NCBI GenBank assembly: GCA_035717485.1
Contig: DASTIQ010000087.1
Coordinates: 1-45,552, forward strand
Reading direction: 5' to 3'
Length of the DNA stretch: 45,552 nucleotides
Source of the DNA: Thermoanaerobaculia bacterium
GTDB lineage: Bacteria; Acidobacteriota; Thermoanaerobaculia; UBA5066; DATFVB01
In this document: piece after piece, positions 1-45,552 of the stretch
Layout: the number at the start of each line of letters is the position of its first letter
Numbering within the stretch: the stretch's first letter is position 1
Notes under the pieces: model-generated
Databases searched by the model: none
Told to the model about the DNA's origin: nothing
What the model saw: only the letters and a program-made list of their open reading frames with translations
Made by a program: the position numbers and the translations under genes

Positions 1-154
1 CCGGGGACGCCGTGAACCCGGGAGGAAGGTACAGGGCGTAGCTCTCGGAAGGAGAGTCGGCGCACGGGACGCGGTCGACGACGACTCCCACGGGGAAGGG
101 AGCGGCGGCGGCGGCCGCCGCCGCGAGAACGAGGGCCGCCACGCTCCCACGCAT
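1..154 (-). CDS. Start of a secreted alpha/beta-hydrolase-like protein (partial)
   Basis: Only the first 51 codons are present; the gene runs off the left edge. The ATG is at 154. Residues 1-18 are Met-Arg followed by a run rich in Ala, Val and Leu, a typical signal peptide. Residues 38-46 read SYALYLPPG, the first strand motif common in secreted esterases, PHB-depolymerase-like enzymes and related alpha/beta hydrolases. The catalytic serine region lies outside the window, so the hydrolase call rests on this motif and the signal peptide. There is no Shine-Dalgarno sequence. A TAGAAT hexamer ends 6 nt before the ATG, which suggests a leaderless transcript. It is divergent from the GT-C/TPR gene. 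Confidence 0.5.
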   Translation of the reverse strand, partial: MRGSVAALVLAAAAAAAAPFPVGVVVDRVPCADSPSESYALYLPPGFTASP

Positions 155-160
155 CCGCGG

Positions 161-166
161 ATTCTA
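161..166 (-). promoter_or_regulatory. Candidate leaderless -10 box (TAGAAT) of the hydrolase-like gene
   Basis: On the minus strand TAGAAT is followed by CCGCGG and then the ATG at 154. The 6-nt gap puts the expected transcription start at or next to the start codon. It is one of eight similar sites in the window. Confidence 0.55.
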
Positions 167-263
167 CGCGGCCGCCGGGAGGGCCCGCCCGGTGCCCGGC
201 CTCCTCGACGTATCGCCGCGCCGGCGAAGGTTGATATCGTCCGCGCGTGCTCTTCCCGCCGAA

Positions 264-2510
264 ATGACGACCGTTCTCTCGCGCATCGAAAACGTCCTGC
301 GCGCGTGGGAGAGGCGTCCGTGGCCGGGGCTCCTCCTGGCCGCCTGCCTCCTCGCGTTCGCCAACGGAATGACCGGCGACTTCACGTACGACGACAAGGC
401 GATCGTCCGCGACGACCCGCGCATCCAGGAATGGGGGAACCTCCCGCAGATCTTCACGACGCACTATTTCGGGGGATCTCTGGCGACGGGCACGTCGTAC
501 CGGCCGGTCGATCTGCTGTCGTTCGCGGCGAACTATCTCGTTCACGGCCGGTATCTCTTCGGTTACCACGCGGTGAACGTGGCCCTCCACGTCGCGAACA
601 CCTGGCTGCTCTTCTTCCTCTTCCGCCGCCGCTTCGGCGAAACGACGGCGGGGATCGCCGCCCTCCTCTTCGCCGTCCTCCCCGTCCACGTCGAGGCGGT
701 CACCTCGATCGTCGGCCGCGCCGAAGTGCTCGCCGCGTTCTTCCTCCTGCTCGCGTTCTTCGCGGCGGCCCGCGCGCGCCGCCGGGGCCGCCGATTCCCC
801 GTCGCGGCCTGGACTCTGTATTTCCTCGCGATCCTGACGAAGGAGAGCGCCGTCGTCTTCCCGGGGCTGATCTTCCTCTACGATCTCGCGGCCGACGAGG
901 GATCGTTCGCGCGCCGCTTCGCCGCGCGGCTTCGCCGGCACGCGCTGTTCTACGCGGGGTTCGCGGCGCCGCTCGCGGCGACGTTCGCGATCCGCATCGC
1001 GGTCCTCCACGGCTTCCTGATCTCGAAGCAGGCGGGATTCTTCGAGCTGGAGAACCCTCTCGTCTCTCTCCCGACGCTTTCGCGCCTCGCCAACGCCGGC
1101 GCGGTCATGCTGCGGAACCTCGGCAGGATCGTCTTCCCGGCGCACCTCTCGGCCGACGAATCGGCATGGCAGCTGCCGATCGCGAAGCCGGGAGACGCGC
1201 TCTTCTGGGCGGCGCTCCTCGCGGTCGGCCTCCTCGCCGGATCCGGAATCGCGCTCTTCCGGAGGCGTCCCGCCGCGGGATTCGGGATCCTCTTCTTCTT
1301 CGTGGCGGCGCTCCCGACCTCGAATTTCCTCTTCGCGACCGGAACGATCATGGCCGAGCGGCTGATGTATCTCCCTTCGGCCGGAATCGCGGTCGCGCTG
1401 GCGGCATTCCTGCCGGGCGACGCCGCGGCGCTTTCGCGCCGGCCGGTGCGGGCGGCGGCCCTGGCGGCCGCGATTCTCCTCCTCCTCTTCCGGACGATTT
1501 CGCGGAACCCGGTCTGGGAGAGCGACGAGACGCTCTTTCGGAACCTGATTCTCACGTCGCCGAACAGCGCGAAGGCTCACTACGACTTCGCCTATGCGGA
1601 GGCGGACCGGCGCCGGCATCGCACCGCCTACGATCAGTACGCGGTCGCGACGGCGATCTACGCCCGCTACTACGACGCGTGGGCGGGCCGCGGGAGGATG
1701 GCGGGGGAGCTCGGCGACCTCGCGGAGTCGGTCGAAGACGGACGGAGATCGGTCGCGATCTTCCCCCCGTACGAGAACGGGTGGTTCACGATCGGCGATT
1801 CCGCGGAGCGGCGGGGCGATTTCGCGGCGGCCGACGCCGCGTACGCCGAGGGTCTCCGGAAGTGCCCGACCTCGTTTCCCCTCGCGTACCACCGCGCCGC
1901 ATTCCTTTTCCGCCGAGGCCGGCTCGACGAGGCGGTGGAGGCCTACCGGCTGGCGATCTTTCTCAGCCCCGACATGGCGCTGAATCACGAGGACCTCGGG
2001 CGCGTCTTCTTCGCGAAGGGGTGGACCGAGAAGGCGGAGGTCGAGTGGGAAGCGGCGCTGGACGATTTCCCGACCGACGGCGTGGCGCTCTCGGGGCTCG
2101 CGCGGATCGCCGAGGAGCGGGAGGACTTCGACGAAGCCGCCGAACTGCGGGTGACGCTCTTCGACGCGAGCCGCGACCGGTCGGACCTGCTGGCGCTCCT
2201 CGTCGATCTGCCGCGCGCGCCCGAGACGTCGCGCGACGTCTCCCGGCGATGGGCGGCGTGGAGCCGGCGGCAGCCCTCGCTCTTCGCGGAACCGGCGATC
2301 GCCTCCCGGCGGCCGCCCTCCTCGTCCGCGCTCAGCGCGGTTCCGGGCCGGGCGGGGGCGGCTCCTCCGGCGCGATCGGCGTATCGGCGGAGCATCGCCG
2401 CTGGGCCGCGAGGTGAGGATGCGTCCGCTGATAGCGCAGGATCAGGCCGTGGACGAGGAAGTACGTCACGGTCGCGGCGAGCGCCGACGCGACGACGGAG
2501 CCGACGGTGA
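264..2510 (+). CDS. Multi-pass membrane GT-C-like glycosyltransferase with C-terminal TPR repeats
   Basis: About 748 residues. The first ~420 residues hold many hydrophobic segments. An early FTYDDK stretch (near residue 40) follows the first membrane segment and fits the acidic first-loop motif of GT-C enzymes such as TMTC/O-mannosyltransferase-like proteins. From about residue 430 the protein is soluble and made of TPR-like helix pairs (for example AKAHYDFAYAEADRR and ALNHEDLGRVFFAKGW). The likely role is transfer of a sugar from a lipid-linked donor, but the substrate cannot be read from the sequence. The ATG at 264 is chosen because the frame upstream (open to a GTG at 192) is Arg-rich and has no membrane segment. 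The last ~60 residues are Ser/Arg/Ala-rich and overlap the convergent DUF2062 gene by 179 bp, so the true end may be earlier (frameshift or strain difference). Confidence 0.7.
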   Translation: MTTVLSRIENVLRAWERRPWPGLLLAACLLAFANGMTGDFTYDDKAIVRDDPRIQEWGNLPQIFTTHYFGGSLATGTSYRPVDLLSFAANYLVHGRYLFGYHAVNVALHVANTWLLFFLFRRRFGETTAGIAALLFAVLPVHVEAVTSIVGRAEVLAAFFLLLAFFAAARARRRGRRFPVAAWTLYFLAILTKESAVVFPGLIFLYDLAADEGSFARRFAARLRRHALFYAGFAAPLAATFAIRIAVLHGFLISKQAGFFELENPLVSLPTLSRLANAGAVMLRNLGRIVFPAHLSADESAWQLPIAKPGDALFWAALLAVGLLAGSGIALFRRRPAAGFGILFFFVAALPTSNFLFATGTIMAERLMYLPSAGIAVALAAFLPGDAAALSRRPVRAAALAAAILLLLFRTISRNPVWESDETLFRNLILTSPNSAKAHYDFAYAEADRRRHRTAYDQYAVATAIYARYYDAWAGRGRMAGELGDLAESVEDGRRSVAIFPPYENGWFTIGDSAERRGDFAAADAAYAEGLRKCPTSFPLAYHRAAFLFRRGRLDEAVEAYRLAIFLSPDMALNHEDLGRVFFAKGWTEKAEVEWEAALDDFPTDGVALSGLARIAEEREDFDEAAELRVTLFDASRDRSDLLALLVDLPRAPETSRDVSRRWAAWSRRQPSLFAEPAIASRRPPSSSALSAVPGRAGAAPPARSAYRRSIAAGPRGEDASADSAGSGRGRGSTSRSRRAPTRRRSRR

Positions 2511-2883
2511 GCGCCGCGAGGTAATTCCACCCGCTCCCCCGCAGCGTGTGCCAGAACTTCTTGTGGAGGATCTCCCGCCACGGGAGGCGGGGAGCGAGCG
2601 ACGGGGAGAGGCGGAGAATCTTCTTTCCGAGGAACTCCTCGAACGTGATCACCGGCACGACCGTCCACGGATTGACGACGAAGGTCCCCATCACGACGTC
2701 CACCTTCGAGAGGCCGAGCAGGAAGGCGAGACCGAGGGCGATCAGCGTGTGGAATCCGGTCAGCGGCGTGAAGAAGCTGATGGCGACGCCGAGGGCGAAG
2801 GCCGCGGCGATCCGCTCGGGCGGGTCCTCCTTCCCCATCAGATGGAGGATGAAGCGCTGCCATCGCCCCGAGAAGATGCTCAT
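2332..2883 (-). CDS. DUF2062 inner-membrane protein
   Basis: 183 residues. The sequence fits the DUF2062 family: an N-terminal RFILHLMGKEDPPERIAAAF block, then hydrophobic segments around FALGVAISFFTPLTGFH and LGLAFLLGLSK, the conserved NPWT (in FVVNPWTVVP), and a C-terminal membrane segment near VASALAATVTYFLVHGL. Members are small membrane proteins of unknown biochemical function, sometimes linked to glycosyltransferases. The ATG at 2883 overlaps the thiL stop as ATGA, so it is the last gene of the hsp20-lon-thiL unit and probably translated by coupling. Its Pro/Glu-rich C-terminus (EEPPPPGPEP) overlaps the 3' end of the convergent GT-C/TPR gene. Confidence 0.85.
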   Translation of the reverse strand: MSIFSGRWQRFILHLMGKEDPPERIAAAFALGVAISFFTPLTGFHTLIALGLAFLLGLSKVDVVMGTFVVNPWTVVPVITFEEFLGKKILRLSPSLAPRLPWREILHKKFWHTLRGSGWNYLAALTVGSVVASALAATVTYFLVHGLILRYQRTHPHLAAQRRCSADTPIAPEEPPPPGPEPR

Positions 2884-3818
2884 GCGAGGTGGTCGTATCC
2901 GCGCTCCGGCACCGGGCGGCGGCGGCCGCGCTCCTCGGCGAACACTCCCCGCCCCCGCTCGACGCGCCCGACTTCGGAGACCGGAGTCGCGAGACGGCGG
3001 CCGAGCGCGACGATCGCCGGGGCGCGGCGCGGGGACGCCGTGAAGAGGAGCTCGAAATCGTCGCTCGCCGCCGTGAGGACCCCCGAAGGGATCCCGGAGA
3101 AGACGAGCTTCACCCGGGACGCGCGCGCGAGCCGGTGCGCGTCCTTTCCGAGCCCGTCGGAGACGTCGATCATGGCGGTCGCCCAGCGCCGCCGCGCGAG
3201 GTCCCGCGCGAACGCGATCCGCGGTTCCGGATCGAGGTGGGGCTTCTCGCGCCGCGCCGGGGCTTTCCCCGCCCTTCGTTTCCGGAAGCCGAGCGCTTCG
3301 GCCGCCGCGCCCGCCGTCCCGGTCGTGAACAGGCGGTCGCCGGGAACGGCGCCCGAGCGGAGGACCGGCCGCTTCGCCCTTCCGACGAGGCAGATCGTGA
3401 CGAACGTCGCCGGGGCGCGGGAGAGATCGCCTCCCCACAGGGCGGCCCCGAACGGGCGCATCTTCGCGAGAACGCCTTCCGCGATGCGTTCGGCGTACGA
3501 GGCGACCCGGCCCGGCCCGAGGCCGATCGTGAGGAGGTATCCCTCGGGGTCCGCTCCCATCGCCGCGAGATCGGAGAGGTTGGCCGCCGCGGCCCGGCGG
3601 CCGATCGCGCGCGGACGCTCGCCCCGCAGGAAATCGATCTCCTCGACGAGGGTGTCGGTCGTGATCGCGTAGCGGCCGCGCGCCGCGTCGATCACCGCGG
3701 CGTCGTCGCCGATTCCGACGGCGAGCCGGATTCCCTTTTCGCGCCGCCGCGGAGCCAGGCGCCGCGCGGCCGCGGCGAGCCGGGCCGTGAGCGCATCCTC
3801 CCCGCGAAGGGGGCTCAT
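2880..3818 (-). CDS. thiL: Thiamine-monophosphate kinase
   Basis: 312 residues, the usual length for ThiL. The enzyme phosphorylates thiamine monophosphate to thiamine diphosphate with ATP, the last step of cofactor synthesis. Visible signatures are GIGDDAAVI near the N-terminus (metal and nucleotide binding), TTDTLVEEIDF, the NLSDLAAMGADP helix typical of the PurM/ThiL fold, WGGDLSRAP and AMIDVSDGLGKD. The ATG at 3818 overlaps the lon stop (ATGA) and its own stop overlaps the DUF2062 start (ATGA), so translation is probably coupled on both sides. I saw no TPP riboswitch, which fits a gene driven from the hsp20-lon promoter rather than by thiamine status. Confidence 0.93.
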   Translation of the reverse strand: MSPLRGEDALTARLAAAARRLAPRRREKGIRLAVGIGDDAAVIDAARGRYAITTDTLVEEIDFLRGERPRAIGRRAAAANLSDLAAMGADPEGYLLTIGLGPGRVASYAERIAEGVLAKMRPFGAALWGGDLSRAPATFVTICLVGRAKRPVLRSGAVPGDRLFTTGTAGAAAEALGFRKRRAGKAPARREKPHLDPEPRIAFARDLARRRWATAMIDVSDGLGKDAHRLARASRVKLVFSGIPSGVLTAASDDFELLFTASPRRAPAIVALGRRLATPVSEVGRVERGRGVFAEERGRRRPVPERGYDHLA

Positions 3819-6262
3819 GCGGAGGGACGCGGGGGCTCGGGCGGAAGCGGGCCGCTCCGTTTCCTCGGGACGGGCGGTTCGGCCGGCGGAGCCGGCGCGG
3901 CCGGCAGGAGCGCCGCCGCGAGAACCTCGTCCACGCTCGAAACGTAGCGGATCTCGAGCCCCGCGAGAACGTGCGGCGAGATCTGCTCGACGTCGCGGCG
4001 ATTGAATTTCGGCAGCAGGACGTGGCGGATCTTCGCTCGCTTGGCGGCCAGGACCTTCTCCTGGACGCCGCCGATCGGCAGCACCTCGCCGCGGAGCGTG
4101 ATCTCGCCCGTCATCGCGAGGTCCTTGGAAACCGGGCGCCCCGTGAAAGCGGAGATCATCGCCGTCGCCATCGTGATGCCGGCGGAAGGTCCGTCCTTCG
4201 GGATCGAGCCCTCCGGAACGTGGACGTGGAGGTCGTGGTTCTCGAAGTACTCGTCGGGAATCGAGAGCTCCTGCGCGTGCGCCTTGGCGTAGGTCAGGGC
4301 CGCCTGGGCGGATTCCTTCATCACGGCGCCGAGCATTCCGGTCAGCAGGATGCCTCCCTTCCCCTTGACGACGCTCGCCTCGATGAAGAGCACGTCGCCG
4401 CCGACGGGGGTCCACGCCAGCCCCGTCGCGACGCCGACCTCGTCCTTCTTCAGGCGCTCCTCGGAGAAGAACTTCGTCGGTCCGAGCATCCGCGCGGCGA
4501 CCGCGGGCGTGATCCGGAACTTCGTCTTCTTCCCGCGGGCGACCGCGACGGCGACCTTCCGGGCGACGGACCCGATCTCGCGCTCCAGGTTCCGCAGCCC
4601 CGCTTCGCGCGTGTACCCCTCGATGATGTGCCGCAGGCCGGCGGTCGTGAACTCGATCGCGTGCTCGGTCACCCCGTTCTCGTCGAGCTGCTTCGGGATG
4701 AGGTGCTGGCGCGCGATCTGGAGCTTTTCCCCTTCCGTGTATCCCGACAGCGAGATCACTTCCATCCGGTCGAGGAACGCCGGCTGGATCGGGTCGAGCA
4801 TGTTGGCGGTCGCGACGAAGAGGACGCGAGACAGATCGTACGGGACGCCCAGATAGTGGTCGCGGAAGGTCGAGTTCTGCTCGGGATCGAGCACCTCGAG
4901 GAGGGCCGAGGAAGGATCGCCGCGGTAGTCGGCCCCGAGCTTGTCGATCTCGTCGAGCATGAAGACGGGGTTCGAGGTTCCGGCCTGCGAGATTCCCTGG
5001 ATGATCCTTCCCGGCAGCGCGCCGACGTAGGTGCGGCGGTGCCCGCGGATCTCCGCCTCGTCCCGCACGCCCCCGAGCGACAACCGGATGAACTTGCGGT
5101 CGAGAGCGCGCGCGATCGAGCGGCCGAGCGACGTCTTGCCGACCCCCGGCGGTCCGACGAAGCAGAGGATCGGCCCCTTCATCGTCTTTTTCAGCGTCTT
5201 GACCGCCAGGAACTCGATGATGCGCGCCTTGATCTTCTCGAGGTCGTAATGATCCTCGTCCAGGATCCGGCGCGCGCGGTCGAGGTCCGACGCGTCCGTC
5301 GAGTAGGTTCCCCACGGGAGGCCGGTCATCCAGTCGAGGTACGTCCGGATGATCGCCGTCTCGGCGGAGTCGGGATGGCTTCGTTCGAGGCGCTTGATCT
5401 GCTTGCCGACTTCCGCGGCCGCCTCCTCGGAGAGCTTCTTCTCGCCGACGAGACGGCGGTAATGCTCGATCTCCTCCGAGAGCTCTTCTCCTTCGCCCAG
5501 CTCCTGCTGGATCGCCTTGAGCTGCTGGCGCAGGAAGTACTCGCGCTGCGACTTGTCCATCTCGCCGCGCGCCTGCGACGTGATCTCCTGCTGCATCGTG
5601 AGGACGTTGATCTCCTTGAGGATCTCTTCGTTGACGAGGCGCAGGCGCGGGATCGCGTCGACGGTCTCGAGGACGCGCTGGGATTGCTCGGCCTTGAGCT
5701 CCATGTTGGAAGCCGCGAGATCGGCGAGACGAGCGGTGTCCTCGAGGTTGGCGGCGATGAGCATGACCTCGGGCGAGATGTTCTTGCCGAGCGTGACGCT
5801 CCGCTCGAGGTTCTGCTTCACCCCGCGGACGAGGGCTTCCTCCTCCGGAGCCAGACGCTTCGACGGCTCCGGCTCCGGAACGCGCGTCACCTTCGCGCGG
5901 AAGTAGGGATCCTGCTGGAGGAACGAGTTGACGCGCGCCCGGGAGACTCCCTGGACGAGGAGGCGGATCCGGCCGTCGGGGAGCTTCAGCATGCGCATGA
6001 TGGCGGCGAGCGTGCCGACGTCGTGGAGGTCGCCGGGAGCGGGGTTCTCGTTTTCGCTGTTCTTCTGGAGGGCCAGCATGATCACCCGCTGCTCCGCGAG
6101 GGCCGCGTCGACGGCGTTGATCGACTTCTCGCGGGAGACGGAGAGCGGCACGATGATGTAGGGGAAGACGACCATGTCCTTCAGGGGCAGAACGGGAACG
6201 ATGTCGGGGATCGGGATCTCTCCGACGGACTCCGCCGGTTTTTCGAATTCCCTGTCGGGCAT
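3815..6262 (-). CDS. lon: ATP-dependent Lon protease
   Basis: 815 residues, full length for bacterial LonA. The order is: N-terminal substrate-binding LON domain ([18 protein letters not shown] at the start), a coiled coil with [20 protein letters not shown], an AAA+ module with Walker A GPPGVGKT (residues 370-377) and Walker [11 protein letters not shown], and a C-terminal protease domain. The catalytic Ser lies in PKDGPSAG (about S693), with its Lys partner about 43 residues on in EKVLAAKRA. It degrades misfolded and regulatory proteins in the cytoplasm. Start and stop overlap both neighbours: TGATG with hsp20 (1 bp) and ATGA with thiL. Coupling with a small heat-shock protein points to one proteostasis operon. 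Confidence 0.97.
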
Positions 6263-6699
6263 CACGAGTTTCCTTCCGAGATCCGGATCTGGATCTCGAC
6301 GAACCGCCGGCGCTCCGTGGCCACTCTCGGAAGAGCGACCGTCAGGAGACCGTCGCGGAGCGTCGCGGAGGCCTGTTTGAGATTCACGGGGTAGGGGATC
6401 GGGACGATCTTTTCGAAGTCGCCGAAGAAGCGCTCCATGCAGAGGAACTTCGCGCCCTCCCCCTCCTGGGGTTCGGCGCGCTTGACGCCGCGGATCCGCA
6501 CGCGGTTGCCCTGGGCCGCGACGGAGAGGTCCTCGGCGGAGAGTCCGGGAACCTCCACGATGATGCGGACCTCGTCGGCGTCTTCGAGGACGTCCGCGTT
6601 GGGGTCCCACGCCGCGGCCGTGGCGAGCGCCGCACGCTGGTTCTCGAGGATCCCGGAGAAGAGGCGGTTGAGCTCCGACTGGAGGCGCGTGATTTCCAT
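6262..6699 (-). CDS. Small heat-shock protein (Hsp20/alpha-crystallin family)
   Basis: 145 residues from the ATG at 6699. An alpha-crystallin domain runs from about residue 30 (NADVLEDADEVRIIVEVPGLSAEDL) to about 135. It includes the NRVRIRGVKR strand, FERFFG-like FCMERFFGDF, and the conserved loop seen here as ATLRDGLLTVALPR. Such proteins hold unfolded clients for refolding or for proteases such as Lon, whose gene follows with a 1-bp TGATG overlap. The ATG at 6699 has no clear ribosome site. A TTG at 6729 with GGAGAG about 7 nt upstream would add ten residues and is a real alternative. I found no CIRCE or HAIR operator in the 190 bp upstream. Confidence 0.9.
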   Translation of the reverse strand: MEITRLQSELNRLFSGILENQRAALATAAAWDPNADVLEDADEVRIIVEVPGLSAEDLSVAAQGNRVRIRGVKRAEPQEGEGAKFLCMERFFGDFEKIVPIPYPVNLKQASATLRDGLLTVALPRVATERRRFVEIQIRISEGNS

Positions 6700-6860
6700 G
6701 AGCGGCCCGAACAGGCCGGCGCGTCTCAAGAAGGGCTCTCCGTCGCCCGGGTGTTCCCGGCTCCCGCGTCGGGCTCCAGGCGCGGGGAGACGCGAGCGAG
6801 ACGGGATGCGGGCCCGGCTGCCGCGTCCCGAGGCGTACCGGCGGCGCACGTCGGACGCGC

Positions 6861-6889
6861 GCCCGTATTCACTCGATGGATCGCCGCGC
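6861..6889. repeat. Intergenic repeat element, copy A
   Basis: The plus strand carries GCCCGTATTCACTCGATGG followed by ATCGCCGCGC. The same sequence occurs on the other strand at 17271-17298 with one substitution and one missing base. This copy lies between the nrdR stop and the hsp20 start. The function is unknown. Confidence 0.6.
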
Positions 6890-6892
6890 CCA

Positions 6893-7369
6893 CTATCTTG
6901 CTCCCTTGGGCTGGCGGCGGCCGCTCAGCAGCGTCTTCAGCTCGTCCAGGAACTCTCCGACGTCCTCGAACTGCCGGTAGACGGACGCGAAGCGTACGTA
7001 GGCGACTTCGTCGAGTTCCTTGAGGCGTTCCATGACCAGAGAGCCGATCTCGCGCGTCGTCATTTCGCGATCGGCGCTCTCGTGGAGCCGGTTCTCGGCC
7101 TCGTCGGCGATCGCGTCGAGGCGGGCCGAGGGGATGGGCCGTTTCTCGCAGGCGCGTGAAAGGCCCGCCCGGAGCTTCTTGCGGTCGAACGGCTCGCGCC
7201 GCCCGTCGTTCTTCACGACCATGTAAGGGATGTCCTCGATCGTCTCGTAGGAGGTGAATCGGCGGTTGCAGACGGTGCACTCGCGGCGGCGGCGGATGAA
7301 TTCGCCGTCACGCCCTTCGCGGGAATCGACCACCCGGTCTTCCAGCCCTCCGCAAAAAGGGCACTTCAT
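6893..7369 (-). CDS. nrdR: Transcriptional repressor NrdR
   Basis: 158 residues, the family's usual size. The N-terminal zinc ribbon is plain: CPFCG at residues 3-7 and CTVCNRRF near residue 32, with the conserved [16 protein letters not shown] between them. An ATP-cone domain follows ([20 protein letters not shown]). NrdR senses ATP/dATP and represses ribonucleotide reductase genes. No nrd gene lies in this window, so it acts elsewhere. There is no Shine-Dalgarno sequence. TAGATT ends 6 nt before the ATG, which fits a leaderless message. Confidence 0.97.
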
Positions 7370-7375
7370 CCGGCT

Positions 7376-7381
7376 AATCTA
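7376..7381 (-). promoter_or_regulatory. Candidate leaderless -10 box (TAGATT) of nrdR
   Basis: On the minus strand TAGATT is followed by AGCCGG and then the nrdR ATG, a gap of 6 nt. No ribosome-binding site could fit in between. Confidence 0.55.
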
Positions 7382-7461
7382 TCCGATTCGCAGTTTCCCG
7401 CCGCGGTCGGCCGGCGGGAGCGCAGAAATCCGCCCGTTCGCGGGAGCGGGCCGTTTCGGGA

Positions 7462-8502
7462 TCAGCGCGGCTCGTCGGCGGCGGTTTCGGCGAGGGCCGC
7501 GAGAGACTCGCGTTTCCGGCGCGGTCCCGCCGCGAAGAGCCAGAATCCCAGGACCGTCACCGGCGTGAAAGCGATGAACCAGTAGACGATCGCCAGCCCG
7601 GTCGCGGCGTCGACGTCGATTCCGTAGAAGAGCGTGAGCGCGACCTGGCAGAGCTTGTGGAAGCCTCCCACCCCTCCGGGCGTGGGGATCGCGAGACCGA
7701 TCAGCGTCGCGACGACGATCAGGATCGACGCCGCGGGCGCGAGCGGCAGCCGGAACGCCCGGAAGAGGAACGCGACCTGTCCGCACACGATCGTCCAGAG
7801 CAGAACGGAGAGGAGCGCGGTCGCGGCGAGCGTCGGCCCGTGACGAACCGGGCGCATGCCGTCGAGAAACGACGAGAACGCGTCTTCGGCCGGCTTGCGG
7901 AGCCGGGCGGGAAGCCACCGGGTCATCCGCGACACGAGCTTTCGGGCGCCCTGCCGGCGTCCCGTCGCGACGAACGCGATCGCGAAGAAGACGGCCGCGC
8001 CGGCGCCCGAGACCAGAGCGAGCGCCCGCATGCTCGAAAAAACGGCGGCCGCGTGGCCCGAGAACGCCGGGTGGAGGCCGGGCCAGAGACCGTAGACGAG
8101 AAAGAGGGCGAGGACGGTCGTGAGGTCGAAGACCCGCTCGAAGAGGACCGACGCCACGCAGGCCGAGAGCGGCACTCGGGTCCGCCGGGCGAGAACGACC
8201 GGACGGACGACCTCGCCCGCCCGGGCCGGGAGGACGGTCGAAGCCGCGAACCCGATGCACGTGGCGGCGAAGGTCGGCCCGAAATCGACCTCGCCGACCG
8301 GCCGGAGCAGCACCTGCCAGCGCCAGGCCCGCAGCGGAATCGCCGTGAGAGCGCACGCCAGGGAGAGGAAGAAGGGAATCGGGGCGACCTGGGCGATCCG
8401 GCGGGCGACGTCGTGGAGATCGACCCGGGCGAGGAAGAAAACGAGCAGCGCGACCGCGAGCGCGACCGAGGCGACGACCTTCCCCCGGTGCGCGTTCCCC
8501 AT
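7462..8502 (-). CDS. Lysylphosphatidylglycerol synthetase-like flippase-domain membrane protein (YbhN/AglD type)
   Basis: 346 residues with about eight hydrophobic segments. Family marks are LRAWRWQVLLRP in the first third, STVLPARAGEVVRPVVLARR, SVLFERVFDLTTV, and the late IPTPGGVGGFHKLCQVAL segment. Members (PF03706-like) are integral membrane proteins that move or modify lipids; the transported substrate is unknown here. The ATG at 8502 is preferred because AGAAGG lies about 5 nt upstream; an in-frame ATG at 8517 would add five residues. It is divergent from the secreted repeat protein and upstream of nrdR on the same strand, with a gap of about 90 bp. Confidence 0.8.
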   Translation of the reverse strand: MGNAHRGKVVASVALAVALLVFFLARVDLHDVARRIAQVAPIPFFLSLACALTAIPLRAWRWQVLLRPVGEVDFGPTFAATCIGFAASTVLPARAGEVVRPVVLARRTRVPLSACVASVLFERVFDLTTVLALFLVYGLWPGLHPAFSGHAAAVFSSMRALALVSGAGAAVFFAIAFVATGRRQGARKLVSRMTRWLPARLRKPAEDAFSSFLDGMRPVRHGPTLAATALLSVLLWTIVCGQVAFLFRAFRLPLAPAASILIVVATLIGLAIPTPGGVGGFHKLCQVALTLFYGIDVDAATGLAIVYWFIAFTPVTVLGFWLFAAGPRRKRESLAALAETAADEPR

Positions 8503-8535
8503 GCCGCCTTCTACCATGAACGACCGTGTTTTCCC

Positions 8536-8564
8536 TTGACTTTCTTGGACTTCGCCCCGAAAAT
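8536..8564 (+). promoter_or_regulatory. Candidate sigma70 promoter of the secreted repeat protein
   Basis: TTGACT at 8536-8541 and GAAAAT at 8559-8564 are separated by 17 bp in the divergent gap between the flippase-like gene and the 8612 gene. The -10 match is moderate (4 of 6). Confidence 0.45.
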
Positions 8565-8611
8565 GACTCCAGCTTTATCGGTCGAAACGAGCTCAACTGC
8601 GGAGGGTGAAA

Positions 8612-10246
8612 ATGCGTCGATTGGCTCTCGGGCTCCTCGTTGCTGTTTGCCTCGCGGCGTCTTCCGCGCCTTCGAGGGCGGCGACGCTGTTCGGAAATAT
8701 CGACAACCCGCCGTCCGGGCCTTCGATCGTCGACGGGGCCAACTCCGCCTTCCTCGTGCAGGGGTGGGTGGTCGGAAGCGACGGAGTCGGTCGCGTGGAC
8801 GTGCTCGTCGACGGCCAGATCGTGACGAGCACCAACGCGTTCGGCCAGAGGCCGGACGTCAACGCGGCGTATCCGGCGCTCCCGAACTCGCTCAACTCCG
8901 GCTGGTCCGTCTACATCGACTCGACCGCGCTCCTCAACGGGATGCACACGATTTCCGCCGTCGCCGTCGGGCTCTCCGACGGCAGCTCGGCGCCCGACAC
9001 GGCCGACCTCGGCAGCCGGCAGGTGCAGGTCGACAACGCCAGCCTGAACCTCCATCCGTTCGGCGAGCTCCAGTATCCGGTCGACGAGTCCACGATGCGA
9101 TCCATCTGCGGGAGCGCCGCCCCGTCGGGACCGACCGGCTGCGAGTTCTCGCCGTGTCCCCCGGGCGGGGGACCTCCCCCCACGGGAACGATCAAACGCG
9201 CCGATCTGAACATCGTGACCGGCTGGGTCCTCGACACCGGCGCCCGCTCCGATGCCGGCCAGACCGGTTACGTGCAGCTCCTGATCGACGGCGTGATCAT
9301 CGCCGACACGCGCCAGGACTGCGTCGAGCTCTCCGGCGCCTTCACGAACTGCTACGGCCTCAACCGGCCGGACGTCGAGAGACTGTTCCCCGGGTTCGTC
9401 AACTCCGACAATGCCGGATACGTCTTCAGCTTCGCGGCCGTGGACGACGGCACGGGACATCTCGTGCTCTACACTCCGTTCGGCAGCGGGCTCGATGACC
9501 AGGACGTCAACGTCAGGAGCATCACGACGATCGTCCCCGGCAAGCACGACATTTCGATCCGCGCGGGCGACGTCGCCGAGACGGTTTCGCTGATCGGCAC
9601 GCCGATCTCCGTCAATTTCACGACGGGTTGCAACGGCGTCACGTCGATCGATCAGTCGGCGTTCGGAAACATCGAGACGCCGGTGAACCAGCAGGTCCTG
9701 ACCGGCACCGCCGAGATCTCCGGCTGGGCCTTCGATCCGGACGGGTACTCGTGCCACTCGACCAACTCGCTGTCCCACATCGACGTCGACGTCGACGGAC
9801 GCTACACCGACATCGTCACGAAGCAGCCCTGCGGGATTCCGTGTCCGCCGGACACCAACTGTCTGGTCGTCAACCCGGACTGCCAGCCGTCGGCGCCCGG
9901 CAGCAACGACGACAACGCGCCCGCCGACTGGTGCCTCATCCGCGCCGACGTCCCGGTCCACGACATCCGGGTGCCCGCGTCGTTCCTCAGCAAGAATCCG
10001 CCGTGCAACGACACGGCGGCGTCGTGGACGGCGGGCGACGCGAAGGTGGGCTGGTCGTTCGCGCTCGACACCACCCAGCTCGCCAACACGGCGCACGACC
10101 TGAACGTCTACGCGTCGGATTGCCGCGGCTACCGGACGCTGATCGGCCGGCGGAAGTTCGTGGTCTTCAACGACCCGAGCCGCCAGAAGGTCACCGCCGC
10201 CGCGCATCCCGCGCCGGCCCCCGCGACCGTGCAGCGCCACCCGTAA
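8612..10246 (+). CDS. Secreted protein with three Ig-like/beta-sandwich repeats, function unknown
   Basis: 544 residues. MRRLALGLLVAVCLAASSA is a signal peptide with likely cleavage after SRA (about residue 23). Three long repeats begin at about residues 27, 150 and 350 with LFGNIDNP, FGELQYP and FGNIETP. Each contains a GW-x(4-10)-DG core and a VDVxVDG or VQLLIDG strand; the first two also carry an RPDV tag. Repeats 2 and 3 are rich in Cys, which suggests disulfides outside the cytoplasm. No catalytic motif is visible, so an adhesion or surface role is only inferred. GGAGG lies 6 nt before the ATG at 8612; a GTG at 8606 is in frame but would sit on the ribosome site. It stands alone between the divergent flippase-like gene and a structured gap. 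Confidence 0.8.
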   Translation: MRRLALGLLVAVCLAASSAPSRAATLFGNIDNPPSGPSIVDGANSAFLVQGWVVGSDGVGRVDVLVDGQIVTSTNAFGQRPDVNAAYPALPNSLNSGWSVYIDSTALLNGMHTISAVAVGLSDGSSAPDTADLGSRQVQVDNASLNLHPFGELQYPVDESTMRSICGSAAPSGPTGCEFSPCPPGGGPPPTGTIKRADLNIVTGWVLDTGARSDAGQTGYVQLLIDGVIIADTRQDCVELSGAFTNCYGLNRPDVERLFPGFVNSDNAGYVFSFAAVDDGTGHLVLYTPFGSGLDDQDVNVRSITTIVPGKHDISIRAGDVAETVSLIGTPISVNFTTGCNGVTSIDQSAFGNIETPVNQQVLTGTAEISGWAFDPDGYSCHSTNSLSHIDVDVDGRYTDIVTKQPCGIPCPPDTNCLVVNPDCQPSAPGSNDDNAPADWCLIRADVPVHDIRVPASFLSKNPPCNDTAASWTAGDAKVGWSFALDTTQLANTAHDLNVYASDCRGYRTLIGRRKFVVFNDPSRQKVTAAAHPAPAPATVQRHP

Positions 10247-10570
10247 ACGTCGCGGGAGACGCATCGAGCCGGTCGGCGCGCGGTCTGGCCGGAGGCTGGG
10301 CGGACGTTCATCGGTAAGGTTTCGCCGATGGACGTCGACCGGCATTACGGCCGGCTCGCGCCCGGCTTCGGCGTCGACGGCCAGCCGACATTCGGCCGAT
10401 CCCGGGTAGGAGCTTTTCCGTCCGGGAGCAGCGAGCGGTCGGCGCAGGGCATTGCGATTCCCATCGTCCGCTCCGCTGGGAGCATGGCGTTGCGGATCGC
10501 GGGGGCTCTCGCATCGTGAGAGCGATCGCCGAAGTCGCCGAGGCTATGACTCCGCGACGGTCGCGCCGCG
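10247..10570. other. Non-coding gap with three short hairpins
   Basis: This 324-bp gap lies between the convergent ends of the secreted repeat protein and tatC. I see no convincing gene; a 63-codon ORF at 10328 has no ribosome site and atypical composition. Three inverted repeats follow one another: TCCCGG/CCGGGA (10400-10427, loop 16), GCTCC/GGAGC (10470-10483, loop 4) and GCTCTC/GAGAGC (10505-10523, loop 7). None is followed by a T-run. Confidence 0.5.
10505..10523. terminator. Hairpin downstream of tatC, possible terminator
   Basis: GCTCTC and GAGAGC form a 6-bp stem with a 7-nt loop about 48 nt past the tatC stop. There is no U-tract on either strand, so it is not a classical intrinsic terminator. 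Confidence 0.25.
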
Positions 10571-11329
10571 CTAGCGCTTCTTGAAAGCCCAGGCGATCGC
10601 GATCCCCAGCAGATACAGCACCACCATCGGCACCGCGAAGACGCACTGGGTCATCATGTCCGGGGTCGGCGTGATGACGGCCGCGACGATGAAGATGATC
10701 AGCACGGCGTACTTGAACTTCGCGAGCAGGAACCTTTCCGTGACCAGGCCGAGGCGGGCGAGAAAGAAGACGAGGATCGGGAGCTCGAAACAGAGGCCGA
10801 GCCCGAAGATCGTCTTCGACGCGATCGACAGGTATTCGTTGATGGTGATGACCGGCATGAACCCGGTGCTCGTTCCCATCCCGACGAGGAACTCGCACAC
10901 CCGCGGAAACGCCACGAAATAGCCGAACGCGCATCCCGTCAGGAAGAAGACCAGCGTGACGAGCAGGAACGGGATCGCGTACCGGCGCTCGCGGCGGTAG
11001 AGAGCCGGGGAGATGAAGAGCCAGACCTGCCAGAGGAGGAAGGGGGACGCGATGATGATCCCGCCGTAGAGCGCCACCCGGAAATACAGGATGAACGGCT
11101 CCGGCATCGTCGTGAACGCGAGATGGGTTCCCTTGGGGAGGTAGGGCTGGATCGGCCGCTCGATCCAGCGAAACAGCGTCGGCGAATAGGTCCAGGCGCC
11201 GATGAACGCGACCGCGATCGCGAGGATCGACCAGATGAGCCGGCGGCGGAGCTCTTCGAGGTGGTCGAAGAACCCCATCCGGGGGAGCTCTTCGTTCGGC
11301 TCCCGGTCGCGATTGTCGACGATCGGCAA
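10571..11329 (-). CDS. tatC: Sec-independent (Tat) protein translocase subunit TatC
   Basis: 252 residues with six predicted membrane segments, the normal TatC layout. Recognisable blocks are FFDHLEELRRRLIWS at residues 20-34 (cytoplasmic N-terminal signature), the periplasmic FTTMPEPFILYFRVALYGG, PFLLWQVWLFISPALYRRERR and the late VAAVITPTPDMMTQ. TatC is the receptor for twin-arginine signal peptides and exports folded proteins. It lies 21 bp after tatA and is co-transcribed with it. A possible client in this window is the M19-like protein at 22992, which starts with MNRREL. Confidence 0.97.
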   Translation of the reverse strand: MPIVDNRDREPNEELPRMGFFDHLEELRRRLIWSILAIAVAFIGAWTYSPTLFRWIERPIQPYLPKGTHLAFTTMPEPFILYFRVALYGGIIIASPFLLWQVWLFISPALYRRERRYAIPFLLVTLVFFLTGCAFGYFVAFPRVCEFLVGMGTSTGFMPVITINEYLSIASKTIFGLGLCFELPILVFFLARLGLVTERFLLAKFKYAVLIIFIVAAVITPTPDMMTQCVFAVPMVVLYLLGIAIAWAFKKR

Positions 11330-11350
11330 GGACGTGGAGGCCGCGCCCGT

Positions 11351-11605
11351 TTATCCCGGCTTGACGGTCGGATCGACCGCCGGCGGGGGGGGAGCCGGAG
11401 CGGGGGGAGGCTCGATCTTCGCCTCTTCCTTGAGGCCGTCCACCTCCCGCTGGATGCTCTGCTTGAAGTCGTCGGAAGCTTTCTTGAACTCGGCGAGGCC
11501 TTTTCCGAGCGACTTGCCGATCTCCGGGAGCTTCTTCGGACCGAACACGATCAGCGCGACGATGAAGATCAGGATGAGCTCCGGCATTCCGATGGACCCG
11601 AGCAT
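11351..11605 (-). CDS. tatA: Sec-independent translocase subunit TatA/TatB
   Basis: 84 residues. A short N-terminal membrane helix ([16 protein letters not shown]) is followed by [21 protein letters not shown], the TatA hinge and amphipathic helix, then a charged stretch and a Pro-rich tail ([12 protein letters not shown]). TatA forms the pore-like part of the export system; TatA and TatB cannot be told apart with certainty from sequence, and there is no second copy here. The ATG at 11605 has AGAGGTG just upstream, and a TTGACG promoter lies about 20-50 bp further up. tatC follows at once. Confidence 0.93.
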
Positions 11606-11625
11606 GGGCACCTCTTTTCGGGGGT

Positions 11626-11655
11626 ATTCTGTCCCGGGGGGCGACGACGCGTCAA
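11626..11655 (-). promoter_or_regulatory. Candidate sigma70 promoter of tatA-tatC
   Basis: On the minus strand TTGACG (11655-11650) and CAGAAT (11631-11626) are 18 bp apart. They lie about 20 bp upstream of the tatA start. Confidence 0.6.
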
Positions 11656-11753
11656 TGAGGCGAATCGATCTGAACGAGCGCCTGGCGACCCCGGCCTCCG
11701 CGTGCGAGAATGAACGGACCCCTTCGCGCGTTGCGGGGGGTTGGAGGACCCGG

Positions 11754-13367
11754 GTGAAGCGGAAAACGTTGCTTTTCTTCGTCGGAATCGTGGCCGGAGC
11801 GACCCTGCTCGGGGGAGCGGGAGGCAGGAGAACGAGCGCCGCCGATGCGGGCGCGTCGCCGTCCCTTTCGGAGTACGCCGAGGTCGTCACGGCGGCCGGC
11901 GACTGGAGCGCCGAGAAAACCGCTCCGGACAAGCTCGTCTACGCCTCGATCCGCGGGATGCTCTCCCGGCTCGACCCCCACACGAACTTCCTCGATCCCA
12001 ACGAGTTCTCGTCGATGGAAGAGAAGCAGCGCGGCTCGTTCTACGGCCTCGGGATCTCGATCCAGAAGCGGCAGGGGCACGTCACGGTGATCTCTCCGAT
12101 CGAGGGAACCCCTGCCTGGAAGAAGGGCCTTCGCGCGGGCGACATCATCACGCGGATCAACGGCGAGCCGATCGACGACTGGACCTCGGACGAGGTCGTC
12201 CGCCACCTGAAGGGTCCGAAGGGAACCCAGGTGACGATCACGATCCGGCGGGCGGGTTTCCACGAGCCGATCGAAATGACGATCACCCGCGCCGAAATCC
12301 CGACGAACTCGGTCCGCTACGCGTTCATGCTCACCCCGGAAGTCGGGTACGTCCATCTGGCCGAATTCACGCACACGTCCAGCCACGAGGTGATCGCGGC
12401 GATCGACAAGCTCAAGCAGCAGGGAATGAAGAAGCTGATCTTCGACCTGCGGGGCAATCCCGGCGGCGTCCTCGACCAGGCCGTCGACATCGCGGACATC
12501 TTCCTGAAGAAGAAGGACAAGATCGTCTACACGCGCGGCCGGACGTCGTCTTCGGACCAGGATTTCTACGCTCCGGGAAACGGTCCCCACTACGAAGGTC
12601 CGCTCGTCCTGCTCGTCAATCGCGGTTCCGCGTCGGCGTCCGAGATCGTCTCCGGGGCGATCCAGGATCACGACCGCGGCCTGATCGTCGGCACGACGAC
12701 GTGGGGCAAGGGGCTCGTGCAGGGCGTCTACCCGCTTCCGTATGGGGCGGGGCTCGCGCTGACGACCGCGAAGTACTACACGCCGTCCGGACGGTGGATC
12801 CAGCGCGATTACTCGAATTTCTACGACTACATCAATCCCGACGACGACGCCTCGGACAACCGGGACGCCGAGGCGAAGAAGAGCGGGAAGGTGTTCTACA
12901 CGGACGCCGGGCGGCCGGTGTACGCGGCGGGCGGGATCACGCCGGACAGCATCGTGCGGTACGACAAGGCCTCCAAGTTCGTCCAGCGGCTGCAGGCGCA
13001 CGGCGTCTTCTTCAACTTCGCCGTCGACTACCTCGCCGGCCACCCGAACGTGCCCGAGAACCTGCCGGTCGACGAGACGCTCCGGAACGCGTTCTTCCGG
13101 TTCGTGCAGGACCAGGGAGTCGAGGATGCGGCCTCGGTGCGGAAGGACTACGAGGCGGATCCTTCGAAGGACCTGATCGACGCGAGCATCCGCACCGAGA
13201 TCCTGAATTCGAAGTACGGCCTCTCCGAGGGATGGAAGAGCGCGCTGAAGACCGACCGGCAGGCCCAGGCCGCGCTCGCGTCCTTCCCGGAGGCGCAGCG
13301 GATCGCGTCGCTGCCGAAGAAATCTCCGTCGGGGAACGAGACGCCGACGACACGCGCCTCGCGATAA
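11754..13367 (+). CDS. Periplasmic C-terminal processing protease (S41, CtpA/Prc type)
   Basis: 537 residues. The start is a GTG with GGAGG 6 nt upstream. Residues 1-30 are a signal peptide or membrane anchor ([21 protein letters not shown]). A PDZ domain follows (about residues 95-180: [35 protein letters not shown]), then the S41 protease core. The core has [19 protein letters not shown], the nucleophile in GSASASEI (S294) and the Lys base in [10 protein letters not shown] (K319), 25 residues apart as in Prc/CtpA. The role is cleavage of C-termini of periplasmic or envelope proteins. It is longer at the C-terminus than many CtpA proteins. It is divergent from tatA and apparently monocistronic. 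Confidence 0.93.
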
Positions 13368-13491
13368 AGAGTCGCCAGCGGCGCGCCGCCGCCTGGAAGC
13401 GATCGCCGGGCGTCGCTCAACGCGGCGCGGGAGACGGGACGTCGCCGGCGGGCACGCACTCCGGGTAGCCCGAGCGAGCTTCCGCCACGGT

Positions 13492-14481
13492 CTATCGCCG
13501 CGCCAGATCCTGCATGGCGGCGAGCCGGTCGGGATGCCCCAGACAGATCATCGTGTCTCCCTGGGCGACGACGTAGCTCGAGTCCGGGTTGAAGATCGAC
13601 TCGCCGGTCGTCTTGTTGACCGCGACGACGATCACGCCGTGCTCGCGGCGGATCGGGCTGTCCGAGAAGGGGACGCCGCAGAGACTCGACGAGGGCTGCA
13701 CGTGGATTTCCTGCATCTCGAGCTCGACGTTCTGCTTGCCGGTCGCGAGGTGGATGAAATCGACGACGGCGGGCATCAGCAGGTGCTGGACCATCTCCCG
13801 TCCGCCGATCTGGGTGGGCGCGATGGTCCGGTCCGCTCCGGCGCGCTTGAGCCGGGCCGAGGCGGCGTCGTCGCTCGTCCGCGCGACGATGCGGACTCCG
13901 GGGTTGGATTCGCGCGCCGTCAACGTCACGTAGAGGTTGTCGGCGTCCGACTCGAGCGCCGCGACGAGCCCCCGGGCCCGCTCGATTCCCGCCTGGGAGA
14001 GAACGCCCTCGGTCGTGGCGTCGCCGAGGATGACGTCCTCGCCCCGCTCGATCCGGTCGCGGACGGCCTCCTCGTTGCGTTCGATGACGACGAACGGGAC
14101 GCCGTGCCGCCCGAGCTCCTCCGCGACGGTGCGGCCGACGCGGCCGTGGCCGCAGACGACGTAGTGTCCTTCCATCCGCGCCACGCGACGTTCCACCTTA
14201 CGCCTCCAGAAGACCCGTCCCATCTCGCCTTCGAAGACGAAACGGGTCGCGATCGAAGCGGCGTAACCGACGACGCCCACGCCGCAGACGAGCAGGAACG
14301 CGTTCAGCTCGCGTCCCGCCCGGGAGAGGGGAGGCATCAGGCCGTGGCCGAGCGGCGTCACCGACAGGAGCGCCGTGTAGAAGGCGTCGAACCAGTCGAG
14401 CCGCTCGATCGAGCGGAAGAGGATCCCGCCCAGGAGGAGGACCGCGGCGAAGAGCGCGAGGGCGCGGTAGAGACGTTGCAT
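13492..14481 (-). CDS. Two-TM potassium-channel-like protein with TrkA-N and TrkA-C (RCK) domains and atypical filter
   Basis: 329 residues. Two membrane helices (about residues 8-22 and 58-80) flank a pore loop, followed by an NAD-binding RCK/TrkA-N domain (HYVVCGHGRVGRTVAEEL from about residue 106) and a TrkA-C domain (VQPSSSLCGVPFSDSPIRREHGVIVVAV). This is the layout of MthK-type potassium channels. The filter is unusual: residues 42-47 read TPLGHG where T-[VI]-G-Y-G is expected, so potassium selectivity should not be assumed. There is no Shine-Dalgarno sequence. A TACAAT -10-like box lies 20 bp upstream. It is downstream of the dipeptidase gene on the same strand but may have its own promoter. 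Confidence 0.85.
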   Translation of the reverse strand: MQRLYRALALFAAVLLLGGILFRSIERLDWFDAFYTALLSVTPLGHGLMPPLSRAGRELNAFLLVCGVGVVGYAASIATRFVFEGEMGRVFWRRKVERRVARMEGHYVVCGHGRVGRTVAEELGRHGVPFVVIERNEEAVRDRIERGEDVILGDATTEGVLSQAGIERARGLVAALESDADNLYVTLTARESNPGVRIVARTSDDAASARLKRAGADRTIAPTQIGGREMVQHLLMPAVVDFIHLATGKQNVELEMQEIHVQPSSSLCGVPFSDSPIRREHGVIVVAVNKTTGESIFNPDSSYVVAQGDTMICLGHPDRLAAMQDLARR

Positions 14482-14501
14482 GGGGCATGGATCTCGGAAC
14501 G

Positions 14502-14507
14502 ATTGTA
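14502..14507 (-). promoter_or_regulatory. Candidate -10 box (TACAAT) of the TrkA-type channel gene
   Basis: TACAAT on the minus strand matches 5 of 6 consensus bases and lies 20 bp before the ATG at 14481. No TTGACA-like -35 is visible. Confidence 0.4.
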
Positions 14508-14547
14508 CCGCCGGGCGGGGAGTTCGGCGCGTTTCCTCCGCTCCCGG

Positions 14548-15801
14548 TCATTCGTGTATTGTTCGACCTGCCGGCGGGATCGTCGCCGCCGACGGCGGCT
14601 CCGCCGCGAGGGACCGCGACACCTCCTCGACCCTGGCGAAGAAGCGGAGGAAGTTCTCCCCGAGCACTCCGCGGACGTCCTCCTCCGGGTGCCCGCGCCG
14701 CAGGAGCTCTTCCGTGATCCGGGGCAGCTTCGAGACGTCCTCGAGGCCGTCGGGCGGATCGGGGATGCCGTCGAAGTCGCTGCCGATGCCGGCCGCGCCC
14801 GGTCCCGCGATCCGCATCACGCGTTCGATGTGGTCGACGACCTTCTCCCAGCCGGCCCGGCCCGGCGGCACGGCGTCGAAGAGCGCGTTGGACTCCTTCT
14901 CCAGCCGCAGGGGATCGGAGGCGTGTTTCGCCTTCAGGGCCTCGTACCGGGGAGCCAGGGCGGCGATCCGCGCGCGGTAGTCCGCGGCGGCGCCCGCGTC
15001 GACGAACATCGCGCTGACGTTGACCATGACGACGCCGCCGCCGGCGCCGATGCGGAGGATCTGGTCGTCCGTGAGATTCCGGGGAATCGGGGAGAGCGCG
15101 CGGCAGGAGGAATGGGACGCGAAGACGGGCGCGCGGGATGCCGCGAGCACGGCGTCGAGCGTTTCGTCCGAGACGTGCGAGACGTCGACCATCATTCCGA
15201 GGCGGTTCATCTCCCGCACGACCGCGCGTCCGAAATCCGTCAATCCGCCGTGGACGCGAGCCTTCTTCGGATCGAAGTCGGGAGAGGTGAACGACCCCGA
15301 GGAGTCGGCCCAATGGTTCGTGTTCGTGTGCGTGAGCGTCATGTAGCGGACGCCGAGCCGGTGGAAATCGCGCAGGGCGCCGAGCGAATCCTCGATCGCG
15401 TGGCCGCCTTCGATCCCCGTCAGGATCGCGATCTTCCCCTCGGTCTTGATCCGCCGGACGTCCCTCGCAGACGCGGCGAAGGCGAGCTCGGCGGGATGCG
15501 CGTCGACGACCCGGTGGACGAGATCGACGAGCTCGAGCGCTTTCTTCGCCGCGCCCCCCGCTTCCGCGTAAACCGCCGGGACGTAGGCGGCGAAGAACGC
15601 CGCGGACAGGCCCCCGGCCTTCGCGCGCGGGATGTCGAAGTGGCGCGTCGCGCCGGGGACGGCGATGTCGGCCCATTTTTCGTCGAGCTCCCACGGGACG
15701 TCTTCGTGCGTGTCCACGACGATCGCCTCGCGGTGGAGGCGGGCGGCCCGGAGGGCGGTGTCGTCGGCGTCGGCCGGAACCGGGGAAACGGCCGCGATCA
15801 C
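14548..15801 (-). CDS. Membrane dipeptidase family M19 (renal dipeptidase-like), canonical metal site
   Basis: 417 residues. All binuclear zinc ligands of the M19 family are visible: H32 and D34 in VDTHEDVP, the bridging Glu in GIEGGHAIED, and His residues in VDVSHVSDE and FASHSSCRA, plus the late GIGSDFDGI Asp. The enzyme hydrolyses dipeptides, including D-residue-containing ones in some members. The only start codon in frame is a GTG at 15801. The N-terminus (VIAAVSPVPADADD) is a weak signal peptide at best, so the true leader may have been lost or altered. It lies 24 bp after kdsC in the same direction. A second, divergent M19 protein is encoded at 22992. Confidence 0.92.
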   Translation of the reverse strand: MIAAVSPVPADADDTALRAARLHREAIVVDTHEDVPWELDEKWADIAVPGATRHFDIPRAKAGGLSAAFFAAYVPAVYAEAGGAAKKALELVDLVHRVVDAHPAELAFAASARDVRRIKTEGKIAILTGIEGGHAIEDSLGALRDFHRLGVRYMTLTHTNTNHWADSSGSFTSPDFDPKKARVHGGLTDFGRAVVREMNRLGMMVDVSHVSDETLDAVLAASRAPVFASHSSCRALSPIPRNLTDDQILRIGAGGGVVMVNVSAMFVDAGAAADYRARIAALAPRYEALKAKHASDPLRLEKESNALFDAVPPGRAGWEKVVDHIERVMRIAGPGAAGIGSDFDGIPDPPDGLEDVSKLPRITEELLRRGHPEEDVRGVLGENFLRFFARVEEVSRSLAAEPPSAATIPPAGRTIHE

Positions 15802-15825
15802 CGCCGCCGAGATCCTTTCCGCACG

Positions 15826-16305
15826 TCATCCTCCCGCGGCATCGTTCCTCCGAAGGATTTCCTCGACGAACTCGCGAACGGCGCCGTGTCCGCCGGGCCG
15901 TTCGAGCACGAGGTCGACCCGGCCGCGGACCTCCGCCGGAGCGTCCGCGGGGCAGGCGGAGAACCCGCAGGCGTCGAAGAGGGGGAGGTCGGGGAGATCG
16001 TCACCGCAGGCGGCCGCTTCCGCCCGCTCGATCTTCCACCGCGCGAGGTAGTCGCGGACCGCGGCGCCCTTGTCGCGGACTCCCTGCTTCAGGGCGCGCA
16101 CGCCGAGGTCCCGGGCCCGGACGACCGTCGCTCCCGAGACGCGGCCGGAGATCCACGCGACCTTCAGACCCGCTTCGATCGCCATCTTGATCCCGTGTCC
16201 GTCCTTCGTGTCGAAGACCTTCATTTCGCGGGCGCGATCGTCGATGTACAGGCGCCCGTCGGTCAGGACGCCGTCCACGTCGAAGAAGAGGGCGCGGATC
16301 TTCAA
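15826..16305 (-). CDS. kdsC: 3-deoxy-D-manno-octulosonate 8-phosphate phosphatase
   Basis: 159 residues, close to the usual KdsC size with almost no extra cap domain. HAD motifs are in order: FFDVDGVLTDG near the N-terminus (nucleophile Asp and general acid Asp), WISGRVSGATVVRA (motif II Ser), a Lys in QGVRDKG, and CGDDLPDLPLF (motif III acids). It removes phosphate from KDO-8-phosphate to give KDO for lipid A-core. The start is a TTG at 16305 that overlaps the kdsD stop as TTGA; no ATG exists near it. This is one of two TTGA junctions in the window. Confidence 0.93.
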   Translation of the reverse strand: MKIRALFFDVDGVLTDGRLYIDDRAREMKVFDTKDGHGIKMAIEAGLKVAWISGRVSGATVVRARDLGVRALKQGVRDKGAAVRDYLARWKIERAEAAACGDDLPDLPLFDACGFSACPADAPAEVRGRVDLVLERPGGHGAVREFVEEILRRNDAAGG

Positions 16306-17258
16306 AACAGGCCGACGCCCCACAGGTCGTGCAGGTGGAGCGCGCCGATCAGGCGCCCGGCGCCGTCCACGACGAAGAGCGAGGTGATCTTCGCCTCTTC
16401 CATCCGGCGGAGGGCCGCCGAAGCGAATTCCTCCTCCGCGATGGTCCTGGGATTCGGATGCGCGCATTCCCCGGCCGTCTTCGCCAGGAGCCGGTCGTCG
16501 GACTGGAGGAGCCGGCGGAGGTCGCCGTCGGAAATCGCGCCGCAGAGCGTGCCGTCGTTTCGGACCACCGCCGTGATTCCCATCAACTTCGCCGACATCT
16601 CGTGGACCGCGTCGGTCATCCGCGTTTCGGGCGCGACGCGCGGGATGCGGTCGCCGCGCCGCATCAGGTCGCGCACCCGCAGGAACTTCTTTCCGAGCTT
16701 CCCTCCGGGATGGAGGGCGGCGAAGTCCTCCTCGCGGAACCCGCGCTTCTCGGAAAGCGCCATCGCGAGCGCGTCCCCCATCGCCAGCATCGCCGTCGTC
16801 GAGGCGGTCGGCGCGAGGTTCAGGGGGCAGGCTTCTCGGGAGATCGCGACCGAGATCGCATGATCCGCCGCGCGCGCGAGCGTCGATTCCGGGGTTCCGG
16901 TCATCGTGATGAGCGGGATCGCGAGGCGTTTGAGGAATTCGAGCAATCGGCAGATCTCCTCGGTCTCCCCGGAGTAGGAGAGCGCGAGAACGACGTCTCC
17001 GCGGATCACCATCCCCAGATCGCCGTGGATCGCCTCCGCCGGATGGAGGAAGAAGGCGGGTGTTCCCGTCGAGGCGAGCGTCGCCGCGATCTTCTGTCCC
17101 ACGATCCCGGATTTCCCCATCCCGGTGACGACGACGCGTCCCTGGCAGGAGTGCATGGCTTCGACCGCGCTCTCGAAAGCGGGGCCGACGTTTTCGATCT
17201 GCTCGCGGACGGAGTCCGCCTCGATGCGGAGGACTTTCCTGGCGCTGTCCAGAATCAC
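16302..17258 (-). CDS. kdsD: Arabinose-5-phosphate isomerase (KpsF/GutQ/KdsD family)
   Basis: 318 residues. An N-terminal SIS domain (GRVVVTGMGKSGIVGQKIAATL, FFLHPAEAIHGDLG, LSYSGETEEI) is followed by two CBS domains (from about residue 200: RGDRIPRVAPETRM and NPRTIAEEEFAS). It converts ribulose-5-phosphate to arabinose-5-phosphate, the first step towards KDO. Position next to kdsC and near kdsA supports a KDO role rather than sugar-alcohol metabolism. The start is a GTG at 17258 with no Shine-Dalgarno sequence; TAGACT ends 6 nt before it, so a leaderless transcript is likely. Repeat element B lies directly upstream of that hexamer. Confidence 0.94.
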   Translation of the reverse strand: MILDSARKVLRIEADSVREQIENVGPAFESAVEAMHSCQGRVVVTGMGKSGIVGQKIAATLASTGTPAFFLHPAEAIHGDLGMVIRGDVVLALSYSGETEEICRLLEFLKRLAIPLITMTGTPESTLARAADHAISVAISREACPLNLAPTASTTAMLAMGDALAMALSEKRGFREEDFAALHPGGKLGKKFLRVRDLMRRGDRIPRVAPETRMTDAVHEMSAKLMGITAVVRNDGTLCGAISDGDLRRLLQSDDRLLAKTAGECAHPNPRTIAEEEFASAALRRMEEAKITSLFVVDGAGRLIGALHLHDLWGVGLF

Positions 17259-17264
17259 TGACCA

Positions 17265-17270
17265 AGTCTA
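17265..17270 (-). promoter_or_regulatory. Candidate leaderless -10 box (TAGACT) of kdsD
   Basis: On the minus strand TAGACT, then TGGTCA, then the GTG start at 17258. The gap is 6 nt. Confidence 0.55.
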
Positions 17271-17298
17271 GCGCGTCGATCCATCGAGTGATACGGGC
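17271..17298. repeat. Intergenic repeat element, copy B
   Basis: The minus strand carries GCCCGTATCACTCGATGG followed by ATCGACGCGC. It matches copy A (6861-6889) in all but one base and one deletion. Here it sits exactly where the -35 and spacer of the kdsD promoter would be. Confidence 0.6.
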
Positions 17299-17424
17299 AC
17301 GGCAGATGAGCATTCTGGCCGCGGGTCAGACGTCCGCATCCCCGTCGGGCTCGCGTGCTCGACGGCCCCGATCGTCTCGTCATCCTGTTCCCTTTTGGCG
17401 TGGGCGGAACGGGGTCCGACGCGC

Positions 17425-17607
17425 TCAGTGGGCGGAGCGGGACCTGAGCGGATGCTCCGGGTTCCAGCGGCGGCGCTGCAGCTCCAGGAGGTATCGCACG
17501 ATGCGGTCGGAGGGAACGAAGCCTTTCACGTCGCTTTGGATCTTCGCTCCCGGGTGCTCGCTGCGGAACCACCCGCTGACGGCCTGGAAGAGCTGACGAT
17601 GCGACAT
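17425..17607 (-). CDS. Small basic protein of 60 residues, function unknown
   Basis: I do not recognise a family. The case for a real gene is the ribosome site: GGAGG lies 7 nt before the ATG at 17607, better than for most genes here. The product begins MSHRQLFQAVSGWF, has a mixed middle (AKIQSDVKGFVPSDRIVRYL) and a basic tail (ELQRRRWNPEHPLRSRS). It has no signal peptide or membrane helix. The hydrophobic spacing suggests a small helical, possibly nucleic-acid-binding protein, but this is only a guess. It lies in a 484-bp gap between the metalloprotease and kdsD genes, on the same strand as both. Confidence 0.5.
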   Translation of the reverse strand: MSHRQLFQAVSGWFRSEHPGAKIQSDVKGFVPSDRIVRYLLELQRRRWNPEHPLRSRSAH

Positions 17608-17678
17608 GGGCGAACCTCCGGGGTCGGGAGGAATGCAAACGCCACGCCACGGGGCTTTCCCAGGGGTTGGTCCTCGAT

Positions 17679-17713
17679 CCCGCGGGGCCGGGATTCCGCA
17701 TCGTCCCCGCGGG
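17679..17713 (-). terminator. Strong GC hairpin after the metalloprotease gene
   Basis: CCCGCGGGG (17679-17687) and CCCCGCGGG (17705-17713) pair perfectly over 9 bp with a 17-nt loop. The hairpin begins 29 nt past the metalloprotease stop. No U-tract follows, so it is only a possible terminator or transcript-end stabiliser. Confidence 0.35.
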
Positions 17714-17742
17714 ACGAGATTCCCCGGGCCGGACCGGCACGC

Positions 17743-19641
17743 TCAGAGGTGGAGAGTTCTCACCAGGAACGCGGCCATCTGCTCGCGCGGCACGCTCAAG
17801 TTCGGGCAGTACATCCCGCCGCCGCAACCGAGCGTGATCGATTCGCGGGCGAGCTGCTCGATCCATGGGGCCGCGAACGCGCTCGCCGGGACGTCGGAGA
17901 ACATCGTCCCGGTCGCCGCCGGAGGAACGTAGGCGCTCCCGTGCTCGGCGCGGAGGAGCAGGATCGCCATCTGGGCACGCGTGACCCCGTTCGTCGGGCA
18001 ATAGGTCGTGGCGCCGCACCCGCTCGTGATCTTGCGCCGGCTGAAGTCCTCGATGAAATCGTAGGCGTAAGAGCCGGGAGGAACGTCCGAGAAGATCTGG
18101 GGCTGGCCGGGCGGCGGGACGAAGGCGTTCAGGCCGCGCTCGATGAAGACCGCCATGTCCGCGCGGGTGACGAGTCCGGCCGGACAGAACGTCGTCGCCG
18201 TGCAGCCCGGCATGATTCCCCAGGCGGCGACCGTGTAGACCGACGGGGCGAGCCCGTCCGAGGAAGAGATGTCCGTGAAGCCCCCGGCGGCCATGCAGGC
18301 GGGGGAAGAGGACGCCGCGTTGACGATCGTCGGCCGCATCTGCTCCGAGATGCACCGCGAATGGAACTTCAGGGAGATCTCGCTCCAGCCGAACAGATGG
18401 CAGTAGCTCATGATGGTCCCGACGCCGGGACCGGGGTCGACGTTCGGTCCGCTGTAGCAGCCCGGCTCGCCGCCGTAGCACTCGTCGATGGGAGGCGAGT
18501 AGCAGTGCGTGTGGACGGACCCGAAGTTGTGACCGAGCTCGTGCGCGACGGCCTCCACGTCCCACACGTCGCTCCCGGCGGGCGGGGAGTGGAAGTTCGT
18601 CATGCTCCCTTCGACGTTTCCGACGACGGCGTATCCGCCCGCCCAGTGCGCGTCGGCGGAATCCCACTGGTCGCCCTGGCAGATCGTCGAGAGCCAGGCG
18701 ACTCCGCCCCCGAGGTCCTTGCCGCTCAGGAACACCACCGTCGACCGCGCCGTTCCCGAGCCGTGCGCGTGCCAGTAATCGCCGAGCTGGAAAAGGGCGG
18801 AGATCGGGCTCGTCGCCGTCCACGGGTCGCTCGCCGTGGTCCAGACCCGGAGGAACCCGATCTTCAGGCGCGTCTTCAGGTCGCGCCAGTAGATCGCCGA
18901 AACCGCGGCGAGCTCGTTCGAGACGTAGTTCCGTTCCTTCGCCGCGTTGCCGAATCGCTGAAAGAGCTCGTAGTCCGTGTCGACCGCGACCACGGCGGCG
19001 AACGGCTGGCCGGTGTCGGCGACGGCCGTGAGCAGCGCCTCCCGTGTGGCGGGGGCGGTCATCCGCTCCGCGTCGCACCGCCAGGCTCCCGCGAGGGCCG
19101 CCCATTCCTCGGGAGAAAGCCGGCGGACGACGTGGTCGGCGGTTTCCCGCTCCCAGCGGCCGCGCGGCTCGATCGCGAACGTGTCCGCGCCGCGCTGGAC
19201 GATCGCGTGAACGCTCGCGCGGAACGCGGAAAGAAAGACTCGCGATTGCGGGTCTCCGGCGACCGTGCCTTCGTAGAACGCCCCGTCGGGAAGGGGAGCG
19301 TCGGTTTCGACGCCCGCCTCTCCCGCCTCGACGTTTCGGGCGGCGTCCGAGAAGAGGTCGAACCGGCGGAGCTCGAGATCGACGGATTCCGACGCGTCGA
19401 GCGGAAGGCTCCGGACCGTCACCGTTTCCTCCGCTCGGATGCTCCGAAGCTCGTTCAGGGCGTCGGAGCGGAGGAGAACTCCGAGCTCACGGGGGGTCCC
19501 CGCCGTGGCTTCGGATTTCACCGCCGGCGGCCCCGCGCGTGCCACCGGCGAATCGATCGCGCGGGCGGCGCCCGGATCGGCCGAACCGAGGAGCGAGAGC
19601 AGGAAGACGCCGGTCGCGAGCGGGAACCCGGGGCGGATCAT
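17743..19641 (-). CDS. Secreted reprolysin-like zinc metalloprotease with three C-terminal SLH-like repeats
   Basis: 632 residues. A signal peptide (MIRPGFPLATGVFLLSLLGSA) is followed by a propeptide-like region (about 50-190). A metzincin domain of the M12/reprolysin type then has HELGHNFGSVH at residues 367-377 and a Met-turn in GTIMSYCH. From about residue 450 three SLH-like units follow. Each has an FxD[VI] start and a Cys pair before a conserved [VT]xR[AE][DQ]MA block (GCTATTFCP, GCGATTYCP, GCGGGMYCP). The enzyme is probably exported and held at the cell surface or in the matrix; the substrate is unknown. TACGGT ends 6 nt before the ATG and there is no Shine-Dalgarno sequence. It separates kdsA from kdsD/kdsC on the same strand. 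Confidence 0.88.
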   Translation of the reverse strand: MIRPGFPLATGVFLLSLLGSADPGAARAIDSPVARAGPPAVKSEATAGTPRELGVLLRSDALNELRSIRAEETVTVRSLPLDASESVDLELRRFDLFSDAARNVEAGEAGVETDAPLPDGAFYEGTVAGDPQSRVFLSAFRASVHAIVQRGADTFAIEPRGRWERETADHVVRRLSPEEWAALAGAWRCDAERMTAPATREALLTAVADTGQPFAAVVAVDTDYELFQRFGNAAKERNYVSNELAAVSAIYWRDLKTRLKIGFLRVWTTASDPWTATSPISALFQLGDYWHAHGSGTARSTVVFLSGKDLGGGVAWLSTICQGDQWDSADAHWAGGYAVVGNVEGSMTNFHSPPAGSDVWDVEAVAHELGHNFGSVHTHCYSPPIDECYGGEPGCYSGPNVDPGPGVGTIMSYCHLFGWSEISLKFHSRCISEQMRPTIVNAASSSPACMAAGGFTDISSSDGLAPSVYTVAAWGIMPGCTATTFCPAGLVTRADMAVFIERGLNAFVPPPGQPQIFSDVPPGSYAYDFIEDFSRRKITSGCGATTYCPTNGVTRAQMAILLLRAEHGSAYVPPAATGTMFSDVPASAFAAPWIEQLARESITLGCGGGMYCPNLSVPREQMAAFLVRTLHL

Positions 19642-19644
19642 CCG

Positions 19645-19671
19645 GAAACCGTAGCACCCTCGGGCGGTTTC
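19645..19671. terminator. Hairpin between kdsA and the metalloprotease gene
   Basis: GAAACCG (19645-19651) and CGGTTTC (19665-19671) form a 7-bp stem with a 13-nt loop, 27 nt past the kdsA stop and overlapping the metalloprotease -10 region. No U-tract. It could be a kdsA terminator or an operator. Confidence 0.3.
19648..19653 (-). promoter_or_regulatory. Candidate leaderless -10 box (TACGGT) of the metalloprotease gene
   Basis: On the minus strand TACGGT, then TTCCGG, then the ATG at 19641. The gap is 6 nt. It is less like TAGAAT than the other sites but fits TANNNT. Confidence 0.4.
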
Positions 19672-19698
19672 GGCACTGTCCGGACGAACAGGTGCGGC

Positions 19699-20523
19699 TC
19701 AGCGAACCCGGTCGGCGATGTCGAGCACGTCCCGGATCATCCGCGGCAGGTGCCTCACGTCGAGCTGCGTCGAGGCATCGCTCCTGGCGTGTTCCGGGGC
19801 GTCGTGGATCTCGAGGAAGAAGCCGTCGACGAATCCCGTCGCGGCGGCGGCGCGCGCGAGGACCGCCGCGTATTGCTTCATGCCGCCCGTTTCCTTGCCG
19901 CCGCCCGGGAGCTGCATCGAGTGGGTGACGTCGTAGACGACGGGGACGCCGAGCGCCGACATCATCGGGAAGGCCCGGAAGTCGACGACGAGGTTGTTGT
20001 AACCGAACGTCGTGCCGCGCTCGCAGAGCATCACCTTCCGGTTGCCCGAGGCCGCGCACTTCTCGACGGCGAAGCGCATGTCCGAGGGGGCGACGAACTG
20101 GCCCTTCTTGATGTTGATCGGCCGGCCCGTCTCGGCCGCCGCGGTCAGGAGGTCGGTCTGGCGGCAGAGGAACGCGGGAATCTGAAGGACGTCGAGCACG
20201 CGGGCGGCCCTGGACGCCTGTTCGGGCGCATGGATGTCGGAGATGACGGGAAGACCGGTCTTCTCCTTCACCTCCGCGAGGATGTCGAGACCTTCCTCGA
20301 GCCCCGGGCCGCGGAAGGACGTGATCGCCGACCGGTTGGCCTTGTCGAACGACGACTTGAAGACGATCTTCGCGCCGGTCTTCTCGGAGACGGCCCGGAT
20401 CTTTCGCGCCATGGCGAGCGAATGCCTGCGCGATTCGATCACGCAGGGGCCGGCGAAGAAGAGCGGGGGAGCGCCCCCGCCGATCGCGAAGCCCCGGGCG
20501 ATCTCGATCCGGGAGGAAGCCAT
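19699..20523 (-). CDS. kdsA: 3-deoxy-8-phosphooctulonate synthase (KDO-8-phosphate synthase)
   Basis: 274 residues, normal length. It condenses phosphoenolpyruvate with arabinose-5-phosphate, between KdsD and KdsC. Family blocks are FFAGPCVIES (residues 23-32), FKSSFDKANRSA, GLPVISDIHAP, DVLQIPAFLCRQTDL, NIKKGQFVAP, CERGTTFGYNNLVVDFR and YDVTHSMQLPGG. C27 replaces the Asn found in the metal-independent enterobacterial enzyme, so this should be the metal-dependent class. TAGACT ends 8 nt before the ATG with no Shine-Dalgarno sequence, again a leaderless pattern. pyrG lies 52 bp upstream on the same strand. Confidence 0.97.
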   Translation of the reverse strand: MASSRIEIARGFAIGGGAPPLFFAGPCVIESRRHSLAMARKIRAVSEKTGAKIVFKSSFDKANRSAITSFRGPGLEEGLDILAEVKEKTGLPVISDIHAPEQASRAARVLDVLQIPAFLCRQTDLLTAAAETGRPINIKKGQFVAPSDMRFAVEKCAASGNRKVMLCERGTTFGYNNLVVDFRAFPMMSALGVPVVYDVTHSMQLPGGGKETGGMKQYAAVLARAAAATGFVDGFFLEIHDAPEHARSDASTQLDVRHLPRMIRDVLDIADRVR

Positions 20524-20531
20524 CGCCGGGG

Positions 20532-20537
20532 AGTCTA
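20532..20537 (-). promoter_or_regulatory. Candidate leaderless -10 box (TAGACT) of kdsA
   Basis: On the minus strand TAGACT, then CCCCGGCG, then the ATG at 20523. The gap is 8 nt. The flank resembles that of the gene starting at 34818. Confidence 0.5.
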
Positions 20538-20575
20538 TGCGAAAGCCGGGCGGCCTCGCGCCTCCGGCGACGCCG

Positions 20576-22909
<2,334 letters not shown>

Positions 22910-22991
22910 GGCGCGCGAAGCGGGCCGCGACGGGCCGTGCGGACGGCCGGCCGCCTCGAGCTGCCGGGATCAGGCGCCGGGAGCGTCATCC

Positions 22992-24104
22992 ATGAACCGC
23001 CGGGAGCTGTTCGGCCTCGCCGCGGCGACCGGCGCCGCGCTCTCGTGGCCGGCGTCGGGCGCGGGCGACCCCGCCGCGCCTCCGGCGGCGAAACGGCGGA
23101 TGCGGATCGACGGCTGCGGAGAGGCGTTCGATCCGGACGGCCCCTGGCCGCTCGGCGGCGCCGCGCTCGCCTCCCTCGCGGCGGCCGGGCTCACCGCCGT
23201 CAACTTCACGGTGGTCGGTCCCGGAGCGGACTTCGAGAAGACCGTTCGCGCGGTGGCGTTCGTCCAGGGCACGGCCGACCGTTTTCCGGATCGGCTGATC
23301 GTCGTCCGCCGGGCCGCGGATCTCGATCGCGCGGCGGACGAGGGGCGGACCGGTCTCGTGATGGGGTTCCAGACGACCGGGATGCTCGGCGAGGACCTCG
23401 ATCGAATCGACGTGTTCGGCCGTCTCGGCGTCCGGATCATGCAGCTCACGTACAACGACCGGAGCCTCTACGGCGACGGATGCCTCGAGCCCTCCGACGC
23501 GGGCCTCTCGCGGCTCGGGCGGCGCGCCGTCGAGCGGATGAACGCGTCCGGGATCACCATCGACGTCAGCCACTCGGGCGACCGGACGACTCGGGAAGCG
23601 ATCGAAGCCTCCCGGAAACCGATCGTGATCTCGCACGCCGGATGCCGCGCCGTCTTCCCGCATCCCCGCAACAAGGAGGACGCGGCGCTCAAGGCGCTCG
23701 CCGATCGCGGCGGCGTCGTCGGCATCTACCTGATGCCGTTCCTCTCCGCCGGCCCCGGACCGATCACGCCCGAGGACCTCCACCGGCACGTCGCGCACGC
23801 GGTCGAGGTCTGCGGCGAGGATCACGTGGGCATCGGGACCGATCAGGGCGTCTCTCCCGTCGAGGACACCCCCGAGTATCGGAAGAACCTCGCGGCGGAA
23901 GTCGAGGCGCGCCGCAAGGCGGGCGTGAGCGCGCCGGGAGAAAGCGCGGACCGCCCGCCGTTCATTCCGGAATTCAACCGGGCGGACCGGTTCGCGAGGC
24001 TGGCGGAGGACTTCGGGCGCCGGGGAATGGCGCCGGCTGTGATCGACAAGGTCCTCGGCGGGAATTTCGAGCGGGTGTTCCGGGAAACGTGGGAGGAGAA
24101 GTGA
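22992..24104 (+). CDS. Divergent M19 dipeptidase-like protein with Tat-type signal and altered metal site
   Basis: 370 residues. The N-terminus MNRRELFGLAAATGAALSW is a twin-arginine-like signal. The M19 fold is clear: GLVMGFQTTG, RLGVRIMQLTYNDRS, TIDVSHSGD (H194), VISHAGCRAV (H215), GIGTDQG and GGNFERVF near the end. Compared with the canonical M19 protein at 14548, the HxD pair is missing (IDGCGEAFDPD) and the bridging Glu is replaced (FQTTG for IEGGH). Only one metal site may remain, so activity may differ or be lost. GGGAG lies about 8 nt upstream. Its stop overlaps the GTG of the amidohydrolase (GTGA), so the two are coupled. Confidence 0.82.
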   Translation: MNRRELFGLAAATGAALSWPASGAGDPAAPPAAKRRMRIDGCGEAFDPDGPWPLGGAALASLAAAGLTAVNFTVVGPGADFEKTVRAVAFVQGTADRFPDRLIVVRRAADLDRAADEGRTGLVMGFQTTGMLGEDLDRIDVFGRLGVRIMQLTYNDRSLYGDGCLEPSDAGLSRLGRRAVERMNASGITIDVSHSGDRTTREAIEASRKPIVISHAGCRAVFPHPRNKEDAALKALADRGGVVGIYLMPFLSAGPGPITPEDLHRHVAHAVEVCGEDHVGIGTDQGVSPVEDTPEYRKNLAAEVEARRKAGVSAPGESADRPPFIPEFNRADRFARLAEDFGRRGMAPAVIDKVLGGNFERVFRETWEEK

Positions 24105-26086
24105 GAGTCGCCATCGCCCTGATGTTCGCGGCGGCCGCGGCGGCGGGCGCCGCGGAGCCGGATCGGTACACGGTCCTCCTGTCGGGCAATCGAGCGGGAG
24201 AGGAGACCGTGCTCCGCCTTCCCTCGGGAGAGCTCCGGATCCATTTCGAATTCAACGACCGCGGGCGCGGGCCGAAGATCGACGAACGCATCGATCTCGA
24301 CGGTCGGGGATGGCCCTCGGCGATCGAGATCACGGGAGTCGACTATTTCAAGGGCGCCGTCGAGGAGCGATTCCGGCGCGAGGGGAGAAGGGCGACCTGG
24401 AAGAGCGACGTCGAGCACGGGGAAGCCGCCGACGGCGGGTTCTACCTGGCGTTCAACGGGGCGCCCGTGGAAGTGGGCCTGCTCGCCGCGGCGCTCCTTC
24501 GCGCCCCGGATCACGGCGTCGCGCTCCTGCCGGAAGGGCGGGCGGCGATCGAGGAAGCGGGGGAGCGGACCGTCCGGAAGGGCGGCGCGAGCCGCGTCGT
24601 CCGCCAGTACCTCGTGACGGGCCTCGACTTCGCTCCTTCCCGCGTCTGGCTGGACCGGGACGGGGGCTTCTTCGCTTCCGTCAGCCCGTGGCTGACCGTC
24701 GTCCGGGGAGGATGGGAAGGCGCGGCGGCAGATCTCGCGGCCGCGCAGGACGAATCGGCGGCGCAACGGCAGAAAGCGCTCGCGGCGCGGCTGGCCCACC
24801 GCGCGCCCGCGATCGCCTTCACGCATGCCGCGCTCTTCGACTCCGAGAAAGCCTCGATCGTTCCCGCGACGACCGTCGTGGTCTCGGGCGGGCGGATCGC
24901 GGCGGTCGGGCGCGACGGCGCCGTCGCGATCCCGTCCGGCGCGACCGTGATCGACGCCGCGGGAAAGACCCTTCTTCCGGGGCTGTGGGACATGCACGTC
25001 CACCTCTCCTCCGCGGCGGACGGCCTCCTCGACATCGCCAACGGGATCACGACGGTCCGCGACATGGGCAACGACCCCGATGCGCTCCTCGGGTGGAAGA
25101 AGCAGTTCGACGAGGGAACGGCGGTCGGCCCCCGCGTGGAGCTCGCGGGCCTGGTCGACGGCAGCGGCCCGTACAGCGGCCCGATCAAGATCAAGGTCGA
25201 CGACGAGGCGGGGGCGAAGGCCGCCGTCGACGATTACTTCCGCCGGGGATACGCCCAGATCAAGATCTACAGCTCGATCAAGCCTGAGCTGATGCCGGTG
25301 ATCGCCCGCCTGGCGCATGCCCACGGGATGCGCGTGTCGGGGCACGTGCCCGCGTTCATGACCGCCGATCAGTTCGTGCGGGAAGGCTCCGACGAGATCC
25401 AGCACGTCAATTTCCTCTTCCTGAATTTCCTGTTCGACAGGGTCAAGGACACCCGGACGCCGGCGCGGTTCACCGAGGTCGCGGAGCACGGCGCCGAGAT
25501 CGATCCGTCGCAGGATCGGGTGAAGGCGTTCCTCGACCTCCTCGCCGCGCATCGGACGGTCGTCGATCCCACACTCGTCGCCTTCGAGACGATGTTCGTC
25601 GGAAAGAAGGGGACCGTTTCACCGTCGTACACGGAGATCGCGGATCGGATGCCCGCGCAGATCCGCCGCGGCTTCCTCTCCGGGAGCCTCCCGATCCCCG
25701 CCGGGAAGGAAACGCGCTACCGGGATTCCTACCGGTCGATGCTGAGGATGGTGAAGGCGCTCTACGACCGCGGCATTCCGATCGTGGCGGGAACCGACGA
25801 CCTCGCCGGGTTCTCGCTCGCGCGGGAGCTCGAGCTCTACGTCGAAGCGGGGATTCCGCCCGCGGACGTGCTGCGGATCGCGACCCTCGGCGGCGCGCGC
25901 GTGATGCGCCGCGATGCGGAGCGCGGATCGATCGCTCCCGGCAAGGCGGCCGATCTGGCGCTCGTCGCCGGCGACCCGAGCGCGCGGATCTCCGACATCC
26001 GGCGAGTCGAGATCGTCGTCAAGGACGGCGTTCTCTACCGTCCGTCGGAGATCGACGCGGTGATCGGGGTCGAGCCGCTCTCCTGA
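24101..26086 (+). CDS. Secreted amidohydrolase with an extra N-terminal domain
   Basis: 661 residues. The start is a GTG overlapping the previous stop, with GGAGGAG just upstream. A signal peptide (VRVAIALMFAAAAAAGAAE) is followed by a ~190-residue beta-rich domain of unknown role (YTVLLSGNRAGEETVLRL onwards). From about residue 235 an imidazolonepropionase/prolidase-like amidohydrolase follows. Metal ligands visible are H299 and H301 (DMHVHLS), a candidate carboxylated Lys K388 (QIKIYSS), H415 (SGHVPAF), H435 (IQHVNF) and D566 (AGTDDL), ending with the typical GSIAPGKAADLALV. The substrate is not known; secretion and the M19 neighbour suggest peptides or amides outside the cytoplasm. Confidence 0.88.
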   Translation: MRVAIALMFAAAAAAGAAEPDRYTVLLSGNRAGEETVLRLPSGELRIHFEFNDRGRGPKIDERIDLDGRGWPSAIEITGVDYFKGAVEERFRREGRRATWKSDVEHGEAADGGFYLAFNGAPVEVGLLAAALLRAPDHGVALLPEGRAAIEEAGERTVRKGGASRVVRQYLVTGLDFAPSRVWLDRDGGFFASVSPWLTVVRGGWEGAAADLAAAQDESAAQRQKALAARLAHRAPAIAFTHAALFDSEKASIVPATTVVVSGGRIAAVGRDGAVAIPSGATVIDAAGKTLLPGLWDMHVHLSSAADGLLDIANGITTVRDMGNDPDALLGWKKQFDEGTAVGPRVELAGLVDGSGPYSGPIKIKVDDEAGAKAAVDDYFRRGYAQIKIYSSIKPELMPVIARLAHAHGMRVSGHVPAFMTADQFVREGSDEIQHVNFLFLNFLFDRVKDTRTPARFTEVAEHGAEIDPSQDRVKAFLDLLAAHRTVVDPTLVAFETMFVGKKGTVSPSYTEIADRMPAQIRRGFLSGSLPIPAGKETRYRDSYRSMLRMVKALYDRGIPIVAGTDDLAGFSLARELELYVEAGIPPADVLRIATLGGARVMRRDAERGSIAPGKAADLALVAGDPSARISDIRRVEIVVKDGVLYRPSEIDAVIGVEPLS

Positions 26087-26133
26087 CAGGGAACATTCTC
26101 CGCGGGCCGCCGTACAGCTCTCCAGGAGGAGCC

Positions 26134-28596
26134 ATGCTCGCATCCGTTCTCCAGGACCTGCGCTACGCGTTCCGCATTTCCCGTCGAAATCCGGTCGTCA
26201 TCGCGACGGCCGTTCTCTCCCTCGCGATCGGGATCGGAGCGGGAACGACGATCTTCAGCGTCGCCGATGGCCTCCTCTTCCGCGCGCCGTCCGGCGTCGC
26301 CGACCCGGACCGCCTCGTCGACGTCGGCCGGAGCCAGAATGGCGCCGGCTTCGACACGAACTCCTATCCGAACTTTCGCGACGTCCGGGAGAGGGCGACC
26401 GCCTTCTCGGGGGTGTACGCGTACCCGATCGAACCGGAGCCGATCACGATCCGGACGCCCCGGGGAGACGCGGTTCTCGTCCACGGGAGCGCCGTCAGCG
26501 CGGATTTCTTTCGCATCCTCGGCGCGCGGCCCGCGCTCGGTCGTTTCTTCACGGCCGCCGACGGCGAGAAGGGGGGAGAGACCGGGCTCGTGGTCCTGAG
26601 CGACCGCCTGTGGAAGGAGCAGTTCGGATCGAACCCCGCGATCGTCGGAGTGACGGTGACCCTCAACGGCGTCGCCTTTTCCGTCGCCGGCGTCGCCCGG
26701 AGGAACTTCCAGGGGACGACCCTCCTCGTCCCCGACCTCTGGTACCCGCTGACGATGGCGCCGCGGGTGACGCCGCGCCTCGGGTCCGGCATCCTGGAGA
26801 GCCGCGCCTCGGCGTGGCTCCTCATGGGGGCGCGTCTGAAGCCCGGCGTCACCCTCGCCCGCGCCCGCGCCGAGCTCCGGACGATCGGGAAGACGCTCGC
26901 CCGCGAGTACCCGGCCGACAACGCCGGACGGGGCCTCGTCGCCGAGAAGAGCACCCGGTTTCCCGGCAACACGGCCCCGCTGGCTCGCTTCGTCGCGCTC
27001 CTCGCCGCGATCGTGGGAGCGGTCCTCGCCGTCGCGTGCGCGAACGTCGGCGGCGTGCTCCTGGCGCGCGCCGCGGCGCGACGGCGGGAGATCGCGGTGC
27101 GGCTGGCGATCGGCGCGGGCCGCGGCCGCCTCGTCCGGCAGTTCCTCACGGAGTCGGTTCTCCTGTTCGGCGCCGGCGGCGCGGGCGGGCTGCTGGTCGC
27201 CAGAACGCTTCTCCTGCTGCTGGAGCGGCTCCTTCCCGCGCTCCCCGTCCCCGTCGGGGTGCCTCTCCGGATCGATCCGCGGGTGATCGGCTTCGCGGCC
27301 GCCCTGTCGCTCGGATCGTCGATCGTCGCCGGGCTCGCTCCCGCCTTCCACGCCTCCCGGGGCGACGTGGCCGGCGCGCTGAAGTCGGACGGGGGAGGAT
27401 CGCCGCGACTCCGCCTCCGCGACGCGTTCGTGGTGGGACAGGTCGCGCTCTCGCTCCTCCTGGTCGTCGGGGCCGGCCTCTTTCTGCGCGCCCTCCGGCG
27501 CGCGGCGTCGGTCGATCCCGGGTTCGAAGCCGCGGGCGTCGATCTGGGGTCGTTCGATCTTTCGACCGCCTCCGGCGGCGAAACGGGCGCACGCGCCGCC
27601 GGGGAGCGAATCCTCGAGGCGGTGCGCGAATCCGCCGGGGTCGAGTCGGCGAGCCTGACGGCGGTCGTTCCCCTCTCGGGCACGGGTCTGGGACTCGGAC
27701 GCCTCACGGCGCCCGGAGGGACCGCTTCCGGCGACGGCGGGATCGCGGCCGACTGGGACGTGGTCGAACCGGGCTACTTCCGGACCCTCCGGATTCCGTT
27801 GGCCCGGGGCAGGGAGTTCACGGAAGCCGACCGCGCCGGCGCGCCCGACGTGGCGATCGTCAACGAGACGGCCGCGCGACGGATCTGGCCGGGAGGCGAC
27901 GCGCTGGGAAAGACTCTCGTCCAGGATGACGCCCCTCCCGGCGCTCCGCCGCGGCTCCGGACGCTCACGATCGTCGGCGTCGCCCGGGACGGGAAGTACC
28001 GGTCGCTGGACGAGCCTTCCCGCCCGTTCGTCTGGGTCCCTTTCCGGCAGCAGTACGTGCCGCGCGTGACCGTCGTCGTTCGGGGGCGCGGCGGGCGCCG
28101 GGCCGGCGGCGTTCTGCGCGCCGTCGCGGCGGCCGCGGTCCCGGGCGTTCCGCTCCTTCGCGTCGAGCGGCTCGAGGACGCCGCGGCGACGGGGCTCCTT
28201 CCGCAGCGCGTCGCCGGGGCCGCGTCCGGCGCGCTCGGGGCCGTCGGGCTCCTGCTCGCGGCGATCGGCGTCTACGGCGTGACCGCCTACGCGGTCGCGC
28301 GGCGGACCCGCGAGATCGCGATCCGCGTCGCCGTCGGCGCGGCCCCCCGCGGGATCGTCCGGATGATCCTCGGGAAGTCGCTCGCGCTCGCCGCCGCCGG
28401 AATCGGCATCGGCCTCGCGCTCGCGGCGGCCGCGGGAGGCCTCGTGAAAGCGCTCCTCTTCGGGATTCCGCCTCTCGATCCGGCGACGTTCGGAGGCGCC
28501 GCGGCGCTCTTCCTCCTCGTCTCCGCCGCCGCGGCGCTCGGGCCGGCGGCGCGAGCGGCCGGAATCCAGCCGCTGGAGGCCCTGCGGAGCGAGTGA
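26134..28596 (+). CDS. ABC-type permease without ATPase (acidobacterial duplicated orphan permease type)
   Basis: 820 residues. It opens with the short leader MLASVLQDLRYAFRISRRNPV typical of these proteins, then a first FtsX/MacB permease unit: a membrane helix, a large periplasmic MacB-PCD-like domain (residues ~50-270) and three helices to about residue 415. A second, similar unit follows (DAFVVGQVALSLLLVVGAGLFL to the end). The last segment RAAGIQPLEALRSE is the standard FtsX/MacB tail. No ATP-binding protein is encoded nearby. This duplicated orphan architecture is well known from Acidobacteriota, where its substrates are mostly unknown. AGGAGGAG lies 4 nt before the ATG. Confidence 0.93.
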   Translation: MLASVLQDLRYAFRISRRNPVVIATAVLSLAIGIGAGTTIFSVADGLLFRAPSGVADPDRLVDVGRSQNGAGFDTNSYPNFRDVRERATAFSGVYAYPIEPEPITIRTPRGDAVLVHGSAVSADFFRILGARPALGRFFTAADGEKGGETGLVVLSDRLWKEQFGSNPAIVGVTVTLNGVAFSVAGVARRNFQGTTLLVPDLWYPLTMAPRVTPRLGSGILESRASAWLLMGARLKPGVTLARARAELRTIGKTLAREYPADNAGRGLVAEKSTRFPGNTAPLARFVALLAAIVGAVLAVACANVGGVLLARAAARRREIAVRLAIGAGRGRLVRQFLTESVLLFGAGGAGGLLVARTLLLLLERLLPALPVPVGVPLRIDPRVIGFAAALSLGSSIVAGLAPAFHASRGDVAGALKSDGGGSPRLRLRDAFVVGQVALSLLLVVGAGLFLRALRRAASVDPGFEAAGVDLGSFDLSTASGGETGARAAGERILEAVRESAGVESASLTAVVPLSGTGLGLGRLTAPGGTASGDGGIAADWDVVEPGYFRTLRIPLARGREFTEADRAGAPDVAIVNETAARRIWPGGDALGKTLVQDDAPPGAPPRLRTLTIVGVARDGKYRSLDEPSRPFVWVPFRQQYVPRVTVVVRGRGGRRAGGVLRAVAAAAVPGVPLLRVERLEDAAATGLLPQRVAGAASGALGAVGLLLAAIGVYGVTAYAVARRTREIAIRVAVGAAPRGIVRMILGKSLALAAAGIGIGLALAAAAGGLVKALLFGIPPLDPATFGGAAALFLLVSAAAALGPAARAAGIQPLEALRSE

Positions 28597-28615
28597 CGCG
28601 GCCGGGAAGGCGAGC

Positions 28616-28969
28616 TCAGTCGGCGCGGGGCGACGTCGCGAGGCCGGCGAGAGCTTCCCGGGCGGCGGCGCAGAAGGGGTTCGCGCCGTCGTACCCGGCT
28701 TTCGCGATGATCTTCTGGTAGAGCGCGATCGCCGTGTCGCCGTCGGAGTACCCGATCTCGCAGATCTGGGCGAGCGTGAAGAGGACGTCGAGGCTCTCGG
28801 GCTCGATCGAGCGCGCCTTCTCGCAGAAGACGCGCGCGACGTCGAAGCGCTCTTCGTCGGCCGCGAGTCGGGCGCGTTTCAGGTACAGATCGACCTCGGC
28901 CGAGCGCTCGACGCGCGGCGCGTGGATCCTGAGGCTCGTGAGCTTCCCCGGAGGAGGTGTCGTTTTCAT
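28616..28969 (-). CDS. Small TPR-like protein
   Basis: 117 residues. Residues from about 30 to 110 form two or three TPR-like helix pairs (VDLYLKRARLAADEERFDVARVFCEKA, ESLDVLFTLAQICEIGY, DTAIALYQKIIAKAG). No signal peptide or membrane segment is present, so it is probably a cytoplasmic partner protein. The ATG at 28969 has GGGAG 3 nt upstream. The longer frame to a TTG at 29056 is rejected because that codon lies between the -35 and -10 boxes of the promoter. The gene ends 20 bp from the convergent permease gene. Confidence 0.65.
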   Translation of the reverse strand: MKTTPPPGKLTSLRIHAPRVERSAEVDLYLKRARLAADEERFDVARVFCEKARSIEPESLDVLFTLAQICEIGYSDGDTAIALYQKIIAKAGYDGANPFCAAAREALAGLATSPRAD

Positions 28970-29044
28970 GGGCTCCCGTCCGAAATCGTCGTTCCGGGCC
29001 GCCGCGGCGCCAACGGCGCGCCGCCGTCCGGCCTGCCGATTTTC

Positions 29045-29072
29045 AGTGTAGGGCAATATTGCCGAACGTCAA
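29045..29072 (-). promoter_or_regulatory. Sigma70-type promoter with a palindrome filling the spacer (TPR gene)
   Basis: On the minus strand TTGACG (29072-29067) and TACACT (29050-29045) are 16 bp apart. The perfect 12-bp palindrome GGCAATATTGCC (29052-29063) lies wholly within the spacer, the place expected for an operator of a dimeric regulator. Confidence 0.75.
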
Positions 29073-29142
29073 GATTTTTCGTGCATTTCGCCGAGAATGG
29101 ACGGTTCGTCGCCCGATCGGCTCGAGGCGTCGCCGCGCCGGC

Positions 29143-30150
29143 CTAGGAGATGCGTTCGACGAGGCCTTCCGCGGCGAGCATCAGCGCCTCTTTCGCTTCG
29201 GAGGCGGGAAACGGCGAGAGCGCCTCGCGCGCCGCGCGCGCGTTCTCGAGGGCGAGGGCGCGCGTGCGGGCGACTCCCTGGTGGCGCTCGACGATCGAGA
29301 GGATCTCGAAGGGGGACACGCTGTCGAATTTCCGCTCCTTGAGAACGCGAGCGACCTTCGCGCGTTCCGCGGGAGCCGCATCGGGGAGGGAAAGGATGAG
29401 CGGCATCGTGAGTTTCCCCTCCCGCAGATCGGAGAGCACGGGCTTGCCCACGACCGATTCCCGGGCCGTATAGTCGAGCAGGTCGTCGATCAGCTGGAAA
29501 GAGATGCCGAGCCGCCGCCCGTAGAGGGCGAGGCGCTCGGAGGCCGCCTCGCTGCCGTTCGGCGCGAAGTGGGCGGGGATCCGGCACGCGGCCGAGAAGA
29601 GCTCGGCGGTCTTGCGCCGGACGATTCCGAGCGCCCCCTCCGCATCGAGCTCGACGTCCCCCTCCCGCTCCAGACCGATGATCTCCCCCTCGATCATCGC
29701 GAGGGTCGTCTGGGAAAGGATCTTCAGGATGGTGAGGTCCCCCTCCTCGAGCGCGACGCCCATCGACTTCGTGTAGAGGTAATCGCCGAAGAGGACCGTC
29801 AGGTTGTTTCCCCAGAGGGAGTTGACCGATTCCCGGCCGCGGCGGAGCTTCGCCTCGTCGATGATGTCGTCGTGCACGAGGGTCGCCGCGTGGATGAACT
29901 CCACGACCGCCGCGTAGCGGACGTCGGTCGATCCGCTCTCGTACCCCAGGAGCTTGGCCGACAGCAGCAGGAGGGCGGGGCGGATCCGCTTCCCGCCGCC
30001 GCTTCGGAGGTAGTCGCCGATCTTCGAGATCGTGGCGACGGGGGAGTCGCAGAGGCGGATCAGCTCCCGTTCGACTTCGGCGAGCTTCGGCGCGATGAGG
30101 TCGTAGGAGCGCCGGAGCTCCTCTTCGCGGGGACGCGCGGCGCTCTTCAT
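29143..30150 (-). CDS. Long-chain polyprenyl diphosphate synthase
   Basis: 335 residues, usual for octaprenyl/heptaprenyl diphosphate synthases. The two Asp-rich motifs are VHDDIIDEAKLRRG (first, FARM) and FQLIDDLLDYTA (second, SARM), with GGGKRIRPALLLLSAKL near the N-terminus for diphosphate binding. It lengthens farnesyl or geranyl diphosphate with isopentenyl units to make quinone side chains. Chain length cannot be fixed by eye. TAAGAT ends 9 nt before the ATG and there is no clear Shine-Dalgarno sequence. Confidence 0.95.
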   Translation of the reverse strand: MKSAARPREEELRRSYDLIAPKLAEVERELIRLCDSPVATISKIGDYLRSGGGKRIRPALLLLSAKLLGYESGSTDVRYAAVVEFIHAATLVHDDIIDEAKLRRGRESVNSLWGNNLTVLFGDYLYTKSMGVALEEGDLTILKILSQTTLAMIEGEIIGLEREGDVELDAEGALGIVRRKTAELFSAACRIPAHFAPNGSEAASERLALYGRRLGISFQLIDDLLDYTARESVVGKPVLSDLREGKLTMPLILSLPDAAPAERAKVARVLKERKFDSVSPFEILSIVERHQGVARTRALALENARAAREALSPFPASEAKEALMLAAEGLVERIS

Positions 30151-30159
30151 CTCCGGGGA

Positions 30160-30165
30160 ATCTTA
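30160..30165 (-). promoter_or_regulatory. Candidate leaderless -10 box (TAAGAT) of the polyprenyl synthase gene
   Basis: On the minus strand TAAGAT, then TCCCCGGAG, then the ATG at 30150. The gap is 9 nt. Confidence 0.45.
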
Positions 30166-30223
30166 CATCGGCCGCGCCGGCCCAAGATCGGCTATTCCAC
30201 AAGGCGAGTACTGTCGGGATTGG

Positions 30224-30247
30224 AGCGCGGCGATGCATCGCCGCGCT
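30224..30247. repeat. Perfect 24-bp palindrome downstream of yajQ
   Basis: The half-site AGCGCGGCGATG is followed directly by its reverse complement CATCGCCGCGCT. It lies 8 bp past the yajQ stop and 59 bp before the TAAGAT box of the next gene. As RNA it would form a long GC stem, so it could end or stabilise the yajQ transcript; there is no U-tract on the minus strand. As DNA it could be an operator. Confidence 0.6.
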
Positions 30248-30254
30248 TCTCTCT

Positions 30255-30752
30255 CTATCTGTAGTTGAGGAACTGGAGAGGCAGCCCGAAATCCTCCCCC
30301 CGCAGCAGCGCGATGACCGCCTGGAGGTCGTCCCGGCTCTTGCCCGTCACCCGGACCTGGTCCGCCTGGATCGAGGCCTGGACCTTGATCTTCGAGTCCT
30401 TGATCGTCTTCACGATCGCCTTCGCCTTCTCGGTCGGGATTCCCTGCTGGATCTTCACCGCCTGGCGAACCGTCGCGCCGGCCGCGGGCTCGACCTTCTG
30501 GAAGTCGAGGGATTTCACCGCGATCCCCCGCTTGACGAGCTTCGTTTCGAGGATGTCGACCACGCTCTTCAACTTGTGCTCGTCGTCGGAGGAGAGGGTC
30601 AGCTGGAGCTCCTTCTCGTTCCACTCGATCTTCGACTTGCTCCCGCGGAAATCGAAACGCGTCGCGATCTCCTTCGAGGCCTGCTGGACGGCGTTCAATA
30701 CTTCCTGGAGATCCACCTTGGAAACGACGTCGAACGAATTGTCCTGGGCCAT
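30255..30752 (-). CDS. yajQ: YajQ family nucleotide-binding protein
   Basis: 165 residues, exactly the family length. It starts [21 protein letters not shown] and carries [31 protein letters not shown] and the end motif [14 protein letters not shown]. Members are small two-domain ferredoxin-like proteins; some bind nucleotides or cyclic-di-GMP. The cellular role in this organism is unknown. AAGGA lies 6 nt before the ATG. Confidence 0.96.
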
Positions 30753-30789
30753 GGGGATCCTTTCCGACCCGGCGGCGATCCGCCCCGGG

Positions 30790-31500
30790 TCACGGCTCGT
30801 TTTCGATGATGCGCGTGCCCGCGGGCGGATGGATCGCGAACGCCGACGCGTCGAGCGGGGGTTCCGTCCGGAAGCCCTGGAACCGGAACTCCGTGCGGTC
30901 GCCCGCGGACGACTGGAACGACAGCGCCGCGGGAGACCCGTCCGGCGAAAGCGCGAGACGGATCCAGGAAACTTCCGACCCGCTCTGCTTCGGGGTGACG
31001 AGGATCGACGCTCCTTCGGGCCGCTCCTCGAGATCCAGGGTGTTGCGCTTGCGCAGGTCGTCGGCCGTCTCGAGGAAGATCAGGGGAAGCTGGGCCCGAT
31101 CCTCTTCGGACAGCGCCCGGACGGTCATCTGCCGCTCGGAGGGGGAGTAGAAGCGCGCGACCTTGCCGTCGAACGTGAAGGTCTTCTTCGGCGATTCGTA
31201 GTCGAACCGGAGGTTCTCCGGCGCCTGCACGACGATCTCGCCGCTTTCGCGGCGGCCCTTCGAGAACCCGGCGGGGGTGAAGGTCTGGACGAACGAGGCC
31301 CGGTGGGCCTTGCCGTCCCGGAAGTAGCGCGCCGCCCGCGCGAGTTCTCCGGCGGGATCCGCGGCGCCGGCCGCCGCGGCGAAGAGGAGCGCCGCCCCGG
31401 CCGCCGTCCACCGCGCGCGTGCGGTGAACGCGGCGTTTCTCGCGCGCCCGTCGGGTCCTGGTCTCGCGCGCCCGTCGGGCGCGACGGCCGCGTCTCTCAA
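30790..31500 (-). CDS. LolA-like outer-membrane lipoprotein carrier protein
   Basis: 236 residues from a TTG at 31500 that overlaps the purH stop as TTGA. No ATG or GTG occurs in frame before the signal sequence, so this TTG is the only plausible start. Residues ~30-48 are the hydrophobic signal core ([19 protein letters not shown]). The mature part fits the LolA fold: [49 protein letters not shown], then [11 protein letters not shown] and [19 protein letters not shown]. It should carry lipoproteins across the periplasm. The first 20 residues hold two copies of PDGRAR, encoded by an 18-bp direct repeat. Confidence 0.88.
31438..31455. repeat. 18-bp direct repeat, copy 1
   Basis: TCTCGCGCGCCCGTCGGG, identical to 31462-31479. 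It lies in the 5' coding part of the lolA-like gene. Confidence 0.85.
31462..31479. repeat. 18-bp direct repeat, copy 2
   Basis: Identical to 31438-31455, 24 bp apart start to start. This copy is embedded in the 17-bp palindrome CGCGCCCG-T-CGGGCGCG (31467-31483). A related core (GGCCCG-A-CGGGCC) occurs at 42491-42503 near the start of the DUF58 gene. Confidence 0.85.
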
Positions 31501-33089
31501 TGCCGGAAGTGCCGCCGGGGGGCGAGGAGGAAGGCGAGCTTCCTCTCGTCGGCGGCCGCGAAGATGTCCGCGTCGCGGATCGACCCGCCCGGCGCGACCA
31601 CGGCCGTCACGCCGGCGTCGGCGAGGAGATCGAGCCCGTCGCGGAACGGGAAGAACGCGTCGGACGCGGCGCTCGTGCCGTTGACCGGGAGGTTCGCCTT
31701 CATCACCGCGAGGCGGCAGGAATCGACCCGGCTCATCTGGCCGGCGCCGATCCCGACCGTCTGCCGGGCATTGGCGATCACGATCGCGTTCGACTTGACC
31801 CGGCGCGCGACGGTCCACGCGAGCTCGCAGGCGGCGCGCTCGATCGCGAGGGGCTTGCGCTCGGAGACCACCCGCCAGGCGGACGGATCGTCCGGCTCGT
31901 TGTCCTGTTCCTGCAGCAGCAGCCCTCCGCCGATCCGCTTCCAGTCGACGCCTCCATCCGGCGCCCGGCTGACGGGGAGCTGGAGGAGCCGGATGTTCGG
32001 TTTCTTCGCGAACGCGACCTTCGCCTCCTCCGTGAAAGCGTCGGCGGCGACCGCCTCGACGAAGTGCTGGAGCACGAGCGCGGCGACCGCGCCGTCGACG
32101 GTTCCCCGGATCGCGATGATCCCGCCGAAGGCGGCGAGCGGGTCGCACGCGAACGCGCGTCCGAACGCCTCGAGCGGGTTGTCCCCGACCGCGGCCCCGC
32201 AGGGATTGTTGTGCTTGACGATCACGGCGGCGCTCCCGCGGAGGTCGCGGGCGAGGCGCACGGCGGAGTCGACGTCGAGCAGGTTGTTGAACGAGAGCTC
32301 CTTTCCCTGGAGCTGCTGGAAACCGATGAGCTCGTCGGCGGCGGAGGCCCGATCCCGGTAGAGGGCGGCTTTCTGGTGCGGATTCTCGCCGTACCGGAGC
32401 GACGCCTGCTTCTCGAATCCGAAGAGGAGCGTCTGGGGAAACGGATCTCCTCCCGAGACCTCCCGCGAGAAGAAGTTCGCGATCGCGGAGTCGTAGACCG
32501 CGGTGCGGGCGAACGCCTTCGCCGCGAGCCGTTCGCGGGTCGCGGCCGACGTCCCGCCCGTCTCCCGGATCTCGGCGAGGACCGAGGAATAGTCGGCGGG
32601 ATCGACGAGCACCGCGACGTGGGCGTGGTTCTTCGCGGCCGCGCGGATCATCGCGGGACCGCCGACGTCGATCTTCTCGATCGCGGCCTTTCCGCGCGCC
32701 CCGTCCGCGACCGCCTTCTCGAACGGGTACAGGTTCACCGCGACGAGCTCGAACGGACGGATCTTCTGGTCGGCGAAATCCCGGGCGTGCCCCGGATCCC
32801 CCGGATCGCCGAGGATCCCTCCGAAGATCTTCGGATGGAGGGTCTTCACTCGCCCGCCGAAGATCTCCGGGAACTCCGTGATCTCCTCCGCGCGGGTCGC
32901 CGCGACGCCCTCGCCGCCGAGGTGCGCGGCCGTGCCCCCGGTCGACACGATCTCGACGCCGAGCGCCTGCAGCGCGCGGGCGAAGTCCGCGAGCCCCGTC
33001 CGGTCGGAGACCGACAGGAGCGCGCGGCGGACGCGCACGGGAGCGCTAGCGGGGGGCGCCGTCGACGACATAGGGTCCGTTTCGTTCAT
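31497..33089 (-). CDS. purH: Bifunctional AICAR transformylase / IMP cyclohydrolase
   Basis: 530 residues. The N-terminal IMP cyclohydrolase domain has RRALLSVSDRTGLADFARAL, EIVSTGGTAAHL and GGRVKTLHPKIFGGILG. The C-terminal formyltransferase domain has LRYGENPHQKAALYR, KELSFNNLLDVDSA, KHNNPCGAA and the end AFFPFRDGLD, GSIRDADI. It performs the last two steps of purine synthesis. Two ATGs are possible: 33089 (used here) and 33071. Both lie inside the 3' end of the upstream unknown gene, so translation is probably coupled. The stop overlaps the TTG of the lolA-like gene. Confidence 0.97.
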   Translation of the reverse strand: MNETDPMSSTAPPASAPVRVRRALLSVSDRTGLADFARALQALGVEIVSTGGTAAHLGGEGVAATRAEEITEFPEIFGGRVKTLHPKIFGGILGDPGDPGHARDFADQKIRPFELVAVNLYPFEKAVADGARGKAAIEKIDVGGPAMIRAAAKNHAHVAVLVDPADYSSVLAEIRETGGTSAATRERLAAKAFARTAVYDSAIANFFSREVSGGDPFPQTLLFGFEKQASLRYGENPHQKAALYRDRASAADELIGFQQLQGKELSFNNLLDVDSAVRLARDLRGSAAVIVKHNNPCGAAVGDNPLEAFGRAFACDPLAAFGGIIAIRGTVDGAVAALVLQHFVEAVAADAFTEEAKVAFAKKPNIRLLQLPVSRAPDGGVDWKRIGGGLLLQEQDNEPDDPSAWRVVSERKPLAIERAACELAWTVARRVKSNAIVIANARQTVGIGAGQMSRVDSCRLAVMKANLPVNGTSAASDAFFPFRDGLDLLADAGVTAVVAPGGSIRDADIFAAADERKLAFLLAPRRHFRH

Positions 33090-33636
33090 CGAGCTTCTTC
33101 GCCGGCCGGGCGTCTCCGCCGGCGCCCGTCCAGATCGCCCAGAGGAGGTTGGTCTCGTCGGCGACGATCCGCGCCGCCGCCGCATCCGCCGGGGCCGCCG
33201 CGAGATCCGCCCGCGCGGACCGGATGGACCGGGCGGCCGGACCCGGGTCGCCGGACGCGGAGGCGGCGGACACGCCCGGAATCCGGTACGGACCCGCGCT
33301 CGCCGACTCGAACGCCGCCTCGCTTCCGCGCGCGTCGGACAGCTCCGCGGAAAGCACGCCTCCGACGGCCGCGCCGATTCGGGCGATCGCCTCCGAGAAC
33401 GGCGCCCGGGCCAGGATCGAGCGCGAGATCGCCCGCGCCTCGCGCTCGAAGTCGGCCGGCGGCGGGCGGCGCGCCGCTTCCCGAACGGCCGCGAGGAATT
33501 CCTTCCGATATTTCACGATCATCGCCGACAGATCGGGAGGGGCCAGGCGCGTCCCGGCGATCGCGAGCTGGAGCGCGGCGCGATCCGATCCCGAGAAGGA
33601 TGCCGCAGCGAGGAGCAGCGAGGCCGCGAGTCGCAT
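33046..33636 (-). CDS. Exported protein of unknown function
   Basis: 196 residues; I do not recognise a family. It has a short signal peptide (MRLAASLLLAAASFSGS). Two features stand out: a helical middle (DLSAMIVKYRKEFLAAVREAARR, FEREARAISRSILARAPFSEAIARIGAAVGG), and a C-terminal block with Trp (IVADETNLLWAIWTGAGGDARPAKKLDERN). It overlaps the purH start by up to 44 bp. TAGAAT ends 9 nt before the ATG and no Shine-Dalgarno sequence is present, so it may head the transcript that carries purH and the lolA-like gene. Confidence 0.6.
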   Translation of the reverse strand: MRLAASLLLAAASFSGSDRAALQLAIAGTRLAPPDLSAMIVKYRKEFLAAVREAARRPPPADFEREARAISRSILARAPFSEAIARIGAAVGGVLSAELSDARGSEAAFESASAGPYRIPGVSAASASGDPGPAARSIRSARADLAAAPADAAAARIVADETNLLWAIWTGAGGDARPAKKLDERNGPYVVDGAPR

Positions 33637-33645
33637 CGGGCCGGC

Positions 33646-33651
33646 ATTCTA
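33646..33651 (-). promoter_or_regulatory. Candidate leaderless -10 box (TAGAAT) of the 33046-33636 gene
   Basis: On the minus strand TAGAAT, then GCCGGCCCG, then the ATG at 33636. The gap is 9 nt. Confidence 0.5.
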
Positions 33652-33675
33652 TCCCGGAGGCGCGTACGTCCCGGC

Positions 33676-34818
33676 TCACGGGAGCTCGACGATGCGTTCC
33701 CGCAGCTCGACGCCGCGCTCGCGAAGCGCCGAGAGCAGCTTCGCCGCGGCGGTCTCGTCGCGGCCGACGTGTTCGAGCGCGCGCACCCCCGGATCCGCGT
33801 AATCTCCGGCGGCGAGCATGCGCGCGACGATCGCGCACGGAAAGCCGGTCGTCCGCGCCATCGAGGTCGTGCCGGTCTCGCGGTCCGTCCGGTCCGTGAG
33901 CTCGAAGACGTGGCGGCGGCGCGCGCCTCCACGGGTTCCGTCGACGACGACCCGGAGGACCGTCAGCTCTTCGGCGCCCGCCGGGAGCTTCCACGCCGCG
34001 AAGAGGAGCCGCTCGGTCAGGTCGCGCGGCGAGACGGGAACGCCCCGGACGGAAACGGGCTTCTCGTCGAAGAAACCGGTCTCGCGAAAGACCCGCATCA
34101 GCTCGGCATGACCCGGATAGCGCATCGTCTTTTCCTTCATGTCGCGCGCCGGGATCGTCGAGAGCACGGTCCGGAGACCGTCGGTGAGGAACGCCTCGAG
34201 CGTCCCGACCCCTTCGAAATCGAGCTTTTCGATCTCCGAGAGCGCCGGCTTCACGACCAGGCGGCCGTTCTCGACGACGCGCGCGGGACGCGTGTATTCC
34301 TCGATCACGTCGGTCGCCGAGAAGACGATCGCGTATTCGTACGGCCAGCGCCGCACCGCCGGGAGGCCGCCGACGTAGATGACGAGGCTCTCGATCTCGT
34401 CGAGCTGCGCGTCGGCCCGGCCGGCGGCGAAGTTGGAAAGTCCCGGGGACACGCCGCAGTCGACGACCGCGGTGACGCCCTTCGCCCGGGCCTCCTCGTC
34501 GAGATCGAGGGGGTCTTCCGGCGCGAACGAGATGTCGGCGATCGGCTTGCCGGCGGCGATCACCGCGCGGAGCATGTTCCGCCCGAGGAATCCGGGAACG
34601 GCGCCCACGACGACGTCGGCCCCCGCGACGACTCGGCCGATCTCCTCCGCGGACGAGAGGTCCGCGGCGCGCGTCGAGAGGCGGGCGGAGGCCCGGAGCC
34701 GCCCGAGGGCCTCTTCCGAACGGTCGAAGACCGACACGGCGAATTCCGGATCCGCTGCGAGATCGCGCGCGATGACGCTCCCGACGAGCCCGCATCCGAG
34801 GACGGCGGCTTTCTTCAT
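33676..34818 (-). CDS. Saccharopine dehydrogenase-like oxidoreductase
   Basis: 380 residues. An N-terminal Rossmann fold (KKAAVLGCGLVGSVIARDLA) is followed by ADVVVGAVPGFLGRNMLRAVIAAGKPIADISF, VDCGVSPGLSNFAAGRA and a central catalytic/dimer domain (VIYVGGLPAVRRWPYEYAIVFSATDVIEEYTRPA). This matches the saccharopine dehydrogenase / lysine 6-dehydrogenase superfamily, which oxidises or reduces lysine-derived amines with NAD(P). Which reaction it performs cannot be told from sequence. TAGAAT ends 9 nt before the ATG and no Shine-Dalgarno sequence is present. Confidence 0.85.
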   Translation of the reverse strand: MKKAAVLGCGLVGSVIARDLAADPEFAVSVFDRSEEALGRLRASARLSTRAADLSSAEEIGRVVAGADVVVGAVPGFLGRNMLRAVIAAGKPIADISFAPEDPLDLDEEARAKGVTAVVDCGVSPGLSNFAAGRADAQLDEIESLVIYVGGLPAVRRWPYEYAIVFSATDVIEEYTRPARVVENGRLVVKPALSEIEKLDFEGVGTLEAFLTDGLRTVLSTIPARDMKEKTMRYPGHAELMRVFRETGFFDEKPVSVRGVPVSPRDLTERLLFAAWKLPAGAEELTVLRVVVDGTRGGARRRHVFELTDRTDRETGTTSMARTTGFPCAIVARMLAAGDYADPGVRALEHVGRDETAAAKLLSALRERGVELRERIVELP

Positions 34819-34827
34819 GCGCCGGGG

Positions 34828-34833
34828 ATTCTA
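34828..34833 (-). promoter_or_regulatory. Candidate leaderless -10 box (TAGAAT) of the saccharopine dehydrogenase-like gene
   Basis: On the minus strand GCGTAGAATCC is followed by CCGGCGC and the ATG at 34818, a gap of 9 nt after TAGAAT. The same GCGTAGAATCC precedes the gene starting at 154. Confidence 0.55.
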
Positions 34834-34891
34834 CGCCGCAATTCTCCATCCCTGGGTCGGGCGGATTTCGGAGGACTCGCGTTCCGGCGGC

Positions 34892-37681
34892 TCAGAACAA
34901 TTTCAGGATCAGCGCCGAAGCCGACACGCCGTGGATCCCGTGCGACACGACCGGGACGCCGACGTCGAAGCGGATCAGCGAATTGTTCCAGGGGCCGTTC
35001 AGCTGCCCCGAGATCCCCGCGCCCGAGTAGTACGCGTGGTGGAAGCCGGAGTACGCGTCGTTCAGGATCGCCTGGTCGTAGAGCGCCTCGAGCCGGATGA
35101 TGTTCTCGATGTTCAGGCCGTAGGAGAGGTTCATCACCCACGCCTGCCGCGTGCGGAGCGCGCCGCTCTGGTAGCCGCGGATCGGGTTCCCCGAAAACGC
35201 GCCGAACTCGTAGCGCGAGAACCGGTCGAGGTCGTTGCCGGAGAGATACGTCAGCCCCGCGTGGATCTTGCGGAAGCCGGTGAAGTAGTAATCCTTCGCG
35301 ATCGAGGCCGAATACTTCTCGTAGTCGCGCTGGGCGGGGGTGAACTCGGAAGCCCCCGGGATTCCCCAGAACGCCCACTCGTTGCGGCGGAAGCGCGAAT
35401 AGTCCAGCACTCCGTTGAAGCCGCTGACGTTGGCGGTCAGCTTCACCTCGTAGCCGAACGTGAACGTGTCGACCGGCGTGACGAATTCGTGCGCGGTGTC
35501 CGGGTCGCGCTGGTAGTCGTCCCATTTCGCGAAGAAGCCCGCGGACGCCTTGAGATACGGCCCGAGCGGATGGCCGACGTTGACCTGGAAGAGGGCCGGC
35601 ACGTGCTTCAGGCGCTCGTCCTTGACCTCCTTCCCGTCCCGGTAGGAGGCGTCTCCGAACGGAATCGCGAAACCGACCACGTCGGCCCCGAGATCGAACC
35701 GGGAGCCGAGGAACGCCGGATCGGTGTAGTTGGTCGTCAGCACCGCGCCCGCGAAGAACGTCGAGATCTGCTTTCCCTTGTGGAAGAGATCGAAATCGAA
35801 GTACTGGACGCCGAGGAGCGGGATCGGATAGCCGAGCGAGCCGTCGTAGAAGAATCCCGCGACTCCGAAGAGACTCTTCTTCGAGACGTACTCCTCGACG
35901 ACGCGCCCGCCCGGGCTGGCGGGATCCGGCACGAGGTACTTCAGGCCGTGATCGGTGTCGCGGACCATCTGCTTCTCGGACGCGTAGACCTCGGAGCGCC
36001 GGGCCGAGAAATCGGGAGGGTTGATCCGGACGTTCTTCAGGAGGACCGAGCGCTCGATCGCCGTCGTGCGTCCCGCCGTCGAGAAGACCTCCTCGCCCTT
36101 GATTTCGAGCGGGAGCACCGCGGAGGTCCCGGGGACGGGCCGGTAGAATTCGGTTTCGACGTTCGAGAGCGTCTCGCCCGTCAGGTTGACCTGCACCGAA
36201 CGGCGGCGGAGCAGCGCGAACGTCCTCGCGTCGATCCATGCCCGGCCCCGGTAGAGCGCTTTCTTCCCCGCCGAGGCCTTCGGCGTGAAGTCGACCTCCC
36301 AGGCGGGACGCCCCTCGACCGTCGCCCGTCCCGCGAGGGAGTAGACGTAGTCCTCGCCGAGCTCGATTTCGAGCGGAAGCGTCGTGACCTTCTCGGGCTG
36401 GAGAATCGGGATCTTCGGGAGGGTCTTGCCCTTCCACTTGATGCCGTTGACGTAGAACGTGCTCCAGGCCCAGTCGAAGTCCTTCCCCCGTTCCTTGAAG
36501 AGGGGGCCCTCGATCGTGAGGTCGAACGTCTCGTTGACCTCGGCGACCCGGAACCGGAGCGACGTCGTGAGGTCGGCCGTGTAGGACCGGACGAGGTCGT
36601 CCTGCGTGGCCTTCCACGCGCGCTCGTGGGCGACGATCTCCTCCGCCGTCAGCGCGCGAACGCTCCCGACCGAGACCTGCGCCTGGACCTCCCCGGGCTT
36701 CCTTTCCGGTACGAGACGGACGGCCGCCGGGCCGGACGCGAGATCGAGGTCGAGGAACTTCGCGCCGGCACCGAGCGCGAACGAGCGTTTGGCTCCGGAG
36801 GCGAGGTTCTCGACCTGCGCTTCCCGGTACGGGCCGCCGCCGGAGACGTCGACGCGGGTATTCCCCGGGCCCGAGGCTTCGACGAAGAGGATCGGCGCGA
36901 CCGCCTTCGCGTCGAAGAAGCGCGCCTCGTGCGCGGGCGACGGCGGCGGCTGGGGAGACACGTCGGGCCCGAGGTACGCCTGCGCGCGGACGAGCTCCGC
37001 CGGGAACGACGGATCCGGAGAGGAGCCGAAGAAGACGCGCTCCGCGCGGCGGGCGGCGAGATCGGCGAGGCCGGCGACCAGGGTCGTCCCGGATCCTCCG
37101 ACGGGCGACAGATCGAGCCAGAGCTCCGGGGAGCCGGGCAGCGGATGATCGCGGACCTCCGCGGCCGACGCGTCGGCCAGGAGCACCGCGTCGATTTCCG
37201 GGACGAGCGTCGGATCCTCGAGGAGGAGCCGGACGCGGTCGAGATCGCCCGGGGCGAGCCCGGCGGAGAGGGCGATGCGGACCTCGGGGCGAAGCCCGCG
37301 GACCGTCGCGGCCAGCCGTTTCACCTCGAAGCGCAGGCGGTCGAGCGCGGCGCCTTCGGGAGCCGGACCCGTGCCGGAGGGGAAGATGATCGACTCGACG
37401 TTCGGATGCGATTTGAGAGTCGCGGCGAGCTCGTCCGGATCGCCCCCGGCGTCGCGCACGAGGGCGGCCGGGATTCCCGCGAGCGAATCGAGGAGCGCCG
37501 CATCACCCGTCCGATAGACGGGCGAGGAAGCCGCCGGGGCTTTCGGCGGCGTCGCGCCGGGCGCCGCGTCGGTTCCGAGGCGGATGCCCTCCGCGGACGC
37601 GCCGCCCGCGGCGAGAAGGAGGGCGAACGCTCCGGAGAGCATCCGCCGCCGGCCGGCCCGCGCCGCGACGCCGGTCCTCAA
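34892..37681 (-). CDS. Large multi-domain outer-membrane beta-barrel protein, function unknown
   Basis: 929 residues from a TTG at 37681 (an ATG at 37642 also keeps the signal peptide, LSGAFALLLAAGGASA). Four parts can be seen. Residues ~50-230 alternate strands and helices in a TIM-barrel-like way (NVESIIFPSG, LRPEVRIALSAGL, IDAVLLAD). Residues ~235-330 are a beta-sandwich. Residues ~350-600 resemble a LolA/RseB-type lipoprotein-binding fold (YTADLTTSLRFRVAEVNETF, WKGKTLPKIPILQPEKVTT, RGRAWIDARTFALLRR). Residues ~600-929 have the alternating aromatic strands of an outer-membrane barrel and end in LILKLF, with a terminal Phe as in barrel proteins. The combination suggests handling of lipids or lipoproteins at the outer membrane, but this is inference. 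It lies between recA and the oxidoreductase gene. Confidence 0.75.
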   Translation of the reverse strand: MRTGVAARAGRRRMLSGAFALLLAAGGASAEGIRLGTDAAPGATPPKAPAASSPVYRTGDAALLDSLAGIPAALVRDAGGDPDELAATLKSHPNVESIIFPSGTGPAPEGAALDRLRFEVKRLAATVRGLRPEVRIALSAGLAPGDLDRVRLLLEDPTLVPEIDAVLLADASAAEVRDHPLPGSPELWLDLSPVGGSGTTLVAGLADLAARRAERVFFGSSPDPSFPAELVRAQAYLGPDVSPQPPPSPAHEARFFDAKAVAPILFVEASGPGNTRVDVSGGGPYREAQVENLASGAKRSFALGAGAKFLDLDLASGPAAVRLVPERKPGEVQAQVSVGSVRALTAEEIVAHERAWKATQDDLVRSYTADLTTSLRFRVAEVNETFDLTIEGPLFKERGKDFDWAWSTFYVNGIKWKGKTLPKIPILQPEKVTTLPLEIELGEDYVYSLAGRATVEGRPAWEVDFTPKASAGKKALYRGRAWIDARTFALLRRRSVQVNLTGETLSNVETEFYRPVPGTSAVLPLEIKGEEVFSTAGRTTAIERSVLLKNVRINPPDFSARRSEVYASEKQMVRDTDHGLKYLVPDPASPGGRVVEEYVSKKSLFGVAGFFYDGSLGYPIPLLGVQYFDFDLFHKGKQISTFFAGAVLTTNYTDPAFLGSRFDLGADVVGFAIPFGDASYRDGKEVKDERLKHVPALFQVNVGHPLGPYLKASAGFFAKWDDYQRDPDTAHEFVTPVDTFTFGYEVKLTANVSGFNGVLDYSRFRRNEWAFWGIPGASEFTPAQRDYEKYSASIAKDYYFTGFRKIHAGLTYLSGNDLDRFSRYEFGAFSGNPIRGYQSGALRTRQAWVMNLSYGLNIENIIRLEALYDQAILNDAYSGFHHAYYSGAGISGQLNGPWNNSLIRFDVGVPVVSHGIHGVSASALILKLF

Positions 37682-37808
37682 GAGACGGGAATCCCGTCCG
37701 GTCCGGTCCGGAGTGAGGAGTCGGGCCCGGAGGGCGGGCCCGGGAACCGAAGGAGCGCCGTCATTCCGTCATGCCGCGAAGCAACCTTCTTGCCGGGCGG
37801 CCGCCCGG

Positions 37809-37844
37809 AAAAAGAAAATGCCCGCGACCTTCCGGCCGCGGGCA
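37809..37844 (-). terminator. Intrinsic terminator of recA
   Basis: On the minus strand TGCCCGCG (37844-37837) and CGCGGGCA (37826-37819) form an 8-bp stem with a 10-nt loop, followed directly by TTTTCTTTTT. It begins 55 nt past the recA stop. It is the clearest terminator in the window. Confidence 0.92.
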
Positions 37845-37899
37845 CCCAGAGAGGAGGATCTCATCGGGTTTGTACGGAGGTCCCCCCGCTCGCGTTGGA

Positions 37900-38991
37900 T
37901 CAAGCCTTCTTCTTGGCCGCGTCACGCTCCGGGGCGGGTTCCGGCGCGGGAGCGAGAGCGGGGGACAATCCCAGGTGCTCCCGGATCTTCCGTTCGATCT
38001 CCGCGGCCAACTCGGGGTTCTCCTTGAGGAACTGCTTCGCGTTCTCGCGCCCCTGGCCGATCCGCATGTCGCCGTACGAGAGCCACGAGCCGGACTTCTC
38101 GATCAGCTTGGCCTCCGTCCCGAGGTCGAGCAGCTCGCCGCCGCGGGAGATCCCCTCGCCGTAGTTGATGTCGAATTCGGCCTGGCGGAAAGGGGAAGCG
38201 ACCTTGTTCTTGACGATCTTCACCTTCGTCCGCGAGCCGACGACCGTCTCGCCGTCCTTGATCGAGGCGATCCTCCGGATGTCGATCCGGACGGAAGAAT
38301 AGAACTTGAGCGCGCGGCCGCCCGTCGTCGTCTCGGGGTTGCCGAACATCACGCCGATCTTTTCGCGGATCTGGTTGATGAAGATGAGGCACGTGTTCGA
38401 CTTCGACACGATCGCGGTGAGCTTCCGGAGGGCCTGGGACATCAGGCGCGCCTGGAGGCCCATCTGCGCCTCGCCCATCTCGCCTTCGAGCTCGGCCTTC
38501 GGCACGAGGGCCGCGACCGAGTCGACGACGACGACGTCGATCGCGCCGGAGCGGATCAGCATCTCCGCGATCTCGAGCGCCTGTTCACCCGAGTCGGGCT
38601 GCGAGACGAGCAGGTTGTCGGTGTCGACGCCGAGCTTCTTCGCGTACTCGGCGTCCATGGCGTGCTCGGCGTCGATGAACGCGGCGATCCCGCCCTTCTT
38701 CTGCGCCTGGGCGATGATCTGGAGCGAGAGGGTCGTCTTGCCCGACGACTCGGGACCGAAGATCTCGATGACGCGGCCCCGGGGAACGCCGCCGACTCCG
38801 AGCGCGGCGTCCACGGCGATCGAGCCGGTCGGGATCGAGGAGATCAGGACCGGCGGATGGTCGCCGAGGCGCATGATCGCGCCCTTTCCGTACTGGCGAT
38901 CGATCTGGCTGAGCGCGGTCTCGACGGCGCGCATCTTTTCGGCGAGGACGGGGTTGGCGGGGGCGCCGGGAACGGGTTTGATCTGAGGCAT
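37900..38991 (-). CDS. recA: Recombinase A
   Basis: 363 residues. It has Walker [14 protein letters not shown], the ATP-cap region [20 protein letters not shown], Walker [10 protein letters not shown], and loop L2 sequence [30 protein letters not shown], then a lysine- and proline-rich tail. It forms filaments on single-stranded DNA for recombination and SOS signalling. The ATG at 38991 is chosen because AGGAG lies 9 nt upstream. An in-frame ATG at 39024 is the end of a perfect TATAAT box and is therefore not a start. I did not find a recognisable LexA operator. Confidence 0.98.
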
Positions 38992-39022
38992 GCTCGAATT
39001 CTCCTTCACGTATTCGCCGGGC

Positions 39023-39028
39023 ATTATA
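39023..39028 (-). promoter_or_regulatory. -10 box (TATAAT) of recA
   Basis: A perfect TATAAT on the minus strand, 31 bp before the recA ATG at 38991. No TTGACA-like -35 stands at 16-18 bp, so an activator or other factor may help. Confidence 0.65.
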
Positions 39029-39077
39029 GACCGGCGGCGGGCGTCCGGCGCCTCGCGGCGTCGCGCTCGCGGCGACT

Positions 39078-39083
39078 TATGAT
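39078..39083 (+). promoter_or_regulatory. Possible -10 box (TATGAT) of the pgpA-murB-manC unit
   Basis: TATGAT lies 44 bp before the pgpA ATG in the divergent gap to recA. No clear -35 is seen. Confidence 0.3.
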
Positions 39084-39127
39084 GATGAGGAGATGAGGAC
39101 GGCTTTTTCTACGCCCCGCTCCCGCTG

Positions 39128-39667
39128 ATGTCAAGGGCGAGCCTGCGGCGGGCGTGGAAGGAACGCCGGATATCGACCCTCCTCGCGACCGGGTTCGGCA
39201 TCGGCATGATCCCGTTTGCCCCGGGGACCTGGGGGAGCCTGGAAGGGCTCGCGGTCGGCTTCGTCGGCCTCGCCGTCTTCGCCCCCCGTCTCTCGCCGTC
39301 GGGAGGCATGATCTTTTCGTGTATTGTCGGCGCCGCGATCGCGGCGGCCGGCGTCGTCGTCTCGTCGCGCACCGAAGCCCTCGCCGACGCGCGCGATCCC
39401 GGGGCGATCGTCATCGACGAGGTGGCCGGGCAGATCCTGGCGTTCGCGCCGGCGAGCTTCATGATGGCGGGCCTCGCGAGCGGCCGCACGCCGTGGTGGA
39501 TCGTCTTCGGCGCTCCGTTCCTCCTGTTCCGCCTCTTCGACATCTGGAAGCCGGGCCTCATCGGCCGGCTGCAGGACCTCCCGGGGGGATGGGGAATCGT
39601 GGCCGACGACGTGGCCGCGGGAATCCTCGCGGGCGCGATCACGTACGGCATCGCGAGGGTGTGGTGA
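39128..39667 (+). CDS. pgpA: Phosphatidylglycerophosphatase A
   Basis: 179 residues. Family marks are TGFGIGMIPFAPGTWGSLEG near the N-terminus, IVIDEVAGQILAF (acidic metal-binding motif) and FRLFDIWKPG, all conserved in PgpA. It is an inner-membrane enzyme that removes phosphate from phosphatidylglycerophosphate. No ribosome site precedes the ATG at 39128. A tiny upstream ORF of 11 codons (39093-39128, [11 protein letters not shown]) ends in a TGATG overlap with this start and might couple translation. Its stop overlaps the murB GTG. Confidence 0.94.
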   Translation: MSRASLRRAWKERRISTLLATGFGIGMIPFAPGTWGSLEGLAVGFVGLAVFAPRLSPSGGMIFSCIVGAAIAAAGVVVSSRTEALADARDPGAIVIDEVAGQILAFAPASFMMAGLASGRTPWWIVFGAPFLLFRLFDIWKPGLIGRLQDLPGGWGIVADDVAAGILAGAITYGIARVW

Positions 39668-40560
39668 CGTTCGCGCTTTCCCCCGCCGACGGAGACGTCC
39701 GGGCGAACGAGCCGCTCGAGCGGCACACGACCCTCCGGATCGGGGGACCCGCGGAGACCTTCGTGGTCGCGCGCTCGATCGAGGCGCTCGCGGCGGCGCT
39801 TCGCGCCGCCCGGGAGGAGCGAAAACCGCTCCGCATCCTCGGCAAGGGCTCGAACGTCCTCGTCGCCGACGACGGCGTTCCCGGGTTCGTCGTCGTGCTC
39901 GAGGGAGAGTTCCAGCGGGTGGAGATCGACGGGGAGCGCATCGCCGCCGGCGCCGGCGCTTCCCTCGGCGGCGTGTGCGCGCGGGCGGCGCGCGCGGGAC
40001 TCTCCGGGATCGAGGCGATCTCCGGGATTCCGTCGTCGATCGGCGGCGCGGTCCGCATCAACGCGGGCGCGTACGGCGGCGAGATGTTCGACGTGCTCGA
40101 GAGCGTGACCCTCGTCTCCCCGGACGGCGCGCTCGAGGAGCGACCCGCCTCGGCGATCCCGCACGGGTATCGATGGACCTCTCTCGTGGGCTCGGCGGAG
40201 ATCGTCTGCCGGGCCCTCCTGCACCTGCGTTCCTCGCCGCCGGAGGCGATCGAGGCGCGAATGCGTGAGGTGACGGAGAAGCGCCGGGGGGCGCTTCCCG
40301 CGCAGCCGAATGCCGGCAGCATTTTCAAGAACCCGTCCGGACGGTTCGCGGGTAAACTCCTCGAAGACTGCGGCTTGAAGGGCGTCGTGCGAGGGGGGGC
40401 GGAGATCTCGGACCGTCACGCCAACGTCATCGTGAACCGGGGGTCGGCGCGCGCCGCCGACGTCCTGGAGCTGATGCGTCTGATGCGCCGGAGCGTTCTC
40501 GAACGATTCGGAATCGAGCTCGAGCCGGAGGTCGAGCTCGTCGGCGTGCCGTGGCCGTGA
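39664..40560 (+). CDS. murB: UDP-N-acetylenolpyruvoylglucosamine reductase
   Basis: 298 residues. The FAD-binding fold shows HTTLRIGGPAETFVVA, ILGKGSNVLVADDGVPG, SGIPSSIGGAVRINAGAYGGEM and GYRWTSLVG. The catalytic Ser is in NAGSIFKNPSG, with a late acid in EPEVELVG. It reduces enolpyruvyl-UDP-GlcNAc to UDP-MurNAc with NADPH, a cytoplasmic step of peptidoglycan synthesis. The length and AGSIFKNP form fit the type II enzymes without the extra loop. The GTG at 39664 overlaps the pgpA stop (GTGA), and its own stop overlaps the next GTG. Confidence 0.97.
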   Translation: MTFALSPADGDVRANEPLERHTTLRIGGPAETFVVARSIEALAAALRAAREERKPLRILGKGSNVLVADDGVPGFVVVLEGEFQRVEIDGERIAAGAGASLGGVCARAARAGLSGIEAISGIPSSIGGAVRINAGAYGGEMFDVLESVTLVSPDGALEERPASAIPHGYRWTSLVGSAEIVCRALLHLRSSPPEAIEARMREVTEKRRGALPAQPNAGSIFKNPSGRFAGKLLEDCGLKGVVRGGAEISDRHANVIVNRGSARAADVLELMRLMRRSVLERFGIELEPEVELVGVPWP

Positions 40561-41525
40561 CGTTCCGCGCGGTGCTGCTCGCCGGGGGCGCCGGGACGCG
40601 GCTCTGGCCGCTTTCGACCGAGGCGGAGCCGAAGCCATTTCTCCGGCTGCGGGGAGAGCGGAGCCTGCTCCAGGACGCCTGGGCGCGGGTCGCTCCGGTC
40701 GCGTCGCGGGTCTGCGTCGCGACCTCCGAGCGCTACGCGGCGCGCACGCGGACGGAACTCCCGCATCTCTCTGCCGGGGATCTCTTCCTCGAGCCGTCGC
40801 GGCGCGACACGGCGCCGGCGATCGTCGCGGCGGCCCTGGCCCTCGCCGCCGAAGGCGACGAGCCGGTCGTCTTCCTGCCCGCGGACCAGACGGTGGGCGA
40901 TCCGGCGGCGTTCTCGCGGTGCCTGGCGGAGGCCGCCGGGGCCGCCGCGCGGGAGCCGGCCGTCGTTCTCCTCGGAATCCGGCCCACGCGTGCCGAGACC
41001 GAATTCGGGTACGTCGAGGTCGAAACGGGCCCCCGGCCGGCGCGGGTTCGCCGGTTCGTCGAGAAGCCTTCCCGGGAGAGGGCGGAGGAATACGTTCGCG
41101 CGGGCAATTTCCTCTGGAACGGCGGGATCTTCGCGTTCCGCCCGTCCTCGCTCGTGGGCGTGCTCGAACGGGCGGCGCCGGAATTGCTCGCGGCCTGCCG
41201 CGGTTATCTCGATCGCCCCTCGCCCGAGGCCTGGGAGCGGATTCCGGCGATTTCCTTCGATCATGCGGTGATGGAGAAGACGAAAAACGCGATCTGTGTT
41301 CCCTGCGAAGCGGGGTGGAACGACGTGGGATCGTACCGGGCGCTCAAAGAGCTCAAAGGGACCGACGCGTCCGGCAACCTGGTCCTTTCGGACCGTCCGG
41401 TCGTCGTCGAGGGGGTGCGGGACTCGATCGTGGCGGTTTCGGAGGCGGGCGCCCTCGTCCTGCCCTTCGCGCGCGAAGGGGAGCTGCGCGAGCGCGTCGC
41501 GCGATTGTCGGGGGAGGGAGAGTGA
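40557..41525 (+). CDS. manC: Mannose-1-phosphate guanylyltransferase
   Basis: 322 residues. The nucleotidyltransferase signature LLAGGAGTRLWPLSTEAEPKP lies at the N-terminus, followed by EPSRRDTAPAIVAAAL, FLPADQTV, FGYVEVE, RFVEKPS and AGNFLWNGGIFAF. It makes GDP-mannose from mannose-1-phosphate and GTP for polysaccharide or glycolipid synthesis. It lacks the C-terminal isomerase domain of bifunctional ManC proteins. The GTG at 40557 overlaps the murB stop as GTGA; a GTG at 40551 is possible but less likely. The stop overlaps the moxR start in the same way. Confidence 0.92.
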   Translation: MTFRAVLLAGGAGTRLWPLSTEAEPKPFLRLRGERSLLQDAWARVAPVASRVCVATSERYAARTRTELPHLSAGDLFLEPSRRDTAPAIVAAALALAAEGDEPVVFLPADQTVGDPAAFSRCLAEAAGAAAREPAVVLLGIRPTRAETEFGYVEVETGPRPARVRRFVEKPSRERAEEYVRAGNFLWNGGIFAFRPSSLVGVLERAAPELLAACRGYLDRPSPEAWERIPAISFDHAVMEKTKNAICVPCEAGWNDVGSYRALKELKGTDASGNLVLSDRPVVVEGVRDSIVAVSEAGALVLPFAREGELRERVARLSGEGE

Positions 41526-42451
41526 CCGTCGGTCTCGACCGGCTGCGCGAGACCGTCGGATCCGTGTTCCGCGGCAATTCCGGGGCGATCGACCTCGTCC
41601 TGATCGCGATCCTCTCGCGGGGCCACGTGCTGATCGAGGACGTCCCGGGCGTCGGGAAGACGACGCTCGCGCGCGCGATCGGCAAGGCGCTCGACCTCAA
41701 GTTCACCCGCATCCAGTTCACGAGCGATACGCTGCCGGCGGACGTTCTCGGGGTCTCGATCTTCGACGCGGCCGAAAAGCGGTTCGTCTTCCATCCGGGG
41801 CCGATCTTCGGCAACGTCGTCCTCGCCGACGAGATCAACCGGGCGACGCCGAAGACGCAGTCCGCGCTCCTCCAGGCGATGAACGAGGGGTGCGTCTCGA
41901 CCGACGAGGGAACCCTCGAACTGCCCCGCCCTTTCGTCGTCATCGCGACGCAGAATCCGGTCGAGTACCTGGGCACCTATCCGCTCCCCGAGTCCCAGCT
42001 CGACCGCTTCTTCCTGCGCCTCTCGCTCGGATACCCCCCCGCCCGCGAGGAGAAGGACCTCCTGCAGCGCGGCGGCGCCGAGCGGACGCTCGACTCCGTG
42101 ATGCCGGTGCTCCATCCGGACGATCTCGTCGCGCTCCAGGCGAAGGTCGAAGGGGTGCGCGTCTCGGAGAAACTCCTCGACTACGTCTACGCGCTGATCG
42201 AAGCGACCCGCCGGCGCTCCGACCTGCGCCTTCCCGTGTCGACCCGCGGCGCGCAGGCCTTCTATCGGGCGATCCAGGCGCGGGCGCTCGTCGCGGGACG
42301 CGACTACGCGCTGCCGGAGGACGCGCAGACCGTCGCCGGGCCGGTCCTTTCGCACCGCATCCTGTCGATCTCTTCGGACGGCTTCGGGACGGGTCCGCGC
42401 GAGCGGGAAGTGATCCGGACGATCCTGGAGCAGACGCCGGTTCCGGTATAG
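41522..42451 (+). CDS. MoxR-family AAA+ ATPase
   Basis: 309 residues. Walker A GVGKTT at residues 43-48, Walker B NVVLADEINRATPKTQSALLQAM, sensor 1 VIATQNPVEYLGTYPLPESQLDRF, and a C-terminal lid domain with RLPVSTRGAQAFYRA. MoxR proteins act as chaperone-like ATPases that activate or assemble partner complexes, commonly with VWA or DUF58 proteins. The next two genes encode such partners. The GTG start at 41522 overlaps the manC stop; GGGGAGGGA lies just upstream. Confidence 0.94.
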   Translation: MTVGLDRLRETVGSVFRGNSGAIDLVLIAILSRGHVLIEDVPGVGKTTLARAIGKALDLKFTRIQFTSDTLPADVLGVSIFDAAEKRFVFHPGPIFGNVVLADEINRATPKTQSALLQAMNEGCVSTDEGTLELPRPFVVIATQNPVEYLGTYPLPESQLDRFFLRLSLGYPPAREEKDLLQRGGAERTLDSVMPVLHPDDLVALQAKVEGVRVSEKLLDYVYALIEATRRRSDLRLPVSTRGAQAFYRAIQARALVAGRDYALPEDAQTVAGPVLSHRILSISSDGFGTGPREREVIRTILEQTPVPV

Positions 42452-42457
42452 CCGGGA

Positions 42458-43510
42458 ATGAGCGTCGAGTCTCGAGCCGCGAGTCGCGAGGGCCCGACGG
42501 GCCACCCGGCGCAACGTCCCCTCACCCGCCTGATTCCGCGCTGGCACCTCCGGATCACGAACTTCGGGCTCGGCTACATCCTGATGACCCTCCTCGTCGC
42601 GATCGCGGCGACGAACACGGCCAACAACGGGCTGTACACCATTCTCGCCGGGCTGCTCGCGGGCATGATCGTCTCCGGCGTCGTGTCGCGGCGGAATCTG
42701 CGGGCGGTGCGCTGCGCCGTGGAGCAGAACGGAGAGATCTTCGCGGGGCGGCCCGCGGCGATCACCGTGACCCTGAAGAACACGTCCCCCGCCATGACGG
42801 CGCAGGGGATCTGGTTCCTCCACGAGGCGCTGCCGGGGCCGCTGTACGTCGCTCCTCTCCGTCCGGGCGCGGAGCGTCGCTATTCGCTGGAAGCGGTTTT
42901 CCCGAGGCGCGGGGTGTTCTCCGGGGGCGACTCCGGCCTGATGAGCCGGTTCCCGGTGGGACTCTTCCGGAAGTATCGGGACGCCGCGTGGCCGCGTCCG
43001 ATCGTCGTCTATCCCGATCCGGTCCGGAGCGCGCGCCGTGACGACGCCGGAGATTCGCCGATGGGCGCGGCGTCGTCTCTGCGGCGCCGCGGGTTCGGTC
43101 CCGAGGTCCGGACGCTCCGGGAGTTCGTGTCGGGAGACGACGTCCGCGACCTGCACTGGAAACAGTCCGCGCGGCTCCAGAAATGGATCGTCCGGGAGCG
43201 GCATGACGCGCGGTCGCGGCGCGTCGTGTTCGAGGTGGAGAACGCGGTCGCCGATCCGCTCGATCCGGTGGAGATCGCGGCCGTCGAGCGCGCGATCGCG
43301 GTCACCGCGGGCGAGGCGCTCGCGCTGATCGAGGCCGGAGGAGAGGCGGGCCTCGCGGCGCGCGGCGTGTCGGTCCCCCCGGGGGGCGGGGCGGGCCAGC
43401 GGCGACGCATTCTCGACGCCCTCGCGAGTCTCGAGATCCATGCCGCCGCCTCGGCGCCACCCTTTCCGCCGCCGCGGCCCGGGGAGAGCCGCCGCGAGGC
43501 CGCCGCATGA
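42458..43510 (+). CDS. DUF58 protein of the MoxR-transglutaminase module
   Basis: 350 residues. After a polar N-terminus, two membrane helices (about residues 37-55 and 58-76) precede a beta domain and the DUF58 signature REFVSGDDVRDLHWKQSARL, then LQKWIVRERHD. The C-terminal half is related to VWA domains. It is found next to MoxR and transglutaminase genes in many bacteria and is thought to act with them at the membrane. The first 25 residues (VESRAASREGPTGHPAQ) look unlike the family and are encoded by short repeats, including GGCCCG-A-CGGGCC. The gene starts 6 bp after moxR and overlaps the next gene by ATGA. Confidence 0.9.
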   Translation: MSVESRAASREGPTGHPAQRPLTRLIPRWHLRITNFGLGYILMTLLVAIAATNTANNGLYTILAGLLAGMIVSGVVSRRNLRAVRCAVEQNGEIFAGRPAAITVTLKNTSPAMTAQGIWFLHEALPGPLYVAPLRPGAERRYSLEAVFPRRGVFSGGDSGLMSRFPVGLFRKYRDAAWPRPIVVYPDPVRSARRDDAGDSPMGAASSLRRRGFGPEVRTLREFVSGDDVRDLHWKQSARLQKWIVRERHDARSRRVVFEVENAVADPLDPVEIAAVERAIAVTAGEALALIEAGGEAGLAARGVSVPPGGGAGQRRRILDALASLEIHAAASAPPFPPPRPGESRREAAA

Positions 43511-45552
43511 GCGAGCCGTACGCCGATCCGCTTCGCGCCGAGCACCAGCGGGCGCTCCTGCCGCTCGCCGCGGTCGCTCCGGCGGCCCTGCCCTGGACGG
43601 GCGCCGCCTCCTACGCCGCCCTCGCGGTCTACGAAGCGCTCCTGGCGGCGGTCTGGATCCGCGCGCGCCGCGGCCGGCCGCTCTCGATCTCGAACGCGGC
43701 CTTGAACGTGCTCGCGCTCGCCTACGTCGCGTGGTTCTTCCTCGCGGCGCGCGCGCTCCACGCGGGGCTCGTGCGGACCGCGTCGAATCTCCTCCTGTTC
43801 ACCGCCGCCGCCAAGCTCGTCTCGATGAAGAACCGCCGGGAGGAGAACCTGACGCTCCTCCTCTGCTTCTTCCTCGCGCTCGATTCCGCGTCGACGTCGA
43901 CGCACGTTCTCTCCCTGGTTTTCCTCGCGATCCTCGGCGTCGTGGGGTTCCGGACTCTCGCCCGGATCTCCGTGCTCGCGGACTTCGACCGGGCGCCTCC
44001 CGCAGGAGCGCTCGGCCGCGTCCCGAGCTGGGGAATCGCATCGGCGTCCGTCGCCGCGACGGCGATCGTCGCGGTGCCGCTCTTCATGGCCTTCCCGCGA
44101 CTCCAGAGCCCGTTCGCGGTCGCGCCGTTTCCGAAACAGTCGGTCGACGGCTCCTTCTTCACGTCGGACCGCGTCGACCTCGAGACGTTCTCCTCGACCA
44201 AGCACAGCGACCGGATCCTGCTTCGCGTCCAGATTCCGGAGGGCGAGCTCCCGGACGCGCTGCGGCTCCGGGAGGCGACCTTCAACCGCTATCTCCACGG
44301 CCACTGGATCCGCGAGGGGATGGTGTCGTCCCGCCTCCGGGAGAGCGCCGACGGCAGGATCGAGATTCCGCCGCAGTACGCGACGGCGGTTCCGGCGCCT
44401 CGGCCCCGTCCCGAGCGGAAGATCTCCGTCGAGACCTCTTCCTTCACCCCCGGCTTCCTCTTCGTTCCGTACGGGACCCGGGCGATCACGGCCGGAGGCA
44501 CGCCGCTTTCGATCGCCTCCGACGCGACGATCGCGTACTCGGGTCCGCCGAGCGACCGGGGCTATTCCGCCGAATACACGCTCCAGACCGACGGCGCGGG
44601 GCCGGGGCGGACTTCCGTGCCTCCGCACGACGTCCCGCCCGAGGTCGCGAGCCTCGCCCGCCGGATCGTCGCCGGGGCCGCGACTCCGGAGGAGAAGGCG
44701 CGGCGTCTCCTCGCCTACCTCGGGAGGGGATTCACGTACCGCGTCGACGTCCCGGAGGCGGTCGGCGACCCCGTGGTCGATTTCCTGACGCGCACGCGGG
44801 CCGGGCACTGCGAGTACTTCGCGAGCGCGCTCGCCCTCATGATGCGCGCCGCGGGAATTCCGGCCCGGCTGGCGACCGGGTCGCTCGGGGGCGAGATGGG
44901 GCCGCTCACCTCCGAGATCCTCGTTCGCGGCGGGAACCTCCACGCGTGGGTGGAGGCGAGTCTCGACGGCGAGACCTTCCGTATGTTCGATCCCACGCCG
45001 GCCGAGGGGCGCCCGCGAATCGTCTCGGTTTCGCTGTGGCGCCGGATCGCGGAGATCGGAAACGAGATCGAGTTCTTCTACGACCGGAACATCCTCGGCT
45101 TCAGCACGCTCGAGCAGGTCCAGCTCGTCGAGGCCGCCCGCCAGGCTTTCGCCGGCCTCGAGAGGGCGGGCGCGCGCGTCGGCGCCGTCGCCCGCGAGTG
45201 GCGGGGACGGGCCGCGGCGATCGCCGGCCTCCTGCTCCTGGCGGCGGCCGCGGCGGCTCTGGCGAGGAGGAGACGCCGGGTCCCGCCCGCGACCCGCGCG
45301 TACCTGCGCCTGCGCCGCCTGCATGCGAGGCGGATCGGGCCGCTCCCCGATTCCGCGCCCTCCGGCGCCGTGATCCGCGGTTTCGCCCGGGCCGGACGGG
45401 AAGCGGGTGTCGCGGCGAGGAAAGTCGTGGAGATCTACCGGGCGGAGGCGTTCGGGGGAGCGACCGCCGATCCGGAAACCCTCCGCGAAATCCGCCGGCT
45501 CGTCCGCGCCCTGCGGAAGACGGCCGCGGCGGCGGCGGTCCTCCTCGCGCTC
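43507..45552 (+). CDS. TgpA-like membrane transglutaminase (partial at 3' end)
   Basis: 682 codons are present and the frame is open at the window edge. The N-terminal part (to about residue 200) has several membrane helices (ALNVLALAYVAWFFLAARAL, LTLLLCFFLAL, VLSLVFLAILGVVGF, TAIVAVPLFMAFP) as in DUF3488/TgpA proteins. A periplasmic transglutaminase-like domain follows with C435 (RAGHCEYFAS), H479 (NLHAWVEA) and D495 (MFDPTPAEG), a complete catalytic triad. A last membrane helix near residue 580 (AAAIAGLLLLAAAAAAL) precedes a basic cytoplasmic tail. The role may be cross-linking or cleavage in the envelope; the substrate is unknown. The ATG overlaps the DUF58 stop. Confidence 0.92.
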   Translation, partial: MSEPYADPLRAEHQRALLPLAAVAPAALPWTGAASYAALAVYEALLAAVWIRARRGRPLSISNAALNVLALAYVAWFFLAARALHAGLVRTASNLLLFTAAAKLVSMKNRREENLTLLLCFFLALDSASTSTHVLSLVFLAILGVVGFRTLARISVLADFDRAPPAGALGRVPSWGIASASVAATAIVAVPLFMAFPRLQSPFAVAPFPKQSVDGSFFTSDRVDLETFSSTKHSDRILLRVQIPEGELPDALRLREATFNRYLHGHWIREGMVSSRLRESADGRIEIPPQYATAVPAPRPRPERKISVETSSFTPGFLFVPYGTRAITAGGTPLSIASDATIAYSGPPSDRGYSAEYTLQTDGAGPGRTSVPPHDVPPEVASLARRIVAGAATPEEKARRLLAYLGRGFTYRVDVPEAVGDPVVDFLTRTRAGHCEYFASALALMMRAAGIPARLATGSLGGEMGPLTSEILVRGGNLHAWVEASLDGETFRMFDPTPAEGRPRIVSVSLWRRIAEIGNEIEFFYDRNILGFSTLEQVQLVEAARQAFAGLERAGARVGAVAREWRGRAAAIAGLLLLAAAAAALARRRRRVPPATRAYLRLRRLHARRIGPLPDSAPSGAVIRGFARAGREAGVAARKVVEIYRAEAFGGATADPETLREIRRLVRALRKTAAAAAVLLAL

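Follow-up and report, generated by a model that had tools for sequence, protein, structure and literature searches.

The window, that is, the whole stretch of 45,552 nucleotides of a Thermoanaerobaculia draft genome that was analysed here, carries on its minus strand, at 13492..14481, an open reading frame with an ATG start that encodes a 329-residue 2TM-RCK channel protein, with MthK and GsuK as the best matches among solved structures. The domains follow the order Ion_trans_2, TrkA_N and TrkA_C, each above the curated Pfam cut-off: Ion_trans_2 comprises residues 11-83 (E 6.4e-8), the RCK N-lobe (TrkA_N) residues 107-222 (13816..14163, minus; E 7.2e-34), and the RCK C-lobe (TrkA_C) residues 257-326 (13504..13713, minus; E 1.6e-9). 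In the AlphaFold2 model of the monomer, residues 2-26 form a first transmembrane helix (14404..14478, minus; block pLDDT 80-88) and residues 54-84 the second, inner helix (14230..14322, minus), in which the G69 column is glycine in 115 of 146 homologues; between them, residues 30-41 (14359..14394, minus) form the pore helix, as seen both in the model and in a gapless alignment with MthK. MthK (PDB 1LNQ and others) agrees in length and in the order of its domains; it can be aligned with residues 6-324 (phmmer E 5.3e-27) and was the top Foldseek match, with GsuK and RCK domains, including that of MthK, among the further fold matches. The best phmmer score was obtained with the RCK part of GsuK of Geobacter (E 2.3e-31; PDB 4GX0, 4GX5), which shares the 2TM-plus-RCK build but has two RCK units per chain and a T-L-G-F-G-D filter. 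The full-length AlphaFold2 monomer has a mean pLDDT of 83 and was built from only 6 sequences, and a pore-only single-sequence model was poor (mean pLDDT 69.7). An antisense open frame of 1109 codons (13534-16863, plus) overlaps the channel and dipeptidase genes and, judging by the high G+C content, is probably a base-composition artefact.

The dipeptidase gene (14548..15801, minus), which lies 66 bases upstream of the channel gene, encodes a membrane dipeptidase of the Peptidase_M19 family (Pfam E 1.5e-102). In the one further genome from this genus and family that we examined (G001, the congener) it likewise stands beside the channel, the two copies being 89.5% identical. Further upstream lie genes for a HAD phosphatase and a SIS/CBS protein, which we read as KdsC/KdsD type. 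In a homologous locus from another family of the class (L030), the adjoining protein is 62% identical to the SIS/CBS (KdsD-like) protein of the window, and the channel family may have a loose link with a KdsD-like operon; the M19 dipeptidase was seen beside the channel only in the congener, and the KdsD-like protein in this one further homologue. On the other side, an S41 peptidase gene and then TatA/TatC genes occupy 10571-13367, while in the congener (L004) TatC adjoins the channel on the other strand, with no S41 match within the 1.5 kb examined, which looks like an inversion of the block of tat and S41 genes or a local assembly difference. More distantly, 17743-19641 (minus) encodes a reprolysin-like M12 metallopeptidase with C-terminal SLH repeats. 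We considered the neighborhood as a functional clue, but no neighbor explains the filter or points to a specific role, and a promoter scan of the channel gene gave nothing above chance. The genome encodes KdpA and Kup, so that dedicated K+ uptake is covered elsewhere and a house-keeping role of the channel in K+ uptake is unlikely. A TrkH/KtrB partner (PF02386, E 0.001) was not found in this genome or in the congener, both of which are drafts of about 97% completeness; a TrkA-like protein with two RCK units is encoded on another contig of the genome (C132, L005 1486-2877, minus).

Directly behind the pore helix, residues 42-47 read T42-P43-L44-G45-H46-G47 (14341..14358, minus), and the sequence is identical in the congener. 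The preliminary description had reported TPLGHG within an intact two-helix pore with RCK domains, placing it within 14320-14360, and the direct reading, the alignments and the intact Pfam domains confirm this. In the phmmer alignment the pore runs without a gap against MthK, with P43 at the position of T59, L44 at V60, G45 at G61, H46 at Y62, G47 at G63 and L48 at D64, so that I-A-T-V-G-Y-G-D of MthK lies over V-T-P-L-G-H-G-L, and 146 homologues align in the same register. T42 thus lies one residue ahead of the signature, and the signature proper is P-L-G-H-G, which departs from the T-x-G-(Y/F/L)-G signature of K+ channels. Four features are changed: the S4 threonine to proline, valine to leucine, tyrosine to histidine, and the acidic residue behind the filter (D64 in MthK) to leucine (L48; 14338..14340, minus; alignment with the 146 homologues). 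Prolines are found at residues 50 and 51, and none at 48. A shifted register, in which T42 would be the S4 threonine and a proline would have been inserted, is the less simple reading, and we rejected it because on both flanks, in the pore helix and in the PLS...AG segment, the alignment with MthK and with nearly all homologues is free of gaps. It had also been stated that proline and histidine take the place of filter-lining residues; both sites are indeed replaced, but the side chain of the tyrosine is itself not pore-lining. In solved K+ channels, this side chain is directed away from the pore, which is lined by the carbonyl alone. His46 would therefore meet ions only if the filter had a different shape, as is the case with Asn66 in the channel NaKTs (PMC5052707).

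To our comparison we admitted loci from searches of the class and the phylum, five loci of named genomes and further stretches; 156 loci in total matched the protein. From these we removed five distant channels of another build, the window itself (present twice), its congener and the organism's own TrkA, which lacks a pore and accounted for two loci. This left 146 homologues, all drawn from the highest-ranking matches; 141 belong to the same phylum, and some genomes are represented twice. Neither proline at position 43 nor histidine at position 46 occurs in any of these 146 aligned sequences: the P43 column contains T in 138, S in 5, A and G in 1 each and a gap in 1, the L44 column V in 112, I in 32, A in 1 and a gap in 1, and the H46 column Y in 84, F in 61 and L in 1, while G45 is invariant (146/146) and the L48 column is E in 125, D in 11 and another residue in 10. 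A 37-residue pore query matched 20 of 396 phylum genomes, with the proline filter only in the two of this genus, and 9 of all 148 class genomes examined, with full identity only in the same two; six of the seven other class matches fell at places whose gene had been aligned and lacks the proline, so that the filter is known for six of these seven, and a proline filter inside a very dissimilar pore could be missed by such a query. Within the order, 2 of 19 genomes gave a full-length match. Among plasmids, the whole protein matched 283 records, in 17 of which a single place spanned at least 80% of the query, and the two filters that were read contain no proline; the pore query gave 19 weak plasmid matches, including the Hymenobacter record with its non-proline filter. 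One relative was seen among viral contigs (IMGVR_UViG_3300009011_000414, L181), and its similarity is confined to the RCK part (33% identity with residues 101-259).

In the congener, the channel is identical at 304 of 329 residues (93%). All 25 differences lie outside residues 16-99, a segment of 84 residues without any amino-acid change. A codon-by-codon comparison of the two genes gave a dS of 0.50, a dN of 0.042 and a dN/dS of 0.085; residues 26-62, which contain about 29 synonymous sites, differ by 11 synonymous changes and by no non-synonymous change, and residues 36-52 by five synonymous and no non-synonymous changes. With a dN of 0.021 for residues 1-90 vs 0.051 for residues 91-329, and no change in residues 16-99, the transmembrane part is the most constrained, every filter residue included. 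The Pro-His filter is thus fixed in both genomes of the genus and selected. The preliminary description had held that GYG in close relatives would point to a local mutation or a sequencing error; the congener carries TPLGHG, and it is the distant homologues that show TVG(Y/F)x. Since the genome is a draft in 339 contigs, a sequencing or assembly error or a decaying gene might be suspected, but the independent congener genome with the same filter and purely synonymous differences over residues 36-52, together with the low dN/dS and a frame that is open without stops, refutes this explanation, to which we assign a negligible probability.

The selection pattern shows that the protein has a function, without telling which, and it fits a non-conducting sensor equally well. 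In that case, the pore would merely anchor an RCK sensor to the membrane, or the protein would be a modulatory subunit that joins another channel. The simultaneous alteration of four conserved filter features would be in line with such a loss of conduction, and so would the AlphaFold2 monomer, in which residues 43-48 are drawn as a helical turn, albeit at the lowest confidence within the pore (block 41-50, pLDDT 68; 6 sequences); the model gives no support to an open filter and tells nothing firm about the filter. Against this stands the transmembrane part as the most constrained part of the protein, with all filter residues included, and for a modulatory subunit a search of the genome revealed no further 2TM-RCK gene that it could join. 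As a candidate partner we rejected the only other Ion_trans_2 gene, which lacks an RCK domain and has a TLGLGD filter. The preliminary description had also raised the option of a sensor instead of a channel; the data neither favor it nor speak decisively against it, and we consider a non-conducting pore unlikely.

Only one characterised channel with a proline in place of the S4 threonine was found in our literature search, and this is NaKTs of Tsukamurella paurometabola (Tpau_1687; PDB 5CBG, 5CBH), which has the filter L-P63-M64-G65-N66-G67-P68 (PMC5052707). NaKTs conducts both K+ and Na+ without selectivity and requires Ca2+ with a half-effect at about 4 mM; the S-Ca site consists of backbone atoms around Pro63, and Asn66 points into the pore in the structure solved at 3.15 A (PMC5052707). 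When NaKTs was given the KcsA filter TVGYGD, it conducted K+ without the need for Ca2+, and its authors reported in 2016 that they had come across no similar filter in databases (PMC5052707). Judged from the published filter sequence, the channel described here shares with NaKTs the two-helix pore and the register, P-L-G-H-G standing against P-M-G-N-G, and thus shows the NaKTs-type pattern of a proline at the S4 threonine, a glycine, a polar residue at the tyrosine and a second glycine. The statement that the ion specificity could differ is supported by this analogy, as NaKTs with its proline at the same position is non-selective (PMC5052707). There are also differences: NaKTs was cloned as a protein of 123 residues without RCK, whereas the channel has a full RCK unit; Ser59 of NaKTs, which binds Ca2+ through its backbone carbonyl only, corresponds to L39; and conduction was measured for NaKTs, whereas the channel is known from its sequence. 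The likeness may extend to the mechanism, in that the filter itself would be the gate, opened by Ca2+ or another divalent ion or by protonation of a ring of histidines, and the RCK ring would add a second gate. Such gating, which overlaps with the RCK-gated channel of relaxed selectivity that we favor, would agree with the common P-[M/L]-G-[N/H]-G register and with the fact that the S-Ca site is made of backbone atoms near the proline and needs no special side chains (PMC5052707). Yet the same trick would have to have originated twice independently, the second proline behind the filter is absent (P68 in NaKTs, L48 in the channel), and histidine could block divalent ions instead of binding them, so we regard a gate at the filter as rather unlikely.

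The comparison with MthK shows what the filter has lost. In MthK, T59 alone forms S4, and a hydrogen bond between Y51 and D64 holds the conducting filter, as described in an excerpt of the respective study (PMC10274084). In the gapless alignment of the pore helix, Y35 corresponds to MthK Y51 and L39 to MthK V55, residues whose roles are given in the same excerpt (PMC10274084). The channel, with PLGHGL in place of the MthK filter TVGYGD, therefore keeps the tyrosine of this cuff (Y35) but has lost its acidic partner and the S4 threonine, and histidine has replaced the filter tyrosine, which removes features that are tied to the MthK filter according to that source (PMC10274084). Another 2TM channel with an altered signature is NaK (TVGDGN), which has poor selectivity, as stated in an excerpt (PMC9822992); NaK, however, is altered at the tyrosine and beyond, with an unchanged threonine, and its matched deposited chains are pore-sized and have no RCK.

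The RCK part differs from that of MthK as well. The nucleotide-binding motif G111-H-G113-R-V-G116 with E134 (GxGxxG and the acidic residue that ends strand 2) is present, and in the 146 homologues G111 is found in 146, G113 in 140 and G116 in 140, with E or D at position 134 in 136. The MthK-type RCK Ca2+ site is not kept: MthK D184 corresponds to D179, but E210, which we take to be a residue of that site, is R201 in the channel, and E212 is S203; the R201 column contains R or K in 141 of 146 homologues. D184 and E212 are named as mutated sites in the titles of solved MthK structures. On account of R201 and S203 we rejected an MthK-type gating by Ca2+ through the RCK domain, and the channel is therefore no Ca2+-gated MthK orthologue, though it lies within the wider 2TM-RCK family. 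As the nucleotide motif is kept and the Ca2+ site is lost, a nucleotide would be the likelier ligand; GsuK is activated by NAD+ and ADP, as an excerpt of its description states (PMC3510474), which makes a nucleotide ligand plausible for this channel.

From the sequence, domain order, register, conservation and selection observed here, we infer an RCK-gated cation channel that has lost strict K+ selectivity, and we give this reading an even chance of being correct. The protein would form a homotetrameric cation channel of the inner membrane with MthK-like 2TM-RCK architecture, whose RCK gating ring, with a nucleotide as its ligand in place of the Ca2+ that binds to the MthK site, would pull at the inner helices. 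Pro43 would strip S4 of its threonine hydroxyls and may widen or stiffen the inner end of the filter, and with the filter tyrosine and the acidic residue behind the filter, the cuff of hydrogen bonds by which a K+-selective filter is held would be gone. Four His46 side chains would be placed where NaKTs has its pore-facing Asn66, a pore-facing orientation that is suggested by a single NaKTs structure at 3.15 A. The outcome would be a poorly selective monovalent cation channel for K+ and Na+ that is possibly modulated at the filter by divalent ions or protons.

The preliminary description implied a contrast between one odd protein and relatives with GYG, which proved too simple. The last glycine of the signature (G47 column, 14341-14343) is present in 53 of the 146 homologues, with the channel among the keepers, and absent in 93, where its place is taken by R (41), K (15), Q (10), S (9), A or N (6 each) and, in the remaining six homologues, by residues found once or twice. 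On a maximum-likelihood tree that was quickly built from 146 rows (the window, the congener and 144 homologues, with two partial rows left out and the filter columns removed), presence or absence of this glycine changes 24 times by parsimony, at least 17 of these changes being forced by strongly supported branches, vs 44 with shuffled labels, the count being approximate as the tree is quick and has several long branches. Sister pairs with G and R are clear on the tree, for example L062 (TVGFGE) and L095 (TVGFRE), while the window and the congener stand alone on a long stem (1.54 changes per column), and no sister group to them is supported. Two plasmid-encoded 2TM-RCK proteins of the same family and length, WP_037196474.1 from Rhodococcus sp. 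DK17 (STVGFREVHPL) and WP_243520734.1 from Hymenobacter (SGGGYEVLRPL), likewise lack the last glycine; the Rhodococcus protein keeps threonine and the aromatic residue, and the channel is the reverse case. No paper that treats TVGFR, TVGYR, TVGFK, TVGFQ or TVGYK as a channel filter was found in the one open-access library searched, nor did this library yield one discussing these family filters.

This turnover bears on whether the channel might still prefer K+. Ion sites are made by backbone carbonyls, G45 and G47 are kept, so that proline, leucine and histidine could be tolerated, and the family may hold its filter differently. Both filter glycines are retained, the second of which is missing in 93 of the 146 homologues; the family keeps a TVG(Y/F) core and has swapped the last glycine at least 17 times, which suggests that the canonical filter is not needed for its role, and RefSeq names the two plasmid-encoded relatives without this glycine "potassium channel protein". 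The two sites changed in the channel are otherwise held, however, with T, S, A or G in 145 of 145 residues (T in 138) at position 43 and Y, F or L in 146 of 146 at position 46, and the sole characterised channel found with a proline there is non-selective (PMC5052707). We therefore consider a persisting K+ preference unlikely, and the favored reading is that of a channel without strict K+ selectivity.

In summary, the architecture of the channel and one characterised parallel, NaKTs, were already known, and what is new is a second Pro-x-Gly-polar-Gly filter, in an RCK protein that is under strong purifying selection. We tentatively propose that the Pro-x-Gly-polar-Gly filter, so far known from NaKTs only, arose independently on an RCK-gated K+-channel scaffold in a single bacterial lineage, which would result in a nucleotide-gated and filter-gated cation channel with a ring of histidines, alongside a signature that is plastic across the family. 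The K+ signature ranks with the most conserved of all motifs, and in an excerpt of a 2025 review TxVG(Y/F/L)G is described as obligatory in all K+ channels (PMC12332018). The channel thus lets one ask whether K+ selectivity is lost through a proline at S4 alone and whether such a pore can be gated by an RCK ring. The turnover of the last glycine across the family is the broader lead and possibly more important than the Pro-His filter. With similar reserve, we suggest that the K+ signature of this large 2TM-RCK family is plastic, down to its last glycine, and has changed many times while the gene was retained, together with the independent origin of the Pro-x-Gly-polar-Gly filter, and that many annotated "potassium channels" are possibly something else. 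With 93 of 146 members devoid of the last glycine, the family offers a mutational series made by nature for work on the filter, and it warns against the naming of K+ channels by homology.

Follow-up and report, generated by a model that had tools for sequence, protein, structure and literature searches.

The window analysed here is a 45,552-nucleotide stretch from a Thermoanaerobaculia bacterium (contig DASTIQ010000087.1). Its minus strand carries an intact open frame at 34892-37681, 929 codons long from a TTG, which is present as a single copy in the source genome. The gene, its neighbours and the assigned parts of its product are as follows.

30790-31500, minus strand: LolA gene, start codon not fixed (PF03548 match at 30832-31305, E 1.9e-19)
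31497-33185, minus strand: purH, between the 929-residue protein gene and LolA
33676-34818, minus strand: saccharopine-dehydrogenase-like gene, immediately downstream of the 929-residue protein gene
34892-37681, minus strand: gene for the 929-residue outer-membrane protein, TTG start, C-terminus ...LKLF, homologues found
34895-35878, minus strand: Omp85-type beta-barrel, residues 602-929 (Foldseek; hhalign)
35171-35182, minus strand: IRGY motif, residues 834-837, aligning with the Omp85 loop-6 (V)RGF
35216-35230, minus strand: LDRFS motif, residues 818-822, aligning with the ERF segment that precedes loop 6 in Omp85 proteins
35984-36646, minus strand: LolA_like/RseB-type domain, residues 346-566, in the POTRA position (PF17131, MucB_RseB, hhalign, PDB 4z48)
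36707-36928, minus strand: beta-sandwich of the glycoside-hydrolase-like module, residues 252-325 (model; Foldseek)
36950-37582, minus strand: degenerate glycoside-hydrolase-type (beta/alpha)8 barrel, residues 34-244 (model m9d02223e12e2; Foldseek; PslG match of relatives)
37592-37681, minus strand: signal peptide, residues 1-30 (MRTGVAARAGRRRMLSGAFALLLAAGGASA), read from the sequence, with helix 6-25 in the model and a putative cleavage site
37900-39024, minus strand: recA, upstream of the 929-residue protein gene, a neighbour conserved in much of the class

An in-frame ATG lies at residue 14 of the 929-residue protein. Starting there would leave the signal peptide without a basic n-region, and for this reason the TTG is favoured as the probable start. 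The frame is a conserved gene rather than a chance open reading frame: it shares 79-80% identity with its same-genus counterparts, and 54 of the 61 related genomes searched contain a match, mostly one copy each (the remaining seven have none). Further minus-strand frames at 39109-45324 were rejected as antisense artefacts of the plus-strand MurB, nucleotidyl-transferase, MoxR and DUF58 genes. As a single query, the protein had no match above cut-off in Pfam, NCBIfam or the PDB; nor did it match anything in a search of genome contigs, where a profile from a 10-row alignment did find homologues. Its domains became recognisable only once homologues from other classes were included. The matching contigs belong to Acidobacteriota, with many of the closest from the class Thermoanaerobaculia. 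Of 396 Acidobacteriota genomes sampled, a profile search located the family in 163, and over half are without it. Among the weakest matches (E near 1e-8), some are probably due to the LolA-like part alone. At the last aligned residue, each of the 63 homologues has F, L, W or Y.

The AlphaFold2 model of the full chain (39 homologues, mean pLDDT 82) comprises a helix at residues 12-26, an alpha/beta region at 55-245, a beta-sandwich at 252-325, a helix at 346-363 followed by around ten long antiparallel strands up to residue 553, and a barrel at 602-928. Residues 1-345, modelled separately with 54 homologues (pLDDT 88.4, pTM 0.84), fold into a complete TIM barrel of eight alternating beta/alpha units, together with the beta-sandwich. 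A preliminary description of this locus had predicted, in order, a signal peptide, a TIM-like region, a beta-sandwich, a LolA/RseB-like centre and a barrel ending in Phe. This order is seen in the models, with the barrel falling within residues 600-929 as expected, and neither profile nor structure searches matched a characterised family with another role. The TIM-like region and the beta-sandwich are likewise both present, with the amendment that they make up one module, a degenerate glycoside hydrolase. Taken as a whole, the structural and homology assignments set out below are well supported and very probably correct.

Foldseek comparison of the N-terminal model with the PDB returned GH27, GH30 and GH97 enzymes, a GH39-like enzyme and amylases, with E-values from 9e-9 (1e-8 to 1e-7 for the GH27, GH30 and GH39-like matches), and the alignments to GH30 enzymes span nearly the entire target. 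Furthermore, a profile of relatives matches the GH39 endoglycosidase PslG (PDB 5bx9) at E 1.1e-6 in an alignment that runs through the WNEP motif, and Pfam GH42 scores above cut-off in one relative (L225). Relatives from other classes retain more of the original glycosidase sequence than the window protein does. The module has the (beta/alpha)8 barrel and beta-sandwich of the GH-A clan fold and lacks the clan's acid/base glutamate after strand 4: no catalytic glutamate is present at the strand-4 end in the model of the window protein, and the WNEP glutamate survives in only one of the 18 most enzyme-like relatives, having been replaced in the other 17. The module is therefore a catalytically dead glycosidase in most family members. 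A reading of the N-terminal region as an active glycosidase was rejected, the catalytic glutamate being gone. Several clades have shortened the module, leaving no more than about 235-250 residues ahead of the LolA-like domain.

The centre of the protein is a half-barrel with a helix and, by both structure and family matches, belongs to the LolA/LolB/RseB fold superfamily. PF17131 (LolA_like) scores below cut-off in the window protein itself (E 0.011) and recurs as weak matches in 27 of 39 homologues, MucB_RseB (PF03888) scores above cut-off in four relatives (L200, L203, L204 and L207), and the domain matches PDB 4z48 at E 1.1e-4. Set against the stand-alone LolA_like proteins of the phylum, it gives 97.1% in hhalign, versus 1.0% for BamA barrels as a control and 0.5% for canonical LolA (PF03548), whose identity is thus rejected for this domain. 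This difference places the central domain, at the level of sequence profiles, in the RseB/LolA_like branch of the fold rather than as a copy of LolA. RseB-type folds can also act as sensors or scaffolds, a caveat for any lipid-transfer reading.

The type of the C-terminal barrel had been missed in the preliminary description. When the full model was searched against the PDB with Foldseek, the best 50 matches were all BamA or TamA (BamA, E 1.2e-11; TamA barrel 4n74, TM 0.62). Consistent with this, hhalign scores the barrel at 85.8% (E 5.3e-6) against BamA barrels of the same clade, with unrelated control profiles at 0.1% and 1.0%. In this alignment IRGY falls on the RGF of BamA loop 6, and YDQA on the F-x-D-x-G strand. 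D819, R820 and G836 are invariant in 63 of 63 homologues; at the loop-6 (V)RG[FY] position the glycine is universal (63/63), F or Y occurs in 44/63, and arginine in only 23/63, with histidine in 18/63. DSSP on the predicted model counts 15-16 strands, where 16 are expected of an Omp85 barrel, and five of these follow the RGY motif. Five strands likewise follow loop 6 in 16-stranded Omp85 barrels. The Pfam Omp85 model (PF01103) does not match the 929-residue protein at E up to 1, while it matches three other places in the source genome and one to nine places in each of 26 relatives. The miss reflects the sensitivity of the model, the defining Omp85 feature being the barrel. A PDB sequence search with the barrel profile was also empty, and so the Omp85 assignment rests on structure, profile-profile comparison and motifs.

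A membrane barrel of the Omp85 type is the defining feature of the Omp85 superfamily (PMC4104836), and the 929-residue protein has one. It contains no POTRA domains, for which reason we do not file it as BamA or TamA, and has the LolA-like and glycosidase-like domains instead. It is thus a POTRA-less member of the superfamily with a LolA-like domain in the POTRA place. Ten Omp85 subfamilies have been listed, the non-POTRA types being WD40, patatin, metallo and those with no N-terminus, and none of the ten includes a LolA-like or glycosidase domain (PMC4104836). The combination of LolA-like domain, Omp85 barrel and former glycosidase represents a new domain arrangement in an established superfamily.

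The genomic setting was examined by choosing neighbour genes on conservation and GC-frame, as clustering of all open reading frames was swamped by antisense frames in this high-GC DNA. The order in the window (recA, the 929-residue protein gene, then purH-LolA-YajQ-polyprenyl synthase) recurs in other families of the same taxonomic order. LolA lies downstream on the same strand, with about 3.6 kb between the 3' end of the gene and the LolA match (3.4 kb had been given before). No other LolA was found in the source genome, several relatives likewise having their single LolA there, and this LolA is likely to be the carrier partner of the 929-residue protein. Nonetheless, the proximity may be accidental, because LolA sits here in a purH-LolA-YajQ housekeeping run.

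Elsewhere in the phylum, too, the neighbours point to lipids. Three genomes that we take to be Luteitalea-type (G175, G354 and G404) have their homologues (L204, L205 and L220) between a polysaccharide deacetylase or ACP gene and a ketosynthase (KS) gene, in a cluster that also holds a KR, a second KS, a second-copy LolA, an MMPL exporter, a methyltransferase, a chorismatase, an AMP ligase and an acyltransferase. This gene content points to a xanthomonadin-like aryl-polyene cluster; arcuflavin/xanthomonadin clusters are made of the same gene types (PMC3949708). The window gene itself lies outside any such cluster. In two further relatives (L210 and L217), which represent a third clade, KS, LolA and DUF3261 genes precede the family gene on the same strand. 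DUF3261 corresponds to ApeN, the LolB-like component of aryl-polyene export (PMC8253772); it is confined to the family-gene locus in the L210 and L217 genomes and was not found in those of Luteitalea type. Additional families have MlaE and/or the acyltransferase PlsC within about 6 kb of the gene. Around many of the Acidobacteriota copies there is neither a lipid gene nor a Lol gene. Mla-type genes, like thiolases, occur commonly, and thiolase cross-matches account for some of the KS counts. LolB was detected in none of 26 relatives, with E. coli positive as the control.

We are now able to propose a role. With a probability of roughly one half, the 929-residue protein is a one-piece outer-membrane acceptor and inserter for a lipid ligand carried by LolA. 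It is best placed at the outer-membrane end of a lipid route because it joins a lipid-carrier half-barrel to an Omp85 barrel, because LolA and lipid-export genes recur beside it, and because LolB was undetected in the 26 relatives. The ligand that LolA would ferry across the periplasm is hydrophobic in this view and might be the acyl chain of a lipoprotein, a glycolipid or a pigment lipid. On arrival, the LolA-like domain may take it from LolA mouth-to-mouth, as LolB does in E. coli, and the Omp85 barrel may release it into the outer membrane through its lateral seam, possibly as far as the outer leaflet. At the periplasmic end, the dead glycosidase module would form a cap and probably binds a glycan, either a sugar head group or peptidoglycan, without cutting it. 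The gene, its domain folds and homology, the conservation across the phylum, the loss of the acid/base glutamate and the gene neighbourhoods are observed; from fold and context we infer the ligand, the transfer step and its direction, the lateral release and the glycan binding alike. A specialised pigment lipid is likely as the ligand solely for the clade that carries the aryl-polyene cluster. The preliminary description had already suggested lipid or lipoprotein transfer within one chain. Its central idea emerges strengthened, the barrel having turned out to be Omp85 and the N-terminus a former glycosidase, and it continues to be a proposal about function.

A broader version of this proposal is considerably more tentative. 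The family might act across the phylum as a lipid port in one chain, with LolA passing on acylated cargo and the barrel inserting or flipping it via a lateral gate; it would replace the absent LolB and, in Luteitalea-type bacteria, would have been recruited as the outer-membrane step of aryl-polyene pigment-lipid export in place of ApeN. The family would then provide an Omp85 protein with a lipid cargo, handed over by LolA to a fused chain. In either version it would not be the sole lipoprotein route, because seven of the 61 relatives and over half of the sampled Acidobacteriota are without the gene.

The best-placed of the other explanations, though an unlikely one, is that the protein assembles outer-membrane proteins in the manner of BamA or TamA, its LolA-like and glycosidase-like domains replacing POTRAs as a periplasmic chaperone or scaffold. 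The barrel belongs to the same superfamily as theirs, and outer-membrane protein assembly is the general function proposed for uncharacterised Omp85 members (PMC4104836). Against this, all 26 relatives already have their own Pfam Omp85 places, POTRA domains are missing, and the recurrent neighbours are LolA, KS/ACP, MMPL, DUF3261 or MlaE/PlsC. It is less probable again that the domains are read correctly and the LolA neighbourhoods are accidental, the protein being a general conduit for phospholipids or glycolipids that has no connection with LolA. The linkage to recA, purH and YajQ does resemble frozen gene order, and the MlaE/PlsC contexts of other families also favour such a conduit. However, the three LolA contexts belong to separate clades in a tree built from the LolA-like and barrel parts, and in two of the three the adjoining LolA is a second copy. 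On a rough estimate, chance would place a LolA within 6 kb in at most about 1% of genomes (one or two LolA genes in 3-7 Mb), and linkage in three clades of the roughly 25 families examined exceeds this equally rough expectation.

A type-Vd-like arrangement, in which the barrel displays a glycan-binding former glycosidase on the cell surface, is improbable, even though PlpD likewise has an enzyme-type domain N-terminal to an Omp85 barrel (PMC4104836). The acid/base glutamate has been lost in nearly all of the most enzyme-like relatives, and the glycosidase module is the part that several clades have shortened, while the LolA-like and barrel parts stay conserved. In PlpD-type proteins, moreover, a POTRA separates the passenger from the barrel. 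Least probable of all is an envelope-stress or glycan sensor, in which the RseB-like domain and the dead glycosidase read the state of the envelope and the barrel is an anchor: dead enzymes often serve as sensors and MucB_RseB scores above cut-off in the four relatives named above, but no sigma factor, anti-sigma factor or kinase was conspicuous among the recurrent neighbours in the clusters examined (a non-exhaustive annotation), and an Omp85 barrel would be unusual as a mere anchor.

If reception and insertion of a LolA-borne lipid is indeed its role, the family would bear on lipoprotein insertion in LolB-less bacteria and on the passage of aryl-polyene and similar lipids through the outer membrane. 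The fusion of a Lol-type carrier fold to an Omp85 barrel ties both machineries together and offers a concrete gene to delete; in cultured Luteitalea, a pigment read-out for the family gene should exist. More generally, the family adds to the Omp85 catalogue a subfamily missed by sequence models and suggests a reading for DUF5686 of Bacteroidota.

DUF5686 (PF18939) is the nearest named family, judged from its Pfam model. LolA-like proteins align to positions of about 60-260 of this model and a POTRA-Omp85 protein to 337-570, which suggests a LolA-like region followed by an Omp85 barrel. The earlier statement that no named family has this layout therefore stands for the full layout, while the half formed by the LolA-like domain and the barrel apparently occurs in DUF5686. 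None of the 396 Acidobacteriota genomes has a DUF5686 match above cut-off, the best family member reaching 22.3 versus 39.2 bits, and membership is accordingly not claimed. Unlike the present family, DUF5686 has no glycosidase module, and the family's matches to it cover only the LolA-like part. Our literature search found no paper naming DUF5686.

Comparison with characterised systems delimits the family further. With the Omp85/TpsB proteins BamA, TamA, FhaC and PlpD it shares the barrel fold, the RG[FY] position of loop 6, the five strands after this motif, an aspartate in the next strand and the C-terminal aromatic residue; unlike them, it has no POTRA, carries a LolA-like domain and a dead glycosidase, and is unseen by PF01103. 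PslG, like the N-terminal module, combines a TIM barrel with a beta-sandwich, whereas in nearly all family members the acid/base glutamate is replaced and the module is fused to envelope domains. Aryl-polyene export in E. coli employs ApeL (LolA-like), ApeM (RND) and ApeN (DUF3261, LolB-like) (PMC8253772). Ape-type genes also accompany family members in the three Luteitalea-type genomes and in L210 and L217; for the E. coli cluster, in contrast to these, no Omp85-type protein is listed. Finally, the Borrelia cluster BBJ23-29 offers an analogue split over several genes (PMC13078400): BBJ25 is a POTRA-less Omp85 barrel, BBJ28 is LolA-like, and a MacB/LolCDE-like ABC transporter is encoded with them. 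In the 929-residue protein, by contrast, the LolA-like domain and the barrel are parts of one chain.

Directly downstream of the window gene lies a saccharopine-dehydrogenase-like gene (33676-34818), and about 6 kb away is a gene for a MacB-type permease of 820 residues with MacB_PCD and FtsX domains (26134-28596). Among the loci compared, a saccharopine-dehydrogenase-like gene near the homologue is confined to the window's own genus, apart from a weak match on the opposite strand at locus L142. Five loci (L193, L197, L203, L209 and L224) carry a same-strand MlaE-like lipid permease gene 4-6 kb from the homologue, adjoined in four of them by a PlsC-type acyltransferase gene. In Luteitalea-type Acidobacteriota, the homologue is embedded in a xanthomonadin/arcuflavin-like aryl-polyene gene cluster, with polysaccharide deacetylase/ACP genes on one side and a ketosynthase gene on the other:

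L265:1890-19500 and L266:1-3066, cluster in genome G404
L261/L262, cluster in genome G175
L263/L264, cluster in genome G354

The homologues also vary in architecture. At L211-L215 and L041-L045 they span ~820-845 residues, with only ~235-250 preceding the LolA-like domain. At L226 (genome G410), one open frame of 348 residues encodes the glycosidase-like module and another of 720 residues the LolA-like/barrel part, a separation that may stem from gene splitting, a frameshift or an assembly error; genome G363 may share this layout. Three Thermoanaerobaculia genomes hold a divergent second copy in addition to the main gene:

L032:1834-4860, paralogue
L034:5734-8511, paralogue
L047, paralogue

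A single LolA was found in the window genome, encoded within a purH-LolA-YajQ-polyprenyl-synthase run, and LolB was not detected among the 26 relatives searched.

30790-31500, LolA gene

Stand-alone LolA-like proteins match positions 60-260 of the Bacteroidota family DUF5686 in Pfam, while a POTRA-Omp85 protein (L152:1147-3231) matches positions 337-570. From these sequence matches, DUF5686 therefore looks like a LolA-like domain joined to an Omp85 barrel, and could be re-annotated as such.
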